Of a stretch of DNA of 64,000 nucleotides, positions 1-64,000 are shown piece after piece. The translations under genes and the position numbers were made by a program. Every line of letters begins with the position of its first letter. Position 1 is the stretch's first letter. Source of the stretch: Promicromonospora sp. MEB111 (lineage in GTDB: Bacteria; Actinomycetota; Actinomycetes; Actinomycetales; Cellulomonadaceae); assembly GCF_030209445.1 (NCBI RefSeq), contig NZ_JARVSD010000002.1, positions 1-64,000 on the forward strand. The letters are read 5' to 3'. Below the pieces are notes generated by a model, which saw only the letters and a list, made by a program, of their open reading frames with translations, was not told the origin of the DNA and did no database searches.

Positions 1-2
1 GC

Positions 3-947
3 GACCTCGGCCAGCACCTCATCGCCGGCGGACTCCTCACCACCACCGCCGCCGCAGGCGCGGCGGGAGCCGCCGGATCCACGCGCGCGACCCGGCTCCA
101 CTCGTTCGGCACCAAGCACGCCGCGGTGGCCGCGGGTGTGGCCGCGGCGCTCGCCATCGGAGCCGGCGCCATGGCCCTGATCGCCGTCCAGCCCGACAGC
201 CCCTCGATCCAGGCCGACGGCGAGCCGTTCGACGGCGGAGGTCCCGAGGCGCTCCTCGAACCGGACCCGCCGCGGGACCCGTCGCCGCCCGCCGACCCGC
301 CGCGGCGTCCGGCCGCGCCCGCCGAGGAGGACTCCGCCGCCGAGCCGATCGCGGCACCGGAACAGGTCGCGGCCGCCGTGCCAGCCTCCGCGGTGACCGC
401 TGAGACCCCTCCCGAGCCCGCGGCGACCCCCGCACCGCCCCGGAAGGCCCCCGCGCCGGCGAAGGACAAGCCCGCGCCCGCGCCGAAGGACCCCGCCCCG
501 GCCAAGCCGGAGACGCCGCCCACCGCGCCGGCCCCCGAGCCGAAGCCGGAGCCGGAGACTCCCCCGGCGCCCGGCCCGCCCGACAAGAGCCCCGCCGGCC
601 CACCCGGCAACCCCTCCAACGACCACGGCAAGGGCCCGGCGAAGGACAACGACCAGGGCCCGGGCAAGGGCAACGGTCACGACAGGGGCAACGGCCACGA
701 CAAGGGTCGCGGAAACGACCACGGCCCGGGCAACGGCCAGGGCAGCGGAAACGGCCGGGGCCCCGGTCCCGGCCCCGGCAACGACAAGAGCCACGACCAC
801 GGCAAGGGTCACGGCAAGGACAAGGGCGGCGACCAGGGCAAGGGCTCCGGCAACGACCGGGGCCACGGGCACGGGCACGGCCACGGCCACGGCCACGGGC
901 ACGGGCACGGGCACGGGCACGGCCACCACAACGGCCGAGGCCGCTAG
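3..947 (+). CDS. Membrane-anchored protein with Gly/His-rich tail (5' partial)
   Basis: The reading frame is already open at the left edge of the window, so the N-terminus is missing. A hydrophobic, Ala/Gly-rich membrane segment is encoded at about 120-190. It is followed by a Pro/Ala/Glu/Lys-rich linker (about 240-600) and then a low-complexity Gly/Asn/His/Asp/Lys region ending in 11 consecutive Gly-His pairs. No catalytic domain is visible in the part present. The layout (cytoplasmic N-terminus, one membrane span, long disordered exported tail) resembles actinobacterial sigma or anti-sigma factors and other regulators with membrane-anchored tails, but that is a guess. The His-rich end could bind divalent metals. 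An internal GTG at 126 is a possible start, but it falls inside the membrane segment and is unlikely. Confidence 0.6.
   Translation, partial: DLGQHLIAGGLLTTTAAAGAAGAAGSTRATRLHSFGTKHAAVAAGVAAALAIGAGAMALIAVQPDSPSIQADGEPFDGGGPEALLEPDPPRDPSPPADPPRRPAAPAEEDSAAEPIAAPEQVAAAVPASAVTAETPPEPAATPAPPRKAPAPAKDKPAPAPKDPAPAKPETPPTAPAPEPKPEPETPPAPGPPDKSPAGPPGNPSNDHGKGPAKDNDQGPGKGNGHDRGNGHDKGRGNDHGPGNGQGSGNGRGPGPGPGNDKSHDHGKGHGKDKGGDQGKGSGNDRGHGHGHGHGHGHGHGHGHGHGHHNGRGR
861..926 (+). repeat. 11 tandem Gly-His codon pairs
   Basis: The hexamer GGSCAC is repeated 11 times in frame near the 3' end of the first gene, encoding alternating Gly and His. The Gly codons vary between GGC and GGG. The tract is therefore either maintained at the protein level or has slowly diverged from a slippage expansion. 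Confidence 0.9.
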
Positions 948-967
948 CGCCACCCGAACCCAAGCCC

Positions 968-2182
968 CTAGTCCACGACCCCCAGCGCCAGGTCGAGCGC
1001 GTCCGTCCGCACGCGCTCCAGCGCGAGCGTGGACGCGCCGACGATCACGGCGTCCGCCCCGAAGGACGAGGCGACGAGCTCCGGGGCGGGCGGGTGCACC
1101 ATCCCGTCCAGGATGGTCGCGGTGCGCCGCAGCAGGTCGCCGACCACGGGCGCCACGCCACCCGCCACGACGATCCGGTCCACGTCGAGCATGCCGTCGA
1201 TGACGGCGCACACCCGGGCGAGGCGGTCGGCCAGGCGGTCGACGAGGGCGATGGCGCCGACGTCGCCGGCCGCGGCCGCCGCGAACACCGCCGGGGCGTC
1301 GATCGCGCTCGTGGGCAGGGCCCCCAGGGCGCTGTCGGCGGGCAGGGCGCCCGACTCGTGCGCCTCCCGGCCCCAGATACGGGCCAGGGAGCCGAGGCCG
1401 TGCGGGCTGCCCACGCCGACCACGTAGTCGAGGAGGCGCATCTCGCCGGCGCCGCCGTAGCTGCCGCGCACAAGGGCGCCGTCCACCACGATGCCGGCGC
1501 CGAACCGCTCGCCGGACAGCAGCGCGGCGAACGACCCGACGTCACGCCCCGCCCCGAGGGCGCGCTCCGCGTGCGCGGCGAGGTTCGCGTCGTTCTCGAC
1601 GGTCACGTGCCAGCCGCGGTCGCGGAAGTGCTCGGCGAAGCCCGGGTTCATGCGCGCCCAGAAGGTGTTCGGGCCCGGCGGGGTCGCGCCCTGCGCGTCC
1701 GTCAGGGCCGGCACGCCGACGGCGATCCCCAGCACCCGCGCGGGGTCGACGCCGGCCGCGGCGAGCGCCTCGTCGATCGTGGTGTCGGTGACGGCCAGCC
1801 GGTCGGACGCGTTGTCGTGCGCCCGGTCGACGGGGTGCTCCTGCCGCCCCACCTCGGCGCCCCGGAGGTCGCTGACGGTGGCGAGCACGCGGTGCTGCCC
1901 GGCGTCGACGCCCACCACGTACCCGGCGTCGGCCCGGAGCTGGTAGAGCCGGGCGGGCCGGCCCTTCCCCGCGGGCTCGGGCGCGCGCTCGACCTCGCGC
2001 ATCCAGCCGAGCTCGATCAGCTCGGCGCACCGGCTGATCACGGTCGAGCGGGTCAGCCCGGTCGCGTCCATGGCCTCGGTCGCGGTGAAGACGTCGTTGG
2101 CCCAGGCGAAGTCGAGCACGCTCACGGCGTTGATGCGTCTCAGCAGTCCGGACGACGACGCGTTCTGGGGTGCTCGGCTCAC
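968..2182 (-). CDS. ROK family transcriptional regulator
   Basis: A 404-aa NagC/XylR-type repressor. An N-terminal winged helix-turn-helix (about residues 15-62) precedes a ROK sugar-kinase-like domain that starts near residue 87 with GVDAG. The glycine-rich signature appears as FGAGIVVDGALVRGSYGGAG. The usual GExGH and CxCGxxGC zinc-binding elements are not seen (GAGEMRLL occupies that place), so the domain is probably a sugar sensor and not a kinase. The GTG start at 2182 follows a GAAAGG ribosome site, and longer readings upstream have none. The gene is divergent from the GH13 alpha-glucosidase, with about 105 bp between them, and probably represses it until a glucoside or its product binds. 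This regulatory role is inferred from position. Confidence 0.88.
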   Translation of the reverse strand: MSRAPQNASSSGLLRRINAVSVLDFAWANDVFTATEAMDATGLTRSTVISRCAELIELGWMREVERAPEPAGKGRPARLYQLRADAGYVVGVDAGQHRVLATVSDLRGAEVGRQEHPVDRAHDNASDRLAVTDTTIDEALAAAGVDPARVLGIAVGVPALTDAQGATPPGPNTFWARMNPGFAEHFRDRGWHVTVENDANLAAHAERALGAGRDVGSFAALLSGERFGAGIVVDGALVRGSYGGAGEMRLLDYVVGVGSPHGLGSLARIWGREAHESGALPADSALGALPTSAIDAPAVFAAAAAGDVGAIALVDRLADRLARVCAVIDGMLDVDRIVVAGGVAPVVGDLLRRTATILDGMVHPPAPELVASSFGADAVIVGASTLALERVRTDALDLALGVVD

Positions 2183-2287
2183 GCTTGACCTTTCGTCCCC
2201 GACGCTGGAGGCTCTCTCCAGGGCATTAAATCTAACGCTTGCATAAAATTGCGACCGCTCGACCACGACAGCAAAGGATCCCGCACC
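2183..2287. promoter_or_regulatory. Divergent promoter/operator region, ROK regulator and GH13
   Basis: This short intergenic stretch is strikingly AT-rich compared with its surroundings. It contains a 9-bp direct repeat of the form GCATWAAAT at 2223-2231 and 2241-2249, spaced 18 bp. Its position between divergent genes makes it the likely operator of the ROK protein. An AAAGGA ribosome site at 2273-2278 serves the GTG at 2288. Confidence 0.5.
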
Positions 2288-3946
2288 GTGACCAGCACCC
2301 TCAGCGAGCAGCAGCTCCTCGTCGACGACCCCACCTGGTGGCGGCAGGCCACCGTCTACCAGATCTACCCGCGCAGCTTCGCCGACGCGAACGGCGACGG
2401 TATCGGCGACCTGCGGGGCATCATCTCGCGCGTGCCGTACCTGAAGCGCCTCGGGATCGACGCCGTCTGGCTGAGCCCCTTCTACCCGTCGGCCCTGGCC
2501 GACGGCGGGTACGACGTGGCCGACTACCGCGACGTGGACCCGCGGATCGGCACGCTGGACGAGTTCGACCAGATGGTGCAGGCCCTGCACGGCGCGGGCA
2601 TCCGCGTGATCGTCGACATCGTGCCGAACCACTCCTCGGACGACCACGTCTGGTTCCAGGAGGCCCTGGCCTCGGCGCCGGGCAGCCCGGAGCGGGCCCG
2701 CTACATCTTCCGCGACGGCCTGGGCGAGGACGGCTCGCAGCCGCCCGCCGACTGGACCAGCATCTTCGGCGGCCCGTCGTGGACCCGAGTGCCCGACGGC
2801 CAGTGGTACCTGCACCTGTTCGCCAAGGAGCAGCCCGACTTCAACTGGGACAACCCCGAGGTCCGCGAGGACTTCCACCGGACCCTGCGGTTCTGGTCGG
2901 ACCGCGGCGTCGACGGCTTCCGCATCGACGTGGCGCACGGCCTGACCAAGGAGCTCGCCGAGACCCTGCCGAGCCAGGCGGAGCTCGACGCCATCACCGA
3001 GCCCGGCGCGCACCCCCTGTGGGACCGCGACGAGGTGCACGAGATCTACGCGGGCTGGCGCCAGGTGTTCGACGAGTACACCCCGCCGCGCATCGCGGTG
3101 GCCGAGGCCTGGGTCGACACGCCCCGGCGGCCCCGGTACGCGAGCGCCGACGGCCTGGGCCAGGCGTTCAACTTCGACCTGCTGGAGGCCGACTTCGACG
3201 CGGCCCAGTTCCGAAAGATCATCACCGACAACCTGGCGCTCTCCGCGGCGTCGGGCTCGTCGACCACGTGGGTGTTCTCCAACCACGACGTCGTCCGCCA
3301 CGCCACGCGCTACGCCCTGCCGCCGCGCGACGGCCGGCCGGGCAAGCAGGGCCAGGCCTGGCTGCTGTCGGGCGGCACCGAGCCCGTGGCCGACGTCGAG
3401 CTGGGTCTGCGCCGCGCCCGCGCGGCGACGCTGCTCATGCTGGGCCTGCCGGGCAGCGCCTACCTGTACCAGGGCGAGGAGCTCGGCCTGCCCGAGGTCG
3501 CCGACATCCCGGCCGACCAGCACCAGGACCCGGCGTTCTTCCGCAACCCCGGCGTCGACCCGGGCCGGGACGGCTGCCGCGTGCCGCTGCCGTGGACGCG
3601 CGAGGGTACGTCGTTCGGCTTCGGCACGGCGGGCGCGCACCTGCCGCAGCCCGCGGGCTACGGCGAGCTGTCGGTCGAGGCGCAGGACGGCGTCGCGGGC
3701 TCGACGCTGGAACTCTACCGGGCGGCGCTCGCGCTGCGCGACGAGCTGCAGACCGACGAGACGCTGGAGTGGCTGGACGCGTCGGACGACGTCGTGCACT
3801 TCACGCGGCCTGGCGGCTGGCACGTGGTGACGAACTTCGGCACGGAGCCGACGGCGCTGCCGGACGGCGAGGTGCTGCTCACCAGCGAGCCGCTGGCCGA
3901 CGGCCTGCTGCCCGGCGCGACGACGGCGTGGGTCCGCACGGCGTGA
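2288..3946 (+). CDS. GH13 alpha-glucosidase / oligo-1,6-glucosidase type
   Basis: A 552-aa glycoside hydrolase family 13 enzyme that releases glucose from alpha-glucosides, most likely short imported oligosaccharides because there is no signal peptide. The conserved regions are present: DIVPNH, the nucleophile Asp214 in GFRIDVAHG, the acid/base Glu273 in VAEAW, and Asp334 in FSNHD. The early YQIYPRSF motif and overall length match the alpha-glucosidase subfamilies and not extracellular amylases. The GTG start at 2288 was chosen because AAAGGA lies 9 bases upstream. The gene is divergent from the ROK repressor and ends at a long palindrome shared with the convergent GH130 operon. The exact linkage specificity cannot be read from the sequence. 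Confidence 0.93.
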   Translation: MTSTLSEQQLLVDDPTWWRQATVYQIYPRSFADANGDGIGDLRGIISRVPYLKRLGIDAVWLSPFYPSALADGGYDVADYRDVDPRIGTLDEFDQMVQALHGAGIRVIVDIVPNHSSDDHVWFQEALASAPGSPERARYIFRDGLGEDGSQPPADWTSIFGGPSWTRVPDGQWYLHLFAKEQPDFNWDNPEVREDFHRTLRFWSDRGVDGFRIDVAHGLTKELAETLPSQAELDAITEPGAHPLWDRDEVHEIYAGWRQVFDEYTPPRIAVAEAWVDTPRRPRYASADGLGQAFNFDLLEADFDAAQFRKIITDNLALSAASGSSTTWVFSNHDVVRHATRYALPPRDGRPGKQGQAWLLSGGTEPVADVELGLRRARAATLLMLGLPGSAYLYQGEELGLPEVADIPADQHQDPAFFRNPGVDPGRDGCRVPLPWTREGTSFGFGTAGAHLPQPAGYGELSVEAQDGVAGSTLELYRAALALRDELQTDETLEWLDASDDVVHFTRPGGWHVVTNFGTEPTALPDGEVLLTSEPLADGLLPGATTAWVRTA

Positions 3947-3961
3947 CGCCGCGCGGCGTCC

Positions 3962-4020
3962 GGTGACCATGCGGTTGCTGCCAGAACGAGGCTCGTCCTG
4001 GCAGCAACCGCATGGTCACC
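3962..4020. terminator. 59-bp near-perfect palindrome, bidirectional terminator
   Basis: Two 29-bp arms (3962-3990 and 3992-4020) pair around a single G at 3991 with one mismatch. The element lies between the 3' ends of the convergent GH13 and GH130 genes. There is no T-tract, as is common in actinobacteria. Its position makes a two-way transcription terminator the simplest reading. Confidence 0.75.
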
Positions 4021-4049
4021 CGGGGCCGGCCGGGGCCCGGCCGACCGGC

Positions 4050-5036
4050 TCAGGCGCCCAGCGTCGCGCCCCAGGTCTGCTTCGGGTCGTGCACGGCCAC
4101 GGCCAGCGTGGTGTCGGACTGGCCGTAGTACGCGAGCCACCGGCCCTGGAAGTGCACCAGGCCCTCGACGAACGTCACGTTGGACACCAGCCCGTTGCGG
4201 TCCTCGAACGTCTGCGGCCGCAGCCACGGCTCCTGCAGCCGGGCCAGCACCCGCGTCGGGTTGTCGGGGTCGATCGCGACCTGCCCGCACCGGTAGTCGA
4301 CGTCGACGCTCCCGTCGGGGTTGATGGTGCGCGTGGCCCCGTTGGTCAGCATGACGAGCAGGCCGTTCTCCGTCAGCACGGGCGACGTGCCGATCTCCAC
4401 GAGGTCGGCGTCGAAGGACCCCGGCGTCGGCGAGTACATGGGCTCGGTGTCCGGGGTGCCGGGCGTCCAGTGGATCAGGTCGTCGCTGGTGGCCCAGTAG
4501 ATCGCGCCCTCGCCGAAGTACATCCACCACTTGCCCTGCATCCGCACCGGGACGATCACGCCGGCCTTGGACCAGTTGAAGCCGCGCGGGTCCACGGTGG
4601 CGAACGTGTCGAACGACTCGAACATCGGCCCGTGCCGGGTCCAGTCGTGCAGGTCGGTGGACGTGGCGAGGCAGAGCTGGGCGCTGTGCCGGTCCCAGCC
4701 CGTGTAGGTCAGGTAGAAGGTGCCGTCGATGTACGCGATGCGGGGGTCCTCGCACCCGTAGCGCTCGTAGTCCTCCACCGGCGAGAGGATCGGCTCGGGC
4801 TCCCGCTCGAAGTGGAAGCCGTCGCTGCTCCGGGCCAGCCCGATGTGGGACACGATGTCCTCAGCGTGGGCCCGGTACAGGAGCACCACCTCGTCGTCGA
4901 CCACCAGGGCCGCCGGGTTGTAGAGGTTCGCCGACTCCCAGCTGCCCCCGCGGGGGCGCAGGATCGGGTTGTTCTCGTACGGGACGAACGGCCCGAGCGG
5001 GAACGTGGCGTGGGTGAACATGCTGGTGACGTCCAT
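4050..5036 (-). CDS. GH130 beta-mannoside phosphorylase/hydrolase
   Basis: A 328-aa five-bladed-propeller enzyme of family GH130. These enzymes phosphorolyse or hydrolyse beta-1,2- or beta-1,4-linked mannosides in the cytoplasm. The family hallmarks are visible: YNPA near residue 40, and GCEDPRI with the proton-donor Asp97. There is no signal peptide. The gene is the last of the leftward operon LacI - binding protein - two permeases - GH130, starting 9 bp after the preceding permease stop. The nearest AAGGG is about 15 bases upstream of the ATG, so translation is probably coupled to the permease. Context implies a mannooligosaccharide or mannosyl-glucose uptake system. Phosphorylase and hydrolase members cannot be separated by eye. 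Confidence 0.9.
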   Translation of the reverse strand: MDVTSMFTHATFPLGPFVPYENNPILRPRGGSWESANLYNPAALVVDDEVVLLYRAHAEDIVSHIGLARSSDGFHFEREPEPILSPVEDYERYGCEDPRIAYIDGTFYLTYTGWDRHSAQLCLATSTDLHDWTRHGPMFESFDTFATVDPRGFNWSKAGVIVPVRMQGKWWMYFGEGAIYWATSDDLIHWTPGTPDTEPMYSPTPGSFDADLVEIGTSPVLTENGLLVMLTNGATRTINPDGSVDVDYRCGQVAIDPDNPTRVLARLQEPWLRPQTFEDRNGLVSNVTFVEGLVHFQGRWLAYYGQSDTTLAVAVHDPKQTWGATLGA

Positions 5037-5045
5037 GGGTGTGGG

Positions 5046-5879
5046 TCAGCCCTTCACGGCGGAGCCGATGTTGGATGCGGTGAAGTACCGCTGGAACAGG
5101 CAGAACAGGATGACGACGGGGAACGCGAGCGTGGTGGCGCCCGCGAGGATCGCCCCGTTCGGGTTGGCGGTGGACTGGGCCACGTTGGAGATGTAGTTCG
5201 CCAGGGAGACCGCGAGCGGCTGCAGCGTGGCGTCCTTGGTGATGAGGAACGGCCAGAGGAACTCGTTCCACGGCCCGATGAAGGTGACCAGCACGACCGT
5301 GGTCAGGGCCGGCTTGACCAGCGGCACGGCGATCGAGCGCAGGATGCGCAGCTCGCTCGCGCCGTCGATCCGCGCCGCCTCGAACATCTCCTGCGGGAGC
5401 GCCCGGAAGAACTGCGTGAAGATGAAGACGGCGGTCGTGTTGATCGCGAACGGCAGGATCATCCCGAGGTACGTGTCGCCGAGGCCGAAGCCCCGGGTGA
5501 TCTGCACGTACAGCGGGATCATCAGCAGCTGGAACGGCACCATCTGGACCAGCAGCATCAGCACCCAGGTGGCGCCCCGGCCGCGGAAGTCCAGCCGGGC
5601 CATCGCGTAGCCGGCCAGCAGCCCGAACGTCGCCGTGCCCAGCAGCACGCCCGCGGTGAAGATCAGCGAGTTGCCCAGCGAGCCGATCAAGTTGATGCGC
5701 GAGTCGATCGCCGCGAAGTTGTCGAGCGTCCAGCCCGAGGTCGGCAGGAGCTGGTCGGGGGTGTTGGTAGGGCTCTCCTGGAACGCCCCGACCACCATGT
5801 AGTAGAAGGGAAAGGCGAACACGGCCGCCGCGAGGGTGAGCAGCAGGTAGCGCACCCAGGTCCCGCGTTGTCGTCGCAT
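5046..5879 (-). CDS. Carbohydrate ABC transporter permease, MalG type
   Basis: A 277-aa inner-membrane permease of the CUT1 sugar importer class with about six transmembrane helices. The EAA loop that contacts the ATPase is present (EAARIDGASELRILRSIAVP). The short N-terminus and C-terminal end in VKG are typical of MalG/LacG-like subunits. It starts 1 base after the stop of the partner permease and is followed 9 bp later by GH130. No ATPase gene is in the operon, so a shared MsiK/UgpC-type ATPase encoded elsewhere is expected. Confidence 0.93.
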   Translation of the reverse strand: MRRQRGTWVRYLLLTLAAAVFAFPFYYMVVGAFQESPTNTPDQLLPTSGWTLDNFAAIDSRINLIGSLGNSLIFTAGVLLGTATFGLLAGYAMARLDFRGRGATWVLMLLVQMVPFQLLMIPLYVQITRGFGLGDTYLGMILPFAINTTAVFIFTQFFRALPQEMFEAARIDGASELRILRSIAVPLVKPALTTVVLVTFIGPWNEFLWPFLITKDATLQPLAVSLANYISNVAQSTANPNGAILAGATTLAFPVVILFCLFQRYFTASNIGSAVKG

Positions 5880-5880
5880 G

Positions 5881-6789
5881 TCAGCGCTCCCGGTTGATGC
5901 GGTTGGCGGCGAGCGAGAGAACGCCGACGACGATGACCAGCAGCATGCCGATCGCCGCCGCGGTGTCCGGGTTCTGCTGCTGGATGCCGCGCTGGTAGAT
6001 CAGCAGCACCGGGGTCACGGACGCGCCGTCGGGGCCGCCGCCGTTCGTCAGCAGGTAGGGCTCGGTGAACAGGTTGGCGCCGGTGATGATCGCGAGCACG
6101 AGCACCAGCACGGTGGTGGCCCGGACGCCGGGCACCGTCACGTTGCGGAACCGCTGCCAGGCGTTCGCGCCGTCCGTCTCGGCCGACTCGTGCAGCTCGC
6201 GCGGCACGCTCTGCAGCGCCGCGAGGTACAGCAGGATGTAGAAGCCGAGCTGCTTCCAGGTGACGAAGAGCGCGATCGTCGGCATGGCCAGGGTGGAGCT
6301 GACCAGCCAGGACGGGTCCGGAGCCAACGGCCCGAGGACGGCGTTGACCAGCCCGCCCGACGAGAACAGCAGCATCCACACCCCGACCAGCGACACGCTC
6401 GCCGTCAGGTAGGGCACGTAGAACGCGATGCGGTACGCCGCCGCCCACCGGATCCCCGCGTTCAGGGCCGTCGCCAGCACCAACGACAGCACCACCGTGA
6501 GCGGCACGTTGATCACCAGGAAGACCCCGATGTTCCGGAACGCCTCCAGCACCTGCGGGTCCGTGAGCACGGCGGCGAAGTTGTCGAAGCCCACGAACGG
6601 CTTGGGCACGTCGACACCGGGCGCGGTGAAGTAGTAGTCGTGGAAGGCGATGTAGACGGCGAACCCGAGCGGGTAGGCGAAGATCGCGAGGACGAAGACG
6701 AGGTAGGGCAGCGCGAAGAGCGTCCCGATCGGCTGCCGTCCCCACCATCTCTGCCGCGTGGTGCGCAGCTCACCTGATGCCGTGCTCAC
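5881..6789 (-). CDS. Carbohydrate ABC transporter permease, MalF type
   Basis: A 302-aa CUT1 permease with six predicted transmembrane helices and an EAA-like loop (ESAETDGANAWQRFRNVTVP). It pairs with the MalG-type protein to form the channel of the importer. The GTG start at 6789 lies 5 bp downstream of the binding-protein stop, with AGGG upstream inside that gene. The 1-base gap to the next permease shows tight operon packing. Confidence 0.92.
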   Translation of the reverse strand: MSTASGELRTTRQRWWGRQPIGTLFALPYLVFVLAIFAYPLGFAVYIAFHDYYFTAPGVDVPKPFVGFDNFAAVLTDPQVLEAFRNIGVFLVINVPLTVVLSLVLATALNAGIRWAAAYRIAFYVPYLTASVSLVGVWMLLFSSGGLVNAVLGPLAPDPSWLVSSTLAMPTIALFVTWKQLGFYILLYLAALQSVPRELHESAETDGANAWQRFRNVTVPGVRATTVLVLVLAIITGANLFTEPYLLTNGGGPDGASVTPVLLIYQRGIQQQNPDTAAAIGMLLVIVVGVLSLAANRINRER

Positions 6790-6794
6790 CCGGA

Positions 6795-8078
6795 TCAGCC
6801 CTGGACGAGCCCGTTGATGGTCTCCGCGGCGCCGCTCAGGAACTCCTCGACGGTGCTGCTGCCGAAGATGACGGCCGACGAGTAGTCGTCGCGGAAGGCC
6901 TGCCACACCTCGACCGAGTTCGGGATGCTCGGCACGTCGCCCGTACGCTCGGCCTGGGCGGCGAACACCTCGTAGGCGGGGTTCGCCTCGAAGTAGTCCG
7001 CGTAGGTGGTGGCCAGGTCGGTGCGCAGCGGCATCTGGCCGGTCGCCTCCAGGAGCTGGCCGTCGCTCTCCTCGCTGGTGGAGAACTTGAGGAACTCCCA
7101 GGCCGTGGCCTGGTTCTCGCACGAGGTGAACATCGAGACGTTCTTGGAGTCGGCGAACGTGATCGGCTCCGCCTCGCCGGTCGAAGTCGGCACCGGCATG
7201 AAGCCGACGTCGACGCTCTCCGCGTAGGAGGCGATGGCCCACGGGCCCGCGAGCTGCATGGCGGTGGTGCCGGCCGACATGGCGTCGTCCGTCGACGCCT
7301 CCTTGGGCGCGAGGCCCTCGGAGTAGATCGTCGCCCAGAAGTCGGCGACGGCCTTGCCGTTCTCGTCGTCGAACGTCGCCTGCTGGTCCTCGACCAGGGA
7401 CGTGCCGCCCGACTCGGCCAGGTACAGCGGGTAGAAGTCGAACCACGGCTGGAAGAACTCGTTGGTCGGCGAGGGCCAGATGGCGCTGTCCGCGGCGCCC
7501 GACTCCACGATCTTCCGGCTGCCCGCGAGGAAGTCGTCGTACGTGGCCATGTCCGGGTTCTCCGGGTCGATGCCGGCCTCCTCGAAGACCGTCTTGTTGT
7601 ACATGACCATGACCGGGTTCGACTTCCAGGGGAGCTGGTAGTAGCCGTCGTCGGTGAGGTACGTCTGCGCGCCCTCGCCCACGCGGTCCTCGATGTAGCT
7701 CGCGCCGTCCTCGAACTGGGACAGGTTCACGAGCCCGCCCTGGCGGACCCAACCCGGCACCGCGGCGCTGGAGATGTTGTAGACCAGGCAGGGCGCGGTC
7801 CCGGCGGTGATCGCGGCGGTGATCGCCTCCTCGGACGACGACCCGGCCGGGATCTCCTGGGCGGTGACCTGCTCGTCGGGGTGCTCGGCGTTCCAGGCGT
7901 CGACGACGTCCTGCCCCCAGCCGACCTCCTGCTCGTTGTTGGACAGCCAGACGGTGATCGGGCCGGTGCCGGACGGGCTCTCGCCGCCGTCACCTCCGCC
8001 GCCGCCGGACGAGCAGGCGGCGGTCAGGGCCACCGCGGTGAGCAGGGCGGCCGTTCCGGCCATACGGGGGTGCTTCAT
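6795..8078 (-). CDS. Sugar ABC transporter substrate-binding lipoprotein
   Basis: A 427-aa family-1 extracellular solute-binding protein. The signal peptide ends in a lipobox (LTAAC) followed by a Gly/Ser linker, so the mature protein is tethered to the outer face of the membrane. The fold-typical segments are present, including PITVWLSNNE at the start of the mature domain and a Trp/Tyr-rich pocket region. GAGGAG precedes the ATG. Its start codon overlaps the stop of the LacI gene (ATGA). With the two permeases and GH130 downstream, the ligand is probably a beta-manno-oligosaccharide, which is an inference from context. Confidence 0.92.
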   Translation of the reverse strand: MKHPRMAGTAALLTAVALTAACSSGGGGGDGGESPSGTGPITVWLSNNEQEVGWGQDVVDAWNAEHPDEQVTAQEIPAGSSSEEAITAAITAGTAPCLVYNISSAAVPGWVRQGGLVNLSQFEDGASYIEDRVGEGAQTYLTDDGYYQLPWKSNPVMVMYNKTVFEEAGIDPENPDMATYDDFLAGSRKIVESGAADSAIWPSPTNEFFQPWFDFYPLYLAESGGTSLVEDQQATFDDENGKAVADFWATIYSEGLAPKEASTDDAMSAGTTAMQLAGPWAIASYAESVDVGFMPVPTSTGEAEPITFADSKNVSMFTSCENQATAWEFLKFSTSEESDGQLLEATGQMPLRTDLATTYADYFEANPAYEVFAAQAERTGDVPSIPNSVEVWQAFRDDYSSAVIFGSSTVEEFLSGAAETINGLVQG

Positions 8079-9112
8079 GAGAACTCCTCCTCGAGTTCGG
8101 TGTGGGGTGCCTCGGGTGCGGGGCCGTCGGTGCTGGCCCGCAGGCGAAGCGCGTTGCAGTCGACCGTCACGGACTCGGGCGGCTCGCCGGCGAGGTCGGC
8201 CAGCAGCCGCTCGGCGGCCACCCGCCCCCGCCGGAACGGGTCGGTCGAGACACTGGTCAGGGCAGGGCTCAGGTGAGCCGAGAGGTGGTCGTCGTCGAAG
8301 CCGGCGACGGCGAGGTCGTCGGGGACCAGCAGGCCCCGGCTCCGTGCGTAGGAATAGCCGGCGATGGCCATCGTGTCGTTGGCGTAGAGGATCGCCGTCG
8401 GCCGGTCGGGCAGGTCGAGCAGCTCGGCGGTGAGGGCCCGGCCGCTCCCGGCGGTGAAGTCCCCCTCACGCAGCAGCTCCCGGCTGCCGAGGCTCTGGAC
8501 GTACGCCCCCGCGCGGGCGTGCGAGTGCACGTAGTCGAGCGGACCCGACACGTGGGCGATCCGGGTGTGGCCCAGCTCGCGCAGGTGGGCGACCAGGTCG
8601 CGGACCGGCGTGGCGTCGTCAGTGCGGACGCTGGAGAACGGGCTCGCGGCGTCGTACGCCCCGAGCAGCACCGCCGGCAGGCGGATCTGCTGGAGGTACG
8701 CCACCCGCCAGTCGACGCGGTGGAGGTCCAGCACGATCACGCCGTCCGCCCGGCCGCTCGCCATGGCCCGGTAGGCGCGCTCCTCCGCCGTGCGGCTGCT
8801 CGCGACCTGCAGCACGAGAGCGATCTCGTGCTCCGCGAGCACCGCCTCGACGCCCGAGATGAACGCGGGGAAGAAGGCGTCGGACGCCAGGATCGAAGGG
8901 TCGCGCGACAGCACGACCCCCACTGCGTCGGTACGCCGCGCAGCCAGCGCGCGGGCCCGTGAGCTGGGGACCCAGTCCAGCCGCTTGGCAGCGGCGAACA
9001 CCCGGGCCTTCGTGGTCGCGGAGATCGGCCGTTTGCCGCTGTAGGCGTGGGACACGGTGGCCTTGGTGACACCCGCGGCGCGGGCCACGTCGTCGATCGT
9101 CGGCCTGTCCAT
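8075..9112 (-). CDS. LacI family transcriptional regulator of the GH130 operon
   Basis: A 345-aa LacI/GalR repressor. The N-terminal helix-turn-helix reads TIDDVARAAGVTKATVSHAY, followed by the hinge and a periplasmic-binding-protein-like sensor domain. The ATG at 9112 has GGAGGA upstream. It is the first gene of the operon it is expected to control, overlapping the binding-protein gene by ATGA. Two operator-like sites lie just upstream at 9145-9177, so autoregulation of the whole operon is likely. Confidence 0.93.
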   Translation of the reverse strand: MDRPTIDDVARAAGVTKATVSHAYSGKRPISATTKARVFAAAKRLDWVPSSRARALAARRTDAVGVVLSRDPSILASDAFFPAFISGVEAVLAEHEIALVLQVASSRTAEERAYRAMASGRADGVIVLDLHRVDWRVAYLQQIRLPAVLLGAYDAASPFSSVRTDDATPVRDLVAHLRELGHTRIAHVSGPLDYVHSHARAGAYVQSLGSRELLREGDFTAGSGRALTAELLDLPDRPTAILYANDTMAIAGYSYARSRGLLVPDDLAVAGFDDDHLSAHLSPALTSVSTDPFRRGRVAAERLLADLAGEPPESVTVDCNALRLRASTDGPAPEAPHTELEEEFS

Positions 9113-9144
9113 AACGCTCCTCCGTCATCGGGGCCGTCAACGTA

Positions 9145-9177
9145 AAACCGGTTTGACGATCCGGTCAACCGGTTTGA
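9145..9177. promoter_or_regulatory. Tandem LacI-type operators, centres 21 bp apart
   Basis: Two palindromic AACCGGTT cores (AAACCGGTTT at 9145-9154 and TCAACCGGTTTGA at 9165-9177) sit upstream of the LacI start. They have the central CG typical of LacI-family operators. The 21-bp spacing puts both on the same face of the helix, which suits cooperative repressor binding. Confidence 0.75.
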
Positions 9178-9231
9178 CGATCATGCCGCGAACGACCGAA
9201 TCGACCTGGCCGGTTGACTCGCCGGCCTCGT

Positions 9232-9278
9232 GACGCCGAGTCAGCGAGATGGTCGGACCACCTTGCTGACTCGGCGTC
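9232..9278 (-). terminator. 47-bp palindrome, terminator of the LAL regulator gene
   Basis: GACGCCGAGTCAGC is matched perfectly by its inverse at 9265-9278. The inner part continues pairing to GGTC/GACC with two mismatches. A third copy of the arm, CGCCGAGTCAGCC, lies just outside at 9286-9298. The element is downstream of the leftward LAL gene and upstream of the LacI operon promoter, so it probably insulates the two. Confidence 0.7.
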
Positions 9279-9351
9279 CTGGGATCGCCGAGTCAGCCGG
9301 TTGGGCCGGTGGGCGGGTGGGGCGGTGAGCGGGTGGAGCGGGGCGGGTGGC

Positions 9352-12261
9352 TCAGCCCGCGACGGCCGCGCGGTCCTCGCCGGCGTCGTCGAGCAGGTGG
9401 ACGGCGAGGTCTGCGCGGGAGCTGCAGCCCAGCTTGCGCAGGGCGTTGCGGACGTGGCTCTCCACGGTGCGCGGCGAGAGGAACAGGTCGGCCGCGATCT
9501 GCCGGTTGGTGCGGCCCTGCGCGGCGAGCAGTGCGACCTCGCGCTCGCGGCCGGACAGCCCGAGCCCGTTGGAGCGCCGGCCGCCGCGCCACGGGTAGGG
9601 CACGGGCAGGCCCAGGCGGCGCAGGGTCCGCGTGACCCGGGCGACGTCGTTGCTCGCGGCGCGGCCGCCGTAGCCCCGCAGCGCCTCCTCCAGGAGCGCG
9701 GCGCCCTCGGCGTCGCCGTCCTCGGCCAGCCAGACCCCCAGCCGCTCGACCACGCGCGACTCCTCGTGGCGCAGCCCGGCGTCGGCCACGATCGTGCGCG
9801 CCTCGCGCAGGAGCCCGACGGCGGCCGCGTGGTTGCCGTCGGCGTGCGCCACCACCGCCCGGCACGAGTGCAGGGCCGCCAGCGCCAGCGGGGCGTCGAC
9901 CACGCCGAGCCCGGCGGCCAGCTCCTCGACGTGGGCACGCGCCTGCGCCGTCCGGCCCTGGGCGACGAGCGCGTCCACCAGGCACAGCATGGGCTCCGCC
10001 GCCCACACCCAGTTGCCCTTCTGCCGTGCCGTGGACACGGCGAGACCGGCCTGGTGGGCGCTGCCCTCGACGTCGTCGAGCGTGAGCAGCAGGCGGGCGA
10101 GCGCGCTGCGGCCGGCGAGCAGCGGCCAGACGGCGCCCACGCGGGCGGCGTCCTCCACGAGCGCGGTGAAGTGGGCGACCGCCTCCTGGGTGCCGCCGGA
10201 GGCGGCCAGCATGATGCCGTGCAGCAGGTGGTCGTCCAGGGTGGCGGCGTCGTAGCCCGGACGGCGGACCACCAGCTCGTGCGCGCGGCCGGCCAGGTCG
10301 GCCCAGCGTCCGGCGGAGCAGTCGACGGCGGCCGCGACCAGCTCGATCACGTCGGTGACCCGCAGGTATTCGGCGGCCGCCACGACGCGCCGCCCCTCGG
10401 CCAGCAGCCGCTCGGCGCGCCGCACGTGCCCCACGTGCAGCGCCGCCTGCGCCCAGTTCACGCAGGCGCGGGCGTGCTCGCGCGGGAAGTCCGCCAGGGC
10501 CTCGTCGGCCAGCAGCTCCTCCACGACCGACCAGCCCTCGGGCCGGCCCTGCTCGATCAGCAGGGACGCGTCGGCGATGCGCACCGCGAGCTCCACGTCG
10601 GCGGCGCCGCTGCGCCGGGCGGCGTCGCGGGCCTGCTCGCCGCGCGCGGCGTGCACGGTCATGGGGCGGTCGGCCACCGTCTCGGGCGCGGCGAGCACCG
10701 CGAGCGCCCGCGCGAGCAGCGCGGGGTTCGCACCGAGGTCCGGCAGGGCCTGCTCGATCTCGCGGTAGCCGGCGTCGGCCAGGCCCTGCTGCCGGAGCAG
10801 CCGGCCCAGGGCGAACCGGAGCTCGCCGCGCACGTCGCTCGGCAGCAGCTCGGTGGCCAGGAGCTGCTGGAGGAGCGGTACGGCCTCGATGTGTGCCAGC
10901 CCGTCGACCGCCGCCCGGCCGAGCTTGACCGCCAGCCGCAGCCGGTGGTCCGTGGGCAGGTCGGTCTCCATGGCCTGCACCAGGAGCCGCGCGGCGTGGG
11001 CGTCGTCGCCGTGCGAGACGGCCAGGTCCGCGGCGTCCTCCGCGTAGCGGACGAACCGGATGGTGTCCCCCGCGCGCTGGTAGTGGTGCGCCAGGCGCGC
11101 CACGGGCCGCGGGCCCTCCCGGTCCTCGATGGCGCGGGCGACCGTGCGGTGCAGCAGCCGGCGGGTGGGCGTGGGCAGCGCGTCGTAGACGATCTGCTCG
11201 GCCAGCACGTGCCGGAACCGCACCTGCCCGTCCTGCTCGTGCAGCAGGCCCGCCGTGATCGCGTCGACCAGGGCGGCGACGACGTCGGCGGGCGGGAGGC
11301 CGGTGACCTCCGCGATCAGGTCGACGTCGACGGGGTGGTCGAGCACGGAGGCGACGCCGAGCACCTCGCGGGTGCCCTCGGCGACGCCGTCCAGCCGCCC
11401 CAGCACCACGTCGCGCAGCGCCGTGGGCACCGCGAGGTCGGTGAGCACGTCGTCCTGGTGCGCGCCGTCGTCGGGCAGCGGGGTCTCGTGCAGGGTGCCC
11501 AGCACCTCCTCGGCCACGAACGGGATGCCGCCGGTGCGCTCGTGGAGCGAGGCGGCGAACGCGTCGGAGACCTGGGTGCCGAGGATCCGCCCGGCCAGCT
11601 CGCCGACGCCGGCGGGGTCGAGCGGGCGCAGGGTGAGGGCCAGGGGCGGGCCGGACGCCGCCCGGGCGAACGACTCGCGCACCGGGAGCGGCGCCCCGCC
11701 GCTGCGCAGGGTCAGCACGATGCACAGGCCCGCGGGCTGGTGCGCGGCGAGGAAGGTCAGGAAGTCGAACGTGCTGCTCTCGGCCCAGTGCACGTCCTCC
11801 AGGACCAGCACGGCGGGTCCTATCCGGTCCAGCAGCTCGGCGGCGGCCCGGAACACCCGGTGCCGGGAGGCGCCCTGGTCGGCCAGCTCGGGGGGCGGCG
11901 GCGGGAGCCGGTCGCCGAGCTCCGGCACCAGCGGGGCGAGCGCACCGACGATCGGGTTGTGGTCGCCGGCCGGCACCAGGTCCGCGTGGTGCGAGAGCAC
12001 GTCGAGCACCGGTGCGAGCGGCAGGGGCTCCTGGAGGTGCTCGCAGTGCCCGATCAGCACGGGCCGGCCCGCGAGCGCCGGGTCGGTGGCGAGCTCCCGG
12101 ACCAGCCGGCTCTTCCCGACGCCCGCCTCGCCGTCGATCACGACCAGCGAGGGGGTCTGCAGGACCTTGCGGACCAGGGACTCGAGCTCGGCGGTGCGGC
12201 CCACCAGGACGGGTGAAACTCGCGGTCGGGCCGGTGCGGCAGTCGTCTGGTCAAGACTCAA
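9352..12261 (-). CDS. LAL-type LuxR family regulator with AAA/STAND ATPase domain
   Basis: A 969-aa MalT-like regulator. An N-terminal P-loop NTPase carries Walker A GEAGVGKS and a Walker B-like VLVLEDVHWAE. A long alpha-helical TPR-like middle follows, and the C-terminus is a LuxR helix-turn-helix (LSGREREVALLAAQGRTNRQ). Such proteins act as ATP-dependent, ligand-gated activators. I chose the TTG at 12261 because GGAGGGAG lies 6 bases upstream. An ATG at 12348 would add 29 residues but has no ribosome site and overlaps an operator-like palindrome. The gene is divergent from the secreted subtilisin at 12411, which it may control. Confidence 0.88.
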   Translation of the reverse strand: MSLDQTTAAPARPRVSPVLVGRTAELESLVRKVLQTPSLVVIDGEAGVGKSRLVRELATDPALAGRPVLIGHCEHLQEPLPLAPVLDVLSHHADLVPAGDHNPIVGALAPLVPELGDRLPPPPPELADQGASRHRVFRAAAELLDRIGPAVLVLEDVHWAESSTFDFLTFLAAHQPAGLCIVLTLRSGGAPLPVRESFARAASGPPLALTLRPLDPAGVGELAGRILGTQVSDAFAASLHERTGGIPFVAEEVLGTLHETPLPDDGAHQDDVLTDLAVPTALRDVVLGRLDGVAEGTREVLGVASVLDHPVDVDLIAEVTGLPPADVVAALVDAITAGLLHEQDGQVRFRHVLAEQIVYDALPTPTRRLLHRTVARAIEDREGPRPVARLAHHYQRAGDTIRFVRYAEDAADLAVSHGDDAHAARLLVQAMETDLPTDHRLRLAVKLGRAAVDGLAHIEAVPLLQQLLATELLPSDVRGELRFALGRLLRQQGLADAGYREIEQALPDLGANPALLARALAVLAAPETVADRPMTVHAARGEQARDAARRSGAADVELAVRIADASLLIEQGRPEGWSVVEELLADEALADFPREHARACVNWAQAALHVGHVRRAERLLAEGRRVVAAAEYLRVTDVIELVAAAVDCSAGRWADLAGRAHELVVRRPGYDAATLDDHLLHGIMLAASGGTQEAVAHFTALVEDAARVGAVWPLLAGRSALARLLLTLDDVEGSAHQAGLAVSTARQKGNWVWAAEPMLCLVDALVAQGRTAQARAHVEELAAGLGVVDAPLALAALHSCRAVVAHADGNHAAAVGLLREARTIVADAGLRHEESRVVERLGVWLAEDGDAEGAALLEEALRGYGGRAASNDVARVTRTLRRLGLPVPYPWRGGRRSNGLGLSGREREVALLAAQGRTNRQIAADLFLSPRTVESHVRNALRKLGCSSRADLAVHLLDDAGEDRAAVAG

Positions 12262-12319
12262 CGGCCGCTCCCTCCGTGTCGTACCCGGGGGCCGGGGTGT
12301 GCCCGTCGTGAGGCAAAAG

Positions 12320-12336
12320 TCAGTGTATGGCACTGA
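12320..12336. promoter_or_regulatory. Operator-like inverted repeat TCAGTG-N5-CACTGA
   Basis: A perfect 6-5-6 inverted repeat lies in the divergent promoter region between the LAL regulator and the subtilisin gene. Half-sites of this size and spacing suit a dimeric helix-turn-helix regulator. The assignment rests on position and symmetry only. Confidence 0.4.
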
Positions 12337-12368
12337 TGTTTCCGACAATCGACGCTATTACCTTCACT

Positions 12369-12397
12369 GATCAGCCGCGGATGCACCGCGGCTGATC
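12369..12397 (+). promoter_or_regulatory. 12-bp-arm hairpin next to the subtilisin ribosome site
   Basis: GATCAGCCGCGG and its exact inverse enclose a 5-base loop. The hairpin ends a few bases before the GGAGGG ribosome site of the gene at 12411. It could be an operator, an mRNA-stabilising 5' hairpin, or a structure limiting initiation. The sequence does not decide between these. Confidence 0.5.
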
Positions 12398-12410
12398 CAG
12401 AGGAGGGCAC

Positions 12411-15400
12411 ATGGACCGACGGTCCGACGAACGCCGGCTGTCACGCGGGCATGTGCGCCGCGCGGCGGCGGTGACGATCGCGCTCGCGCTCACGGCGACG
12501 GCGACGACTCCCGCGGCCGGGGCACAGCCCGACGCCACGGCGAAGAAGAACTACATAGTCCAGATGGCGCTGGAGCCCGTCGCGACCTACACGGGCGGCG
12601 TGGCCGGCCTGGCCGCCACGAAGCCGGCGGAGGGCGAGAAGATCGACCCGGCCGCCCCCGAGGTGGTCGAGTACGCCAAGCACCTCAAGGGCCGGCACCG
12701 CGCCGCCCTGTCGAGCGTGGGCGCCAAGGACACGCTCTACCAGTACGTGTACTCGTTCGACGGGTTCGCGACGTCGCTGACGTCCGCCCAGGCGGCCGAG
12801 CTGCGCACCGAGCCGGGCGTCGTGTCGGTCACCGAGGACGTGCTGGTGCACACGACGACGGCGGCCACGGCCGACGACAAGAGCGTGGCACCCGCCGACG
12901 ACAAGGGCGACGACGACGGCGACGAGGGCATCACCGTCTGGAGCGACCAGAAGGACGGCTCCGACGCCCCGGCGCAGCTCAAGAGCCCGCAGGGCCTGAC
13001 CAAGCACTCCGCCGCGGGCGAGGACGTCGTCATCGGCGTCATCGACTCCGGCATCTGGCCGGACAGCGCCAGCTTCTCCGACAAGGACAAGCGCGGCCGT
13101 CCCGCCTACCAGCGCCTGCGCGGGTTCGACGGCGAGTGCGACGACGCGGAGACCGTCGGCGACGACTCGTGGGACGACGACGCGTGCAACAACAAGCTGG
13201 TCTCGGCCCGGCACTTCAACGACGGGTGGGGCGGCGACGCCGGTATCGCCGAGCAGATGCCGTGGGAGTTCCAGTCGGCGCGTGACTACAACGGGCACGG
13301 CACCCACACGGCGTCGACCGCGGGCGGCAACAAGGACGTCGCCGTCACCGGTCCGCTCAACAAGTTCAGCACCACGGTGAGCGGCATCGCGCCGCGCGCC
13401 CGGATCGCCGCCTACAAGGCGCTGTGGTCCGCCGAGGACGGTTCGACGGCGAGCGGGTACCCCTCCGACATCGTCGCCGCCGTGGACCAGGCCGTCGCGG
13501 ACGGCGTGGACGTCATCAACTTCTCCGTCTCGGGCACGCTGACCGACTTCCTGGACCCGACGGAGCTCGCGTTCCTCGCGGCGGCGCAGGCCGGCGTGTT
13601 CGTCTCCGCGTCGGCGGGCAACAGCGGCCCGGCGTCCGGCACGGTGGCGCACCCGAGCCCGTGGATCACCACGGTGGCCGCGGCCACGCACTCCACCTCG
13701 GCGCGGTCCACCGCGACGCTCGGCAACGGCACCACGGTCTCCGGCACGTCGCTGGCCGCGAAGGTCGTGGACCCGGCGCCGTTCGTCTACGGGCGCGACG
13801 TCGTCGCGGCGGGAGCCACGGTCTCGAACGCGGGCCTGTGCTTCACCACCGCGGACAACAACGGCAAGCCCGCGCTCGACCCGGCGAAGGTGGCCGGCAA
13901 GATCGTGCTCTGCGACCGCGGCGAGAACGCCCGCGTCAACAAGGGCGCGGCGGTGGCCGAGGCCGGCGGCGTCGGCATGATCCTCGTGAACACCGTCGAG
14001 GGCGACACGCTCAACACCGACGTCCAGGCCGTGCCGTCCGTGCACGTGGCCGACACCGAGCGGGACGCGCTGATCGCCTACGCCAAGACCTCCGGCGCCA
14101 CGGCCACGATCGCCGCGGCCTCGGTCGACACCTCGACGCCCGCCCCGTACACGGCGGCGTTCTCCTCGCGCGGCCCGTCGCTGGCGGGCAACGGCGACAT
14201 CCTCAAGCCCGACGTCACCGCACCCGGCCAGGACATCCTCGCCTCCGTGGCACCCCCGGGACAGCAGGGCCTGGACTTCAACCTGATGAGCGGCACCAGC
14301 ATGTCCGCGCCGTACGTGGCGGGCCTGGCGGCGGCGCTGGTCGAGGAGCACCCGAAGTGGTCGCCGATGGCGGTCAAGTCGGCCCTGATGACCACCGGCA
14401 CGGACGTGCTGGACGCCGACCCCGAGACCCCGGCCACCCTGTTCCAGCAGGGCGGCGGGCACGTGGCGGCGGACGACTCCACCGACCCGGGCCTGGTCTA
14501 CGACAGCACGGTGGAGGACTGGTTCGCCTTCCTCTGCGGCGCCACCGACGGGGTGCAGCAGGACACCTGCGACGCCCTGGAGAAGGACGGGCACTCCCTC
14601 GCGCCGTCCGACCTGAACACCCCCTCGATCGCGATCGGGCGGGCCGCCGACGGCCAGACCGTCACCCGCACGGTGACCAACGTGGGCAAGAAGCGCGCCA
14701 CGTACACGGCCGACGTGACGGGCCTGGAGGGCCTCGGGGTGCAGGTCAGCCCCCGCAAGCTGACGCTGTCGCCGGGCAGGTCGGCGTCGTTCACCGTCAC
14801 GTTCACGCGCGGCGAGGCCGCCCTGAACGTGCGGCTCGCCGGCCACCTCACCTGGTCCGACGGGCGCGGCGGCCACAGCGTCCGCTCCCCCATCGTGCTG
14901 CGCATGGGCGCCGAGGCCTGGACCGCCCGCTACAACGGCGGCGAGAACGCCCTGGGTGCCAACGACGACAACGGCAACGAGACGCTCACCTCGCCGGACG
15001 GCACGGTCGTCTACACCGCCGGTCAGACCTCGCCCGCGAGCTGGGGCGGTTTCCAGAACTCCCCGGTGACCGCCGCCTACGACGCGGCGACGGGCCGGCC
15101 CTTGTGGTCGGACGTGTACGAGGGCCCCACCGGCGTGGGCGGTGACCAGACCGGGTTCGGCATCAGCCCGGACGGCAGCACGCTGTTCGTGCTGGCCGCG
15201 GGCGGGGGCTACGGGAACGAGGCCGACTACGTCACCATCGCGTACGACGCCGCCACCGGCGAGCGCCTGTGGGTCTCGGTGTACGACGCCGCCGGCCTGT
15301 CCGACTACGGCGAGGCCCTGGCCGTGAGCCCCGACGGCTCGGCCGTCTACGTGACCGGCATGTCGCTCCTGGACGACCAGGGTGCCGCGGACTACGGCAC

Positions 15401-16271
15401 CGTCGCGTACGACGCCGCCACGGGCGAGGAGCTGTGGCGCGCCCTGTACGACGGCCCGGTGGGCGAGACGGACGCCGCCCGCGCGATCGCCGCGTCGCCG
15501 GACGGTTCGGCCGTGGTGGTCACCGGGCAGAGCCGCGGCGAGGGCAAGAGCCTCGTCGACTGGGGCACGGTGGCGTTCGACGCCGCCACCGGCGAGCAGC
15601 TCTGGGACGCCACCTACGACGGCCCGGACGACAAGGGCGGCTCGGGCGGCGCGGTGGCGATCACGCCGGACGGCACCGTCGTGGTGACCGGCGACAACAA
15701 CAGCGCCCAGAACTCGACCGACTGGGTCACCATCGGCTACTCCCTGGAGACCGGCGAGGCGCTGTGGACCGAGCGGCTCGACGGGGGCACCGGCGACACC
15801 GACGTGCCTCGCACGGTCGTCGTGAGCCCCGAGGGCGACTCCGTCGTCATCACCGGCAACTCGTGGGGCGAGGGCACCGGCAGCGACTACCTGACGGCCG
15901 TCTACGACACCGCGACGGGCGAGAAGCGCTGGTCGGCGCGGTACGACGGGTCGGCGCACGGCCTCGACGTCGCGTACACCGCGGCGTTCACGCCCAGCGG
16001 TGACCACGTGGTGGTCACGGGCCAGAGCGCGGAGGCGGAGACCGAGGAGGACTTCGCGACCGTCGCCTACTCGGTCGCCACGGGCGAGCAGGTCTGGTCG
16101 GCGCTGTACGACGCCGGTGGTTCCGGCGACGTGGCCAACGCCGTGGCCGTGGCCGCGGGTCCGGGGTCGCAGACACGTGTGGTGGTCACGGGCCAGAGCA
16201 ACTACCAGCTCGACGAGATGACCAGTGACGCCGACATGGCCACGGTGTCCTACCTGGTCCCGTGGAGCTGA
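12411..16271 (+). CDS. Secreted S8 subtilase with C-terminal propeller-like repeats
   Basis: A 1286-aa secreted serine protease. In order it has an Arg-rich signal peptide, an I9-type inhibitory propeptide (KKNYIVQM onward), and an Asp-rich linker. The S8 catalytic domain has Asp212 (GVIDSGIW), His296 (NGHGTHTAS), oxyanion Asn404 (SAGNSGP) and Ser630 (SGTSMSAPYVAG). A PA-type insert lies at about 440-560 and an Fn3-like domain at about 730-830, the plant cucumisin-like layout. From residue 835 there are eight repeats of about 55 residues ending in variants of YDAATGExLW. GGAGGG precedes the ATG. The protein probably degrades extracellular proteins, with the propeller binding substrate or cell surface. 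It is probably controlled by the divergent LAL regulator. Confidence 0.93.
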   Translation: MDRRSDERRLSRGHVRRAAAVTIALALTATATTPAAGAQPDATAKKNYIVQMALEPVATYTGGVAGLAATKPAEGEKIDPAAPEVVEYAKHLKGRHRAALSSVGAKDTLYQYVYSFDGFATSLTSAQAAELRTEPGVVSVTEDVLVHTTTAATADDKSVAPADDKGDDDGDEGITVWSDQKDGSDAPAQLKSPQGLTKHSAAGEDVVIGVIDSGIWPDSASFSDKDKRGRPAYQRLRGFDGECDDAETVGDDSWDDDACNNKLVSARHFNDGWGGDAGIAEQMPWEFQSARDYNGHGTHTASTAGGNKDVAVTGPLNKFSTTVSGIAPRARIAAYKALWSAEDGSTASGYPSDIVAAVDQAVADGVDVINFSVSGTLTDFLDPTELAFLAAAQAGVFVSASAGNSGPASGTVAHPSPWITTVAAATHSTSARSTATLGNGTTVSGTSLAAKVVDPAPFVYGRDVVAAGATVSNAGLCFTTADNNGKPALDPAKVAGKIVLCDRGENARVNKGAAVAEAGGVGMILVNTVEGDTLNTDVQAVPSVHVADTERDALIAYAKTSGATATIAAASVDTSTPAPYTAAFSSRGPSLAGNGDILKPDVTAPGQDILASVAPPGQQGLDFNLMSGTSMSAPYVAGLAAALVEEHPKWSPMAVKSALMTTGTDVLDADPETPATLFQQGGGHVAADDSTDPGLVYDSTVEDWFAFLCGATDGVQQDTCDALEKDGHSLAPSDLNTPSIAIGRAADGQTVTRTVTNVGKKRATYTADVTGLEGLGVQVSPRKLTLSPGRSASFTVTFTRGEAALNVRLAGHLTWSDGRGGHSVRSPIVLRMGAEAWTARYNGGENALGANDDNGNETLTSPDGTVVYTAGQTSPASWGGFQNSPVTAAYDAATGRPLWSDVYEGPTGVGGDQTGFGISPDGSTLFVLAAGGGYGNEADYVTIAYDAATGERLWVSVYDAAGLSDYGEALAVSPDGSAVYVTGMSLLDDQGAADYGTVAYDAATGEELWRALYDGPVGETDAARAIAASPDGSAVVVTGQSRGEGKSLVDWGTVAFDAATGEQLWDATYDGPDDKGGSGGAVAITPDGTVVVTGDNNSAQNSTDWVTIGYSLETGEALWTERLDGGTGDTDVPRTVVVSPEGDSVVITGNSWGEGTGSDYLTAVYDTATGEKRWSARYDGSAHGLDVAYTAAFTPSGDHVVVTGQSAEAETEEDFATVAYSVATGEQVWSALYDAGGSGDVANAVAVAAGPGSQTRVVVTGQSNYQLDEMTSDADMATVSYLVPWS
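14913..16268 (+). repeat. Eight propeller-like repeats in the subtilase
   Basis: Eight units of about 160-170 bp encode the pattern Tyr-Asp-Gly...SPDGS.VYVTGQS...DY.TVAYDAATGE.LW. The last unit is degenerate and ends the protein. The motif resembles PQQ-like or SBBP-type beta-propeller blades. Eight units would fit a closed eight-bladed propeller. Confidence 0.8.
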
Positions 16272-16294
16272 CGGTTCGCCACGGGTAGGTGAGC

Positions 16295-16336
16295 GCGGGC
16301 CTGGTGGCACTCCGACCGGAGTGCCACCAGGCCCGC
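16295..16336. terminator. 42-bp perfect palindrome between convergent subtilase genes
   Basis: Perfect 20-bp arms flank a 2-base centre (AC at 16315-16316). It sits between the converging 3' ends of the two subtilase genes and probably terminates both transcripts. Confidence 0.8.
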
Positions 16337-16355
16337 CTTCGTCGTTCGGGCTGCG

Positions 16356-19300
16356 TCAGTCGACGGCGTAGGCCCGGATCACCGTCTTCTTCACCGAGGC
16401 GTCCGCCGCGTCCCGCGCCTCGACCTTCAGCGAGACGTGCTCGGTGCCGGCCGGCGCCCTGACCGCCGCGTCGTACACGCCCTCACCGGCCCGGACCGCC
16501 TTGGCCTGGTGCCAGGTGGCGCCGTCGTCCGCCGACCACCACAGGCGCACGTCCTCGACCGCCGACGTGTCGTACGCGCCGTCCTGGTGGGCGGCGGTCA
16601 CCCGCACCCGCGTGGTCCCGGGCGCCGAGCCGGACGGGTCGAGCCCGCGCACGTCCCACGCCGTGTCCAGCAGCGGCGGGTGGGCGTTGGCCTCGACGTC
16701 GGACCGCGCGTGGAACGTCCACTCGCCGCTCACGCTGGTGGCGAGCCGGTAGGCCGGGTCGTCCGGGGTGCTCTCCAGCAGCATCCGGTAGTCCGCCCCG
16801 CCCTCCGGGACGGTGGGGAACGAGTAGGGGTCCGGGACGTCGTCGACCAGCTCGCCGTCCTGCCACACGCGCAGGCGCAGCGCGACGTCGGAGCCCCACA
16901 GCACGCCGCCGTCGTCGTCGGCACGGTCGGTGGGCGCCAGCGAGAGGCGGTCGTCCCAGTGCTCCACAGGCGTGATCCGCGAGACCGCGGGCGCGAGCGC
17001 ACCCGCCGCGAGTCCCTGCCGGACGCGGCCCGGCTCGCTCCAGACGTGCGTCTCGGCCTCGGCGAGCACCACGCCCACGCCGTCCTCCTGGATCTCCGAC
17101 CGGAGGTACCACCTGCCCGGCAGCGCCGTCAGGTACTCCGTGCGCCGCGTGCCCACGGGGACCGGCTCCACGAGGCCGCCGGCGATGATGGTGCCCGGCT
17201 CCCAGTACATGCGCTCGGCCAGGTGCGTGTCGCCGACCGAGGCGCCGTAGGTGGTGTCCACGGCGACCGTCGTGCGGCGGTCGCCCCGCAGCGCCGGCAC
17301 CTCGACGCCCTCGCTGTGGTGCGCGAGGTCGTAGCGGTAGGGCGCCGCCCCGTCCCCCGTGGTCGGCGGCAGCAGCGTGGCCTGGACGATGGTGTCGTAG
17401 TCGCCGTGGGTCGCAGCCGGCACGGGGGTGAGCGCGAGGTCCGTCTCCGGCCCGTACTTCACGTTGATGCTGGCGGAGACCCACTCCAGCGAGTCCTCGG
17501 TCTCCAGCGACAGGCCCAGGCTCGCCAGGTCGGCCGGGCGCTGCGTCGAGGTGGTGACCTCCCGCGCCGTGGTCCCGTCCAGCAGCACCTCGGCGTCGGC
17601 GGTGGCGTCGACCTCGCCGCTGCCCAGGAAGAGCGCGTCGGTGACCGCGCCGTCGTCGTCGAGGGTCTCGATGAACGCCACCGGGCTGTAGATGCCCGGG
17701 ATGACGCGGGCCTTGGCGACGCCGTCCCTGAAGAAGAGGTTGGTGGCGTACGGCTCGCCGTTGTCCGCGTCCAGGCGGATCGCGGCACCCCAGGTGTCGG
17801 CGCTGACGGGCTCGCCGTCGCGGTCGACGGCGCGCACGGTCAGGTCCACGTACTCGCGCTCCTTGGCCCAGCCGACGGGTGTGCGCACCTCCGTGCCGTC
17901 CGGCCCGGTGGCCACGACGTTGCCGCCGATCGCGCCGATCACGCCGGGGCCGTCGGTCGTGGTCACGTCGACCTCGGCGGTCCCGCCGGCGGGCACGACG
18001 ACCGAGTCGGCCGACAGCGTGACCGCGTCCGGCACCGCGCCGCCGGACGCGTCGGTGACGTCGGACGTCAGGGTGAGCGTGACGTCGTCGGGGCCCGCGT
18101 TCGCGTAGGTCAGTGTGCCGGCGGCCGATTCGCCGTCGTGCGGCCAGGTGAAGGTGCCCAGAGAGAGCGACGCCGGGGAGGCGGTCACCTCCTGCGCGAT
18201 GGCGCCCGGGACGGTGATCCGCCCCGCGCCCTCGGACCAGACGTCCGCGCCGGTGGGCTCGGCCGAGCCCGTCAGCGCCGACTTGAGGGCCTGGCCGTCC
18301 AGCTCGGGCCGGGCCTGCTTGAGCACCGCGGCCGCGCCGGCGACGTGCGGGGTGGCCATGGAGGTGCCGCTCAGCGCGACGTGCAGGTCGTCGACCACGT
18401 CGCCCGCGGTCGTGCCCGTGGCCCGCGCGGCGACGATCCCGTCACCCGGCGCCACCACTTCGGGCTTGAGCAGCCCCGGGTCGACGCCGCCGCGGCTGGA
18501 GTACCAGGTGACGGCGTCGTCGTCGTCCACGGCGCCCACCGTGAGGGCCGACGCCGCGATCCCCGGCGAGCCGACGGTCCCGTAGCCGAAGTCGCCGTCG
18601 TTGCCCGCGGCCACGACGAACAGCGTGCCGAACCGTGCGGACAGCTCGTCCACCGCCACGGCGTCCGGCGACGGGACGTCGAAGAACAGGCTGCCGAGCG
18701 ACAGGTTGACCACGTCGGCGCCCTCCGCGGCCGCCCACTCCATGCCCGCGATGACGCCGGAGAGCTCGCCGTTGCCGTCGTCGTCCAGCACCTTGCCGAC
18801 CAGCAGGTCGGCGTCCGGTGCCACGCCCTGGTTCACGCCGCCGGACCCCTCGCCCGACCCGGCCAGGATCGAGGCGACGTGCGTGCCGTGGCCGTCGCCG
18901 TCGGTCACGTCGCCCTTGCCGGTGAAGTCCCGCGAGCCGACCACCACCTCGTCGAGGTCGGGGTGCGTCGCGTCGATGCCCGAGTCGAGCACGGCGACGG
19001 TGACCCCCTCGCCCGTGAACCCGGCGTCCCACGCCTCGGGCGCGCCGATCTGCGGCATCGAGTCGGCGTCCGACGCGCGGACCGGCTGGTCCAGCCAGAC
19101 GTACCCGACGGCGTCGGGGTCGGCGGCCTGCCTGGTCCGCCTCTCGGCACCCGGTTCCGCCACCGGCGCGAGGGCGTCGAGCAGCTTCGCCGCGCGAGCC
19201 CTGGGCAGCTCGTCGGCCACCGCGCCCACCGACTCCAGGTCCCGGTCGGGCGTGATGCCCGACGTCGCCCAGTCCTGCTCGGCCGGTGCCGCGGCCCGCG

Positions 19301-19775
19301 CGGCGGCGTCCGAGCCGGGGGCGTCGGCGGCCGCTGCGGCGTCGGTCGCCGCGGCGGTCTGGACGATCACGGGCAGCGAGTCGCGCGAGGCGTCGTCGTA
19401 CCCGGCCTCGACCAGGCCGGTCACGTCGAACAGCGCCCGGTCCAGGCGGCCGGGCACCAGCCGCGCCACGTCGCGCGGGATCACGTAGAGGTGGTCCCCC
19501 TCGCGCTGCTGGAAGAACGCCATGTGCTCCCGGCCGGGGCCGGGCCGCACCGTCACGGTCTCCACGTCCGGCGAGCCGTCGGCCGTGGTCTCCACGGAGA
19601 CGACGTCGCCCGTCAGCAGCGTCACCGTCGCGGTGCGCCCCGGCTCCGCGGCCGTGGGCCGCTCCTGGGTGTCGTGCGGTGCCGGTGTGTCCCGCGGTAC
19701 GGCCGCGGTCGCCCACGTCCCCCCGCCCAGCGCGATCGCCAGAGCGACCGCCGCTGCACTTGCTCTCTTGCGCAT
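16356..19775 (-). CDS. Large secreted S8 subtilisin-like protease
   Basis: A 1139-aa secreted protease of the type common in Streptomyces and relatives. A signal peptide (RKRASAAAVALAIALGGG) is followed by a propeptide-like region beginning ATVTLLTGDVVSV. The S8 domain has Asp264 (AVLDSGID), His296 (DGHGTHVAS), Asn392 (AAGNDG) and Ser472 (LSGTSMATPHVAG). About 600 residues of beta-rich, Ig-like C-terminal domains follow. The ATG at 19775 was chosen because GGGAG lies upstream and a signal peptide follows directly. A longer reading to 19946 adds a non-signal-like extension. It converges with the other subtilase on a shared terminator. Confidence 0.92.
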   Translation of the reverse strand: MRKRASAAAVALAIALGGGTWATAAVPRDTPAPHDTQERPTAAEPGRTATVTLLTGDVVSVETTADGSPDVETVTVRPGPGREHMAFFQQREGDHLYVIPRDVARLVPGRLDRALFDVTGLVEAGYDDASRDSLPVIVQTAAATDAAAAADAPGSDAAARAAAPAEQDWATSGITPDRDLESVGAVADELPRARAAKLLDALAPVAEPGAERRTRQAADPDAVGYVWLDQPVRASDADSMPQIGAPEAWDAGFTGEGVTVAVLDSGIDATHPDLDEVVVGSRDFTGKGDVTDGDGHGTHVASILAGSGEGSGGVNQGVAPDADLLVGKVLDDDGNGELSGVIAGMEWAAAEGADVVNLSLGSLFFDVPSPDAVAVDELSARFGTLFVVAAGNDGDFGYGTVGSPGIAASALTVGAVDDDDAVTWYSSRGGVDPGLLKPEVVAPGDGIVAARATGTTAGDVVDDLHVALSGTSMATPHVAGAAAVLKQARPELDGQALKSALTGSAEPTGADVWSEGAGRITVPGAIAQEVTASPASLSLGTFTWPHDGESAAGTLTYANAGPDDVTLTLTSDVTDASGGAVPDAVTLSADSVVVPAGGTAEVDVTTTDGPGVIGAIGGNVVATGPDGTEVRTPVGWAKEREYVDLTVRAVDRDGEPVSADTWGAAIRLDADNGEPYATNLFFRDGVAKARVIPGIYSPVAFIETLDDDGAVTDALFLGSGEVDATADAEVLLDGTTAREVTTSTQRPADLASLGLSLETEDSLEWVSASINVKYGPETDLALTPVPAATHGDYDTIVQATLLPPTTGDGAAPYRYDLAHHSEGVEVPALRGDRRTTVAVDTTYGASVGDTHLAERMYWEPGTIIAGGLVEPVPVGTRRTEYLTALPGRWYLRSEIQEDGVGVVLAEAETHVWSEPGRVRQGLAAGALAPAVSRITPVEHWDDRLSLAPTDRADDDGGVLWGSDVALRLRVWQDGELVDDVPDPYSFPTVPEGGADYRMLLESTPDDPAYRLATSVSGEWTFHARSDVEANAHPPLLDTAWDVRGLDPSGSAPGTTRVRVTAAHQDGAYDTSAVEDVRLWWSADDGATWHQAKAVRAGEGVYDAAVRAPAGTEHVSLKVEARDAADASVKKTVIRAYAVD

Positions 19776-19950
19776 CGGGTTCTCCCGTCCGAGTCGAGCA
19801 CGCCGCCTGTGCGGCGCCACGTATCCCAGACGCACGTGAACCGTGCGGAGGTTGTGTGACCAGCGAAAATACCCAGAACGGACTTCTCCGACGGGCGAGT
19901 CCGCGGCTGGTCCCGCGGTTCGCGGGCGGGCCGTTACGGGCCGCACCGAG

Positions 19951-20020
19951 TCTCCTTCGAGGCCCGGGTTTCTTCGCTTTGAGGCGCCTCAAAGCGAAGA
20001 AACCCGGGCCTCGAAGGAGA
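19951..20020. terminator. 70-bp perfect palindrome
   Basis: Two 35-bp arms are exact inverse complements with no loop (centre between 19985 and 19986, GAGGC|GCCTC). It lies downstream of the leftward YhgE gene and upstream of the protease gene start. It may terminate YhgE transcription. A degenerate relative with the same CGAGGCCCGGG and CTTTG blocks occurs at 30676-30751, so this is a dispersed element and not a one-off terminator. Confidence 0.8.
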
Positions 20021-20050
20021 TGGCGAGACGGGCGACGGCGCCCACGCCCG

Positions 20051-22288
20051 TTACCCGGCCGCCGTCGCCGGCCGCGCCTCCGGGGCGTCCAGCCGCAGCC
20101 GGCGCGGCGACACGTACCGGCGACGGTCGGTCACCACGATCGTGGCCAGCAGCCCCACGACCAACCACGCGACCAGCTCCGCGACACCGCCGGCGAGGCC
20201 CGCGCTGTCGGTCGTCACGGCTCGCAGCGCGATGATCGCGCCGTGCGTCGGCAGCACGTCCGCGAGCGCGTACAACGGGCCGGGCAGCGTGGTCACCACG
20301 CCCGTCGCCACGGTCAGGACGGCGACCGCGAGCGACGCCAGCCGCCCCGCCGGCCCGAAGATCGCGGCCAGCGCCTGGTTGAGCACCACGAACGTGGCCG
20401 CCGAGAGCAGCGCGACCAGCACGAAGCCCACCGCCGCCGACAGGTGCAGCCGCAGCACCGGGATCGCGACGGCCGAGATGACCAGCGCGGCGCTCGCCGC
20501 CGCGATCGACCCCGGCACCGCGGCCCGCAGCGTGAGCCTCCACGTCGGCTCCCGCGACGTCAGGATCCCGGCCGGCAGCGGGCGCGTCGCCAGGTACGTC
20601 ACCAGCGCGAGAGCCCACAGCGCCAGCGCGGAGAACAGCGCGATCGACAGCACGCCGAACGGCGCGGAGGTGGTGGTCGACGTCGTCGGGTCGGACGCCA
20701 CGGCCGACAGGTGGTCCTGCTCGTCATCCGTGTACGTGGGCACCTGCCCGACGGCGTCCGACAGCCCCGAGGCGAGCTGGCGCGCGCCGTCGTCCGCGTC
20801 GTGGGCACCGCTCGCGACCTGGTCCGCGCCCGGCACCAGGTCGTCCGCGCCCGTGGCCAGCCCGCTCGCGCCGACGGCGACCTGCTGCGCCGCCGCGTTC
20901 GTCTGCGCCACACCGGCGTCGAGGTCCGCCGCCCCCACGGCGAGCTGCCCCGCGGCGGAGTCGACCTGCCCGGCGCCCGACGCGACGCCCTGCGCCCCCG
21001 CGTTCAGGTCGTCCGCGGCGCTCGCCGCCGAGGCGATCCCAGCCGCCAGCTCGGCGGACCGCGTGGCCAGCTCCGCGTTGCCCCGGGCCACCTGCCGCGA
21101 GCCGGTGCGCAGCGCCTGCACCGCGTCGCGCGCGGACACGACGTCGGCGCGCACCCGGGCCCTGCCGTCCTCGATCCGCTGTGCGGCGGAGTCGGCCCGG
21201 CCGGCCGCGCGCTCCAGGGCCTGGCAGAAGTCGCGGTCGGCCACCACGCTCGTGCCGCACCGCTCCGCGAGCCGGTCCAGCTCGGCGACGACGTCCCGCG
21301 TGTCGGGGAGCCGGTCCAGGCCGTCGATCGCCCGGTCGGCCACCGGGACCACCCGGTCCGCGAGCCGCTTGTTGCCGTCGGCGACCCGGTCGGCGCCGTC
21401 GGCCAGCTCCTGGGCGGCCGCGGGGAGCCGTGCCGCACGCTGCGCGGCGTCGTCCAGGCCGGAGGACAGCGCGGCCGTGCCGTCGGCGACCTGCCCGGCC
21501 CCCGCGGCGAGGTCGCCGGTGGCGCCGGCCAGCACGGACGCACCCGAGGCGAGCCCCGCCGCCCCGGCCGCGAGCGGGCCGGTACCGGCGGCGAGCGCCC
21601 CGGCGCCCCCGGACAGCTCGTCGGCGCCGTCGGCGACCTGGTCCACGCCGCCGGACAGGTCGTCGGCGCCGTCGCTGAGCTGGGCGGTGCCGTCGGCGAG
21701 CTGCCCGGCACTGTCCGAGGCGTCGCCGAGCTGCTGGTGCAGCGTCGTGAAGCTGCCGTAGATGGTGCCGAGGTACGACTCCACGATCGTCTGGTTCAGG
21801 GCGTCCTGGGTGTCGTCGGCCACGCCGCCGGCCAGGTACGGGTCCGCCACCCCGGCGGCCGTGGTGGTCTGCACGTCCAGGCCGGCCTGGACGGCGTCCA
21901 TCGGGTCGTCCGCGGTCGCGGCCGACATGCCCTGGGCGGAGAAGTCCTTCGGGATGGTGACGACGGCGGCGTAGGTGCCGCTGTCGAGCCCGTCGCGCGC
22001 GTCGGAGGCGTCGGTGAGCACCCAGGCGTACGCGGAGTCGTCGTCGTGGGTCAGGTTCCCGGCGAGCGTGCGGCCGAGCGGGATCTGCTGCCCGTTCACC
22101 TCGACGGGCTCGTCGTTGTTCACGACGGCGGCCCGGGCGGTCTGGTGGTCGGTGCCCGGGGACCAGAAGGCCCAGGTGAGCAGGCCCATGACGAGCAGCG
22201 GCACGGCCACGAGGGCGGTCCAGGTGCGCCAGGTCAGGGGCCGGGTCGTCAGGGAGCGGGCGGAGGCGGCGAACGACATGGTCATCAC
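20051..22288 (-). CDS. YhgE/Pip family membrane protein
   Basis: A 745-aa membrane protein with one N-terminal transmembrane helix and about five C-terminal helices. They flank a long exported region of Ala/Gly/Asp-rich helical repeats (units like LADGTAQLSDGADDLSGG). This architecture is the YhgE/Pip family, related to ABC-2 permeases and often found beside MMPL transporters and ESX-like secretion. The GTG start at 22288 overlaps the TGA of the MMPL gene (GTGA), with AGAGG upstream, so the two are translated together. The function is export- or envelope-related in the family. The substrate here is unknown. Confidence 0.9.
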   Translation of the reverse strand: MMTMSFAASARSLTTRPLTWRTWTALVAVPLLVMGLLTWAFWSPGTDHQTARAAVVNNDEPVEVNGQQIPLGRTLAGNLTHDDDSAYAWVLTDASDARDGLDSGTYAAVVTIPKDFSAQGMSAATADDPMDAVQAGLDVQTTTAAGVADPYLAGGVADDTQDALNQTIVESYLGTIYGSFTTLHQQLGDASDSAGQLADGTAQLSDGADDLSGGVDQVADGADELSGGAGALAAGTGPLAAGAAGLASGASVLAGATGDLAAGAGQVADGTAALSSGLDDAAQRAARLPAAAQELADGADRVADGNKRLADRVVPVADRAIDGLDRLPDTRDVVAELDRLAERCGTSVVADRDFCQALERAAGRADSAAQRIEDGRARVRADVVSARDAVQALRTGSRQVARGNAELATRSAELAAGIASAASAADDLNAGAQGVASGAGQVDSAAGQLAVGAADLDAGVAQTNAAAQQVAVGASGLATGADDLVPGADQVASGAHDADDGARQLASGLSDAVGQVPTYTDDEQDHLSAVASDPTTSTTTSAPFGVLSIALFSALALWALALVTYLATRPLPAGILTSREPTWRLTLRAAVPGSIAAASAALVISAVAIPVLRLHLSAAVGFVLVALLSAATFVVLNQALAAIFGPAGRLASLAVAVLTVATGVVTTLPGPLYALADVLPTHGAIIALRAVTTDSAGLAGGVAELVAWLVVGLLATIVVTDRRRYVSPRRLRLDAPEARPATAAG

Positions 22289-25020
22289 AGGACCTCTGCG
22301 GGTCGGCGGGTCATCGCGTAGAGCTGGGTGGCCTCCAGCGGGAGCAGGTCGACCACCCGGTCGGGGTCCTGGCAGGCCAGGACGAACGTGGCGGGCGATC
22401 CGCCGGAGGTCACGCGGAAGCCGAGCTGGTCACGCAGGCGGGCGCGGGCCTCGGAGCGGAGCACCAGGTCGGCGTCGTCGACCAGGATCAGCTCGATGTC
22501 GCGCGCCAGCGCCTCCGTGACCCGGCCCGCGGGGTCCCGGTCGCCGCGGCCGTCGACGACGGCGACCTTCGGCCGCAGGGCGTGCACGTGCTGCGGCAGC
22601 ACCTGTCCCAGCACCTTCAGGTCGCCGCGATGCCTGGTCACCCGCCCCGCGAGCGAGAGCAGCAGCGCCGACTTGCCCACCGCGCCGGACCCGTGCAGCA
22701 CCAGCACCTCGCCCCGGGGCACGTGCAGCTCGACGTCGCGGTAGACCGGGCGGCCGCGGTCGTCGTCCAGGCTGAGGGCCCGCGCGCTGATCACCTCGTC
22801 GCTGTCCGGCGCGGGCCAGTCCGCCAGCCGCAGCTCGTGCAGCAGCCCGTCACCCTCGGCGTCGAACACCGGCAGCCGGCGGTCGAGCGCGGGCGGCAGG
22901 CCCCAGGCCCGGTCGCCGAGCAGCGCGAGCACGGCGGGCACGAACGTCATCCGGACCACGAACGCGTCGATGAAGACGCCCACGGCCAGGGCGAACGCGA
23001 TCGGCTTGATGGTCGCGCTGCCGTCCGGCACGAACGCCGCGAAGACGCCGAACATGATGAGCGCCGCCGCGACGACCACCCGGGAGGCCGAGACGAAGCC
23101 CTCCTCGATCGCCTCCTGCGCGCCGCCGTGGTGGGCGTAGTGCTCACGGATCCGCGAGACCAGGAAGACCTCGTAGTCCATCGCAAGGCCGAACAGCACG
23201 CCCATCAGGATGATCGGCAGAAAGCTGATGACGCTCCCGACGTGCGCGACGTCGAGCAGGGCGGCGCCGTGCCCCTCCTGGAACACGAGCGACGTGAGGC
23301 CGAACGCCGCCCCGATCGAGAGCAGGTAGCCCACGGTCGCCTTGACCGGCACCCAGACCGAGCGGAACACCATGGCCAGCAGCACGAGCGAGAGCCCGGC
23401 CACGAGCAGGCCGAACGGGACCAGCGCGGCGCCCAGCCGGGCGGACACGTCGATGCCGACGGCGGTCAGGCCCGTGACGGCCGTCTGGGTGTCGTGCTCG
23501 GCGAGCCAGTGCGGCTCCTGGTCCCGGATCCGCTCCACCAGCGCGTCGGTGCGGGCGTCGTCCGGCGCCGTGGTGGGGACCACCGAGATAATGCCCGTGT
23601 CGCCCTTCTCGTTGGGCGTGGCCAGGGGCACCGCAGCGACGCCGGGGAGGTCGCGGATCTCGTCCGCGAGGTCGTCGACCAGTCCCGACGGGTCGGTGGA
23701 CTGGATGACGTCCGCCGTCACCAGGAGCGGCCCGTTGTAGCCGGCGCCGAAGTGCTCCGCCACCACGTCATAGGTCTCGCGCGCCGGCGACCCGGGCTCC
23801 TGGCTGCCGTTGTCCGGCAGCGCGAGGCGCAGGTTCGCCGCGGGCACGGCCAGGGCGCCGAGCCCGAGCACCACGACGGCGATGGTGACGATCGGCCTGC
23901 GCGTGACGAAGCGGACCCACGGCCGGGCGACCCGAGGCTTGCGGAGCCGGGGGCGGCGACGGCGTCCGGAGCGCTCTCCTCCTGCCTGGGCCCGGGCCTT
24001 GGGCACCAGCCGGCGTCCGGCGAACGCCAGCAGCGCCGGCACGAGCGTCACCGCCACGCAGACCGCGACGGCCACGCCCAGCGCCGCCGCGACGCCCATG
24101 GTCGTCAGGAACGGGATGCGCGCCACGGACAGGCCGAGCAGCGCGATCAGCACCGTCAGCCCGGCGAAGAGCACCGCGGAGCCCGCCGTCGCGGTGGCCC
24201 GGGCGATCGACTCCTCGACCGACAGGCCCTCGGCGAGCTGGTCGCGGTGCCGGGACAGCAGGAAGAGCGCGTAGTCGATGCCCACCGCCAGGCCGATCAT
24301 CACCGCGAGCATGGGCGCGGTCGAGGAGACCGGAACGAAGAGGGTTCCCAGGTAGACCAGGGCCACGGACACACCCACGCCCACCACCGCCGTCACGAGC
24401 GGCATCACCGCCGCGACGATCGTCCGGAACATCAGCAGCAGCACCACGAGCGCGATGAGCAGCCCCACGGCCTCCGTGGAGCTCAGCCCCGGCACCCGGT
24501 CCGCGAACGCGTCCCCGCCCGTGTAGACCCGGGCGCCGCTCCCGACCTCACCCGCGAGATCATCCGCGATCCCGCTCAGGTCCGTCAGCGTGCTGTCGTG
24601 GACATCGGTCGAGACCACGCTGAGCTGCACCCCGATGTTCGCCGCCAGGCCGTCGTCGGACACCGCGTCGTTGACGTCCGGGTCGAACGGGTCGGAGGCC
24701 AGCTCCACCTGCGCCACGTCCCCGATCCGGTCCACGGCGTCCGACACCGCCTGCCGCGTCGCGGCGGTATCGACCTGCTGCCCCTCCGGAACCAGCAGCA
24801 CGAGCTGCGCAGAGGTGCCGCTGACCTGCGGAAAGACATTGTCGAGGTGGTCCATCGCGTCCTGCGACTCCGACCCCGGGATCGCGAAGGTGTCGTCCGT
24901 ACCCTTGTTCAGGAGGGCGCTCGCGGTGCCGCACACGATGAGCACCAGGAGCCACGCGAGGACGACCAGGCCGCGGTACCGGGCCACCGCACGCCCGAGC
25001 CGATAGAGGAATGACGACAC
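22285..25020 (-). CDS. MMPL/RND transporter fused to a C-terminal P-loop domain
   Basis: A 911-aa protein. Residues 1 to about 715 are a standard MMPL exporter: twelve transmembrane helices in two halves, each with a large extracellular loop. From about 725 a cytosolic domain resembling an ABC ATPase follows, with Walker A GSGAVGKS (Lys783) and Walker B LILVDDAD (Asp848, Asp849). The ABC signature LSGGQ is not visible. MMPL proteins normally run on the proton gradient and end near 700-750 residues, so the fusion is unusual. The GTG at 25020 was chosen for the GGGAGGT five bases upstream. It is co-transcribed with YhgE by GTGA overlap. Confidence 0.88.
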   Translation of the reverse strand: MSSFLYRLGRAVARYRGLVVLAWLLVLIVCGTASALLNKGTDDTFAIPGSESQDAMDHLDNVFPQVSGTSAQLVLLVPEGQQVDTAATRQAVSDAVDRIGDVAQVELASDPFDPDVNDAVSDDGLAANIGVQLSVVSTDVHDSTLTDLSGIADDLAGEVGSGARVYTGGDAFADRVPGLSSTEAVGLLIALVVLLLMFRTIVAAVMPLVTAVVGVGVSVALVYLGTLFVPVSSTAPMLAVMIGLAVGIDYALFLLSRHRDQLAEGLSVEESIARATATAGSAVLFAGLTVLIALLGLSVARIPFLTTMGVAAALGVAVAVCVAVTLVPALLAFAGRRLVPKARAQAGGERSGRRRRPRLRKPRVARPWVRFVTRRPIVTIAVVVLGLGALAVPAANLRLALPDNGSQEPGSPARETYDVVAEHFGAGYNGPLLVTADVIQSTDPSGLVDDLADEIRDLPGVAAVPLATPNEKGDTGIISVVPTTAPDDARTDALVERIRDQEPHWLAEHDTQTAVTGLTAVGIDVSARLGAALVPFGLLVAGLSLVLLAMVFRSVWVPVKATVGYLLSIGAAFGLTSLVFQEGHGAALLDVAHVGSVISFLPIILMGVLFGLAMDYEVFLVSRIREHYAHHGGAQEAIEEGFVSASRVVVAAALIMFGVFAAFVPDGSATIKPIAFALAVGVFIDAFVVRMTFVPAVLALLGDRAWGLPPALDRRLPVFDAEGDGLLHELRLADWPAPDSDEVISARALSLDDDRGRPVYRDVELHVPRGEVLVLHGSGAVGKSALLLSLAGRVTRHRGDLKVLGQVLPQHVHALRPKVAVVDGRGDRDPAGRVTEALARDIELILVDDADLVLRSEARARLRDQLGFRVTSGGSPATFVLACQDPDRVVDLLPLEATQLYAMTRRPAEVL

Positions 25021-25125
25021 GACGCACCTCCCGTGCGCCGAGACGGCGCCCTTCCATACTGGCTGCGCCGGGCACGGTCGACATGTCGAACGCCCGGGCG
25101 ACGACCTGCCCCGTACCCTGACCCG

Positions 25126-25728
25126 ATGATCCGAGTGCTGCTCGCCGACGACGAGGGGATGATCCGGTCCGCCCTGGCCGCGCTGCTCCGGCTGGAAGCG
25201 GACATCGAGGTCGTGGCCGAGTGCGCCGACGGCGCGGAGGCGGTCGCCGAGGCGGAGCGGCTGCGGCCCGACGTCTGCCTGCTGGACCTCGAGATGCCGC
25301 ACCTGGACGGCGTGGAGGTGGCCCAGCGGCTGAACCGCACGCTGCCCACGCGCTGCGTGATCGTCACCCGGCACGCCCGGCCCGGCGTCCTGCGGCGCGC
25401 GCTGGCCTCGGGCGCCGTCGGCTTCCTGCCCAAGTCGCGCCCCGCCGACGAGGTCGCGGCCGTCATCCGCCGCGTCGCGGCGGGCGGCCGGTACGTGGAC
25501 CCGGAGGTCGCGGCCGACGCGCTGCGCGACGAGCGGTCGCCGCTGACCGACCGTGAGCTGGACGTGCTGCGCGCCGGCCGGCACGGCGAGACGACGCGGC
25601 AGATCGCGCGCACCCTGTCGCTCGCCCCGGGCACGGTCCGCAACCACGTCTCCGCCGTGCTGGGCAAGCTCGCCGTCGACACCCGTCAGCAGGCGGTGCT
25701 GGTGGCGGAGGAGCGCGGCTGGATCTGA
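25126..25728 (+). CDS. NarL/FixJ family response regulator (orphan)
   Basis: A 200-aa two-domain response regulator. The receiver has the acidic pair DDE at 10-12, phospho-acceptor Asp54 in LLDLEMPHLDG, and a conserved Lys in FLPKS. A linker leads to a LuxR-type helix-turn-helix (LTDRELDVLRAGRHGETTRQ). No histidine kinase is adjacent. The ATG at 25126 lacks a ribosome site, and TACCCT lies 7 bases upstream, so a leaderless mRNA is likely. It is divergent from the MMPL/YhgE pair, which is its probable target. Confidence 0.92.
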   Translation: MIRVLLADDEGMIRSALAALLRLEADIEVVAECADGAEAVAEAERLRPDVCLLDLEMPHLDGVEVAQRLNRTLPTRCVIVTRHARPGVLRRALASGAVGFLPKSRPADEVAAVIRRVAAGGRYVDPEVAADALRDERSPLTDRELDVLRAGRHGETTRQIARTLSLAPGTVRNHVSAVLGKLAVDTRQQAVLVAEERGWI

Positions 25729-25756
25729 CCGGCCTTCGCGCCCCGGCGAGGCGGGC

Positions 25757-26641
25757 TCACTCGTACGGCTCGCCGAGCGGCACGGTGCCCGCAGCCTCCG
25801 CGACCTCGGCCGGCACCGTCCCGACCTCGACGAGCTCCTCGCGGCCGCCCCCTCCCGAGACCCCGAGCACGAGGACCGGCCCGACGCCGGGGGCGTAGAG
25901 CTTGTACTCGAGCACGTCGGGCTCGATGGTGATCGTGTCCTTGGTCAGCAGCGCGCGGTCGTAGTGCCCCGCCGGGACCTCGGCCTGCTCGTCCAGGCTG
26001 AGCACCTCGCCGTTGTCCTCGGCCTCGCCCCGGTAGAACTCCTGCCGGTACGCCATCCCGACGGCGGGATCGGCCGGCACGATCACGCCGGGAAGGGCGC
26101 CGTCGAGCCCCGCCTCGAACGAGCCCTCCGTGGTGGCGACCCGGCCGTCCTCGAACTCGGCCGTGTCCTCGCCGAGGTACCAGATCGTGCCGTCGGGGTC
26201 CTGCGCGTACCAGTCGAAGGTGTCCTCGACCACCTCGCCGCGCCGCGTCACGGTGTCCCGCACGACGCGCGCCGTGGCGCCGTCGGCGATCTCCTTGGTC
26301 TCGCTGGTGACCGTCACCACCACGCGCAGCTCCTGGCCCTCCTCGTCGGTCTCGCGGTAGACCCACTGCGTGCCGGGCTCCATGGGCCAGTACTCGTTGT
26401 CGATCTCGGTGGTGAGGTCGGCCGGGTCCAGGTCGGCCGGCTCGTCCGACTGCGGCAGCCCTGCGCCCGCCGGGGCGGACCGGGATCCCATCCCGCCGTG
26501 CGGCGGGCCGCCGTCGTGCCCGCGGTCGAACATGCCGCAGCCCGCCACCAGGACGACGACGCCGGTCGCCACCGACACCGTCAGGAGCCGGCGCGCGACG
26601 CCCGCCCCTCGGTCTTCTTCCCTACGCACCCGTACCCGCAT
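25757..26641 (-). CDS. Conserved lipoprotein of unknown function
   Basis: A 294-aa secreted lipoprotein. A basic start, hydrophobic stretch and lipobox VAGC target it to the outer membrane face. The mature part begins with a Gly/His/Pro-rich segment and then a beta-rich domain with the pattern NEYWPMEPGTQWVYRE, seen in many actinobacterial proteins of unknown function. The ATG at 26641 was chosen because GGGAG lies just upstream and the signal peptide follows. The neighbours (response regulator, MarR) do not suggest a role. Confidence 0.8.
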   Translation of the reverse strand: MRVRVRREEDRGAGVARRLLTVSVATGVVVLVAGCGMFDRGHDGGPPHGGMGSRSAPAGAGLPQSDEPADLDPADLTTEIDNEYWPMEPGTQWVYRETDEEGQELRVVVTVTSETKEIADGATARVVRDTVTRRGEVVEDTFDWYAQDPDGTIWYLGEDTAEFEDGRVATTEGSFEAGLDGALPGVIVPADPAVGMAYRQEFYRGEAEDNGEVLSLDEQAEVPAGHYDRALLTKDTITIEPDVLEYKLYAPGVGPVLVLGVSGGGGREELVEVGTVPAEVAEAAGTVPLGEPYE

Positions 26642-26726
26642 GGCACTCCCGCCCCCTCGCGACGTACCTGCCCGCTTCCCCCTCGACCATAGGCACACCG
26701 AGGCGCCAGCCGTGGTACTTTTTCGC

Positions 26727-26737
26727 TAGCCAGGCTA
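26727..26737. promoter_or_regulatory. Palindrome in the MarR gene promoter
   Basis: TAGCC-A-GGCTA is a perfect 11-bp palindrome about 40 bp upstream of the MarR start, in a locally AT-richer stretch. Autoregulation by MarR at such a site would be typical. This is inferred from position. Confidence 0.35.
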
Positions 26738-26777
26738 CCTTCAAGAGTGGCGAGTGATAGCAGGAAGGGGATCCTCC

Positions 26778-27329
26778 GTGGTTCCTGAACCCGAGCCGAC
26801 CCAGCCACCCGCTCCGTCCATGCTGGATCCCCGGGTGCTCGACCCGCAGGAGGAGATCGTGCAGCGTGCGGGCCTCGACGACCGCGACGTCGACCAGGTG
26901 GTCCGCGTGCTGGAGGGACTGCGTGACTGGCGGGAGACGGAGCGCCGGATGAGCGAGGCGTCGCGCCGCTACATGAAGCTCGGCGAGACCGACATGCGCA
27001 CCCTGCGGTTCGTCATCGCGGCCCAGCACCGCGGCGAGACCGCGACCCCGGGTGCGATCGCCGCGCACCTGGGCATCACGTCGGCGTCGACCACCAAGAT
27101 GCTCGACCGGCTGGCCGACGCCGGCCACGTGCGCCGGCTCCCCCACCCGACGGACCGCCGCAGCCTCGCGGTCGAGGTCACCGAGGAGACCCGGCGGATC
27201 GCCCTGCGCAGCGTCGGCCGCAGCCACGCCCACCGGTTCGAGGCGGTCGCCCGCCTCAAGCCGGAGGAGCGGGAGGTGGTCCTGCGGTTCCTCGACGACC
27301 TCGCGGGCACCGGGGAGCCCGCCGAGTAG
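26778..27329 (+). CDS. MarR family transcriptional regulator
   Basis: A 183-aa winged helix-turn-helix regulator with the MarR core at about residues 60-150: GAIAAHLGITSASTTKMLDR is the recognition region and HPTDRRSLAVEVT the wing. A Pro-rich N-terminal tail of about 20 residues is extra. The GTG at 26778 has AGGAAGGGGA six bases upstream, which decides the start. It lies 36 bp upstream of a nitronate monooxygenase on the same strand, which it may regulate. Confidence 0.9.
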   Translation: MVPEPEPTQPPAPSMLDPRVLDPQEEIVQRAGLDDRDVDQVVRVLEGLRDWRETERRMSEASRRYMKLGETDMRTLRFVIAAQHRGETATPGAIAAHLGITSASTTKMLDRLADAGHVRRLPHPTDRRSLAVEVTEETRRIALRSVGRSHAHRFEAVARLKPEEREVVLRFLDDLAGTGEPAE

Positions 27330-27365
27330 GGTGCCTCTCGCGGAACCGCCGAACGGAGCACGACT

Positions 27366-28388
27366 GTGACGACCCCGAACCTGCTGGGCAGCGACCTGCC
27401 GATCGTGGCGGCCCCGATGGCCGGCGGCGCGACGACGACCGCGCTGGCCGCGGCGGCCACGCGGGCCGGTGCGTTCGCCTTCCTGCCGGGCGGGTACCTC
27501 ACGCCCGAACGGCTCGCGGCCGACATCGCTGCCGCACGCGCGTGGGACAGCCCGTTCGGGGTCAACCTCTTCGTCCCCGGGACGGGGAGCCTGGACCGGG
27601 CGGCGTTCGCGGCCTACGCCCGGCGGCTGGCCCCGGAGGCGGACGCCCTGGGCGTCGAGCTCTCCGCCGATCCCGTGGACGACGACGACCGGTGGCCGGA
27701 CAAGCTCGCCCTGCTGCTCGACGACCCGGTGCCGGTCGTGTCGTTCACGTTCGGCCTGCCCGGCCCGGCGGACATCCATGCCCTGCGCCGGGCGGGCACC
27801 GTGGTGCTCGCCTCGGTGACCACCGCCGACGAGGCCGCGGCTGCGAGCGATGGCGGCGTGGACGGGCTCGTGGCCCAGGGCCCGGCCGCAGGCGGGCACA
27901 GCGCCACGTGGGACCCGGCCCGGCGGGTGGCCGACGCGCCGACGGCGTCGGTGGTCCGCGCCGTCGCGGCCGCCGTCGACCTGCCGCTGGTGGCGGCGGG
28001 CGGCGTGGGCGGGCCCGAGGCCGTGCGGGAGCTGCTGACGGCCGGGGCGCAGGCCGTCGCCGTCGGCACGCTGCTGCTGCGCACCGACGAGTCCGGCGCG
28101 TCGGCGACCTACCGGGACGCGCTGGCGGCGTCCGACCGCGGAACCGTGGTGACCAGGTCGTTCACCGGCCGGCCGGCGCGCGCGGTGCGCAACCGGTTCG
28201 TCGACCGGCACGACGCCGTCGCGCCGGTGGGCTACCCCGCGATCCACCACCTCACGCGCGACCTGCGCCGCCGGGCGGCGGCCGCCGGGGACGCCGAACG
28301 GCTCCACCTGTGGGCGGGCACGGGCTACCGGCACGCGACGACGGGCGCGGCCGCCGAGGTCGTCCGGGGGCTGGCCGCGGCGCTGTGA
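27366..28388 (+). CDS. Nitronate monooxygenase / 2-nitropropane dioxygenase family
   Basis: A 340-aa FMN-dependent TIM-barrel protein. The family pattern is clear: LPIVAAPMAGG at the start, GVNLFVP, QGPAAGGHSATWD with the conserved His, and the FMN phosphate site AAGGVGGPEAV followed by VGTLLLRTDES. These enzymes oxidise alkyl nitronates and detoxify propionate-3-nitronate, although some members act on other enoyl-like substrates. The GTG start at 27366 has GGAG 8 bases upstream. It lies directly downstream of MarR. Confidence 0.88.
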   Translation: MTTPNLLGSDLPIVAAPMAGGATTTALAAAATRAGAFAFLPGGYLTPERLAADIAAARAWDSPFGVNLFVPGTGSLDRAAFAAYARRLAPEADALGVELSADPVDDDDRWPDKLALLLDDPVPVVSFTFGLPGPADIHALRRAGTVVLASVTTADEAAAASDGGVDGLVAQGPAAGGHSATWDPARRVADAPTASVVRAVAAAVDLPLVAAGGVGGPEAVRELLTAGAQAVAVGTLLLRTDESGASATYRDALAASDRGTVVTRSFTGRPARAVRNRFVDRHDAVAPVGYPAIHHLTRDLRRRAAAAGDAERLHLWAGTGYRHATTGAAAEVVRGLAAAL

Positions 28389-28443
28389 TCGCCGGGTCCT
28401 CCAGATAGCAGCCGAGCCAGGCGCGGGATGACAGACTTCGGCC

Positions 28444-28969
28444 ATGCCAATCTTCCGGCGACGCACGCCGCGCGGTCCCGTGAGCGCAGCCACAGCCCGG
28501 CCTTCAGAACCGGTGTTCCGGCTGGGCTCCCTCCGGCTCTACCAGGCTGACGACGAGCTGCAGATGCGGCTCCCGGACGGTGTCGGCGAGGTTGCCGCCT
28601 ATGCCCAGACCTTGGCCTGGACGTGCAACGAGTTCCTGGGCCGGCTCGGACAGGACCCCGGTTCCATGGGGATCCTCATCGCCGTCGGCATCAAGCCTTC
28701 GCGCCAGGTCCGGCTCTGGTGCGAGCAGGTCGGTGGCGTGTTGGCCCCCGGACGCCTGGCCGGTTCTCACCGAACTGCTCGACGGCGCTGGGGCGGCAGT
28801 ACGTCCGCAAGTGACCGCGCCCGTCGCGTTCGCGCTGGAGGGCCTGGTCGGCGCCGGCCCGTCCACCGGGTTCCCCGAGCTCCCACCTGCCTGGGTCGAC
28901 GCCGTGTCGCTGGCCGACGAGCACGTCACCATTCCCGACGGGCTCTTCGACCTGGTCTTCGCTGACTGA
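28444..28969 (+). pseudogene. Hypothetical gene interrupted by a +1 frameshift
   Basis: The first 99 codons (MPIFRRRTP... to CEQVGGVL) read well in one frame. The natural continuation (PDAWPVLTELLDGAGAAV... to LFDLVFAD) is in the next frame and ends at 28969. The switch falls at the C-run at about 28743-28750. One base fewer there restores a protein of about 175 residues. This is either a real inactivating frameshift or a sequencing error in a homopolymer. The product is not a family I recognise. Confidence 0.6.
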
Positions 28970-28978
28970 GCTGATCCG

Positions 28979-29116
28979 TCAGGGTTCCGCAAGACGCCCA
29001 ACCGCTTGCGCCAACTCGTCGACGACCTCGACGGGGATGGTGACAGCGACGTCCCAGACTTCATCGTCCTCGCCCACGAGGAGGGAAACTTGACCGTCGG
29101 CGAACGACCAGGACAC
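28979..29116 (-). CDS. Small ORF, possible gene remnant
   Basis: A 45-codon GTG-started frame encodes VSWSFADGQVSLLVGEDDEV and then an acidic, beta/alpha-looking tail with protein-like composition. An in-frame stop lies about 10 codons upstream of the GTG. It converges on the frameshifted gene with 9 bp between stops. It is either a very small protein or the 3' remnant of a longer gene. Confidence 0.3.
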   Translation of the reverse strand: MSWSFADGQVSLLVGEDDEVWDVAVTIPVEVVDELAQAVGRLAEP

Positions 29117-29287
29117 GGGAACCCCCGCGACCAGCCCGGCTCACGGTGTTTCAGCACGTCGTGGGCGAGACGGCGACCATGCCGAGTCTGGGCAAGCGCC
29201 AGATAGGCACCCCGAGGTGTCGGAAATGACGATGCCCACCAGCACCAATGTTCATCAGTAGCAGTGGCGCTGCGGCCATCGAAACCG

Positions 29288-29659
29288 TCAGCCCGCCCGG
29301 TCCGTGGGCTCCTGACCGGAATGGCGCGCGGCCTTGAGGTCTCTCACGCCTAGTGCAATGCCGAGACCACCACCTGCTAACACCATCACCGTCCAGACGA
29401 CGAGCATTCCCTCGTTCAGAACTCGCTCGAAAGCAAGGGCCATCATGGTTCCGTTGAAGACGATCCCGAGCCACCTGCCCGCAGGCTTGCCCCAACCCCA
29501 GAAGTGCCCGTTGAAGGCGCTCCCGATGAGGCCAAAGGAGCCGAAGAACGCGATCATGCAGAGCACGATCTGCACTGCCACTCCGTGCCACCGCCTCACC
29601 AGTAGTAATTGACGCAGGCTGACCAAGAGCGGGCGCGAATCGGACCTGGTGGGGAACAC
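29288..29659 (-). CDS. Small membrane protein of unknown function
   Basis: Up to 123 residues with about three hydrophobic helices (one around VQIVLCMIAFFGSFGLIG, one around WLGIVFNGTMMALAF, one around VVWTVMVLAGGGLGIALG) and a charged C-terminus. The longest reading starts at a GTG inside the tRNA-Pro terminator hairpin, which is doubtful. A GTG at 29599, just before the first helix, is an alternative without a ribosome site. No family recognised. Confidence 0.55.
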   Translation of the reverse strand: MFPTRSDSRPLLVSLRQLLLVRRWHGVAVQIVLCMIAFFGSFGLIGSAFNGHFWGWGKPAGRWLGIVFNGTMMALAFERVLNEGMLVVWTVMVLAGGGLGIALGVRDLKAARHSGQEPTDRAG

Positions 29660-29691
29660 GGTGGGGAGCGAACTACTCCCCCACCGTGTTC
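29654..29691 (-). terminator. Terminator of tRNA-Pro
   Basis: GAACACGGTGGGGAG pairs with its inverse, with a single bulged C, around a 7-base loop. It begins 4 bases beyond the encoded CCA end of the leftward tRNA-Pro, the expected place for its terminator. Confidence 0.75.
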
Positions 29692-29694
29692 TCG

Positions 29695-29772
<78 letters not shown>

Positions 29773-29964
29773 TGGGTCCGCGACGGCCCGAAGTCTCCCG
29801 GGCCGGACCGGGAGACTCCCGGTAGGACGTGCCCGAGTGTATCCGATCGGCGCCTCCGACGGCCGGGTGTTTCGGGGCCGCAAGCAGCGAAGTAATCCTT
29901 TGAAGTTCCCCCGGCGCGCCTGCCATCGTCGATACGACACCACACGTATCGGGAGGGACCGAGC

Positions 29965-30444
29965 ATGCTCCGGCAGCGGACGACGTCGCTCACCCTCCCA
30001 CGGGTGCTCGGGCTCGCGCTCCTGGTCGCCGCCGCACTCCCGGTCGGCCTCGCGGCCTGCGCCGGGAACGGCGCCGTCCCGCCGCCGGAGGTCACGCCGC
30101 GCTCGCTCGTCGTCGAGAGTTTTCCCGCCGAAGCGGCCGAGGAGTCGCCACCAGGGCCGCCGATCGAGGGCATGACCAACGCGATCGTCGACGCGGCGGT
30201 CCGGCCCGCGCGCCTCACGGTGACGATGTGGGGCACCCCCGGCTGCATGCCGTATCCGGTGTCGGTCACCTGGTACGACCCCTGGACGGTGCACGTCACG
30301 ACCGCGCCCAGCGACGAGACCAGGTGCGCACCGGACCACCTGGCGGTGAGCCAGGTCGTGGTGCTGCCGGTCGACCACCCCGCCGACGAGGTGCGGACCG
30401 TCCGGGTCGACGACGCGTCGGTCGCCTTCGCCTTCCGACAGTAG
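29965..30444 (+). CDS. Small secreted lipoprotein
   Basis: A 159-aa protein with a signal peptide ending in the lipobox GLAAC and a Pro-rich linker. The compact mature domain has two cysteines (TPGCMPYP and TRCAPDH) that could form a disulphide. GGGAGG lies upstream of the ATG. No family recognised, and the neighbours give no functional hint. Confidence 0.75.
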   Translation: MLRQRTTSLTLPRVLGLALLVAAALPVGLAACAGNGAVPPPEVTPRSLVVESFPAEAAEESPPGPPIEGMTNAIVDAAVRPARLTVTMWGTPGCMPYPVSVTWYDPWTVHVTTAPSDETRCAPDHLAVSQVVVLPVDHPADEVRTVRVDDASVAFAFRQ

Positions 30445-30468
30445 CCGCTCCCACCGACTGCGCGAGAC

Positions 30469-30675
30469 CTACCCCTCACGCAGCGCGGGGCGCCCCTCCG
30501 TCCAGACGATCTCGGCGCCCGCCAGCAGGTTGGTGCGGCCGTCGTCGTCGGCCAGTACCCCGGGGTGCCCGCTCTCGGATGCGTTCCAGGTGCCCGGCGC
30601 GCCGTTCGGAAGGAACGGCTCGGTGACGCCACGCGTCCACGTGACGCCGTCCTCGCCGGTGGCCCAGCCGGGCAC
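30469..30675 (-). pseudogene. C-terminal fragment of a glycosidase-like gene
   Basis: 68 codons encode a segment with the pattern GEDGVTWTRG...PFLPNGAPGTWNASESGHPG and then a DDDGRTNLL stretch. This repeat style is seen in GH32/GH43-like beta-propeller glycosidases. No upstream part of such a gene exists. The fragment begins where a degenerate palindromic repeat starts (30676), so the rest was probably lost by a rearrangement there. The family assignment is tentative. Confidence 0.4.
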
Positions 30676-30751
30676 CTCCTCTTTGAGACCCGACTTTCTC
30701 CGCTTTGCGGGCCTCGAAAAGTGAGAAACCCCGGGCCTCGAAGAAGAGGAG
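30676..30751. repeat. Degenerate copy of the 19951-20020 palindrome
   Basis: The stretch carries imperfect inverted arms with the same blocks as the 70-bp palindrome: CTCCTCTT, CTTTCTCCGCTTTG, and CCCGGGCCTCGAAG. The right half is closer to the other copy than the left half. It sits between a gene fragment and the end of the LacI gene. Confidence 0.6.
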
Positions 30752-30860
30752 ACGGCCGCAGCGACGCCGGCGGGCCCACAAACTGGGGTGCGTCAGGCCT
30801 CGCGACGCCGGCAGCGACGCCGGCAGCGGCGGCGACAGCGACGACCGTCGAGACGCCGCC

Positions 30861-31877
30861 CTACCCGTCACCCAGCGTCGACGCCCGCGCCACCAGCCGC
30901 GGCGTCAGCCGCTCCACGCCGCGTGCCGGCTCGCCCTCGATCGCCGCGATCAGCAGCTCCGCCGCGCGCTGGCCCAGGCGTTCGAGCTGCATGTCCACGG
31001 TGGTCAGTGGCGGGCGGCTGGCCAGCGACATGACCTCCCAGTCGTCGTACCCGGTCACCGCGACGTCGACGGGCACCCGCACGCCGAGCTCCCGCAGCCG
31101 GTCGCACCCACCCCGGGCGAGCTGGTCGGAGGCGAACACGATCCCGTCCACGGGCAGCCCGGAACCCACGGCACCACCCAGGACCAGGTCGACGGCGCGC
31201 CGTCCCCACTGCTCCGACCAGTCGCCGTACAGCGGCGTGCCCACCAGCTCCAGGCCGCGCGCCGCCAGCTCCGTCGCGAGCGTCTCGTACCGCACCAGGG
31301 ACGCCGCCTGCTCGGCGCGCCCGCCCACGTAGGCGATCCGACGGCGCCCGAGCCCGGCCAGGTGCTCGACGAGGAGCCGCATCCCGGCGGCGTCGTCGGG
31401 CACCACCGAGGCGTCGTCGGGGTCGGACGACGGCGCGAACGCGTAGACCACCGGCATCGGCACCCGGATGGGCTCGCGGGGCTCGGTGGTGCGGCCGGTC
31501 ACGATGATCCCGTCGACCCGCCGGGCCACGAGCGCGCGCACGTGGTGCTGCTCGCGTACCGGGTCGTGGCGGGCCGTCGCCAGCAGGGCCGACAGCTCCC
31601 CGCCCACCAGCGCGTTCTCCGCGCCGAGCACCACCGGCAGCGAGAACCGGCCCGCGGAGTCGGTGCTCAGCAGTCCCACGGTGAAGCTGCGCCGGGCGGA
31701 GAGCGAGCGCGCGGTCGCGTCGGGCACGAAGCCGAGCCGCTCGGCCGCCTCCCGCACGCGCGCGCGGGTGCTCTCCCGCAGCGAGCCGGTGTCGTTCAGC
31801 GCCTTCGACACCGTGCTCGGCGAGACGCCCGCGAGCGCGGCCACGTCCGTGATCCGTACGACCGCTCCCCGGTCCAT
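30861..31877 (-). CDS. LacI family regulator of the GH127 locus
   Basis: A 338-aa LacI/GalR protein. The helix-turn-helix is ITDVAALAGVSPSTVSKALN, with the hinge leucine region ATARSLSARRSFTVGLL. A sugar-binding sensor domain with the pattern VDGIVFASDQLA near residue 260 follows. The ATG at 31877 has AAGGGG upstream. The longer reading to 31937 has none. It is divergent from GH127 and the downstream ABC importer genes, which it probably represses. Confidence 0.92.
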   Translation of the reverse strand: MDRGAVVRITDVAALAGVSPSTVSKALNDTGSLRESTRARVREAAERLGFVPDATARSLSARRSFTVGLLSTDSAGRFSLPVVLGAENALVGGELSALLATARHDPVREQHHVRALVARRVDGIIVTGRTTEPREPIRVPMPVVYAFAPSSDPDDASVVPDDAAGMRLLVEHLAGLGRRRIAYVGGRAEQAASLVRYETLATELAARGLELVGTPLYGDWSEQWGRRAVDLVLGGAVGSGLPVDGIVFASDQLARGGCDRLRELGVRVPVDVAVTGYDDWEVMSLASRPPLTTVDMQLERLGQRAAELLIAAIEGEPARGVERLTPRLVARASTLGDG

Positions 31878-32040
31878 CCGCACCGCCCCTTCTCCGACAG
31901 GTTTCCTTCCGGGTTTTCCGCCACATCGGCGGGGCAAACGCGGAACGCAGCGCCATCGTACCTCCCACCCCAGTTCAGAGCCGAGTTTGCAGCAAGTTTC
32001 GCCCAGACCTTTGACGCTGGTGGTGCGGGTCCCTACGATC

Positions 32041-32056
32041 AGGAAATCGGATTCCT
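32041..32056. promoter_or_regulatory. Operator-like palindrome upstream of GH127
   Basis: AGGAA-N6-TTCCT lies about 27 bp before the GH127 start, at a place where a bound repressor would block transcription. It is a candidate site for the divergent LacI protein. It lacks the classic central CG symmetry seen at 9145-9177, so it is less certain. Confidence 0.35.
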
Positions 32057-32082
32057 AGTTTCCGTCCCGGAGGAGAGCATCG

Positions 32083-34014
32083 ATGACGACACCGACGCCC
32101 AGCGGTACGACGAGCGGCCCGGCCGCCCCCACGAGCGACGCCCGGGTGCTGCTCCGCCCCCTCGCACCCGGACACGTCACCGTGGACGGCGGGCTGTGGC
32201 GCCGCACCGCCGACGTCAACCGTGCCGCCGCCATCCCGGGCGGGCTCGAACAGCTCGCCAAGGCTGGCAACCTGCGCAACCTGGAGATCGCCGCTGGCGT
32301 GGCGGACGGTGAGGCGATCGGCCCGATCTTCGCCGACTCCGACGTGCACAAGTGGCTCGAGGCCGCCGCCTGGGAGTACGCCCGCGAACCCGACGAGCAG
32401 CTCCTGGCCGACCAGCTCCACGTCACGAGCCTGCTCGCGGCGGCCCAGGCCGACGACGGCTACCTCGACTCCGTGCCGGCCCTGCGGAACGTGCCGCGCT
32501 ACAGCGACCTGCCGTGGAGCCACGAGCTGTACTGCGCGGGGCACCTGTTCCAGGCCGCCGTCGCCCAGGTGCGCGGCACCGGCCACCGGGAGCTGCTCGA
32601 CGTCGCCATCAGGCTCGCCGACCACCTCGTGGCCACGTTCGGCGACGGCCCGGGCCAGCTCCGGGAGGTCGACGGCCACCCCGTGATCGAGATGGCCCTG
32701 GTCGAGCTCTACCGCGAGACCGGCACGCGCGCCTACCTGGACCTGGCGAGCTGGTTCGTCGAGGCCCGCGGCACCGGCATCATCGAGGCGCACGGCAAGC
32801 GGCCCACCTACTTCTCCGACCGGGTGAAGGTCCGCGAGGCCACCACGGTGGAGGGCCACGCCGTACGGGCCGTCTACCTGGGGGCCGGCGCGGCCGACGT
32901 CGCGATCGAGACCGGCGACGCCGAGCTGCTCGCCGCCCTCGACACCCAGTACCGCGCCATGGAGCGCGGCAAGCAGTACCTGACTGGCGGCCTCGGGGCG
33001 CGCTGGGAGGGCGAGTCGTTCGGCGACCCGTACGAGCTGCCGACCGACCGCGGGTACGCCGAGACGTGCGCGGCGATCGGCGGCGTGCAGTGGGCGTGGC
33101 GCATGCTGCTCGCCACCGGCGAGGCCCGCTACGCCGACCAGATCGAGCGCATGCTGCTCAACGGGTTCCTCGCCGGGGTCTCCCTGAGCGGCACCGAGTA
33201 CTTCTACGTGAACCCGTTGCAGCTGCGCAGCGACGCGCACGCCGAGGACGACCGAGGCCCCGCGCACGGCCGCCGCGGCTGGTTCGACTGCGCGTGCTGC
33301 CCGCCCAACATCATGCGCACCGTCTCCAGCCTCACCGGCTACCTCGCGACGGCGGACGGGCCGGGCCTCCAGCTCCACCAGTACGCGCCGGGCACCGTCA
33401 CCGCCCCGCTCGACGGCGGCACGCTGCGCCTGCGCGTCGAGACCCGCTACCCGGACGAGGGCAGCATCGCGCTGCACGTCGAGGAGGCGCCCGACGGCGA
33501 GGTGTCCCTCGCCCTGCGCGTCCCCGCCTGGGCCGACGGCGCCACCCTCGACGGCGCACCCGTGACCGCGGGCACCTACGCCCGCGTGACCCGCCGGTTC
33601 GCCCCCGGCGACACGGTGCTGCTCGATCTGCCGATGGCGCCCCAGCTCACCACGGCCGACCCGCGGGTCGACGCCGTGCGCGGCAGCGTCGCCATCGAGC
33701 GCGGACCTCTGGTCTACGCCCTGGAGCAGCCCGACCAGGAGATCGGCGCCGTGGTCGACGACCTGCGCATCGACGTCTCCGGCGCGCTGTCCGACGAGTT
33801 CCGCCCGGAGCTCCTGGGCGGCGTCACCGTGGTCCGCGCGCGCGGCGCCGTCGTCCCCGGGCCCGACGCCGACGCGTCGTCGCCGTACGGACCGGCCACC
33901 GCGCCGTCGGCGGCGTCGGAACCCGTGCGCGACGTGACCCTGACCGCCATCCCCTACTACGCGTGGGCCAACCGCGGCCCGCAGCCCATGCGGGTCTGGG
34001 TCCCGACCCGCTGA
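32083..34014 (+). CDS. GH127 beta-L-arabinofuranosidase
   Basis: A 643-aa retaining glycosidase that removes beta-L-arabinofuranose from oligosaccharides, using a zinc-bound cysteine as nucleophile. The zinc/nucleophile set of the family is present: Glu327 and Cys329 in AETCA, and Cys405-Cys406 in CACCPPN. The (alpha/alpha)6 barrel is followed by beta-sandwich domains. There is no signal peptide, so it acts on imported sugars. AGGAGAG lies upstream of the ATG. Some GH127 members act on other sugars, so the substrate is probable and not certain. Confidence 0.92.
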   Translation: MTTPTPSGTTSGPAAPTSDARVLLRPLAPGHVTVDGGLWRRTADVNRAAAIPGGLEQLAKAGNLRNLEIAAGVADGEAIGPIFADSDVHKWLEAAAWEYAREPDEQLLADQLHVTSLLAAAQADDGYLDSVPALRNVPRYSDLPWSHELYCAGHLFQAAVAQVRGTGHRELLDVAIRLADHLVATFGDGPGQLREVDGHPVIEMALVELYRETGTRAYLDLASWFVEARGTGIIEAHGKRPTYFSDRVKVREATTVEGHAVRAVYLGAGAADVAIETGDAELLAALDTQYRAMERGKQYLTGGLGARWEGESFGDPYELPTDRGYAETCAAIGGVQWAWRMLLATGEARYADQIERMLLNGFLAGVSLSGTEYFYVNPLQLRSDAHAEDDRGPAHGRRGWFDCACCPPNIMRTVSSLTGYLATADGPGLQLHQYAPGTVTAPLDGGTLRLRVETRYPDEGSIALHVEEAPDGEVSLALRVPAWADGATLDGAPVTAGTYARVTRRFAPGDTVLLDLPMAPQLTTADPRVDAVRGSVAIERGPLVYALEQPDQEIGAVVDDLRIDVSGALSDEFRPELLGGVTVVRARGAVVPGPDADASSPYGPATAPSAASEPVRDVTLTAIPYYAWANRGPQPMRVWVPTR

Positions 34015-34022
34015 CCTCACGT

Positions 34023-34055
34023 CCCAGGGGGCCGGGCCGGTCCCGGCTCCCTGGG
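34023..34055 (+). terminator. Hairpin between GH127 and binding-protein gene
   Basis: 14-bp arms (CCCAGGGGGCCGGG and its inverse with one mismatch) enclose a 5-base loop right after the GH127 stop. It may partly terminate transcription or stabilise the mRNA end, which would set different levels for enzyme and transporter. Confidence 0.6.
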
Positions 34056-34111
34056 CAAGCACGATCCCAGCACGTCTCACCCTGCGTAACGACGCGTAAG
34101 GAAGGAGAGCG

Positions 34112-35425
34112 ATGGAGCTCACCAGACGCCAGCTGCTCACCCTCGCGGGCTCGGCCACGGTCGCCGCCGCGCTGGCCGGCTGCGGCGGCACCCTGCGGCC
34201 GCCGAACGTCGAGGCCGCCGGCTTCGGCGAGAACGCGACAGGCACGCTCAACCTGTGGTGCCGGTCCGACACGGTCAACGGCACCCAGGCCGTCGTCGAC
34301 GCGTTCCACCAGGCCCAGGACCGGATCCGCGTGCAGGTCACGCCCATCCAGAACGGGCAGTACGTGACCAAGCTCGCCACGGCGATCCGTGGCGGGCGGG
34401 TGCCCGACGTCATCGACATCGACGACATCTACTCGACCCTGTTCGCCTACCGCGGCGCGTTCACCGACCTCACCCCGCTCATCGAGGACCTGGGCATCGG
34501 CGACGCGCTGAGCCCGGGTCACCTCGCTCTGAGCACCAAGGACGGCAGGCACTACGGCCTGCCGTTCATCGGGGACTTCTCAGTGCTGTTCTGCAACACC
34601 GAGCTGTTCGAGCGCGCGGGCCTGTCCGTCGAGGAGCACACGCGGGACTTCGCGGGCGTCCTGGAGGCGGCCCGCGCCATCACCGCCCTGGACGACGACG
34701 TCTACGGCTGGTCGTTCCCCGGCAACGCGTCCGGCGCGCTCGGCTTCACCGTGCAGCCGCACGTCTGGGCGACCGACCGCGACCTCATCGCCGGCGACGT
34801 CGGCGACCAGCGCGGCGACGTCGTCGGCAACGACGCGCTGCGCCGCACGCTGGAGCTCGAACGCACGCTGTGGGCGGAGCAGCTCGTGCCGCCGGGCAGC
34901 TTCTCCGACGACGCCTCGCGCTGGTCGGCCGACTACGTCGCCGGCCGCCTGGGGATGTTCCCCGCGGGGTTCGGCGTGGTGGTGCCCAACGCCGACCAGG
35001 CGCTCCTGGACCGCACCGAGGTGGTGCTGCTGCCCGGACCCGACGGCGGCCGCGCCTTCTTCGACGGCGGGGACAACCTCTGCATGCTCAACGGCGCGCG
35101 GAACCCCTCCGCCGCCTGGGAGTTCATGAGGTTCGCCGTGGCCGTGGAGCAGCAGACCCGGATGCCGGAGGGCTTCTACTCCCCCGTGCGGTCCGACGTC
35201 GTCACGCCTCAGTTCGCGCGGGAGAACCCGTTCGTGCTGCCGCCGCTGGAGTCGCTCGACCGGGGCTACGCGCCCACCACGCTCGCCTACAACCTGATCT
35301 ACAACCAGCAGGACGGACCGTGGTTGCGCATGTTCCGCTCTGCCGTCTTCGACGGGGAGGTCGATGCCGCCATGCAGGAGGCCCAGACCACGTACGACCG
35401 CATCCTGCGGCAGGCGCAGGCATGA
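34112..35425 (+). CDS. Sugar ABC transporter substrate-binding protein, Tat-type lipoprotein
   Basis: A 437-aa family-1 solute-binding protein. The N-terminus contains TRRQLLTLAG, a twin-arginine-like motif, and a lipobox LAGC, so it may be a Tat-exported lipoprotein. The mature domain starts with TLNLWCRSDTVNGTQ. AAGGAAGGAG precedes the ATG. Its stop overlaps the next permease start (ATGA). With GH127 upstream the ligand is probably an arabino-oligosaccharide. Confidence 0.9.
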   Translation: MELTRRQLLTLAGSATVAAALAGCGGTLRPPNVEAAGFGENATGTLNLWCRSDTVNGTQAVVDAFHQAQDRIRVQVTPIQNGQYVTKLATAIRGGRVPDVIDIDDIYSTLFAYRGAFTDLTPLIEDLGIGDALSPGHLALSTKDGRHYGLPFIGDFSVLFCNTELFERAGLSVEEHTRDFAGVLEAARAITALDDDVYGWSFPGNASGALGFTVQPHVWATDRDLIAGDVGDQRGDVVGNDALRRTLELERTLWAEQLVPPGSFSDDASRWSADYVAGRLGMFPAGFGVVVPNADQALLDRTEVVLLPGPDGGRAFFDGGDNLCMLNGARNPSAAWEFMRFAVAVEQQTRMPEGFYSPVRSDVVTPQFARENPFVLPPLESLDRGYAPTTLAYNLIYNQQDGPWLRMFRSAVFDGEVDAAMQEAQTTYDRILRQAQA

Positions 35426-36309
35426 GCGCCCGCAGGTACGGGACCCTCACGCACCCGCACCGCACGGGGCTCGCGCTCGTCACGCCGGCGGTCGCGCTGG
35501 TGGTGGTGTTCGTGTTCGTGCCGCTGGTCGTGGCGGTCTACATCTCGCTGACCAACTTCCCGCTCATCGGGCCCTACCGGTTCATCGGGCTCGACAACTA
35601 CGCCTCGGTGCTCACGGATCCGACGTTCTGGAGCGCACTGGGCTACACGCTGCTCTACACGGCGATCGTCACGCTGCCGATCCTGCTGCTCGGGTACGGG
35701 CTGGCCGTGCTGGTGCGGTCCAACCGGCGGGGCGCCACGCTCCTGCGCACCATCTTCTTCGTGCCGTTCGTCATCGGCCTCACCACGCTCAGCTTCCTCA
35801 TGCTGCTGGAGGCGCAGCCCAACAGCGGCCTGGTCAACATGGTGCTCAAGGGGCTCGGGATCACCGACGGGACCACGGCGTGGCTCGTCGACGGGCCGCT
35901 GGCCACCGGGCTGCTGTGCGTCATGGTCGTCTGGGGCGTGTCCGGGCTGACCATGGTGCTGCTCATGTCCGGGATGCAGGGCATCCCGCGCGAGGTCTAC
36001 GAGTCGGCGGAGATCGACGGCGCCTCGTGGTGGCAGCGGGAGCTGCGGATCACGGTGCCGATGCTGCGCCGGACCATCGCGATGACCGTGATCCTGTCGG
36101 TCATCGGCTCGTTCCTGGCGTTCACGCAGTTCTACATCCTGACCCAGGGCGGGCCGGGATCCGAGACCACGACCATCGTCATGGCCATCTACCGGCGCGC
36201 GTTCGTCCAGCTCCAGCTCGGCGCGGCCACCGCCATGTCGCTCGTGCTCGTGGTCATCACCGGTCTGGTCACCGCGGCCCAGTTCTGGCTGCTGCGGGAG
36301 AGGAGCTGA
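35422..36309 (+). CDS. Carbohydrate ABC transporter permease, MalF type
   Basis: A 295-aa CUT1 permease with six predicted transmembrane helices. The ATPase-contact EAA loop reads ESAEIDGASWWQRELRITVP. The start overlaps the binding-protein stop by ATGA, and the next permease begins 1 base after its stop. No ATPase gene accompanies the pair. Confidence 0.93.
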   Translation: MSARRYGTLTHPHRTGLALVTPAVALVVVFVFVPLVVAVYISLTNFPLIGPYRFIGLDNYASVLTDPTFWSALGYTLLYTAIVTLPILLLGYGLAVLVRSNRRGATLLRTIFFVPFVIGLTTLSFLMLLEAQPNSGLVNMVLKGLGITDGTTAWLVDGPLATGLLCVMVVWGVSGLTMVLLMSGMQGIPREVYESAEIDGASWWQRELRITVPMLRRTIAMTVILSVIGSFLAFTQFYILTQGGPGSETTTIVMAIYRRAFVQLQLGAATAMSLVLVVITGLVTAAQFWLLRERS

Positions 36310-36310
36310 C

Positions 36311-37240
36311 ATGGCTACCGTCACCGAGTCCCCGGCGCCGCGGCGCGCTGCCGCCGCCGTCCGCCGTCCTTCTGGTTCCGTGCCTGCCGCGCGCCCGTCC
36401 GGGCCCGAGCGGGACACCCGGGTCAAGCGGACGCTCTACGTCGTGGGCGGCACGCTGGCCGCACTGGTCTTCCTGGTGCCGCTCGTGGTCGCGTTCGTGC
36501 GGGCCGGTCAGCCGGGCGACGTGATCGTCGCCGCCCCCGACGACCGGTTCTTCGACCTGTCCTGGGTCAACTTCCAGGCCGTGATCGACCAGCCGGAGGT
36601 CTGGCGCGGCATCCTCAACTCGGCGATCGTGTCCGTCTCGACGGCGGTGCTCACGGCGGTGCTCGCCACCCTCGCCGGGTACGGGTTCGCGCGGTTCCCC
36701 TTCCGGGGCCGCACGGTGCTGTTCGGGTTGGTGCTGGTCACGCTGATGATCCCGTTCCAGGCGATCCTCACCCCGCTCTACCTGCAGATGAACGTCATGG
36801 GGCTCACGGACAGCCTGCTCGGGCTCGTGCTGTTCTACACGACGGTGAACCTGCCGTTCGGCATCTTCGTCATGCGCAACACGTTCGCCGCCGTCCCGGC
36901 GGAGCTCGAGGACTCCGCCCACGTGGACGGCGCGGGGACCCTCCGGATCCTCGTGTCGGTGCTGCGGCCGCTGGTCGTGCCCGGGACGGCGACGGCGGCG
37001 CTGTACGCGTTCCTCGCGTCGTGGACGGAGTTCCTCGGGGCGCTGACGTTCCTGACCGACTCCAGCCTCCACACGCTGCCCGTCTCGCTGGTGAACCTGC
37101 AGCAGGGGGCGTACGGGCAGGTCAACTTCGGTCTGCTGGCGGCCGGGTCGGTCATCGCGATGATCCCGTGCGTCATCTTGTACGTGGCGCTCCAGCGGTA
37201 CTACGTGGCCGGGCTGGCGTCGGGGTCGGTGAAGGGCTGA
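36311..37240 (+). CDS. Carbohydrate ABC transporter permease, MalG type
   Basis: A 309-aa CUT1 permease with a long Ala/Pro/Arg-rich cytoplasmic N-terminus (about 38 residues) before the first of six helices. The EAA loop reads EDSAHVDGAGTLRILVSVLR, and the C-terminus ends in VKG like other MalG subunits. GAGGAG in the end of the preceding gene serves its ATG. Its last 68 bp overlap the end of the convergent EamA gene. Confidence 0.93.
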   Translation: MATVTESPAPRRAAAAVRRPSGSVPAARPSGPERDTRVKRTLYVVGGTLAALVFLVPLVVAFVRAGQPGDVIVAAPDDRFFDLSWVNFQAVIDQPEVWRGILNSAIVSVSTAVLTAVLATLAGYGFARFPFRGRTVLFGLVLVTLMIPFQAILTPLYLQMNVMGLTDSLLGLVLFYTTVNLPFGIFVMRNTFAAVPAELEDSAHVDGAGTLRILVSVLRPLVVPGTATAALYAFLASWTEFLGALTFLTDSSLHTLPVSLVNLQQGAYGQVNFGLLAAGSVIAMIPCVILYVALQRYYVAGLASGSVKG

Positions 37241-38138
37241 CCAGCTCTGGGGTGCGGGGCTCTGGGATGCGCGGCGGCGCGGTCCGGCGTCGCGCACCCC
37301 ACAGCACGCCGGCGATCACGAGCGCCGCGCCCACCGCCGTCCACATCCCGATCGCCTCGCCGAGCAGCGCCGCCGACGCGCTCAGGCCCACCACGGGCAC
37401 CAGCATCGAGAACGGCGCGACCACGCCGGCGGGATGCCGGGCCATGAGCCAGGTCCAGATGCCGGAGCCGGCCAGCGTGCCGATCAGCACGGTGTACGCG
37501 AGCCCCAGCAGCGCGGGCACCAGGTGGGGACTCGGGACGAACGCCTCACCGATGGCATCGGGGCCCTCGATGACCAGGGACAGCGCCAGCATCGGGATCG
37601 GCGGCACCACGGACATCCACAGGGTCAGGTGCAGGGGGTTGGGCGCCTTGGCGCGGGCGCTGGACACGTTGCCGATCGCCCATCCGAAGCCGCCGGCCAG
37701 CACCAGCAGGAACGGCCCGAACGCCGCGGCCTGCGCCTGGGACCAGCCCACGACGGCGAGCCCGAGGGTCGCGACGGAGAGGCCCACGACCTGCCGCGCG
37801 GACACCCGGTCCCGGAACGCCACCGCGCCCAGCAGCACCGTGAACGGCGCCGACGACTGCAGCACCAGCGACGCGAGGCCCGTCGGCATGCCCACGGCCA
37901 TGCCCCAGTAGAGGAACAGGAACTGGAGGGTGCCGAACCCGATCCCGTAGCCCAGCAGCCACCGCACCGGCACCTTCGGGCGCGGCACCAGCAGGATCGT
38001 GGGGACGGCGATGACCGCGAACCGCAGCGCCGCGAGCAGGAACGGCGGGAACTGTTCCAGCGACGCGTGGATCGCGATGAAGTTGAGTCCCCACATCACC
38101 GCGACGGACACGGCGAGCAGGCGGTGGGAGATCGGCAT
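37173..38138 (-). CDS. EamA/DMT family transporter
   Basis: A 321-aa drug/metabolite transporter with ten hydrophobic helices in two EamA halves (MWGLNFIAIHASL... and LVLAGGFGWAIGNV...). Members export amino acids, metabolites or toxic compounds. The Arg/Pro-rich C-terminal tail runs 68 bp into the opposite-strand permease gene, and a shorter protein would also be functional. It is divergent from a LysR regulator, the standard arrangement for regulated exporters of this family. Confidence 0.9.
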   Translation of the reverse strand: MPISHRLLAVSVAVMWGLNFIAIHASLEQFPPFLLAALRFAVIAVPTILLVPRPKVPVRWLLGYGIGFGTLQFLFLYWGMAVGMPTGLASLVLQSSAPFTVLLGAVAFRDRVSARQVVGLSVATLGLAVVGWSQAQAAAFGPFLLVLAGGFGWAIGNVSSARAKAPNPLHLTLWMSVVPPIPMLALSLVIEGPDAIGEAFVPSPHLVPALLGLAYTVLIGTLAGSGIWTWLMARHPAGVVAPFSMLVPVVGLSASAALLGEAIGMWTAVGAALVIAGVLWGARRRTAPPRIPEPRTPELVSPSPTPTPARPRSTAGAPRTR

Positions 38139-38194
38139 GCCCTGAGCCTCGCGCTCGTGGTCCTGAAGGACAAGCGAAATGTTCTACGCATCCT

Positions 38195-38209
38195 TGTAGG
38201 CTGGCTACA
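38195..38209 (+). promoter_or_regulatory. Promoter/operator for a leaderless LysR gene
   Basis: TGTAG-N5-CTACA is a perfect inverted repeat ending at the LysR start codon. TAGGCT at 38197-38202 is a -10-like hexamer 6 bases before the ATG. No ribosome site exists, so the LysR mRNA is probably leaderless. A LysR dimer could bind the inverted repeat to autoregulate. Confidence 0.45.
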
Positions 38210-39126
38210 TGAATGACCTGTCGCGCGTGGATCCGCGTCACCTCGATCTGCTGCGCGAGCTCGCCGACCGCGGAACGGTCACGGCCGTGGCCCAGGCGAC
38301 CCACCGGACGCCGTCGGCCGTGTCGCAGCAGCTCCGCACCGCACAACGCGAGCTGGGCGGGGTCCCCCTGGTGGAACCGCACGGCCGGGGTCTCCGCCTC
38401 ACGGAGGCGGGCCGCCTCCTGGCCGACGGCGGTCGTGAGCTCTCCCGGACCGTCGCCCAGGTGCAGGCGCGGTGGGACGAGTTCATGGGATCGGCGTCGG
38501 GCACGGTGCGCGTGGCGACGCTGCCCAGCGCGGCGACGGTGCTGCTGCCGGGTGTGCTGGAGCGGCTCGCCTCGACGGGGGTGAAGCTGGAGTGCACCGA
38601 CCTGGACATCGCCGAGTCGGAGTACTCCGGGATGGTCGCGGACCACGACATCGTCATCGGGCATAGCTTCACCGGGCCGGTGCCCGCCGGAGCCGAGCAC
38701 CTGGTGACGGCGGCGCTGCTGCGCGAGCCGCTGGACATCGCGCTGCGGGCGGGCCATCCGCTTGCCGCGAAGCCGCAGGTCACCGCGCGGGATCTGGTCG
38801 CGTACGAGTGGTACGGCGTTCCGCTCGGTTACCCCTTCGACGGGCTGCGCATCGCCGTCGAGACGGCGGCGGGCCGGCCCGTTCGGGTGGCGCAGCGGCT
38901 GCGGGACAACCGGCTCATCGAGGCGCTCGTGGCGGCGAGCGACCGGGTGGCGGTGCTGCCTCGGTACTCGACGGCGCCTGGTGCTGGGCTGATGCTGCGA
39001 CCGGTGCACGGGATGGACGCGGCCCGGTGGATCGTGGCGATCCTGCGGCCCGATCATGCGGAGCGGCTGGCGGTGCGGACGGCACTGGAGGCGTTCCAGG
39101 CGGTGGGGCGGGAGGTGGTGGGGTGA
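38209..39126 (+). CDS. LysR family transcriptional regulator
   Basis: A 305-aa regulator with an N-terminal helix-turn-helix (LLRELADRGTVTAVAQATHR, then PSAVSQQL) and a type-2 periplasmic-binding effector domain. It is transcribed divergently from the EamA exporter, its likely target. Its stop codon overlaps the next gene's start (GTGA), so the SnoaL-like protein is probably co-expressed. Confidence 0.92.
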   Translation: MNDLSRVDPRHLDLLRELADRGTVTAVAQATHRTPSAVSQQLRTAQRELGGVPLVEPHGRGLRLTEAGRLLADGGRELSRTVAQVQARWDEFMGSASGTVRVATLPSAATVLLPGVLERLASTGVKLECTDLDIAESEYSGMVADHDIVIGHSFTGPVPAGAEHLVTAALLREPLDIALRAGHPLAAKPQVTARDLVAYEWYGVPLGYPFDGLRIAVETAAGRPVRVAQRLRDNRLIEALVAASDRVAVLPRYSTAPGAGLMLRPVHGMDAARWIVAILRPDHAERLAVRTALEAFQAVGREVVG

Positions 39127-39515
39127 CGGTGTGGGATGCTGCGTCGATGTCAGCGCGAGAGGCCATGGAGCGACTCGCGGAGGTCATCGACGGGCACCGG
39201 TGGGACGACCTGCCGAGCCTGCTGGATCCGGCCTTCACCTGCACTTATGTGCACACCGGCGAGAGGTACGGGGCTGAGGCTTGGGTGCGGCTGAACGCTG
39301 AGTACCCGGGGTTTCAGAACCTCCGGCTCGAGGACTGCGTGGCGGAGGGCGAGCGTGCGGTCGGCCGTGCGCACGTGACGGGTGTGGCCGACGGCGTGGT
39401 GCAGCACTTCGAGGTGGCGACGTTCATCACCGTGCGGGACGGCCTCATCGTGGAGATGACGGAGGTATGGACCGACGTCGGCCAGGAGGCGCCGGAGGGG
39501 ACGCGGCCTTCCTGA
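39123..39515 (+). CDS. SnoaL-like / NTF2 fold protein
   Basis: A 130-aa small cone-shaped alpha+beta protein of the nuclear transport factor 2-like superfamily. Features are an N-terminal helix (AREAMERLAEVIDGHRWDDL), FTCTYVHTGERY..GAEAW, and the final strands ATFITVRDGLIVEMTEVWTD. The GTG at 39123 has GGGAGG upstream and overlaps the LysR stop. An internal ATG at 39147 is an alternative without a ribosome site. Enzymatic function in this family is very diverse and cannot be assigned. Confidence 0.75.
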   Translation: MTVWDAASMSAREAMERLAEVIDGHRWDDLPSLLDPAFTCTYVHTGERYGAEAWVRLNAEYPGFQNLRLEDCVAEGERAVGRAHVTGVADGVVQHFEVATFITVRDGLIVEMTEVWTDVGQEAPEGTRPS

Positions 39516-39635
39516 GGCGGCTCGCGAGCCGGCCGCGACGTGCGCCACACCGGGGTGCCGCCACGTGGGCGGAGCCGCTGGCAGGGCGCGAGGTTTGCTA
39601 AGGTAACGCCCGCACCGTGCTTCGAGCGCGGGCTT

Positions 39636-39706
39636 GCGGGCGTAGCTCAATGGTAGAGCCTTAGTCTTCCAAACTAATTACGCGGGTTCGATTCCCGTCG
39701 CCCGCT
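39636..39706 (+). tRNA. tRNA-Gly (anticodon TCC), likely island attachment site
   Basis: A 71-nt cloverleaf. Acceptor arms GCGGGCG/CGCCCGC pair, the anticodon loop CTTCCAA gives anticodon TCC, and the T-arm contains GGTTCGATTCC. CCA is not encoded. A tyrosine integrase gene follows on the same side as its 3' end, so the 3' half of this gene is the probable attB/attL site. Confidence 0.96.
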
Positions 39707-39714
39707 CAGAGTGC

Positions 39715-39753
39715 GGAAGCCCAGGTCAGAGAGTGTTTCTGACCTGGGCTTCC
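39715..39753 (+). terminator. Terminator after tRNA-Gly
   Basis: GGAAGCCCAGGTCAG and its perfect inverse (15-bp arms) enclose a 9-base loop starting 9 bases after the tRNA. It is the likely tRNA terminator, either original or supplied by the integrated element. Confidence 0.75.
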
Positions 39754-39837
39754 TGCGTTCCGAGAGGTGGAAGCAGCGCTGCGTGGGCCCTTATGGGCCC
39801 TAAGTCGCTCGCGACTGGGCCCGGAACCGGAGCCGCA

Positions 39838-41283
39838 ATGTCCGCTTCACCCGACCCGCAGCTGCCCGCCCATGGTGATCCGCCCACACCTCGAAGCATG
39901 TCCGCCCGCAAGAGCCGCAACAACCGTCGTACGTACGGGAACGTCCGCAAGCGCGCCTCGAACCGCTGGCAGGCCCGGTACACCGGGCCTGACGGGGAGC
40001 GGCGCCCGATCGGCACGTTCGAGACCGAGAAGGCGGCGAACGTCGCCCTGGCTCGCGTGCTCAGCGACGTCTACCAGGGCACTTACCGCGAGCCCGAGAC
40101 GGGCGACGTGCCGCTGCGTGAGTATGCGCGCCGCTGGCTCGCCACCCGCGATCTGAAGCCCAGCACACGCTCCGGCTATGAGCGGCTGCTGGAGCACTGG
40201 ATCCTGGCGCCGCTGGACAGCCCCGGTGCCCCGCGCAAGCTCGACCTCGGCTCGCTCCCGCTTCGTACCCTGTCGCACACCATGGTGAGCGAGTGGTATG
40301 CGGCCCTGCGGGAAGCGACAGCAGCCTCGGCCGCCGCGTGGCTGGCCCGTGGTACCGCACCGAGCGACGCGGCCCACGTTCGCGCCTGGGCCCGGCAGGC
40401 CGGCCGGTCCGTGAAGAAGTCCGGCCGCATGCCGGCGGCGCTGTGGGAGGCTTGGCGATCCGCCGGAGCACCAGCCGCAGCGACCGAAGAGACACGCCAT
40501 CACGAGGCGGTGACCGGACGGACCCAGGCGGCGCGCGCCTACTCGCTGCTGCGGACCATCTGCGGTGACGCCGTGCGTGACCAACTGATCGATGCCAACC
40601 CGTGCCGCATCCGGGGCGCGGGTCAGACCCGACCCGCTGAGCGTGTCGTCCCGGGCGACACGGTGGTGGACGCGATCACAGCATCGTTCGCTGGACGCTC
40701 GGAGCGGTACCGCGCGGCGGTGATCGTCGCGGCGCACTCCGGCCTTCGAGCCGGCGAGTTGTTCGCACTCGAGCGCCAGCACGTCGAACGGACCGCGGCG
40801 GGAGGTGTGCGGCTGAACGTACGGCAGTCGCTCGTGGAGGTGACCGGCGAGCCGGTCACGTTCGGGCCACCGAAGTCGGACGCCGGCCGCCGCAAGGTGC
40901 ACCTGCCGCCGGACGCGGCACGGGAGCTCCTGGCGCACATGGACCGTTTCACCGCACCCGGCCCGCGATCCCTGGTATTCGCCACGAAGACTGGGCTGCC
41001 TGTGCGGGGCGGGCAGCGCACCAGCATGTTCACACGGGCGAAGAAGCGCGCGGGAGCACCCAGCGAGATCCGTTGGCACGATCTGCGGCACCTGGCAGCG
41101 ACCCGTGCCGCAGAGGCTGGGGCGACGCTCGCAGAACTGCAACGGCGTATCGGACACTCGACGGTCGCTGCCGCCATGCACTACCAGCACGCCACCGACG
41201 ACGGCGACGCACGCCTCGCCGCACGCATGGCTGAGATCCAGGCAGCACGACGCGCACCGAACGTCGTGCAGTTCCCCGCGTAA
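39838..41283 (+). CDS. Tyrosine recombinase (phage/ICE-type integrase)
   Basis: A 481-aa site-specific integrase. It has an AP2-like arm-binding N-terminus (NRWQARYTGPDGERRPIGTF), a core-binding domain, and a catalytic domain with Arg304 (SGLRAGEL), His414 and Arg417 (WHDLRHLAATRAA), His440 (IGHST) and nucleophile Tyr449 (MHYQHAT). Residues about 162-228 look like an insertion in the core-binding domain. The ATG at 39838 has GGAG 6 bases upstream. An ATG at 39898 is an alternative. It lies immediately 3' of tRNA-Gly, so it most likely integrated the downstream island there. Confidence 0.94.
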   Translation: MSASPDPQLPAHGDPPTPRSMSARKSRNNRRTYGNVRKRASNRWQARYTGPDGERRPIGTFETEKAANVALARVLSDVYQGTYREPETGDVPLREYARRWLATRDLKPSTRSGYERLLEHWILAPLDSPGAPRKLDLGSLPLRTLSHTMVSEWYAALREATAASAAAWLARGTAPSDAAHVRAWARQAGRSVKKSGRMPAALWEAWRSAGAPAAATEETRHHEAVTGRTQAARAYSLLRTICGDAVRDQLIDANPCRIRGAGQTRPAERVVPGDTVVDAITASFAGRSERYRAAVIVAAHSGLRAGELFALERQHVERTAAGGVRLNVRQSLVEVTGEPVTFGPPKSDAGRRKVHLPPDAARELLAHMDRFTAPGPRSLVFATKTGLPVRGGQRTSMFTRAKKRAGAPSEIRWHDLRHLAATRAAEAGATLAELQRRIGHSTVAAAMHYQHATDDGDARLAARMAEIQAARRAPNVVQFPA

Positions 41284-41387
41284 GCTTGTGATGCCTTCTG
41301 CCGCTCGGCCAGTTCCGGGCGGCAGAAGGCGCTTGGTGTCGCGTGCACACCTGTCAGACCACGGATCGCGGTCGACAGGAGCGGCAG

Positions 41388-41762
41388 ATGTGCACCGATG
41401 GGAACCTTGCCAGCGCAGTGGACGACCCATTGCTCACGTCGGCCGAGGCCGCCGAGGCGCTAGGGGTGTCCCGCTGGTGGTTCGGCGAACTTGTACGCCG
41501 AGGCAGAGTCGGACCGTGTGCACGGATCAGCGGTCGGCTGCGGGTGCGGCAATCGGTGCTGGACCGGTACCAGACCGAGCGGGCCGGCGATCCAGAGGAT
41601 CCCTACCTGACGTACGAAGACATCGCAGCGCGTCTCCGTGTCTCGTCGTGGACGGCCGGGCAGCTGGTGCGGCGTGGGCTGCTCACGGGCGTGCGGCTCG
41701 GGCGCAGGGTCGTGGTGCGGCGGTCAGTGGTGGAGGCCTACATCGAGGCCCAGACGCAGTAA
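41388..41762 (+). CDS. Tandem-HTH excisionase-like DNA-binding protein
   Basis: A 124-aa protein made of two copies of an excisionase/MerR-like winged helix. The first reads LLTSAEAAEALGVSRWWFGE and continues to RVRQSVLDRYQ. The second reads YLTYEDIAARLRVSSWTAGQ and continues to VVRRSVVEAYIEA. ACAGGAG six bases before the ATG at 41388 decides the start. Its place between the integrase and a hairpin array suggests the recombination directionality factor of the island or a regulator acting on the array. Most Xis-like proteins have one such domain. Confidence 0.8.
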   Translation: MCTDGNLASAVDDPLLTSAEAAEALGVSRWWFGELVRRGRVGPCARISGRLRVRQSVLDRYQTERAGDPEDPYLTYEDIAARLRVSSWTAGQLVRRGLLTGVRLGRRVVVRRSVVEAYIEAQTQ

Positions 41763-41790
41763 ATTCCGCTCTGGGCGCCGGACGTTCGCC

Positions 41791-42200
41791 CAGGTCGCAC
41801 GGTCCCGCCAAATCGGCGGGACCGTACTTCTCCGGTTTGTCTCGGAACTCGGCTCGGGCGGCGGTCGTCCGTGTGCGGTGGCCGGTGATCGGCGCCTACA
41901 CGACACCTGGACTCCGGCGCTGGGACCCAGAGCGTCTGCCCAGGTCATATGGTTCTGCCAATTCGGCAGAACCATTGTTGTCCGGTTTGTTCTCCGTGCA
42001 GGAACGGACCAGTGGTGCGTCGGTGGTTCGGTAGAACTCCAGGTCATGCGGTGGTGCCAATTTGGCACCACCGTAGGTGTCCGGATTAGCCCTGAGACCA
42101 GCGAGGGCGCAGTCCTGACCGCGCGGCATGACACGGCGAACCCGCAGGTCGCACGGTCGTGGCAAATTGCCACCACCGTGCATGTCCGAGTTAGCCCGCA
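41791..42200. repeat. Array of four co-varying hairpins with conserved flanks
   Basis: Four units share CAGGTC (at 41791, 41941, 42040 and 42145), then a 27-nt hairpin of 11-bp arms and 5-nt loop, then TCCGG/A-N-TT. The hairpins are at 41799-41825, 41949-41975, 42048-42074 and 42153-42179. The inner GCC-AAWTY-GGC is nearly constant. The outer stem differs between units (GGTCCC, GGTTCT, GGTGGT, GGTCGT) and the opposite arm changes with it, apart from one mismatch in unit four and a G-T pair in unit three. Spacing is 150, 99 and 105 bp. No convincing gene overlaps the array. Confidence 0.85.
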
Positions 42201-42271
42201 TGCACCTGCACCTGCCTTCCCCATGCTCACGATTGTGCACGCCACCTGTCCCCGTCGAGGTACCAGTTGAC

Positions 42272-42344
42272 GTCCCCCACGCAGCTTTTCCAGGCACGTT
42301 CCCGGTGGGGGACATGGCGTGAACAGGGTGGACGCATGTCCCCC
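42272..42344 (+). promoter_or_regulatory. Two mutually exclusive hairpins
   Basis: GTCCCCCAC (42272-42280) can pair with GTGGGGGAC (42305-42313). The same central block GGGGGACATG (42307-42316) can instead pair perfectly with CATGTCCCCC (42335-42344). Such switchable pairing is typical of attenuators and riboswitch platforms, but no gene follows closely, so a role is uncertain. Confidence 0.4.
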
Positions 42345-42636
42345 AACTCGTAGGCATTGCTCACAGACTGAACGTGGAATCGGCGCACGCTCGCGCATGG
42401 GCATGGCTCCGCGGTTGGCTCAGCCCCTCCAGCCCTCGCCGGGCGACCTGCGCACACGTACACGTCCATGCGTCGAGGATGACCGGCGAGCGCACGCTCT
42501 GCGCACACCAAGTTGCCCGCACACCAGGGTGTGCAGACATATCCGTGCAGGTCAGGTGCGCGCACCACTTCGACGCTCCGCCAACGAGGTCGAGGCTCAC
42601 GCGGAGACGAGGACGGTTGTCACCGCATGAGCGTCC

Positions 42637-43047
42637 TCACCGCAGCCCCCAGTGGCGGCCGGTGCGCTCTGGTGCGGCGACGCTCCTACCGCAGGCCACA
42701 CACCGGTACTTCTCGCCGAGATCGCTGGCCCGTAGGCCGCATCGACGCGCAGATCTGCTCGTCAGATGGGCGACGCCGAGGCCGTCCCTCACTGCATGCT
42801 TCTTGCAGAGCAGGGCGCACGCCTCGTCACTTCCGGCGACTGAAACGGCATTGTCTGGGCCGCCGGCCGTCAGCGACTCCTCGATGCGATCACCACGCTT
42901 CGGCGCACGAACCAGAGCAACTGAACCTGCTGGAAGGTCACTACCGCCCACGCCGTAGAGAGTTGGATGCGGCCGGTCGCTGCAACGAGATCGAGGCCTG
43001 TTCTGAAATTCGACTCGACATTGCTGCACTCTGACCGCCGGGGACAC
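42637..43047 (-). other. Possible decayed ORF with a zinc-ribbon-like end
   Basis: An open minus-strand frame ends with a protein-like stretch containing CALLCKKHAVRDGLGVAHL and, further on, GEKYRCVACGRSV, which has closely spaced cysteines. There is no good ribosome site, and the first third looks random. It could be a degraded gene or a chance frame. The rest of 42345-42636 shows only local short inverted repeats. Confidence 0.2.
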
Positions 43048-43081
43048 GAAGACCCTCCAGCGTCGTTACCGGAGGGTCTTC
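43048..43081 (-). terminator. Terminator of the 48-aa membrane protein gene
   Basis: GAAGACCCTCC and its inverse (11-bp arms) enclose a 12-base loop. The stop codon of the leftward small gene lies inside the loop. Confidence 0.7.
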
Positions 43082-43212
43082 GTAAGTGGTGCCAGCACGG
43101 CGCCCGCTACCTCAACGCCGACTGCTCCGGTCGCCCAGAGCATGTAGTGCACGATCTCTCGTGCGGCGCGGAAAATGCGTTGCTTACGGCTGTACGCAGG
43201 GTTATCCCCCAT
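43066..43212 (-). CDS. 48-aa small membrane protein
   Basis: ATG at 43212 with AAGGAG six bases upstream encodes MGDNPAYSRKQRIFRAAREI, then one hydrophobic helix and a short basic tail. A terminator hairpin overlaps its end. The strong ribosome site plus terminator support a real gene. The frame is open further upstream and could encode a second hydrophobic segment from a GTG at 43299, but no ribosome site supports that. Function unknown. The size and shape fit small phage- or toxin-like membrane proteins. Confidence 0.5.
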   Translation of the reverse strand: MGDNPAYSRKQRIFRAAREIVHYMLWATGAVGVEVAGAVLAPLTKTLR

Positions 43213-44043
43213 GTCGTTCTCCTTCTTGCCAGTCGTGGGCGAGGTCATGTTGGTTGACTTCTGGACGATGGCGATGAAGGCGAGCCCGCTAAGCACCACT
43301 GGAACGAGGGAGATGAACCCCCGCGTGCTGACCAGCTCAGAAGTATTCAGTTGTCGCGCGGACAGCCGGGTGGCGCAGGCTTCCGTTGATGCGACTCGTT
43401 CAACGCCTACGCGTCGTCAGATAATCCCGTGCCCTGCTGGTTCGGTCTTGAAGTGTTCTGAGAGATGGCTTTCCCGAGGACCTGTTCGCTGGTCTTGGTC
43501 TCCCGACGCGGTCGGCACCGACATGCGGCGGCGGTCGGAGCCTCCCGGTCACCTTCGCCGGTTCACGCAGGGCGGGGCACGCCTTCACAGGCGCCTGGGT
43601 GCGAACAGTGCGCGAAGAAACTGGACATGTCGAATCGTGGCACACATCAGGTTCGCCTCCCACCCCACGGACCAGACCAGCCTGCGCACGACACGCCGGC
43701 GGCCATGGGTGACCCGTGCGGCGACCGGCTACGGCGCCCTCGTGAGGCGTTCGACCGGCCCGCGTCCGAACACGGCCCCACCGCCAAGCGACTCGTGAAG
43801 CAGCGACCTGCCCGCCCGTACATGCGCAACCTCGACCGCAAATGCGCGTCCGAGCCGGTGAGCCCAGGGGACTGCTTTGCGGATTGAGGTAATGCGAGGC
43901 ACGAGGGCCCAGCCGTTCGGGTGATGTTTACGCGCGCCGCAGCAGAGTGCAAGCGCGCACACGGCAGACTGGTGGCGACCGCCACGCCGAACTGGCGGAC
44001 AAGGTCGAGATCAGGCGCGGACCGAGTGGACGGTTGGGAGTGC
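43213..44043. other. Gene-poor stretch
   Basis: About 830 bp in which no frame combines a ribosome site, plausible codon use and protein-like sequence. Several overlapping open frames on both strands are Arg/Pro/Ser-rich and look like chance. The region probably consists of decayed DNA near the island edge. Confidence 0.4.
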
Positions 44044-45315
44044 ATGGCTGCGAAGGATGAACTTTCCCCCGCTGCACGCGACCTGCTGAAGAAGGTCAAG
44101 CAGCGCTACATGAAGTCAGGGGACTTCAACGGGCTGCACGTCAGGACCGAGTGGAACCCGAGCCGCGAGATCGAGGCAGCGGCCGAGCTGGCCGAGGCCG
44201 GCCTTGTCGAGGTCGTAGGCCCGGGCGACTACATGAACATCCACATACGACCGTGGCCGTCGCGCCGGACCGTTGCCGAGCAGGTCGAGGAGTTGCGCGA
44301 GCTTTCCGACGATGACTACGGAGTTTGCCTCTACCCCACGACGAAAGCGCTGAAGAGGACGAAACTTCCGAGAGAGTTCGAGGACGCCCCGTTCTCGCGG
44401 GCCATGGCGCGTGGTCGCTCGACACTCGAGCTCGCGTTCTTCAGCGCGGACGTCCTGGAGGGCTACCGTAACGACGCCCGTTACCGGTTCAGCATGAGCG
44501 ATTTTGGGATCAACTTCTGGATGTCTGACGCCGCGCACGACGATGCGGACCAGCCCGACAAGGACAAGGTCGGGCTCATACACCTCGGCTTCGCATACGA
44601 CATGCGTCAGTACGATCCGAGTGTCGACGACTCCGTGATCATGCGGCGGGTTGTCGCCTTCTACGGTGACCTGAAGGAGTTGACGCCTGAGCACCAGCAG
44701 CGCTGGGCGAGCTTCCAGGTCAAGGAGGACGGAGTAGAACCGCACCCCGTCTGGTACGGCACCCAGATGGGCCGCTGGCCAGACGGTATCGGTCCGTTCG
44801 AGAGACTGACCCAGGAGCTCAAGAACATCAGCGACCTGTTCGAGCGCGTCTGGAGTGAGCGGCTGTTCAAGTCCCACGAGCTGCCCGACGATTTCGGATG
44901 GATCCTGCGGGCCGACCAACGGGAATGGGACCACTTCGTCCACTCGCTCGACAAGCTCCTGTCAGACAACATCGACGGTTCAGCACTCGACGCGGCCGAA
45001 GTTCCACGGAAGAACGAGAAAGAGCAGGTCCTTGGCACCCTTGGCCGGCTGGAACTGTTCATGACGATGAACCGCGTGCAGCCCGACCGTGCAAAGTGGG
45101 CATTGAAGCCTCTGCGCGCGGTGCGCGCCGCCCGACAGCGACCAGCACACGCCTTGCGCAGCAACGTGTCCGATCGGACCTTCGTCCACAAGCAGATGCG
45201 TCTGATGCACGATGTCGACGAGGTCTTGATCAACATCCGCCAGTGGCTAGCGAGCCATCCGCGCAACCTCGGCTGGAAGGAACCATGGCCAGAGGCCAAG
45301 GACTATCCGATCTAG
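44044..45315 (+). CDS. Hypothetical protein, 423 aa
   Basis: A soluble, acidic protein with no recognised domain. The N-terminal 90 residues look like a small alpha/beta module (LSPAARDLLKKVKQRYMKSG...). A central region follows with VGLIHLGFAYDMRQYDPS and a Trp-rich segment (ASFQVKEDGVEPHPVWYGTQ). The C-terminal half is helical and charged (NEKEQVLGTLGRLELFMTMN), reminiscent of HEPN- or coiled-helix-type ends without a clear motif. GGGAG precedes the ATG at 44044. Base composition is visibly less GC-rich than the chromosome to the left. It stands alone between non-coding stretches in the island, so a defence or selfish-element role is possible but unproven. Confidence 0.75.
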   Translation: MAAKDELSPAARDLLKKVKQRYMKSGDFNGLHVRTEWNPSREIEAAAELAEAGLVEVVGPGDYMNIHIRPWPSRRTVAEQVEELRELSDDDYGVCLYPTTKALKRTKLPREFEDAPFSRAMARGRSTLELAFFSADVLEGYRNDARYRFSMSDFGINFWMSDAAHDDADQPDKDKVGLIHLGFAYDMRQYDPSVDDSVIMRRVVAFYGDLKELTPEHQQRWASFQVKEDGVEPHPVWYGTQMGRWPDGIGPFERLTQELKNISDLFERVWSERLFKSHELPDDFGWILRADQREWDHFVHSLDKLLSDNIDGSALDAAEVPRKNEKEQVLGTLGRLELFMTMNRVQPDRAKWALKPLRAVRAARQRPAHALRSNVSDRTFVHKQMRLMHDVDEVLINIRQWLASHPRNLGWKEPWPEAKDYPI

Positions 45316-45782
45316 GCCGATCACCAGGAGCAGCCGCACGGGCCGCGCGTCCGGTCGCTCGCGCCTGACGATCGGACGAGCGCACATGCACTACCGTGCC
45401 GAGCCCGCGAGCCGTTCGACGCTGCGCACCAGGAATGCACTCACCACGCGAGCCAAGAGCGGCCCGTGCTCACCCAAACCTCAGGTGTGACTGCAATCTC
45501 TCGCAACTCAGCACCCAATGGAAAGCGCACCCTGTTGCGGGTTGTCACCGATCGTACCGTCACCTCTGCAAGCGCGCTGGTCCCAGCATCGATGCGCTCC
45601 GTAAGGACTGCACCGCCACAGCGGCAGCCACAACTCTGACCATCCTTCCGCCAGCGCAACACGGCACCACAAGTTTGTTGCCACAGGGTCTGCCCCAAGT
45701 TTGGTTGACACCTGAACTCTGAGGATTTGTCCTCGCTGGAAGTATGTCCCCGTGGCAAAGCCCTACCCCAACGAGTTTCATC
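45316..45782. other. Non-coding spacer with repeat block A (copy 1)
   Basis: No gene is supported here. Positions 45507-45563 match 48051-48106 at the DNA level (CTCAGCACCCAWTGGAAAGC, then TCGTACCGTC near the end), which marks a repeated intergenic element. The rest shows nothing recognisable. Confidence 0.5.
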
Positions 45783-46451
45783 CTATCCGTGCAGTTCCTT
45801 CCGCATCGCGGCGAGGAGTGCGGTACTGAGCCGCTGGACCCTCTCGAACTCCCTGTGGAGGTCGTCGAATGATGGACGCAAGTGCAGCGCTTCTTCGCTA
45901 AATGTTATGTCTTCATTGACGGCCATGCTGATGAACCGTAGCTTCGCGGCAGAACTATACAGCTCCTCAGCGATGTCACCAACCTCGTTACTTCCAATAA
46001 GCTTGATGCTATCCAGCGGGCCCGAAAATCTCGTGAGTGCATCATCGAAGGCCTTACGCTCCGAACCTGCGAATTTCACCCAAGCATCGAACTTGGGGTA
46101 TGTGTTGGAGAGGCGTTCGGCTGTGCGCGTGAGCTCACGTCGCGCGCCTTCGAGATTTACGTAGGCTTCGCGGACTACGTCGATTAAATGCTCACGAAGT
46201 GCCCGGTTGAGGTCGTTCTCATGCCGCAGGGCTTCTGCGTCAGCAGCTGCATGCCGGCGCTTCTCCTCGGCCTTGTTCATGTTCCGGGCTGAGTACCAGT
46301 TGCTGAACACCACACCCAGGAGAGCAACGATCGAGACAATCAGCGGCACAAGCGTCGTGGGGTCCAGCCAGTCCGTTGAGTTTCCTTGGACAACGACCGT
46401 GATCGGCTCGGGCGGGACGACGGAACCTGGTTGGGGCAGCAGCACCGGCAT
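45783..46451 (-). CDS. Membrane-anchored coiled-coil protein
   Basis: A 222-aa protein. A Pro-rich N-terminus is followed by one transmembrane helix (TLVPLIVSIVALLGVVFSNW) and then a charged helical region (KAEEKRRHAAADAEALRHEN) and further amphipathic helices. No enzymatic motif is seen. Such one-helix plus coiled-coil proteins are frequent orphan cargo in mobile islands. No clear ribosome site distinguishes the start. Confidence 0.7.
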   Translation of the reverse strand: MPVLLPQPGSVVPPEPITVVVQGNSTDWLDPTTLVPLIVSIVALLGVVFSNWYSARNMNKAEEKRRHAAADAEALRHENDLNRALREHLIDVVREAYVNLEGARRELTRTAERLSNTYPKFDAWVKFAGSERKAFDDALTRFSGPLDSIKLIGSNEVGDIAEELYSSAAKLRFISMAVNEDITFSEEALHLRPSFDDLHREFERVQRLSTALLAAMRKELHG

Positions 46452-46785
46452 GGCGAGAGCCTACAAACCCACGGCGGCGAACTGCCTGTAACAGAGCGCA
46501 GACCTGCGAGCCTTCTGCGTCCCTCGGCGCGACTTGCCGAGGTCGCCCGCCGCGCGAACGACGCCGCCCAGGATTGTTCAACGGCGTCGACGACACGCGG
46601 CTTCACACATCCGGCCACCTGTCCCTGCAGCAATCCCTTACCGCCGTCAGTGGCGCCGCCCGCGGATGTACCCGTCTTATGACGGCACCGTCGGACGTTC
46701 GGCTGTGTGACCAATCTGCTCACCTGGGACCGCGACGAGGGTCCGCTGCGGCCAGTTCGGGCCGTCCGCTGGCCTCAGTTGTGGA
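46452..46785. other. Non-coding spacer with repeat block B (copy 1)
   Basis: Positions 46555-46639 match 48135-48220, sharing GACGACAC, CGGC and TGCAGCARTCCC in the same order and spacing. No convincing gene lies here. Confidence 0.5.
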
Positions 46786-47889
46786 TCACTCCGCCTGGTC
46801 GCTGACCGGGTCCGAGGCGGCGGAGCGTTCGTAAGGGGCGAAGGCGTCGTTGCTGAGCCAGATCGTGGGGTTCCGTGCCCGAGGAGCCAGGCCCAGACCG
46901 GCGACACTCGCCGCAGCCCTTTCCGTGACTCGCCGTTCTACGTCGTGCGGCATGCGGTCGCGGAGCGCGGCGGTCGGGTCGTCGGGCAACTGCCTGTCCA
47001 TGAAGGTCAGGACCTCGGTACCAGTCGTTCCAAGCCGGATGAGGATGCTGCGGTACCGCAGGTAGTGGTGCCCGTTGTGGACCACCGGGACTCCAACACC
47101 TTGTACTCGGCTGACATGATCGAGAACCAGGTCATTGAGGTGGTCGGTGTCGCGGATCTGTCCGCGGAACTGCTCGTCGATCATCTTGCCGGTGACGAAG
47201 ATGCGGTCGACGATCAGGAGCAACTGGAGCGGCATGACGCGGTAGACCTCGTGCTCGTGCGGCGCGATCGGATCCTTAGCCGCCTCAGTTACGGCGATGA
47301 CGAGGTGGACTTCGCGAAACGGGCTCTCGCGAAGCAGGTCGCGAGTGTCCTGGTCGAAGAACCTGCTGGTGAAGTAGTCGGCCGGGTCGAACTTCGCTCC
47401 GTACCAGTCGAGGACTACTAGGTCTATGTGCGAAAGACCCGTCTGGTCGTACTCTTTGGCCGCCTTCGCCGCCAGGGTGCGGTTCAGGCCGGCGACGAAA
47501 CCATCGTCGGTGTTCTCGATGATGACGGCGGGGATGTCGGTCGCCTTGATGTTGCCCTCTGAGTCCTCAACTTGGACCGTCACCGAGCGCAGGACGTCCT
47601 TATCGTCGCGGTGAAGATGTGGTAGCCCGGACCACAGGCGGTGGTGGTAACCGTGGACCAGGTTCAGGCGCGCCAGAGACTCATTCGGGAAAAGCTGAGT
47701 AACCTCGACGCCGAACGGCAGGCTGGCGGGCGTTCGACGCAGCGTGAAGTCGGGGCGTTCACCAGCTTCGACCTCGTCAAAGTCGTCTGGGTTGAACACC
47801 ATCTCGACGATGGCTATCTCTTGTGCGCGCTTGCGTTCCCCGGGGGTCATCCCCGCGAACGGATCCGGTGGTGGTTCTTGAAGGTCCAT
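46786..47889 (-). CDS. Hypothetical protein with PD-(D/E)XK-like N-terminus
   Basis: A 367-aa protein. Near residue 45 it carries ERPDFTLRR...SLPFGVEVTQLF, the spacing and hydrophobic pattern (Asp-Phe, then Gly-Val-Glu-Val-Thr) common in PD-(D/E)XK nuclease-fold proteins of unknown role. The remaining sequence is alpha/beta with no second motif I can name. The ATG at 47889 starts the first protein-like segment. Upstream sequence in frame is random-looking. If it is a nuclease it would fit a defence or mobile-element role. The family call is tentative. Confidence 0.65.
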   Translation of the reverse strand: MDLQEPPPDPFAGMTPGERKRAQEIAIVEMVFNPDDFDEVEAGERPDFTLRRTPASLPFGVEVTQLFPNESLARLNLVHGYHHRLWSGLPHLHRDDKDVLRSVTVQVEDSEGNIKATDIPAVIIENTDDGFVAGLNRTLAAKAAKEYDQTGLSHIDLVVLDWYGAKFDPADYFTSRFFDQDTRDLLRESPFREVHLVIAVTEAAKDPIAPHEHEVYRVMPLQLLLIVDRIFVTGKMIDEQFRGQIRDTDHLNDLVLDHVSRVQGVGVPVVHNGHHYLRYRSILIRLGTTGTEVLTFMDRQLPDDPTAALRDRMPHDVERRVTERAAASVAGLGLAPRARNPTIWLSNDAFAPYERSAASDPVSDQAE

Positions 47890-48427
47890 AAGCCCAGTCT
47901 TCAATGGCGAAAGTTCACGATGGCGCAGACAGCGCCTCGGAGTGATCTCTGATTGCGCGCGCCACAGCACGTCACTCTGGGCGGTTCGACGGTCGTGCCC
48001 ACGCCTACTGAACATTTGGCACTGTGGGGAGCGGTTGTCATCTTGCCAGCCTCAGCACCCATTGGAAAGCACGCCCTGCAAGATCGTCACTGGTCGTACC
48101 GTCGCACACATGGATCCGCAGGCCAGAGCGTGCAGCGAGCGACGCCGGACAAGAGTGCGCCACCCCATCGACGACACAAGGATTTACGCGTTCGGCGTCG
48201 CCTGTCCGTGCAGCAGTCCCCATCGTGGCCGCAACCATAGAGCGACTGGTTCTACGACACATACCTGGTCAGGCACCTTCAGAGGCATCACCCGCTCAGC
48301 CTGTCAGACTTGGCCCATGGGCCTGAGCGAACGGCCCCATGGTCGGCAGCGTAGGCTGGCAAGATCACCCACTAGCCAGGGGACTTTGAGCCGCAGAGCA
48401 CCACTGTTGGGACTTAGCGTGAGCGGC
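47890..48427. other. Divergent spacer with repeat blocks A and B together
   Basis: Positions 48051-48106 are block A (copy 2) and 48135-48220 are block B (copy 2), about 30 bp apart. The element sits between divergent genes and could contain promoters. No gene is supported in this stretch. Confidence 0.5.
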
Positions 48428-48919
48428 ATGCTTTATCGGATCCGCACAGATCACACGACCGAATGGGTCAACTCGTTCGGCAAGAAGGACTTCGCGCTGT
48501 TGGTGGAGCATGGCCGAACGGCGGATGACCTGCCATGGGAACCGGCCGAACGGATCGCCGACGGCGACACGATTCGTCTTGCGCTGCGCTACGGCGTCCC
48601 GTCACGTGTGGGGCTTGTGGTCGACGTTGGCGACCTGGTGCCCCTTGACCACCGGGACCAAGTGCTGAAGGCGCATGCCGACTGGCTTGCGGCCCGTCCC
48701 GCATATCGAAAGCAGGTGGAGAGGCTTGAGCCGATCATGCCTGGCGGTCTGGCTCATCATGACCACCTTGACGAGGCGGTAGATGCGTCAGTCCGCGAAA
48801 CGATCAACCGCGCACACGCTGAATTCCTCGAGGCGATCGAGAGTCCGGCGAACACAACTCTTGTGCGGCACTGGCGGTCGCTCGGTGGCAGGGTCCCCGA
48901 ACCAATCGGTACGGACTGA
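48428..48919 (+). CDS. Hypothetical protein, 163 aa
   Basis: An acidic alpha/beta protein beginning MLYRIRTDHTTEWVNSFGKK, with a long helical second half (DHRDQVLKAHADWLAARPAY). No known motif. An in-frame GTG at 48419 would add three residues, and neither start has a strong ribosome site. It converges with the TrmO-like gene, 6 bp between stops. Confidence 0.65.
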   Translation: MLYRIRTDHTTEWVNSFGKKDFALLVEHGRTADDLPWEPAERIADGDTIRLALRYGVPSRVGLVVDVGDLVPLDHRDQVLKAHADWLAARPAYRKQVERLEPIMPGGLAHHDHLDEAVDASVRETINRAHAEFLEAIESPANTTLVRHWRSLGGRVPEPIGTD

Positions 48920-48925
48920 CCTGAG

Positions 48926-49423
48926 TCAGGGCTGCGGCTGTTCCTTCATAGCCGGGGCGAAGTACTCGCCAAGCATCTCCGAGACCCACGGCGGCTGGCG
49001 CGTCTCTCCCCGTGGCCCCATCTCCGCAAACCACGGCTTGATGTCGAGGACCGGCGTCCCGTCGACCGCATCAAGGTCTTCGACGTGCAGGTCCAGGCCT
49101 TCGATTGAAAGCAGCCGGCACCGCGAGACGCCAAGCCAGTTCTGACGGCGCATGTTCCGGTGCCCGAAGATCCCGACCTCGGGCCAGTCCGGGTTGTTGC
49201 GCGGACGACGTGCACCGGGGTGGAGGTCGGACTGGTCGGTCAAATGGAAGAAGAAGGCGATCTCCAGGTGGGAGAACTCGTCAAGGCCGGCCACCGACTC
49301 CTCGCTGTAGGCGTCCGGGTCGATCCGGATGATCGAGCGGGTGCCGCCCCAGTAGTCGTCGGTCGGTTCGGTGCGGCCGCCGACGACGTGCGCGACGGGG
49401 GTCATGACGATGGGGTCGGTCAA
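48926..49423 (-). CDS. TrmO/TsaA (UPF0066) family protein
   Basis: A 165-aa single beta-barrel domain. Family members use S-adenosylmethionine, and TrmO itself N6-methylates t6A37 of tRNA. The family pattern is present: GLDEFSHLEIAFFFH, ARRPRNNPDWPEVGIFGHR, then LGVSRCRLLSIEGLDLHVED and DGTPVLDIKPW. The TrmO-typical R-SPHRPNPIG stretch is changed to HRNMRRQNWLG, so specificity may differ. The TTG at 49423 follows GGAGG. An ATG at 49405 is the alternative. It lies 14 bp downstream of the XRE-TPR regulator on the same strand, so they may form a unit. Confidence 0.85.
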   Translation of the reverse strand: MTDPIVMTPVAHVVGGRTEPTDDYWGGTRSIIRIDPDAYSEESVAGLDEFSHLEIAFFFHLTDQSDLHPGARRPRNNPDWPEVGIFGHRNMRRQNWLGVSRCRLLSIEGLDLHVEDLDAVDGTPVLDIKPWFAEMGPRGETRQPPWVSEMLGEYFAPAMKEQPQP

Positions 49424-49437
49424 CGTTCCTCCGCAGG

Positions 49438-50841
49438 TCAGTTCGTGGCAGCGAGATAGGCACTGGCTCGCTCGTCGAGAATAGCGGCGTCCGAGCTGGT
49501 GGCCTTGTAGATGGCGAGTGCAGAGCGCATCTCCACGATGGTTTGGCGTGCCCGTGCGGACTGCACGCCGTCCATTGCGTCGAGAGCCGTGTTCCACGTC
49601 TCTACTGCTTGCTCAAGTTCGCCGCGCCTGGCCTGCACGTCCCCGAGATACCCCAGCGTGACCGCATGTGTCCGCTTGAAGGTGGAAGCCTTCCGAGTCA
49701 CGACCGAATGCTCCAGTTGCTGTTCGGCCCCGGCGAGGTCTCCGATATCCCGCAAGGTGTTGCCGGTCTCGTGCGCGAGGGATGCTTCCCCGAAGAAGAA
49801 CACCCGCGCAGGCTCGTCGCCGCCTGGTGTCGCCGCCGAGAGGTCACGCTCGGCCCGGATCAAGGCCGATGTTGCCGCACTCCCCTGGCCGGTCGCGGCA
49901 AGCGCACGGGCATGCACCACGCCAAGCAGAGCACGCTCGCGTGGAGCGGCAGCCTTGTATCGGTCGCCGTCGACTGACGCCGCTGCAAGTTCCTGAGCCT
50001 GCGTTGGATGGCCGAGGTCGATCGCCTGGTGTGCCATCGCACGAAGTGTGTGCGCTGCCATCGCAGGATCGGCGGCCTCGGCCGCGAGCTTGACCGACGA
50101 GGTGAACAATCCCTGGGCGATGCCGTGCTCACCGTTATCGAACGCCATCCAGCCAGCGACATAGGCCAGTTCGGAAGCGGCAGAGAACATCTCGCCTCTG
50201 AGGGCGTCGTTCGCGAACGTTCCGTTCAGAAGACGGTGGACGTCGTCAGTCAAGTACTGCATGGCGGCAGCCCGCGCGTGCCCGCCGCCGTGCCGCTGGT
50301 CCATCCGAGAGAAGAACGCGACCGACTCACGGACGGCTTCGAGATCGCCACGTCCGACCGAGCGGACGCCTCGTGCGGCACGCTCGGCTGATCGGCGGAC
50401 CATCTCGGCCCACCACGACTCACTGGGTAGTGCGGTGGCCACGGTCGAGTAGGCCGCCAGACCGAGCAGGCCCCGTCGGGTGAGATCCACGTACTTACTC
50501 CCCAGGTCGGCCAGCCCGGCAAGCGTATCCAGATCCCACGTGGACGAATGACCAACTTCTCGCGCCGCGCTCCCGCGCTTGGTCGGGTAGAACCCGATCT
50601 CGATGTCCGTTGACGCTCCGAGGACGGCGCGAAGACCGTCGCGGTACTGCTGCCCGGGCCAGCGCGACTGACCGCGCTCGTACCGAGCGATCGCGTGAGC
50701 ATCGAGAGCGATGCGCTGCCCAGTCGAGGCCCAGACGTGCGCATTCACAGCTTCTGCCAGCTCCGCGCGGGACATAGGTTCGCCGGGGCGCAGGCGCGAT
50801 GGAAGGGCTTCGCGCCGCTCGCGAAGCAACTCGTTGGCCAT
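49438..50841 (-). CDS. XRE-type regulator with TPR repeats
   Basis: A 467-aa protein. An N-terminal helix-turn-helix (MSRAELAEAVNAHVWASTGQ, then LDAHAIARYERGQSRWP) is followed by a long helical region of TPR-like units (GEHGIAQGLFTSSVKLAAEA, GHPTQAQELAAASVDG, GDLAGAEQQLEHSVV). Such proteins are common actinobacterial pathway regulators that may sense small signals or peptides through the TPR part. The ATG at 50841 has GGGGAGGGG upstream. It is divergent from the nucleotide-type operon starting at 50997, its probable target. Confidence 0.88.
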   Translation of the reverse strand: MANELLRERREALPSRLRPGEPMSRAELAEAVNAHVWASTGQRIALDAHAIARYERGQSRWPGQQYRDGLRAVLGASTDIEIGFYPTKRGSAAREVGHSSTWDLDTLAGLADLGSKYVDLTRRGLLGLAAYSTVATALPSESWWAEMVRRSAERAARGVRSVGRGDLEAVRESVAFFSRMDQRHGGGHARAAAMQYLTDDVHRLLNGTFANDALRGEMFSAASELAYVAGWMAFDNGEHGIAQGLFTSSVKLAAEAADPAMAAHTLRAMAHQAIDLGHPTQAQELAAASVDGDRYKAAAPRERALLGVVHARALAATGQGSAATSALIRAERDLSAATPGGDEPARVFFFGEASLAHETGNTLRDIGDLAGAEQQLEHSVVTRKASTFKRTHAVTLGYLGDVQARRGELEQAVETWNTALDAMDGVQSARARQTIVEMRSALAIYKATSSDAAILDERASAYLAATN

Positions 50842-50996
50842 CCCCTCGCCCCTCCCCACCAGCAGGCCGCCCAGACGGGCGTTCTCCAGATTGTCCCGTT
50901 GATTGCCCTGCCCTGGCGAGTGAATCCCAACAAGAGTAGCGAGCAGACGCATCCCAACGACCGCCCCAGACGGCCCGGCATACTTCGGAGAGTCCC

Positions 50997-51347
50997 GTGA
51001 ACCACAGAGCAGCAGCGACGCGGCGCCTTGAAGCGCCCACTCCACCGCGGAGCACGACACGCCGTCAGACGCGACGGCTCATGGGCATCAACGACGGTCT
51101 GGCGGCGGCGTCGCGATTCCTCGATCTCGTCGGAGCCGACCGCATCGAACTGGTGACTGTGACCGCCAACCGGGTCAGCCTCCTGCCGGCCGACCTGAAG
51201 GAGGGTGAGCAGATCGCCCACACGCTCGGGCTGACCGTGCCGTTGGATCATCGAATATTCGTGCCCGGAAACACGGTATGGACCGGAGAGCGCGATGACC
51301 TGGAGGTGCAGGTCCGGTCGGTTCTGCGCCAGGTGGTGACCCGATGA
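50997..51347 (+). CDS. Small hypothetical protein, first gene of the nucleotide-type operon
   Basis: A 116-aa protein with a basic N-terminus and a compact alpha/beta part (GINDGLAAASRFLDLVGADR, then ELVTVTANRVSLLPADLK). GGAG seven bases before the GTG at 50997 supports this start. An ATG at 51081 would give an 88-aa form without the basic tail. CATACT lies about 15 bases upstream as a -10 candidate. Its stop overlaps the HAD gene start by ATGA. No family recognised. Confidence 0.65.
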   Translation: MNHRAAATRRLEAPTPPRSTTRRQTRRLMGINDGLAAASRFLDLVGADRIELVTVTANRVSLLPADLKEGEQIAHTLGLTVPLDHRIFVPGNTVWTGERDDLEVQVRSVLRQVVTR

Positions 51348-52462
51348 ACGCCATAACGGTCACGGATACTCGCACGCTCGTAGCACTCGACGTCGACGGG
51401 ACCTTGGTGGACGACGGGCGGGTCCCGCCTGGAACGGTCGACGCCTTGGACCTGGCCCGTGCCGCCGGTCACCACATCGTGCTCGCCACAGGGCGGTCCC
51501 TGGTCGGCCTCTTGCCGGTCGCTACCCGTCTGGGACTGGTCGACGGCTGGGGCGTCTGTTCGAACGGCGCGGTGACCGTGAGGTTGGACCGGTCGGCGCC
51601 TTCGGGGTACGACGTCGTTGAGGGCCGGACCTTCGACCCGGCAGAGGTCATCCAGCGTGCTCTGGACCTTGCCCCCGGAGTACGGATCGCGGCCGAGGAG
51701 GTCGGGTGGGGCTGGAAGACGAGCCGGCCGTTCGAGCCGGGAGAGCTCAACGGGCAGCAGAAACTCGTCACACTGGATGACCTGACCGCACGACCTGCCA
51801 CCCGGATCGTTCTCGCCGCGCTGGGGATCCGGCGGTACACCGACGCTCTGCACGCGACCGGGGTCACGGTGACCCCCATGGGACCGGACTGGGCCGATAT
51901 CGCGGGTCGCGGCGTGAACAAGGCGGTTGCGCTGGATGGCATCCGCCAGCACCTGCGCATCCCTCCTGAGCGGACGGTCGCTGTTGGCGACGGCGTGAAC
52001 GATCTGCCGATGCTGGCCTGGGCCGGACGTTCCGTGGCGATGGGTCACGCGCCGGCGATCGTACGCAGCGCCGCCGACGAGACCACCGGCACGATCACGG
52101 ATGGCGGAGTCCTGCCGGTGCTGGCATCCCTCGTCCCTGCCGTGGACAGTTCCCTGTCTCCGTTGGCTGCGCAGATCGCCACAGCTGAGGCCAGCGCCCC
52201 AGGGTCGGTTGCGCTGCGGGTGTGGCACGGCGCCGGAACGGACCTGTCTCGGTGCGAGGCCTGGGCTCTTAAGGACGGGCGGTGGACCCGGCATGCGCCG
52301 ATCCCGTCCGGCGTCGGCGCCACCATGCGCGCGATCGAGACCGCCGCACTGGAGGCCGGGCTGCCCTACCCCCGTGGGGACGAGGGCCGCCGCCGAGCGC
52401 AGTGGCGAAGCGTGACCGGAGATGGACCAGCCGGGTTCGAACTTCCCCTGAGTGACGTGTAG
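51344..52462 (+). CDS. HAD superfamily phosphatase, Cof type
   Basis: A 372-aa haloacid-dehalogenase hydrolase of the Cof/type IIB class, which dephosphorylates sugar phosphates and nucleotides. Motifs are DVDGTLV (nucleophile and acid Asp), ATGRS, the Lys in GRGVNKAVAL, and GDGVNDLPML. About 100 C-terminal residues form an extra domain not usual in Cof proteins. No signal peptide. The start overlaps the upstream small gene by ATGA. Confidence 0.9.
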   Translation: MNAITVTDTRTLVALDVDGTLVDDGRVPPGTVDALDLARAAGHHIVLATGRSLVGLLPVATRLGLVDGWGVCSNGAVTVRLDRSAPSGYDVVEGRTFDPAEVIQRALDLAPGVRIAAEEVGWGWKTSRPFEPGELNGQQKLVTLDDLTARPATRIVLAALGIRRYTDALHATGVTVTPMGPDWADIAGRGVNKAVALDGIRQHLRIPPERTVAVGDGVNDLPMLAWAGRSVAMGHAPAIVRSAADETTGTITDGGVLPVLASLVPAVDSSLSPLAAQIATAEASAPGSVALRVWHGAGTDLSRCEAWALKDGRWTRHAPIPSGVGATMRAIETAALEAGLPYPRGDEGRRRAQWRSVTGDGPAGFELPLSDV

Positions 52463-52538
52463 CGAGCCCGCGCTTTTCGAACTTGCGACCGTCCTTGTCC
52501 CGGACTGGTCGTGAGCCGCCCCCAGACGGCGGATTCCA

Positions 52539-52570
52539 GGCTGAGGCTCCCGGCCCCGGGAGCCTCAGCC
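52539..52570 (+). terminator. 32-bp palindrome between HAD and MurA-like genes
   Basis: Perfect 15-bp arms flank a 2-base centre. It lies in the only sizeable gap (198 bp) within the operon. It may terminate or attenuate transcription from the first two genes, implying a second promoter for the rest. Confidence 0.6.
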
Positions 52571-52660
52571 GCCCTCAAGCGAGCACTCCGCACAGCAGAA
52601 GTGGCGGCGCACGTGAGCCGTCGTGGCGGCGCTGCGAAGTTCCGACCAAAGGAGAGACGC

Positions 52661-54001
52661 ATGAGCCAGACCGCGGACATGACTGCACACACCCCGTGGC
52701 CCAACAGCCGAGACGGCGCGGCGACACCCACGGTCGTCGTTCGCCCAGGCGCTCGCCTGTCGGGCGCGGTCCGGGTAGACGGCTCGAAGAACGCGGCACT
52801 GCCTCTGCTCGCCTGCGCTGCGGTCACGGTACGACCGGTGGAGGTGTCAAACATCCCATCCAGCGCGGATGTCGGCGTGATGCTCACGCTTCTGGAACTT
52901 GCTGGCTTCGGAGTCGACCGCGCGCCGGACGATCGGCAGTCCGTGACTGTGCGTCCGCCTTCCGGACGCCGCACTGGCGATCTGGAGCCTGCTGGAGCTA
53001 TCCGGGCGTCGTACTACCTGGTTCCCGCGCTCCTGGCGGCACACGGCAGCGCTGATCTGCCCTGGCCTGGTGGCTGCCGGATCGGAGATCGCGGGATGGA
53101 TCTGCATTTCGACGTCTACGCCGCATTCGGCGATGCGATCGCCCTCGACAGCACCGGGTACCACGTGACAGCACAGGAGACTCCGGCCCAGGTGACGATA
53201 AGCCTCCCGTTCCGTTCCCGGGGCGCAAGCGTCGTGGCTGTGCTCCGAGCCGTCGTCGGGCGGGTGCGAATGGACCTGGGTAATCCGAACCTGTCTCCGG
53301 AGTTCACCGGCATTCTCGACGCTCTGCGCTCCGTCGGCTGGCGCATCGATCTGCACCCGTCCCGTCTCCGGATGGAGCCGCCGCACGACGCCGACGATGG
53401 GCCGGTGTCGTGGCGGGTCCCCGGGGACAAGATCGAGGCCGGGACCCTGGCCTGCGCGATCGCAGCCACGGGCGGCACCGGACGCATCGAGGGAGTCGCC
53501 GGCCGTGACGTCGCGTACGTCGCCCGGCTGCTCGACGCCGTCGGAGTTCGCGTCCTCGTTCAGGACGATGCACTCGTCGTCCTGGACGACGGCATCCCGA
53601 CCGGACAAGGCCTACGTGCCATCTCGTCTCTGGACCCGGGGGGCCTCGACGCCGACTTCGAACCGGCGCTGATGGCCTTGGCACTGCGATTGCCTGGCAC
53701 GCACGAGTTCGCCGACACGATCAACCCCGGACGCCACGGCAACCTGCTGGCGCAACTCGCGCGCCTTGGCGCGGACATCGAGGCACTGACCGCGACCACG
53801 GCCCGCTTGACCGGACCACAGCATCTTGCCGGAGGGACAGCAGAAGCCACGGACATCCGGACCGGTTCGGCCCTGTTGATCGCGGCGTTGACTGCCCACG
53901 ACGAGACGACCGTCATTGGGCTCACGCAGCTTCGACGTGGCTACGCCGATCTGCCTGGCAAGCTTCGTGCGCTCGGCGCGGACCTCCGGGAGCGACCGTG
54001 A
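52661..54001 (+). CDS. MurA-like enolpyruvyl transferase
   Basis: A 446-aa EPSP/MurA superfamily protein. MurA transfers enolpyruvate from phosphoenolpyruvate to UDP-GlcNAc. Key MurA residues remain: Lys43-Asn44 in GSKNAALP, Cys139 in PGGCRIG, and Asp332. The segment around that Asp is ADFEPALM where E. coli MurA has TDMQAQF, so the acceptor pocket probably differs. AAAGGAG precedes the ATG. The context, with phosphatases, deaminase-like proteins and a glycosyltransferase, fits a specialised nucleotide acceptor, as in NikO/PolA enolpyruvyl-UMP synthases, better than cell-wall synthesis. That is an inference. Confidence 0.88.
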   Translation: MSQTADMTAHTPWPNSRDGAATPTVVVRPGARLSGAVRVDGSKNAALPLLACAAVTVRPVEVSNIPSSADVGVMLTLLELAGFGVDRAPDDRQSVTVRPPSGRRTGDLEPAGAIRASYYLVPALLAAHGSADLPWPGGCRIGDRGMDLHFDVYAAFGDAIALDSTGYHVTAQETPAQVTISLPFRSRGASVVAVLRAVVGRVRMDLGNPNLSPEFTGILDALRSVGWRIDLHPSRLRMEPPHDADDGPVSWRVPGDKIEAGTLACAIAATGGTGRIEGVAGRDVAYVARLLDAVGVRVLVQDDALVVLDDGIPTGQGLRAISSLDPGGLDADFEPALMALALRLPGTHEFADTINPGRHGNLLAQLARLGADIEALTATTARLTGPQHLAGGTAEATDIRTGSALLIAALTAHDETTVIGLTQLRRGYADLPGKLRALGADLRERP

Positions 54002-55203
54002 CCGAACGCGTACTGGAGCGGATCGTGGCGACGACCGACGTGCACTCCCAGCTCGGGCAGATCGGTCCGTTGCTCGCTGGGCTGCACGAGGCGCGGCGAG
54101 ACGGCCTGGTCGTGGACTGCGGCGACTTCTTCGAGGGAACCGGCTACTACCGCCTCGGCCGGGCCCGGATCGAGACGGAGATACTGGCGTCGATCTATGA
54201 CGTCGTCGCACCCGGGAATCATGGGTGGCGCCATCATCTGGAGCCCGGTCTGCGCGAGCTGACCGTGTGCGCCAACGTGGTCGACCTGTCGACCGGTGAG
54301 GCGCCGTTCCGCCGCTTACACCAGACGACCGTTGGTGGACGGCGCGTGGCTGTCACTGCCGTGATCGGTGAGCAGGCGTTCGCAGCGATCCCGGTGGGCG
54401 AGCGTTCTGGGCACCGTGTCATCGCTCCTGCTTCCGCGCTCACTGGCCTGTGGGCCGAGCATTGTCACGACGTTGACGCGTGGGTGCTGCTGTCGCACTC
54501 CGGCTTCGAGCACGACCTTCGGCTTGCTGAGGCGTGCCCGTTCCTCGACGTCGTCTTCGCGGGCCACTGCCACAGCCAGCGTCATGGGCCCGGACGGATC
54601 GGTTCAACCGTGGTCGTCAAGGGTGCGGAACTCGCGGCCGGCTTCTCGACAGCCGCACCAACGAGGGAGGGCTGGCATGCGAGCACCGCCAGATTCGGGC
54701 CCGTCGACACGCTTCCGGCGCTGCTGGAGCCGTTTGGCGATCGGATCGCGCTCCTTCGCGACCAGTTGGCGACACCGATCGGCCTGCTCGAACCCTCCTG
54801 GAGAGACCGCGCCCTCGACCGCCGGGCCGTGCTCGAACAGGTCGCCAAGTGTCTTCAAGCGCGCGCCACGTCGTCCGTGGTGATCCTCAATGAGTCCTCT
54901 CTGCGGGAGCCCTATCTCGGGAAGATGCTGACCGCCGACAACTTGCTTGCCATCGAGCCGTTCGGCAACAGCATCGTGCAGGCCCAAGCGTCGCCCGAGA
55001 TGGATCTCTCCGACTTGCTCGCGGAGTTCGAGGAGCGGGCCGGTCCTTTGGTCCTAAACGGCCGCCAGGTTTCCGCGCCTGTGAACAGCGTCGTGACCAC
55101 CAGCTACCTCGCCGAAACGCTCTCCGTTGCCGAGCCACCCGCGACACTGCTCGACCTCAGTCAGGCCGTCCGTCACGTCCTCTGCTCGGAGGTACTGCCA
55201 TGA
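53998..55203 (+). CDS. 5'-nucleotidase-type metallophosphoesterase, cytosolic
   Basis: A 401-aa two-domain protein of the UshA/5'-nucleotidase family. The metal-binding motifs are TDVHSQ, DCGDFFEG, PGNHGWRHH, LSHSGFEHD and GHCHSQ. The C-terminal substrate domain has LREPYLGKMLTADNLLAIEP followed by FGN. Relatives are usually exported, but no signal peptide is present, so it acts inside the cell on nucleotides or nucleotide-sugars. The GTG start overlaps the MurA-like stop (GTGA), and its stop overlaps the next start (ATGA). Confidence 0.9.
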   Translation: MTERVLERIVATTDVHSQLGQIGPLLAGLHEARRDGLVVDCGDFFEGTGYYRLGRARIETEILASIYDVVAPGNHGWRHHLEPGLRELTVCANVVDLSTGEAPFRRLHQTTVGGRRVAVTAVIGEQAFAAIPVGERSGHRVIAPASALTGLWAEHCHDVDAWVLLSHSGFEHDLRLAEACPFLDVVFAGHCHSQRHGPGRIGSTVVVKGAELAAGFSTAAPTREGWHASTARFGPVDTLPALLEPFGDRIALLRDQLATPIGLLEPSWRDRALDRRAVLEQVAKCLQARATSSVVILNESSLREPYLGKMLTADNLLAIEPFGNSIVQAQASPEMDLSDLLAEFEERAGPLVLNGRQVSAPVNSVVTTSYLAETLSVAEPPATLLDLSQAVRHVLCSEVLP

Positions 55204-55736
55204 TCCTCACCGGTCCCGAAATCACCGCATCCGTCCGTGACGGACGCCTACGGATCAGACCGTTCGAGCCCGCGCAGGTCAATCCGAACAGCTACAACGT
55301 GCGCCTCGGCCCGACTCTCATGACGTACGTGGACCCGGTCATAGACGCGCACCGCCCCAACCCGACGTCCACCATCGAGATCGGACCCAAGGGGTACGTC
55401 CTGCAACCGCACCAGCTCTACCTCGGGCACACGCTGGAGGAGGTCGGGTCGGATGTGTTCGTGCCGCTACTCTTCGGCCGGTCCTCGGTCGGGCGGCTCG
55501 GACTGTTCGTTGAGATCACCGCTCCGATCGGCGACATCGGGTTCCACGGCCAGTGGACGCTCATGCTCGCCCCCACGCGACCGCTGCGCGTCTACGCCGG
55601 GATGAAGATCGGGCAGATCATGTTCTTCGTCGCCTCCGGGCCGCTCGAACTGTATGCAGGCAAGTACCAGGCAGCGCGGGGACCGCAGGCCTCGCGCTAC
55701 TGGCACGACATTCCCCGACCCGCGGCGGCCTCATGA
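55200..55736 (+). CDS. dCTP deaminase-like protein 1, catalytic Glu missing
   Basis: A 178-aa trimeric dUTPase/Dcd-fold protein. It keeps the Dcd motif NSYNVRLG and GRSSVGRLGL, so the residues equivalent to E. coli Dcd Ser111 and Arg115 are present (Ser95, Arg99). The general base Glu138 is replaced by Met122 (TLML), and His121 by Glu105. It therefore should not deaminate dCTP alone. It overlaps both neighbours by ATGA. The next gene is an equal-length paralogue that retains the residues lost here. Confidence 0.88.
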   Translation: MILTGPEITASVRDGRLRIRPFEPAQVNPNSYNVRLGPTLMTYVDPVIDAHRPNPTSTIEIGPKGYVLQPHQLYLGHTLEEVGSDVFVPLLFGRSSVGRLGLFVEITAPIGDIGFHGQWTLMLAPTRPLRVYAGMKIGQIMFFVASGPLELYAGKYQAARGPQASRYWHDIPRPAAAS

Positions 55737-56269
55737 TCCTGACCGGCCCCGCCATCGCCGCGGCCATCGCGGCCGGGGACATCGTCATCGACCCCTTCGA
55801 CCCGGAACGGCTGTCGGAGAACGCGTACGACTGGCGTCTTGGTCCGACGCTTCGGGTCTGCGCGACGGATCTGGATGCCGCCGTGCCAACGCCCTTCACC
55901 GAGGTCACCATCCCCGAGACGGGCTACGTCCTGGAGCCGGGGATCCTGTACCTCGGCGTCACCCTGGAGCACACGGCCTCCGACCGGTACGCACAGATGC
56001 TCAACGGCGACCGCATCACCGGCAACCTCGGCATCTGGGTCCACGTCTCAGCACCACTGGGCCACGTCGGGCACGCCATCCGCTGGACGCTGGAGATCCG
56101 CGTCGTCCGACCCGTGCGCATCTATCCCGGCATGACGTTCGGCAAACTCATCTTCCTACGCACCTACGGACCGGCCGTCAGCTACCAGCAGCTCGGCCGC
56201 AAGTACACCTCGACCGACGGCATCGACATCTCCCGGCTCCACGAAGAGTTCCAGGAGGACACCCCATGA
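55733..56269 (+). CDS. dCTP deaminase-like protein 2, Ser/Arg site missing
   Basis: A 178-aa paralogue of the preceding protein with the same start (MILTGPAI). Here the E. coli Dcd Glu138 and His121 equivalents are kept (Glu121 in WTLEI, His104 in WVHV). The GRSSLAR segment is changed to GDRITGN, which removes the Ser111 and Arg115 equivalents. The start overlaps the upstream stop and the stop overlaps the glycosyltransferase start (ATGA both times), so all are made in coupled amounts. A mixed trimer with the first paralogue is attractive but unproven. Confidence 0.87.
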   Translation: MILTGPAIAAAIAAGDIVIDPFDPERLSENAYDWRLGPTLRVCATDLDAAVPTPFTEVTIPETGYVLEPGILYLGVTLEHTASDRYAQMLNGDRITGNLGIWVHVSAPLGHVGHAIRWTLEIRVVRPVRIYPGMTFGKLIFLRTYGPAVSYQQLGRKYTSTDGIDISRLHEEFQEDTP

Positions 56270-57351
56270 CCGCTCGTGTGGCGACCTTCCTCGACCTACC
56301 AGTCGGAAGCCCCGGCGGCAGCGTGGAGCTGTTCCGCGACCTGTATTCCGGTACCGAACCACTCATCCCCGCACGAGCATTCATGCTCGACCCAGGCCAC
56401 AACGGGCTCGCGGCCCTGCCGGGTATGGACCTGCTCGCCGTCGAGGGCAAGTGCCTCGACGGGCCCGGCTTCACGCGGTACGTCACCGCGCTGCACCACG
56501 CCCTGGCTGACGTACTCAACCCCGAGGACGTCGATGTCGTCCACCTGCAACACCTCGCCTTCGGCGCTACTCCGGCTCTCCTACGAACTCTCCCAGACCA
56601 CCCTGCGATTGCGCTGGTACACGGGACTGACCTGCTGTTCGCCGAAGCTCATGCGGACCAACTGCGAGTCCTGCACGACACCGTCCACCGCGCGAACGTG
56701 ATCGTCGTACCCACCTCGGCCATGGCGGATCGACTTCGCACGCTCGCCCCAGATGTAGACCGGCCCGTGAAGATCCCCTGGGGCATCCCGGACCACCTCC
56801 TCGCCGAACCGCCTCTATGGTGGCCATCCCCGAAGAACAAGCTCAGACTGCTGTACGCGGGCAGGCTCACCTCCGAGAAGGGCAGCGACCGCCTCGCCCA
56901 AGCGCTTGGCGCGGCCAACGGCTTCACGGTCAGCATCGCCGCGCCACCCCACGAGTTCCGCGATCTCCAGCCAGCCCTGCGGCACGCCGGGCTCGATGTC
57001 AACTACCTCGGGTGGCTTCCCAGGCGTGAACTGTGGAAGGCATTCGCGGAGCACGACGCCCTGCTCATGCCCTCCACCACCCTGGAAGCCATGGGTCTGG
57101 TCGCCCTCGAAGCACAAGCCTGTGGACTGCCGGTGCTCTACCAACCCGTACCGGGGCTCGACGAGGCCCTCGGCGTGTCGGCGCTGCCCACGGACTTCAC
57201 CGACCCGGATCGCGTCGCGAGGAATCTACGTCACCTCGTCACACCTAGCGTGGCCGACGAACTCCGCGAATCCGCCCGCGCCAACGCCGCTCGATTCCCC
57301 TTGTCCGTCACCGTTTCCGCGCTGACCGCTCTTGGCGACAGCCTCGCCTGA
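56266..57351 (+). CDS. GT4 family glycosyltransferase
   Basis: A 361-aa GT-B fold enzyme. The N-terminal domain carries GSPGGSVELFRDLY and VALVHGTDLLFAE-like segments. The C-terminal donor domain starts LRLLYAGRLTSEKGSDRLAQ and contains the GT4 nucleotide-sugar motif PSTTLEAMGLVALEAQACGL with the usual E-x7-E. AGGAGG lies upstream of the ATG. It transfers a sugar from a nucleotide-sugar donor. The acceptor is unknown but is expected to be the product of the upstream enzymes. Confidence 0.9.
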   Translation: MTARVATFLDLPVGSPGGSVELFRDLYSGTEPLIPARAFMLDPGHNGLAALPGMDLLAVEGKCLDGPGFTRYVTALHHALADVLNPEDVDVVHLQHLAFGATPALLRTLPDHPAIALVHGTDLLFAEAHADQLRVLHDTVHRANVIVVPTSAMADRLRTLAPDVDRPVKIPWGIPDHLLAEPPLWWPSPKNKLRLLYAGRLTSEKGSDRLAQALGAANGFTVSIAAPPHEFRDLQPALRHAGLDVNYLGWLPRRELWKAFAEHDALLMPSTTLEAMGLVALEAQACGLPVLYQPVPGLDEALGVSALPTDFTDPDRVARNLRHLVTPSVADELRESARANAARFPLSVTVSALTALGDSLA

Positions 57352-57428
57352 CCAGACACATCCATCCCTTACCGCCCCGGTCACCCCTACGCTGGCCAGG
57401 ACGGCTCATCCAAGAAGCAGAGGAACCG

Positions 57429-58472
57429 ATGCCCTCCACCACCGAACAGCTTCGTGACCTGGTGACCACTGGAGTACACGACCGTGTCTACCCGGGCGCG
57501 GTATGGGCCGTAGGCGACGCAACCGGCATCACCGACCGCGGCGCAACGGGCCTCCTGGACCCGGCTCGACCCGATGAGCCCATGGAACCGGACACGATCT
57601 TCGACGTCGCAAGCCTCACCAAGATCCTCGCCGTCTGGACCACCATCGGAACTCTCTGGCAGGACGACCACCTGGACCTCGACGAGCCTCTGGGGCAGTT
57701 CTGGCCCGACGTCGCCGGACACCCGCTCGGACGCGTTACCAGCCACCAGCTCCTGACCCACACCGCCGGACTGCCCTTACGCGCCCAGCTCAAGAACCTC
57801 TACGGCACCGACCATGACGCCATCCGAACCGGCGTCCTGCACGAAGCCCTGCACCGCGAGCCCGGCCAAGCCGTGGAGTACACCGACCGCGCCGCCCTCA
57901 TCCTCGGCTACCTCGCCGAGTACCTCAGCGGCGAACGGCTCGACCATCTCGCCACCGACCGGGTCTGGGGCCCGCTCGGCATGCAAGAGACCCGCTACGG
58001 ACCTCTCACGGCTGAACTGGTCGCACGGTGCGCCCCGACCGAGCTCGACGACGAGACTGACACCCACCTCAAGGGCACCGTCCACGACTTCTCCGCCCGC
58101 CTGCTCGGCGGTGTGAGCGGCATCGCCGGGGCGTTCTCCACGCTCGACGACCTCGCCCTGCTACTTCGCTACATGCTGGACCCTGCCGCCGCCGCGACCC
58201 CTGCCGGCTTCGGTCCAGAATGGACACGCGAGTCACTGAACGTCCACACGGGCGGCCTCGAACCTGCGCGGGGCCTGTTCTGGCACCCGGCGCCCGGCAC
58301 CGATCCCGCCGACCAATCCTGGACGCACTACGGCTTCACCGGCACAGCCCTGTGGCTCAATCCGAAGCAGAGCCGCTGGGCGGTACTGCTCAGCAACAAG
58401 CTCTACTACACCCGCAGTCGCGAGCCTCTCGCGCAGGTCCGCGACCGGTTTCGCGAGATCGTCTTCGGCTGA
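57429..58472 (+). CDS. Beta-lactamase-fold serine hydrolase, cytosolic
   Basis: A 347-aa class C beta-lactamase/esterase-like protein. The nucleophile motif SLTK is at about residue 62, EYTD replaces the Tyr-x-Asn motif at about 155, and HYGFTGT stands in for the KTG box. There is no signal peptide, unlike cell-wall enzymes of this family, so hydrolysis or transacylation of a cytosolic small molecule is likely. AGAGGA precedes the ATG. It is the last gene of the operon, 77 bp after the glycosyltransferase. Confidence 0.88.
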   Translation: MPSTTEQLRDLVTTGVHDRVYPGAVWAVGDATGITDRGATGLLDPARPDEPMEPDTIFDVASLTKILAVWTTIGTLWQDDHLDLDEPLGQFWPDVAGHPLGRVTSHQLLTHTAGLPLRAQLKNLYGTDHDAIRTGVLHEALHREPGQAVEYTDRAALILGYLAEYLSGERLDHLATDRVWGPLGMQETRYGPLTAELVARCAPTELDDETDTHLKGTVHDFSARLLGGVSGIAGAFSTLDDLALLLRYMLDPAAAATPAGFGPEWTRESLNVHTGGLEPARGLFWHPAPGTDPADQSWTHYGFTGTALWLNPKQSRWAVLLSNKLYYTRSREPLAQVRDRFREIVFG

Positions 58473-59006
58473 CTGGATAGGGCTCTGGACCGCATCCGGC
58501 ACACTCTGAGACTCCCCCGGTCTGTCTGGGCGCGCCGGGCATGTTCGCCGGCTTCACGGTGTAAACCGCGGAAGTTGCCCTGACCTACACCGACGCCTCA
58601 TGGAGATGCGCTCGTGGGCGTCCCACGGGCATTCGAGGTGCGTGTGCTGAATCATGGGCACAGAGTCCCATGCAGGCCCCGCGCCTGCCAGAGCTCCGGG
58701 ATACCCGAAGTCACGGCGCCGCTCCGCACCTGACACGTCACAGTTGCCCCGTGTGCGCCAACGGGAACGGCCGGAACTGCTACATCGATACGCGCCGCGC
58801 CACTCGGCACCACAAGCAAGGTGACACCTATCGGTGCAGCACTCTCCCATGCAGGCAATCTTCGGTGACGTTCCCTGGTGGTAGGACACTCAGGCCCAGA
58901 TGATCATGGCCGGTCGGCGCGATCCAGACTTCAGTCACTCGACCAAGCCTCAAGCCTTGAACTGAGTGATGTCGCCCCGGCACAGCGCCGGGCACTCCGG
59001 CTCGGG
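58473..59006. other. Convergent spacer with a possible zinc-ribbon mini-ORF
   Basis: A 77-codon plus-strand frame at 58670-58903 contains HSCPVCANGNGRNC followed by DTYRCSTLPC, a four-cysteine spacing like small zinc ribbons. It lacks a ribosome site and could be a remnant. Short inverted repeats (for example CATGGG...CCCATG around 58655-58675) may end the two converging transcripts. Nothing else is recognisable. Confidence 0.3.
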
Positions 59007-62000
59007 TTAGCCTGGCGATGCGTGATGGCGATGGACGCGGAAGTGTTTGCCGTCCGATGTCTCGGGGAAGCTAGTAACAATTCCAGCTTCTTGGAGGCGT
59101 GTGAGGATCGTTTTGTGGTCGTTGTCTGCGGGCACCAGAGGCTTCGAGGTGCCGTAGTCGCTGATCTCCGCGTACACGTCGCCAATCTGATGGACCAAGA
59201 GACGCACAGCCGCGGGTTCCAGACTAGATCGAGCGACGAGCGCGACTAGTGTCTGGGGTCCGGCAGCCCCATTGATCAGCACCGCGAGCTGCTCCTCTGT
59301 GAGCTCCAGGTTCTGGTCCTCGCAGTATTCTGCGATGGCCCGAAGTCCTTGCGGGTCGGCGCCCGTCGTGTACTGGCCGAGGCGGTCGACGATCGTTTGC
59401 TTGACTGGCCGGGGCACACGACGGCTGTCCATCACGGCGGCGACCGCCGCTGGTGGGAGCAACGTCGGTGACATGTAGTGCACGAATTCTGTCGAGCGCG
59501 CGATCGCTGCTTCGAGCGTTTCGGGATCCGCGATCACGTCCGGAGTGAAGCTTGTCTTATCGTCAGGGATGATCCCGGCGCCGATGAGGAGCCCGGTCAG
59601 CTCTCCCGGTTCTGGGGCAATGTCGGAACGTGCCAGTGGAGTGTCCAGATCGATCTCGCTGGCAACCCTGACTCGATCGGCTGGGTCGGAGATCGCCTCG
59701 GAGGCTTCGAGGAGCTTGATAGCGACCGTCCTCGCTTGGCGTTGCGTCCCGGGCACGGTGATCGGGCGAATGATGACCAAGGTCCCAAGGGCGGCATCAA
59801 CACCCCGCTTTTGTATGTACGCGTGAAGATTCTCGATCGACGGCACGAGCTTGAGATGCTGAGCGAGCGCGTTCCACGCGCTCTCGTCGACATCAGCGAT
59901 CTGTTTCGTCTGGCAAAAGAGGTCCGCACGAGCGACGAACATGTCGATCAGATCGGGATGAGCGCCCATCACGTCGTTGACGATCTCGTCGAACGCCTCT
60001 GGCTCGATTACCGTGGGTCCCGTCCGGTCGAGCGCCATATAGTCATCGAGCCTCTCGAGCGTGTACGCGTAGATCGGCTCGCTGGCCTTCTTGAGGAGGT
60101 CCATCGCCGGCTCCTGAACGCCGGTGAGGTAAGTCAGGTTCTCAGCGGTGACCATGTAGGCGTTGGCAGCGCGAACGATGGCGAGGGAGCCCTCGCTCAG
60201 CGGCCGAACGTCCCGCAACTTGGCCCCAGTGGTAACGACGAGCTGTGCGGCGTGGGTACCGGATCTCCCTGCCGCCGTCAGGGTCGGAAAAGACGCGTAG
60301 TACTCCTCGACGTAGACGCGCACCGACTCGTCGAGCTGATAGTCCACGCGCGAGTCCCAGGATGCCAGAGCCGCATCTACCAACGCATGCCGCGACCCAT
60401 CGGTCACGGGAGCGTGTTCGACAAGGAACGGGAAGATCGCGTCCCACTTGGGCGTCAGGATCTTCACGAGTCCGGGGGCGTACTTTCCTTGGCGAAGGTA
60501 GTCGTTGATGAATGGGATCGATGCTGCGACAAACCTGACGAGTTCTTCAGCAATCACGCTGGCCGCGAGTCGTTCACCCTTGAGGAGGTGATCAACGATA
60601 GAGATGTTGTGCATGCTCGGGTCTCGTATCGCTTCAGGGCGTTCGCGGAGGATAGCGTCAACCTCATCGCCAGACAGTTCATATGTAAGGTCGGGCATTC
60701 CCTTGTCCACCTGGCGCAGTACGTAGTTCATCGCGTTCACGTTGATGTGATCACCGTAGAACGGTGAGATATACAGGCTGAAATACTCGTCCAGATAGTC
60801 TCGTTCGATGAGCTCCCGTGCAAGCGGTGACTTGACCAGTACCTTTGCTCGTTCGGCGAAAGTGACGGGCGCATCGAGCTTTGTTGCAGGCGTGACCTCC
60901 GGTGATCGATAGAGTTCCGCCCAGCCCGCATGCCTGATCGTTGCGATGTCCGTCGTAAGTTTGAGAAGTTCGAGCTCCAACTGTGGCCGCTCCTCCTCGT
61001 CCCAGCGCGCCGTATCGAAGGGCTCACGGATTAGATGTCCAAGCTGAGCAGCATTGAGCTCGATATGACCACTCGCGGTATCGATGAGAAGATTGGTGCC
61101 ATTCTTGACGAGATCTCTCCAGAATGTGACATCAATAGATGTCGGATCCGTCAGCCACCGGCCATCTATGTAGACCCGGGCCTGCCCATTCGAAGACAGC
61201 CCTCTCGCGAGCTCAAAGAGTTTCTCCGCCATGCGCTCAGTCCTGTACTCAAGCGAGTCAAGGCCATCGAGGGCTCGGCGATACGTGGCCGCCTTAGCAA
61301 CTCGAATTTCCGCTATTGCGGCAATGTGTTGCCGACCGAACTCGTACAGGGTGTCGAGTTCGCTGGTACCGAGACGGATTTTCTCGAAGTCTGCGAGGTG
61401 CACGTTCTTGTAGACCACGATGGCGAATAGGTGGTTGTCATCCAGTTCCGGTACCGGGTGTCTTCCCTTGATGAGCTGGCGGTGGAACACCCTAAACTCG
61501 TTCCAGATGTTTGTGACCAGGCGCATGTCGGCGATGTGTCGAGCAACAAGGCTGATGAGCTCGGGGCTGATTTTGTACTGTGATTCGTTGAGAGTCTTGC
61601 TCATCAGGTCTCTGGCGTTCTGGCGGCTGATGAACGGGACGACGGGGATGACCAGGTCGAAGAACTTGGTCCGGTTCGCGCGCTCCACGCTTTCACGGGC
61701 GAGGTCGAACGATGTCGCTGTTTTGGTGTCGCTTTCGCGTTGGTCGACAGCCTTCGGCTCGGTTTCTTTGGTTGCTCCGGCCGTGGCCTGGTCTGCGGCG
61801 GCGAGGTCTTCTCCGAGCTGCTCGAAGACGGAGTCGCGCATGGCGTAGATGAAGCGGATGGGGAGTTTATCGAGTTGCTGCGCTCGGTTGAGCAGGGTGT
61901 TCAGCGAACGCAGCGTCTCGAATATCTCGGTGTTCTCAAACCTGTCGATGTCCTCGAAAACGACCAGGGTGCGACCGGTTTCGTCGAAGAAATAGACGAT

Positions 62001-62702
62001 TTCGTCGAGGTACTCATCGAAGTAGCTCGCCGAGCGGGGGGATAGCGAGATGTTTGCACTCGAGGGGCCGGCCGAAATTCCGTCGATCACGAGTTTGCCG
62101 CGCGTCAGACGCAGGAGGAAATAGGTGCCCGTTCCGACCACAACGAATGTGAAAACGAAGACGGCGAGTGCTGCCAGAGCACTGCTGTCGACTACACGAC
62201 TGATCTGCCCGCCCAGTACCAGCAGAGCGGCGACGAGTAGCCCGATGATGGTCGCCGGCAGCACGCCATCGACCTTGCGTCCGCGCGTGGTCCGCCGGAA
62301 TCGAGATTTCGGCATTTCTTGAGGTCGTGCCTGGTAGAGAATCTGCTTGACGATCTCCTTCTGGATTTGGTTCGTCGGCGTGGTGGCGGCCGGGTTTGCG
62401 TACTCGGCGGTTGAGGTCTTGTCCGGTGCGCCCAGGCTCGACAGAGAGATGCTTACGACGTTGTCGCCATTCTTCTCAAGGTCTCGGACGAGCTGTTGCA
62501 GGATGCTGCTCTTTCCGGTGCCGTATGCCCCGGTGAGCGCGATGTTGTGCGCTTCATCGCGCGTGATCGCGTCCTTGAGCAGGTCCAGATACAGACCGTG
62601 GTCGCCTACTTCGTATCGTGGGGTGAGCGAGGTCAGCACCACCTCTGGACCGGACGCATCGCTCGAGGGCACCGCGGTCTCGGCACTCGTGCTGTCACCC
62701 AT
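59007..62702 (-). CDS. YobI/KAP-type membrane P-loop NTPase
   Basis: A 1231-aa protein. The N-terminal NTPase has Walker A GAYGTGKS (58-65) and Walker B LVVFEDIDRFE (246-256). Two transmembrane helices are inserted between them (about 147-168 and 175-197), the layout of YobI- and KAP-family NTPases. About 900 residues of mostly helical sequence follow, with no further motif. KAP-related NTPases include phage-exclusion proteins, and family members often sit in prophages and defence islands. The composition is clearly less GC-rich than the native chromosome. It is divergent from a HEPN-motif gene at 63262, a possible partner. The ribosome site at the ATG is weak. Confidence 0.87.
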   Translation of the reverse strand: MGDSTSAETAVPSSDASGPEVVLTSLTPRYEVGDHGLYLDLLKDAITRDEAHNIALTGAYGTGKSSILQQLVRDLEKNGDNVVSISLSSLGAPDKTSTAEYANPAATTPTNQIQKEIVKQILYQARPQEMPKSRFRRTTRGRKVDGVLPATIIGLLVAALLVLGGQISRVVDSSALAALAVFVFTFVVVGTGTYFLLRLTRGKLVIDGISAGPSSANISLSPRSASYFDEYLDEIVYFFDETGRTLVVFEDIDRFENTEIFETLRSLNTLLNRAQQLDKLPIRFIYAMRDSVFEQLGEDLAAADQATAGATKETEPKAVDQRESDTKTATSFDLARESVERANRTKFFDLVIPVVPFISRQNARDLMSKTLNESQYKISPELISLVARHIADMRLVTNIWNEFRVFHRQLIKGRHPVPELDDNHLFAIVVYKNVHLADFEKIRLGTSELDTLYEFGRQHIAAIAEIRVAKAATYRRALDGLDSLEYRTERMAEKLFELARGLSSNGQARVYIDGRWLTDPTSIDVTFWRDLVKNGTNLLIDTASGHIELNAAQLGHLIREPFDTARWDEEERPQLELELLKLTTDIATIRHAGWAELYRSPEVTPATKLDAPVTFAERAKVLVKSPLARELIERDYLDEYFSLYISPFYGDHINVNAMNYVLRQVDKGMPDLTYELSGDEVDAILRERPEAIRDPSMHNISIVDHLLKGERLAASVIAEELVRFVAASIPFINDYLRQGKYAPGLVKILTPKWDAIFPFLVEHAPVTDGSRHALVDAALASWDSRVDYQLDESVRVYVEEYYASFPTLTAAGRSGTHAAQLVVTTGAKLRDVRPLSEGSLAIVRAANAYMVTAENLTYLTGVQEPAMDLLKKASEPIYAYTLERLDDYMALDRTGPTVIEPEAFDEIVNDVMGAHPDLIDMFVARADLFCQTKQIADVDESAWNALAQHLKLVPSIENLHAYIQKRGVDAALGTLVIIRPITVPGTQRQARTVAIKLLEASEAISDPADRVRVASEIDLDTPLARSDIAPEPGELTGLLIGAGIIPDDKTSFTPDVIADPETLEAAIARSTEFVHYMSPTLLPPAAVAAVMDSRRVPRPVKQTIVDRLGQYTTGADPQGLRAIAEYCEDQNLELTEEQLAVLINGAAGPQTLVALVARSSLEPAAVRLLVHQIGDVYAEISDYGTSKPLVPADNDHKTILTRLQEAGIVTSFPETSDGKHFRVHRHHASPG

Positions 62703-63261
62703 ACGCCGAGGCTAGACGTGTCACCGGTCAGTTGCCCCAAGGATGAGGGGCTATTTCCACCTTTCACCCAGTGGTGTGCGCACACCACGCCTTAGCTGTA
62801 TGCGGCGTGGAGGAGCGACCGACCACGCCAGCGAGAGGCCACTGGGTCTCCTCCGGTCACCGTCGACGGGTGGGCTCTCTCGTAGGGTCGGTCGCATTAC
62901 TGCTGATGTGGACTTCTGCCAGGTCGTGCCATCTACCCGGACCATGCCCAGGCCAACGCCGTGGCTGAGTTGCTAGTTGCTCGGCGGCTGGCGACGAGCG
63001 TGCACTTCGCAGGGCCCGGTCACGACCAGGTTCTGGTGGGACGGTGCGGTGTCCGACGCGCAGCCCCCAAATCGGAAGGCCCATCACCACCCTGCTCCAG
63101 GCCGACCAGGTGCCGATCACCGCTCCGCAGACGACATCGACCGCGGCACGGCGCTACGAGCGTGGGAGACGGTGCCGACCACATGCCAGCTCAGAGGGCT
63201 GGCTGCCGAACTCTGTAGAAATGCCGGGCGTGGTGGTGCCTTGGGGACGAGGATAGTCATC
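62703..63261. other. Divergent spacer between NTPase and HEPN genes
   Basis: No complete gene is supported. A plus-strand frame at about 62920-63060 (HAQANAVAELLVARRLATSV...) looks protein-like but has no start signal and is lost after about 60 codons, so it may be a remnant. Promoters for both flanking genes should lie here. Confidence 0.35.
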
Positions 63262-64000
63262 ATGGACGAAACCGCAGTCGACGGCTGGTCGCCAGCAGAC
63301 CACCCCTACGGAATCGCCGTATCGGAGGCACAGTGGGCACTGGGTGACGTCGAGTTGTGCGTCAGGCGCATCCATGCTGGCGGTGAAGTGGTCAGCGGGT
63401 TCGACTCTCGGCAGATCGACGCGAGGCATCTGTGTCTCGCGCTGGCACAGTTGCTGACGGCGGAGACGTTGGAGCAGGAAGCCCTGGCCGATCTAGGCAT
63501 GGACCCGGAAGTCAGACAGGCACTGGGACAGGCACGCAAGCGATTCGAACTGGCGCTGCCGAATATCGCGCTAATCCGAAACGGGCTGGTCCACTTCGAG
63601 AGCTGGTCGCGTGGCCGGGGCCACGGGCCGCAGAGACAGCGGGTCAATGCTGGTGACGAACCGCGCGATGTGGCTCGCGCCTTCTGGGGTTTCGGCTACG
63701 ACGCCACGACCGACACTGTCTCCATGGGGCCCTACCAAGTCAACGTCACCACCGCCGGGCAGGCTGCTGCCGAATTGGCCAGTTCGATCTATATGGCCGC
63801 GCGCGCTGTCGACGCGAAGAGGACCGCCGACGATCGTGAGGCCGCCTCGCAAGTCCTCACCAACGCCGAAGTCTGGGGTCCGATCCAAGTCTCCGTAGGG
63901 TTCGACGGACGAGTGTGGCTCTCACTCGACTGCGCGACCGTCGCGGAGGAGTCCGAACGCCACATGGTGGCTAGGAGAGCAATCTCCGCACTCGCTGGCG
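63262..64000 (+). CDS. HEPN-motif protein (3' partial)
   Basis: The frame runs from ATG at 63262 (GAGGA upstream) through the window end, so at least 246 residues are encoded. Helices around residues 55-115 end in ALPNIALIRNGLVHFESW, which contains Arg106-Asn107-x3-His111, the R-x4-H signature of HEPN ribonucleases. The second half is alpha/beta. HEPN proteins cut RNA in toxin-antitoxin, abortive-infection and RNA-targeting systems. It is divergent from the YobI-type NTPase, and such NTPase-HEPN pairings are typical of defence loci. The HEPN call rests on the motif and its helical setting only. Confidence 0.65.
   Translation, partial: MDETAVDGWSPADHPYGIAVSEAQWALGDVELCVRRIHAGGEVVSGFDSRQIDARHLCLALAQLLTAETLEQEALADLGMDPEVRQALGQARKRFELALPNIALIRNGLVHFESWSRGRGHGPQRQRVNAGDEPRDVARAFWGFGYDATTDTVSMGPYQVNVTTAGQAAAELASSIYMAARAVDAKRTADDREAASQVLTNAEVWGPIQVSVGFDGRVWLSLDCATVAEESERHMVARRAISALAG

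Follow-up and report, generated by a model that had tools for sequence, protein, structure and literature searches.

Paired dCTP deaminase-family paralogues divide two conserved active-site carboxylates between them and are proposed subunits of one hetero-oligomeric enzyme

The dCTP deaminase (Dcd) of Escherichia coli is a homotrimer that resembles the two proteins described here in family (PF22769, TIGR02274) and in length, but it carries all of its catalytic residues on one chain, whereas here they are distributed over two genes; the pair also matches solved Dcds. The substitutions R115A and E138A are each said to abolish the activity of the E. coli enzyme. We assume the catalytic and binding roles assigned to the residues of E. 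coli Dcd, whose numbering is used throughout, and we take S111 and R115 to lie in motif II and D128 and E138 in the motif III region. Dcd active sites sit between two protomers (PMC12088426). In trimeric dUTPases, a site combines motif III from one subunit with motifs I, II, and IV from its neighbor (PMC12524310).

We analyzed a stretch of 64,000 nucleotides from Promicromonospora sp. MEB111 (GCF_030209445.1, NZ_JARVSD010000002.1, positions 1 to 64,000; hereafter the window). It contains two adjacent genes on the forward strand, dcd1 and dcd2, which encode dCTP deaminase-family paralogues of 178 codons each that are 41% identical over 169 positions. An earlier note on this DNA had given the span of the two frames together, their equal length, and an overlap of 4 bp, all of which the sequence confirms. 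The features are listed below, where letters A to E and R denote types of gene context; type A and B counts come from the best 80 of 151 relatives found in a Dcd2 search of genome contigs, a sample that favors close relatives.

51344..52462, + strand: HAD-IIB phosphatase; homologue in 1 of 69 type A loci (another Promicromonospora)
52511..54001, + strand: MurA-like enolpyruvyl transferase (EPSP_synthase family) with a GGC motif, whose start codon is uncertain; 67 of 69 type A loci have a homologue
53998..55203, + strand: UshA/SoxB-like metallophosphatase, recognized by weak NCBIfam matches alone, with 4 bp overlaps on both sides; homologue in 68 of 69 type A loci
55200..55736, + strand: Dcd1, the first partner; motif II residues S95, S96, and R99 intact and D112 present, with M122 replacing the catalytic Glu and E105 replacing H121
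55473..55505, + strand: codons of Dcd1 motif II (residues 92-102); in types A/B, a single residue reaches at least 97% in 11 of 11 columns
55533..55535, + strand: Dcd1 Asp112 codon (equivalent of E. coli D128, kept)
55563..55565, + strand: Dcd1 Met122 codon (equivalent of E. coli E138, lost)
55733..55736, + strand: ATGA overlap of the Dcd1 stop and the Dcd2 start, 4 bp
55733..56269, + strand: Dcd2, the second partner; E121 (E138) and H104 (H121) kept, R94, N98, and H111 in place of S111, R115, and D128
56003..56035, + strand: codons of the degenerate Dcd2 motif II (residues 91-101); in types A/B, a single residue reaches at least 97% in 5 of 11 columns
56063..56065, + strand: Dcd2 His111 codon (equivalent of E. 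coli D128, lost)
56093..56095, + strand: Dcd2 Glu121 codon (equivalent of E. coli E138, kept)
56266..57351, + strand: GT4-family glycosyltransferase, sharing 4 bp with the end of dcd2; 80 of 80 type A/B loci have a homologue next to the pair
57429..58472, + strand: serine hydrolase, beta-lactamase/PBP4B family; 65 of 69 type A loci have a homologue, and the remaining four are cut short by contig edges

Both proteins were aligned with 28 housekeeping Dcds and with other pairs, and also with the solved Dcds. In Dcd1, the equivalents of S111 and R115 are S95 and R99 (S112 is also present), that of D128 is D112, and the positions of E138 and H121 are occupied by M122 and E105. In Dcd2, R94, N98, and H111 stand in place of S111, R115, and D128, and E121 and H104 correspond to E138 and H121. 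The earlier note had assigned the S111, R115, E138, and H121 equivalents in the same way, and its assignments hold for both proteins in alignments with E. coli Dcd and the solved structures; D128 is a further complementary position. The residues expected on the chain of a functional Dcd are thus divided, Glu138 being found in Dcd2 (Met in Dcd1) and S111 with R115 in Dcd1 (Arg and Asn in Dcd2), and the motif III Asp that marks dUTPases and bifunctional Dcd-Dut enzymes is present in Dcd1 and is His in Dcd2.

The DCD family profile (PF22769, cut-off 27 bits) matches both proteins, with 137.1 bits for Dcd1 and 87.5 bits for Dcd2, and against the dCTP deaminase equivalog (TIGR02274, cut-off 92.8 bits) Dcd1 scores above the threshold (102.1) and Dcd2 below it (56.5). 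The N-terminal domain of two-domain Dcds (DCD_N, PF06559, cut-off 21.4 bits) gave 13.5 bits for Dcd1 and no match for Dcd2 at E 1, and the two genes are separate open reading frames. Neither protein matched any PADLOC-DB model at E 0.001 when anti-phage dCTP deaminase defense was considered. AlphaFold models of the monomers were of low confidence (mean pLDDT 62.0 and 54.5), in the motif regions as well, and were not used as evidence. The host genome (6.23 Mb, 35 contigs) has a separate canonical Dcd on another contig (G000:C18), which indicates that the pair is not the housekeeping enzyme. The housekeeping Dcds of the bacterial family to which the host belongs, its own included, are canonical at S111, R115, D128, and E138 in 28 of 28 cases; in the census alignment described below, for which sequences were cut to 200 letters, 27 of the 28 rows are canonical and one is out of register.

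We compiled a census of 105 loci with both genes, of which one (L091) has a disrupted first gene and is unscorable, leaving 104 scorable pairs. Every one of the 104 has a first partner that keeps D128 and lacks E138 and a second partner that keeps E138 and lacks D128; in this count, the labels of types C and D were set from residue 138 and those of plasmid pairs by eye from the same columns, so for the types other than A and B, independence from the labels is limited to the remaining columns, each such locus having one Gln gene and one Glu gene. The residue at 138 in first partners is Met in 79 and Gln in 25, with Glu in 0 of 104, and the residue at 128 in second partners is His in 91, Asn in 8, and Gln in 5, with Glu at 138 in 106 of 106. 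G133 is likewise lost in 106 of 106 second partners. The expectation that homologues would occur as pairs with the same split is borne out with few exceptions, and conserved complementary loss in co-occurring paralogues, as a hetero-oligomer with a composite site would show, is seen in 104 of 104 pairs. A later pass over other fetched loci found the split in 31 of 31 further scorable pairs, some of which may come from the same strains as census members. The census omits L005 and L006 (copies of the window and of L035), L170-L172, L174, L175, L177, L182, L199, and the short loci L118-L152; scored later, none of these breaks the split, L170, L171, and L174 being broken or cut and L175/L146 having one gene only. 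Because all 104 pairs are split and all 28 housekeeping Dcds are canonical, the division of D128 and E138 is neither chance nor recent decay. Pseudogene debris was considered as an explanation of the pair and rejected in view of this conservation.

The complementary loss of motif II residues that the earlier note had seen in the window is narrower in scope. Second partners of types A-C lack both S111 and R115 in 89 of 89 cases, and those of types D, E, and R keep both (loss in 0 of 17); the division of D128 and E138 is the universal one.

In the window, the MurA-like gene, the metallophosphatase gene, dcd1, dcd2, and the GT4 gene are closely packed in an operon, joined by four successive 4 bp overlaps. 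Across 80 distinct type A/B pairs (the window and 79 other loci), the Dcd1/Dcd2 overlap is 4 bp long in 77. Among the best 80 of 151 Dcd2 relatives, 79 have a first partner, and the exception (L074) starts near a contig end. Type A comprises 69 of these loci, with homologues of the MurA-like enzyme in 67, the metallophosphatase in 68, the GT4 protein in 69, and the serine hydrolase in 65; the HAD-IIB phosphatase, with a homologue in just one type A locus, is probably outside the operon core. Type B comprises the other 11, all with the GT4 gene and none with the other type A neighbors; a conserved open reading frame lies near the pair in 10 of the 11 (HIT-family by Pfam where scanned), and some loci have ROK, AurF, ATP-grasp, or argininosuccinate-synthase-like genes. 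The type C partners are separated by 7 to 10 kb in seven Streptomyces loci and by less than 2 kb in Embleya, and the first partner is fused to PPDK_N/PEP-utilizer domains in one locus by Pfam, with a similar long frame in two others. Annotated type D loci contain metallophosphatase, TauD, second partner, first partner, PIG-L, GT4, ProRS-like, GT28, and HIT genes. Types E and R are context names coined here for plasmid loci of Streptomyces F12, Nonomuraea, Nocardiopsis, and two unannotated Streptomyces records (E; the two, L188 and L189, were assigned by tree position) and for Rhizobium (R). A methyltransferase is annotated in five of the five annotated E/R loci, and a (d)CMP/cytidine deaminase-family gene is present in three of three scanned, two above the Pfam cut-off and one below it (21.3 bits). 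In annotated records, the pair genes bear names such as dCTP deaminase.

The distribution of the pair is patchy: it was found in 2 of 200 genomes of the window's bacterial family (2 of 13 within the genus) and in 2 of 396 genomes of a phylum sample, the host genome counted. In Streptomyces, 60 of 392 genomes carry the family at E 1e-28, and 58 of the 60 have at least two matches; one exception (G860) is cut by a contig end and the other (G911) has a frame-broken second gene. These 60 genomes, which were inspected in part, are the source of types C and D. A plasmid search with Dcd1 returned 56 records, Mesorhizobium among them, part of which were read. With a second partner of Rhizobium etli, 15 plasmid records were found, of which 11 have at least two matching places (two of them Rhizobium plasmids) and four have one. 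These four are all from Paenibacillus or Aneurinibacillus, two being P. polymyxa records of equal length. The three that were read (L178, L180, and L190) keep S111, R115, D128, and E138 on the same gene, and a second DCD gene is absent from the whole L178 and L180 records. A search of viral contigs found no relative of Dcd2, and phage records gave three distant matches, two of them annotated as trimeric dUTPase. The earlier note had named a single complete Dcd in the same place as evidence against its reading. Complete singles do exist in Paenibacillus and Aneurinibacillus, and because their neighborhoods are other ones, they look like the state before duplication and not like a replacement at the locus.

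When the canonical singles serve as outgroup, the tree unites the second partners and one lone second partner (L115) in a clade (99/92) and the first partners in a weak one (72/53), and both groups together split from the singles at 97/89. An earlier tree built without the single outgroups placed the first partners as a grade, in which one clade was not rejected (AU p 0.174). Distances among first partners and among second partners (34 + 34) are correlated with a Mantel r of 0.93, reached by none of 5000 permutations, a correlation that is also expected from operon co-inheritance alone. In a tree without the motif region, the groups are less distinct, neither lies wholly on one side of a single branch, and the first partners need two changes and the second partners three; this counts against the hetero-oligomer proposed below. 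The trees fit one old duplication followed by joint inheritance. The simplest reading of the history is duplication followed by complementary loss, in which a complete Dcd would have been duplicated, one copy would have lost E138 and the other D128, the second copy would later have lost motif II on the branch leading to types A-C, and Gln would have become Met in types A and B.

These patterns bear on how the two proteins might work. In the superfamily, one subunit supplies the phosphate-binding motif II and its neighbor the base-binding motif III with the catalytic carboxylates. Dcd1 has lost the motif III Glu and kept motif II, and Dcd2 of the window's type has kept the Glu and lost motif II, so that neither homo-oligomer would form a standard site and only the interface of Dcd1 motif II with Dcd2 motif III would. 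We consider it likely, on the strength of conserved pairing and conserved residues, that Dcd1 and Dcd2 are obligate subunits of a single hetero-oligomeric enzyme in which the motif II of one is joined to the Glu of the other. The mixed oligomer with composite sites suggested by the earlier note is supported by the pairing and the split, with the correction that the universal division is that of D128 and E138. In types A-C, the predicted interface is the only one with both deaminase-type halves, and even there D128 is absent.

The conservation of individual columns in types A and B fits a composite site. Columns with at least 97% of one residue make up all 11 of Dcd1 motif II and 19 of 21 of Dcd2 motif III, compared with 63 of 134 elsewhere in Dcd1 and 53 of 134 elsewhere in Dcd2; in Dcd2 motif II (5 of 11) conservation is near this background. 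The same level in Dcd1 motif III (19 of 21) exceeds what a dead half-site would need, which counts against the proposal. No more than one Glu-site per trimer would be complete. Since near-invariance is found in the Dcd1 motif III, Asp included, and not in the Dcd2 motif II, a stoichiometry of two Dcd1 to one Dcd2 would be favored, with a second, Asp-only site between the Dcd1 subunits for binding or hydrolysis; the near-fixed motif III is a hint of such a functional Dcd1-Dcd1 interface. What the sequences establish is the split, its conservation, the gene overlap, and the joint inheritance, and from these we infer assembly, stoichiometry, and activity.

An alternative is that the two proteins form separate homo-oligomers, the Dcd1 trimer being an Asp-type, dUTPase-like nucleotide pyrophosphohydrolase without the deaminase Glu and the Dcd2 trimer having a new substrate, with no part for motif II in binding its phosphates. 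Near-invariance of Dcd1 motif III would be expected of such an enzyme, as would the retention of S111, R115, and D128 in every scorable Dcd1 row and of K178 in all but one disrupted row. There are also three second partners without an adjoining first partner: L115 (G125), on a 4.6 kb contig, and the C-terminally truncated L169/L120 (G462), both from genomes that otherwise show only canonical Dcd, and L199 on an Embleya plasmid, which has no first partner in its own 8.5 kb stretch. L199 lies about 11 kb from the first partner of the plasmid record, which holds another pair, and its lack of an adjoining first partner slightly lowers our confidence in the hetero-oligomer. Broken copies are known as well: the second first-partner gene of G616, L091, the second partners of G965 and G933 (in-frame stops), and the frame-broken G911. 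These exceptions, together with the weak support for the first-partner group, count against an obligate hetero-oligomer. Separate homo-oligomers nevertheless seem unlikely to us, given the near-strict pairing, the 4 bp overlaps, and the mirrored histories, and the retention of Glu in every type A-C second partner, with S111 and R115 gone from all 89, is hard to explain if these proteins act on a nucleotide alone.

Types D, E, and R raise a different alternative, in which Dcd2 is catalytic and Dcd1 is a nucleotide-binding pseudoenzyme (for example, a sensor of the pathway end product), or in which both are non-catalytic nucleotide binders; a repurposing for nucleotide binding was the other possibility raised by the earlier note. 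Their second partners keep S111, R115, and E138 in 17 of 17 cases and could in principle act alone, which also counts against the hetero-oligomer, and no scorable Dcd1 has E138; the deaminase-family gene in the three scanned type E/R loci means that the pair there need not deaminate. However, position 178 of these second partners is something other than Lys or Arg in 15 of 17 cases, with no KYQ C-terminus in those inspected, and the type A-C second partners, lacking motif II residues, would depend on Dcd1 to bind phosphate, which leads back to the composite site. We regard this alternative as rather improbable, somewhat more so than separate homo-oligomers. That Dcd1 is self-sufficient, with its catalytic acid moved to Glu105, is very improbable, for although Glu occupies the H121 position in 80 of 80 type A/B Dcd1 rows, where residue 138 is Met, that position is Asn or His in the first partners of the remaining types (C, D, E, and R), which have Gln at 138, and Dcd2 would be left unexplained.

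The neighborhoods are rich in metallophosphatases, kinase-like P-loop proteins, HIT, NUDIX, nucleotidyl transferases, and glycosyltransferases, resembling operons for nucleotide or nucleotide-sugar biosynthesis. The pair would most likely act on a pyrimidine nucleotide, which may be a ribonucleotide or a modified one, either deaminating it or releasing pyrophosphate from it, in a small-molecule pathway in which an enolpyruvyl transferase, a phosphatase, and a glycosyltransferase would be the partners; the two reactions are indistinguishable by sequence. In dUTPases, a conserved Tyr in motif III selects deoxyribose (PMC12524310). We take Dcd W131 to be its counterpart. All 106 of the second partners have His, Ala, Ser, Pro, or Thr at this position. 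The replacement of the aromatic residue in all 106 second partners makes a ribonucleotide or modified substrate plausible. More specific names for the product of the window operon (a nikkomycin-type enolpyruvyl-UMP, or a mycothiol-like product by way of the GT4 protein) were dropped, their support being gene families only. The fullest version of the proposal, which we put forward tentatively as one possibility, is a natural split-site family within the Dcd/dUTPase superfamily: an asymmetric trimer with a Glu-type Dcd1-Dcd2 site and an Asp-type Dcd1-Dcd1 site, acting on a ribo- or modified pyrimidine nucleotide, as a module common to at least six unexplored biosynthetic operons, in actinomycetes and rhizobia, that differ in their other genes.

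In the literature covered, which takes in few subscription journals, we found no description of such a pair or of a cluster built on one. Were the proposal correct, the two catalytic carboxylates of a homo-oligomer with inter-subunit sites would have been shared out between duplicates, making the enzyme an obligate hetero-oligomer, and this would be a clear natural case in which the ancestral-looking single-gene form is still living. The presence of D128 and E138 on different paralogues would then serve as a sequence rule that flags unexplored nucleotide-related operons, including type A in many Streptomyces.

The Paenibacillus and Aneurinibacillus plasmid Dcds (L178, L180, and L190) are the nearest outgroup in the tree; they are canonical and 42-45% identical to Dcd1, and they carry the full residue set on one gene, in contrast to the split pair. 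Hybrid human dUTPase trimers indicate that asymmetric trimers are feasible, with subunits that work independently (PMC4827122), but they are covalently linked laboratory constructs of one gene and not natural paralogues. In the monomeric dUTPases of herpesviruses (EBV, PRV), the fold is duplicated, with motif III in one copy and motifs I, II, and IV in the other, and there is one active site (PMC12524310); the two domains are fused in a single viral chain, whereas the bacterial pair consists of two overlapping open reading frames with a deaminase-type Glu on one. Apicomplexan PanK1 and PanK2 are paralogues with complementary losses at an inter-subunit site, for which one complete site per heterodimer has been proposed and a common complex has been shown (PMC8366970). 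These are unrelated kinases of coenzyme A synthesis.

The first partner of the paired dCTP-deaminase-family proteins does not always stand as a separate gene product. At the type C locus L155, Pfam analysis showed a long protein (4635-7268) in which it is the N-terminal domain and PPDK_N and PEP-utiliser domains are also present, and a conserved-ORF comparison identified long ORFs resembling this fusion at L153 and L157. On this sequence evidence, the type C protein is predicted to combine a Dcd half-site and a dikinase-like enzyme in one chain. DUF6031 and DUF6001 proteins are also present in type C clusters (L153, 11676-12287; L155, 10974-12086); we found no mention of DUF6001 in the literature searched.

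Type D clusters contain a gene whose product resembles aminoacyl-tRNA synthetases and has tRNA-synt_2b, tRNA_edit and anticodon domains; it may be a self-resistance or biosynthetic enzyme:

L167, 11912-13567
L162, 12090-14081
L181, 12102-13772

Divergent pairs occur on plasmids of Rhizobium etli and R. sullae (L179, 7496-8525, and L185), where methyltransferase and NUDIX genes adjoin them; the R. etli pair also has a deaminase-family gene alongside.

Second-partner-like genes were also found without an adjoining first partner. One, on a 4.6-kb contig (L115, G125:C168), has an ATP-grasp gene on one side and a P-loop kinase-like gene on the other, and an ORF resembling metallophosphatases lies close by. 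Another lies on an Embleya plasmid:

NZ_CP108785.1, 5129015-5137488 (locus L199), stretch holding a second-partner-like gene

Its product retains S111, R115 and E138 and has Asn at position 128 (E. coli Dcd numbering), and no first partner was found in the 8.5 kb fetched.

Three further window genes were noted, of which the NsdA-family regulator gene lies upstream of the Dcd1/Dcd2 operon:

48926-49597, minus strand, TrmO_N-domain protein (82.1 bits)
49438-51060, minus strand, NsdA-family TPR-like regulator (NF053720, 350.8 bits)
59007-62702, minus strand, YobI-like P-loop NTPase, 1231 aa (PADLOC and Pfam matches)

Genes resembling the NsdA-family regulator (31-35% identity) occur at 2 of the 69 loci of type A, the window's own type. 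The NTPase scored 359.8 bits against the Pfam family YobI-ATPase, and its PADLOC match, at E 1.1e-46, is to Tmn, an anti-phage protein.
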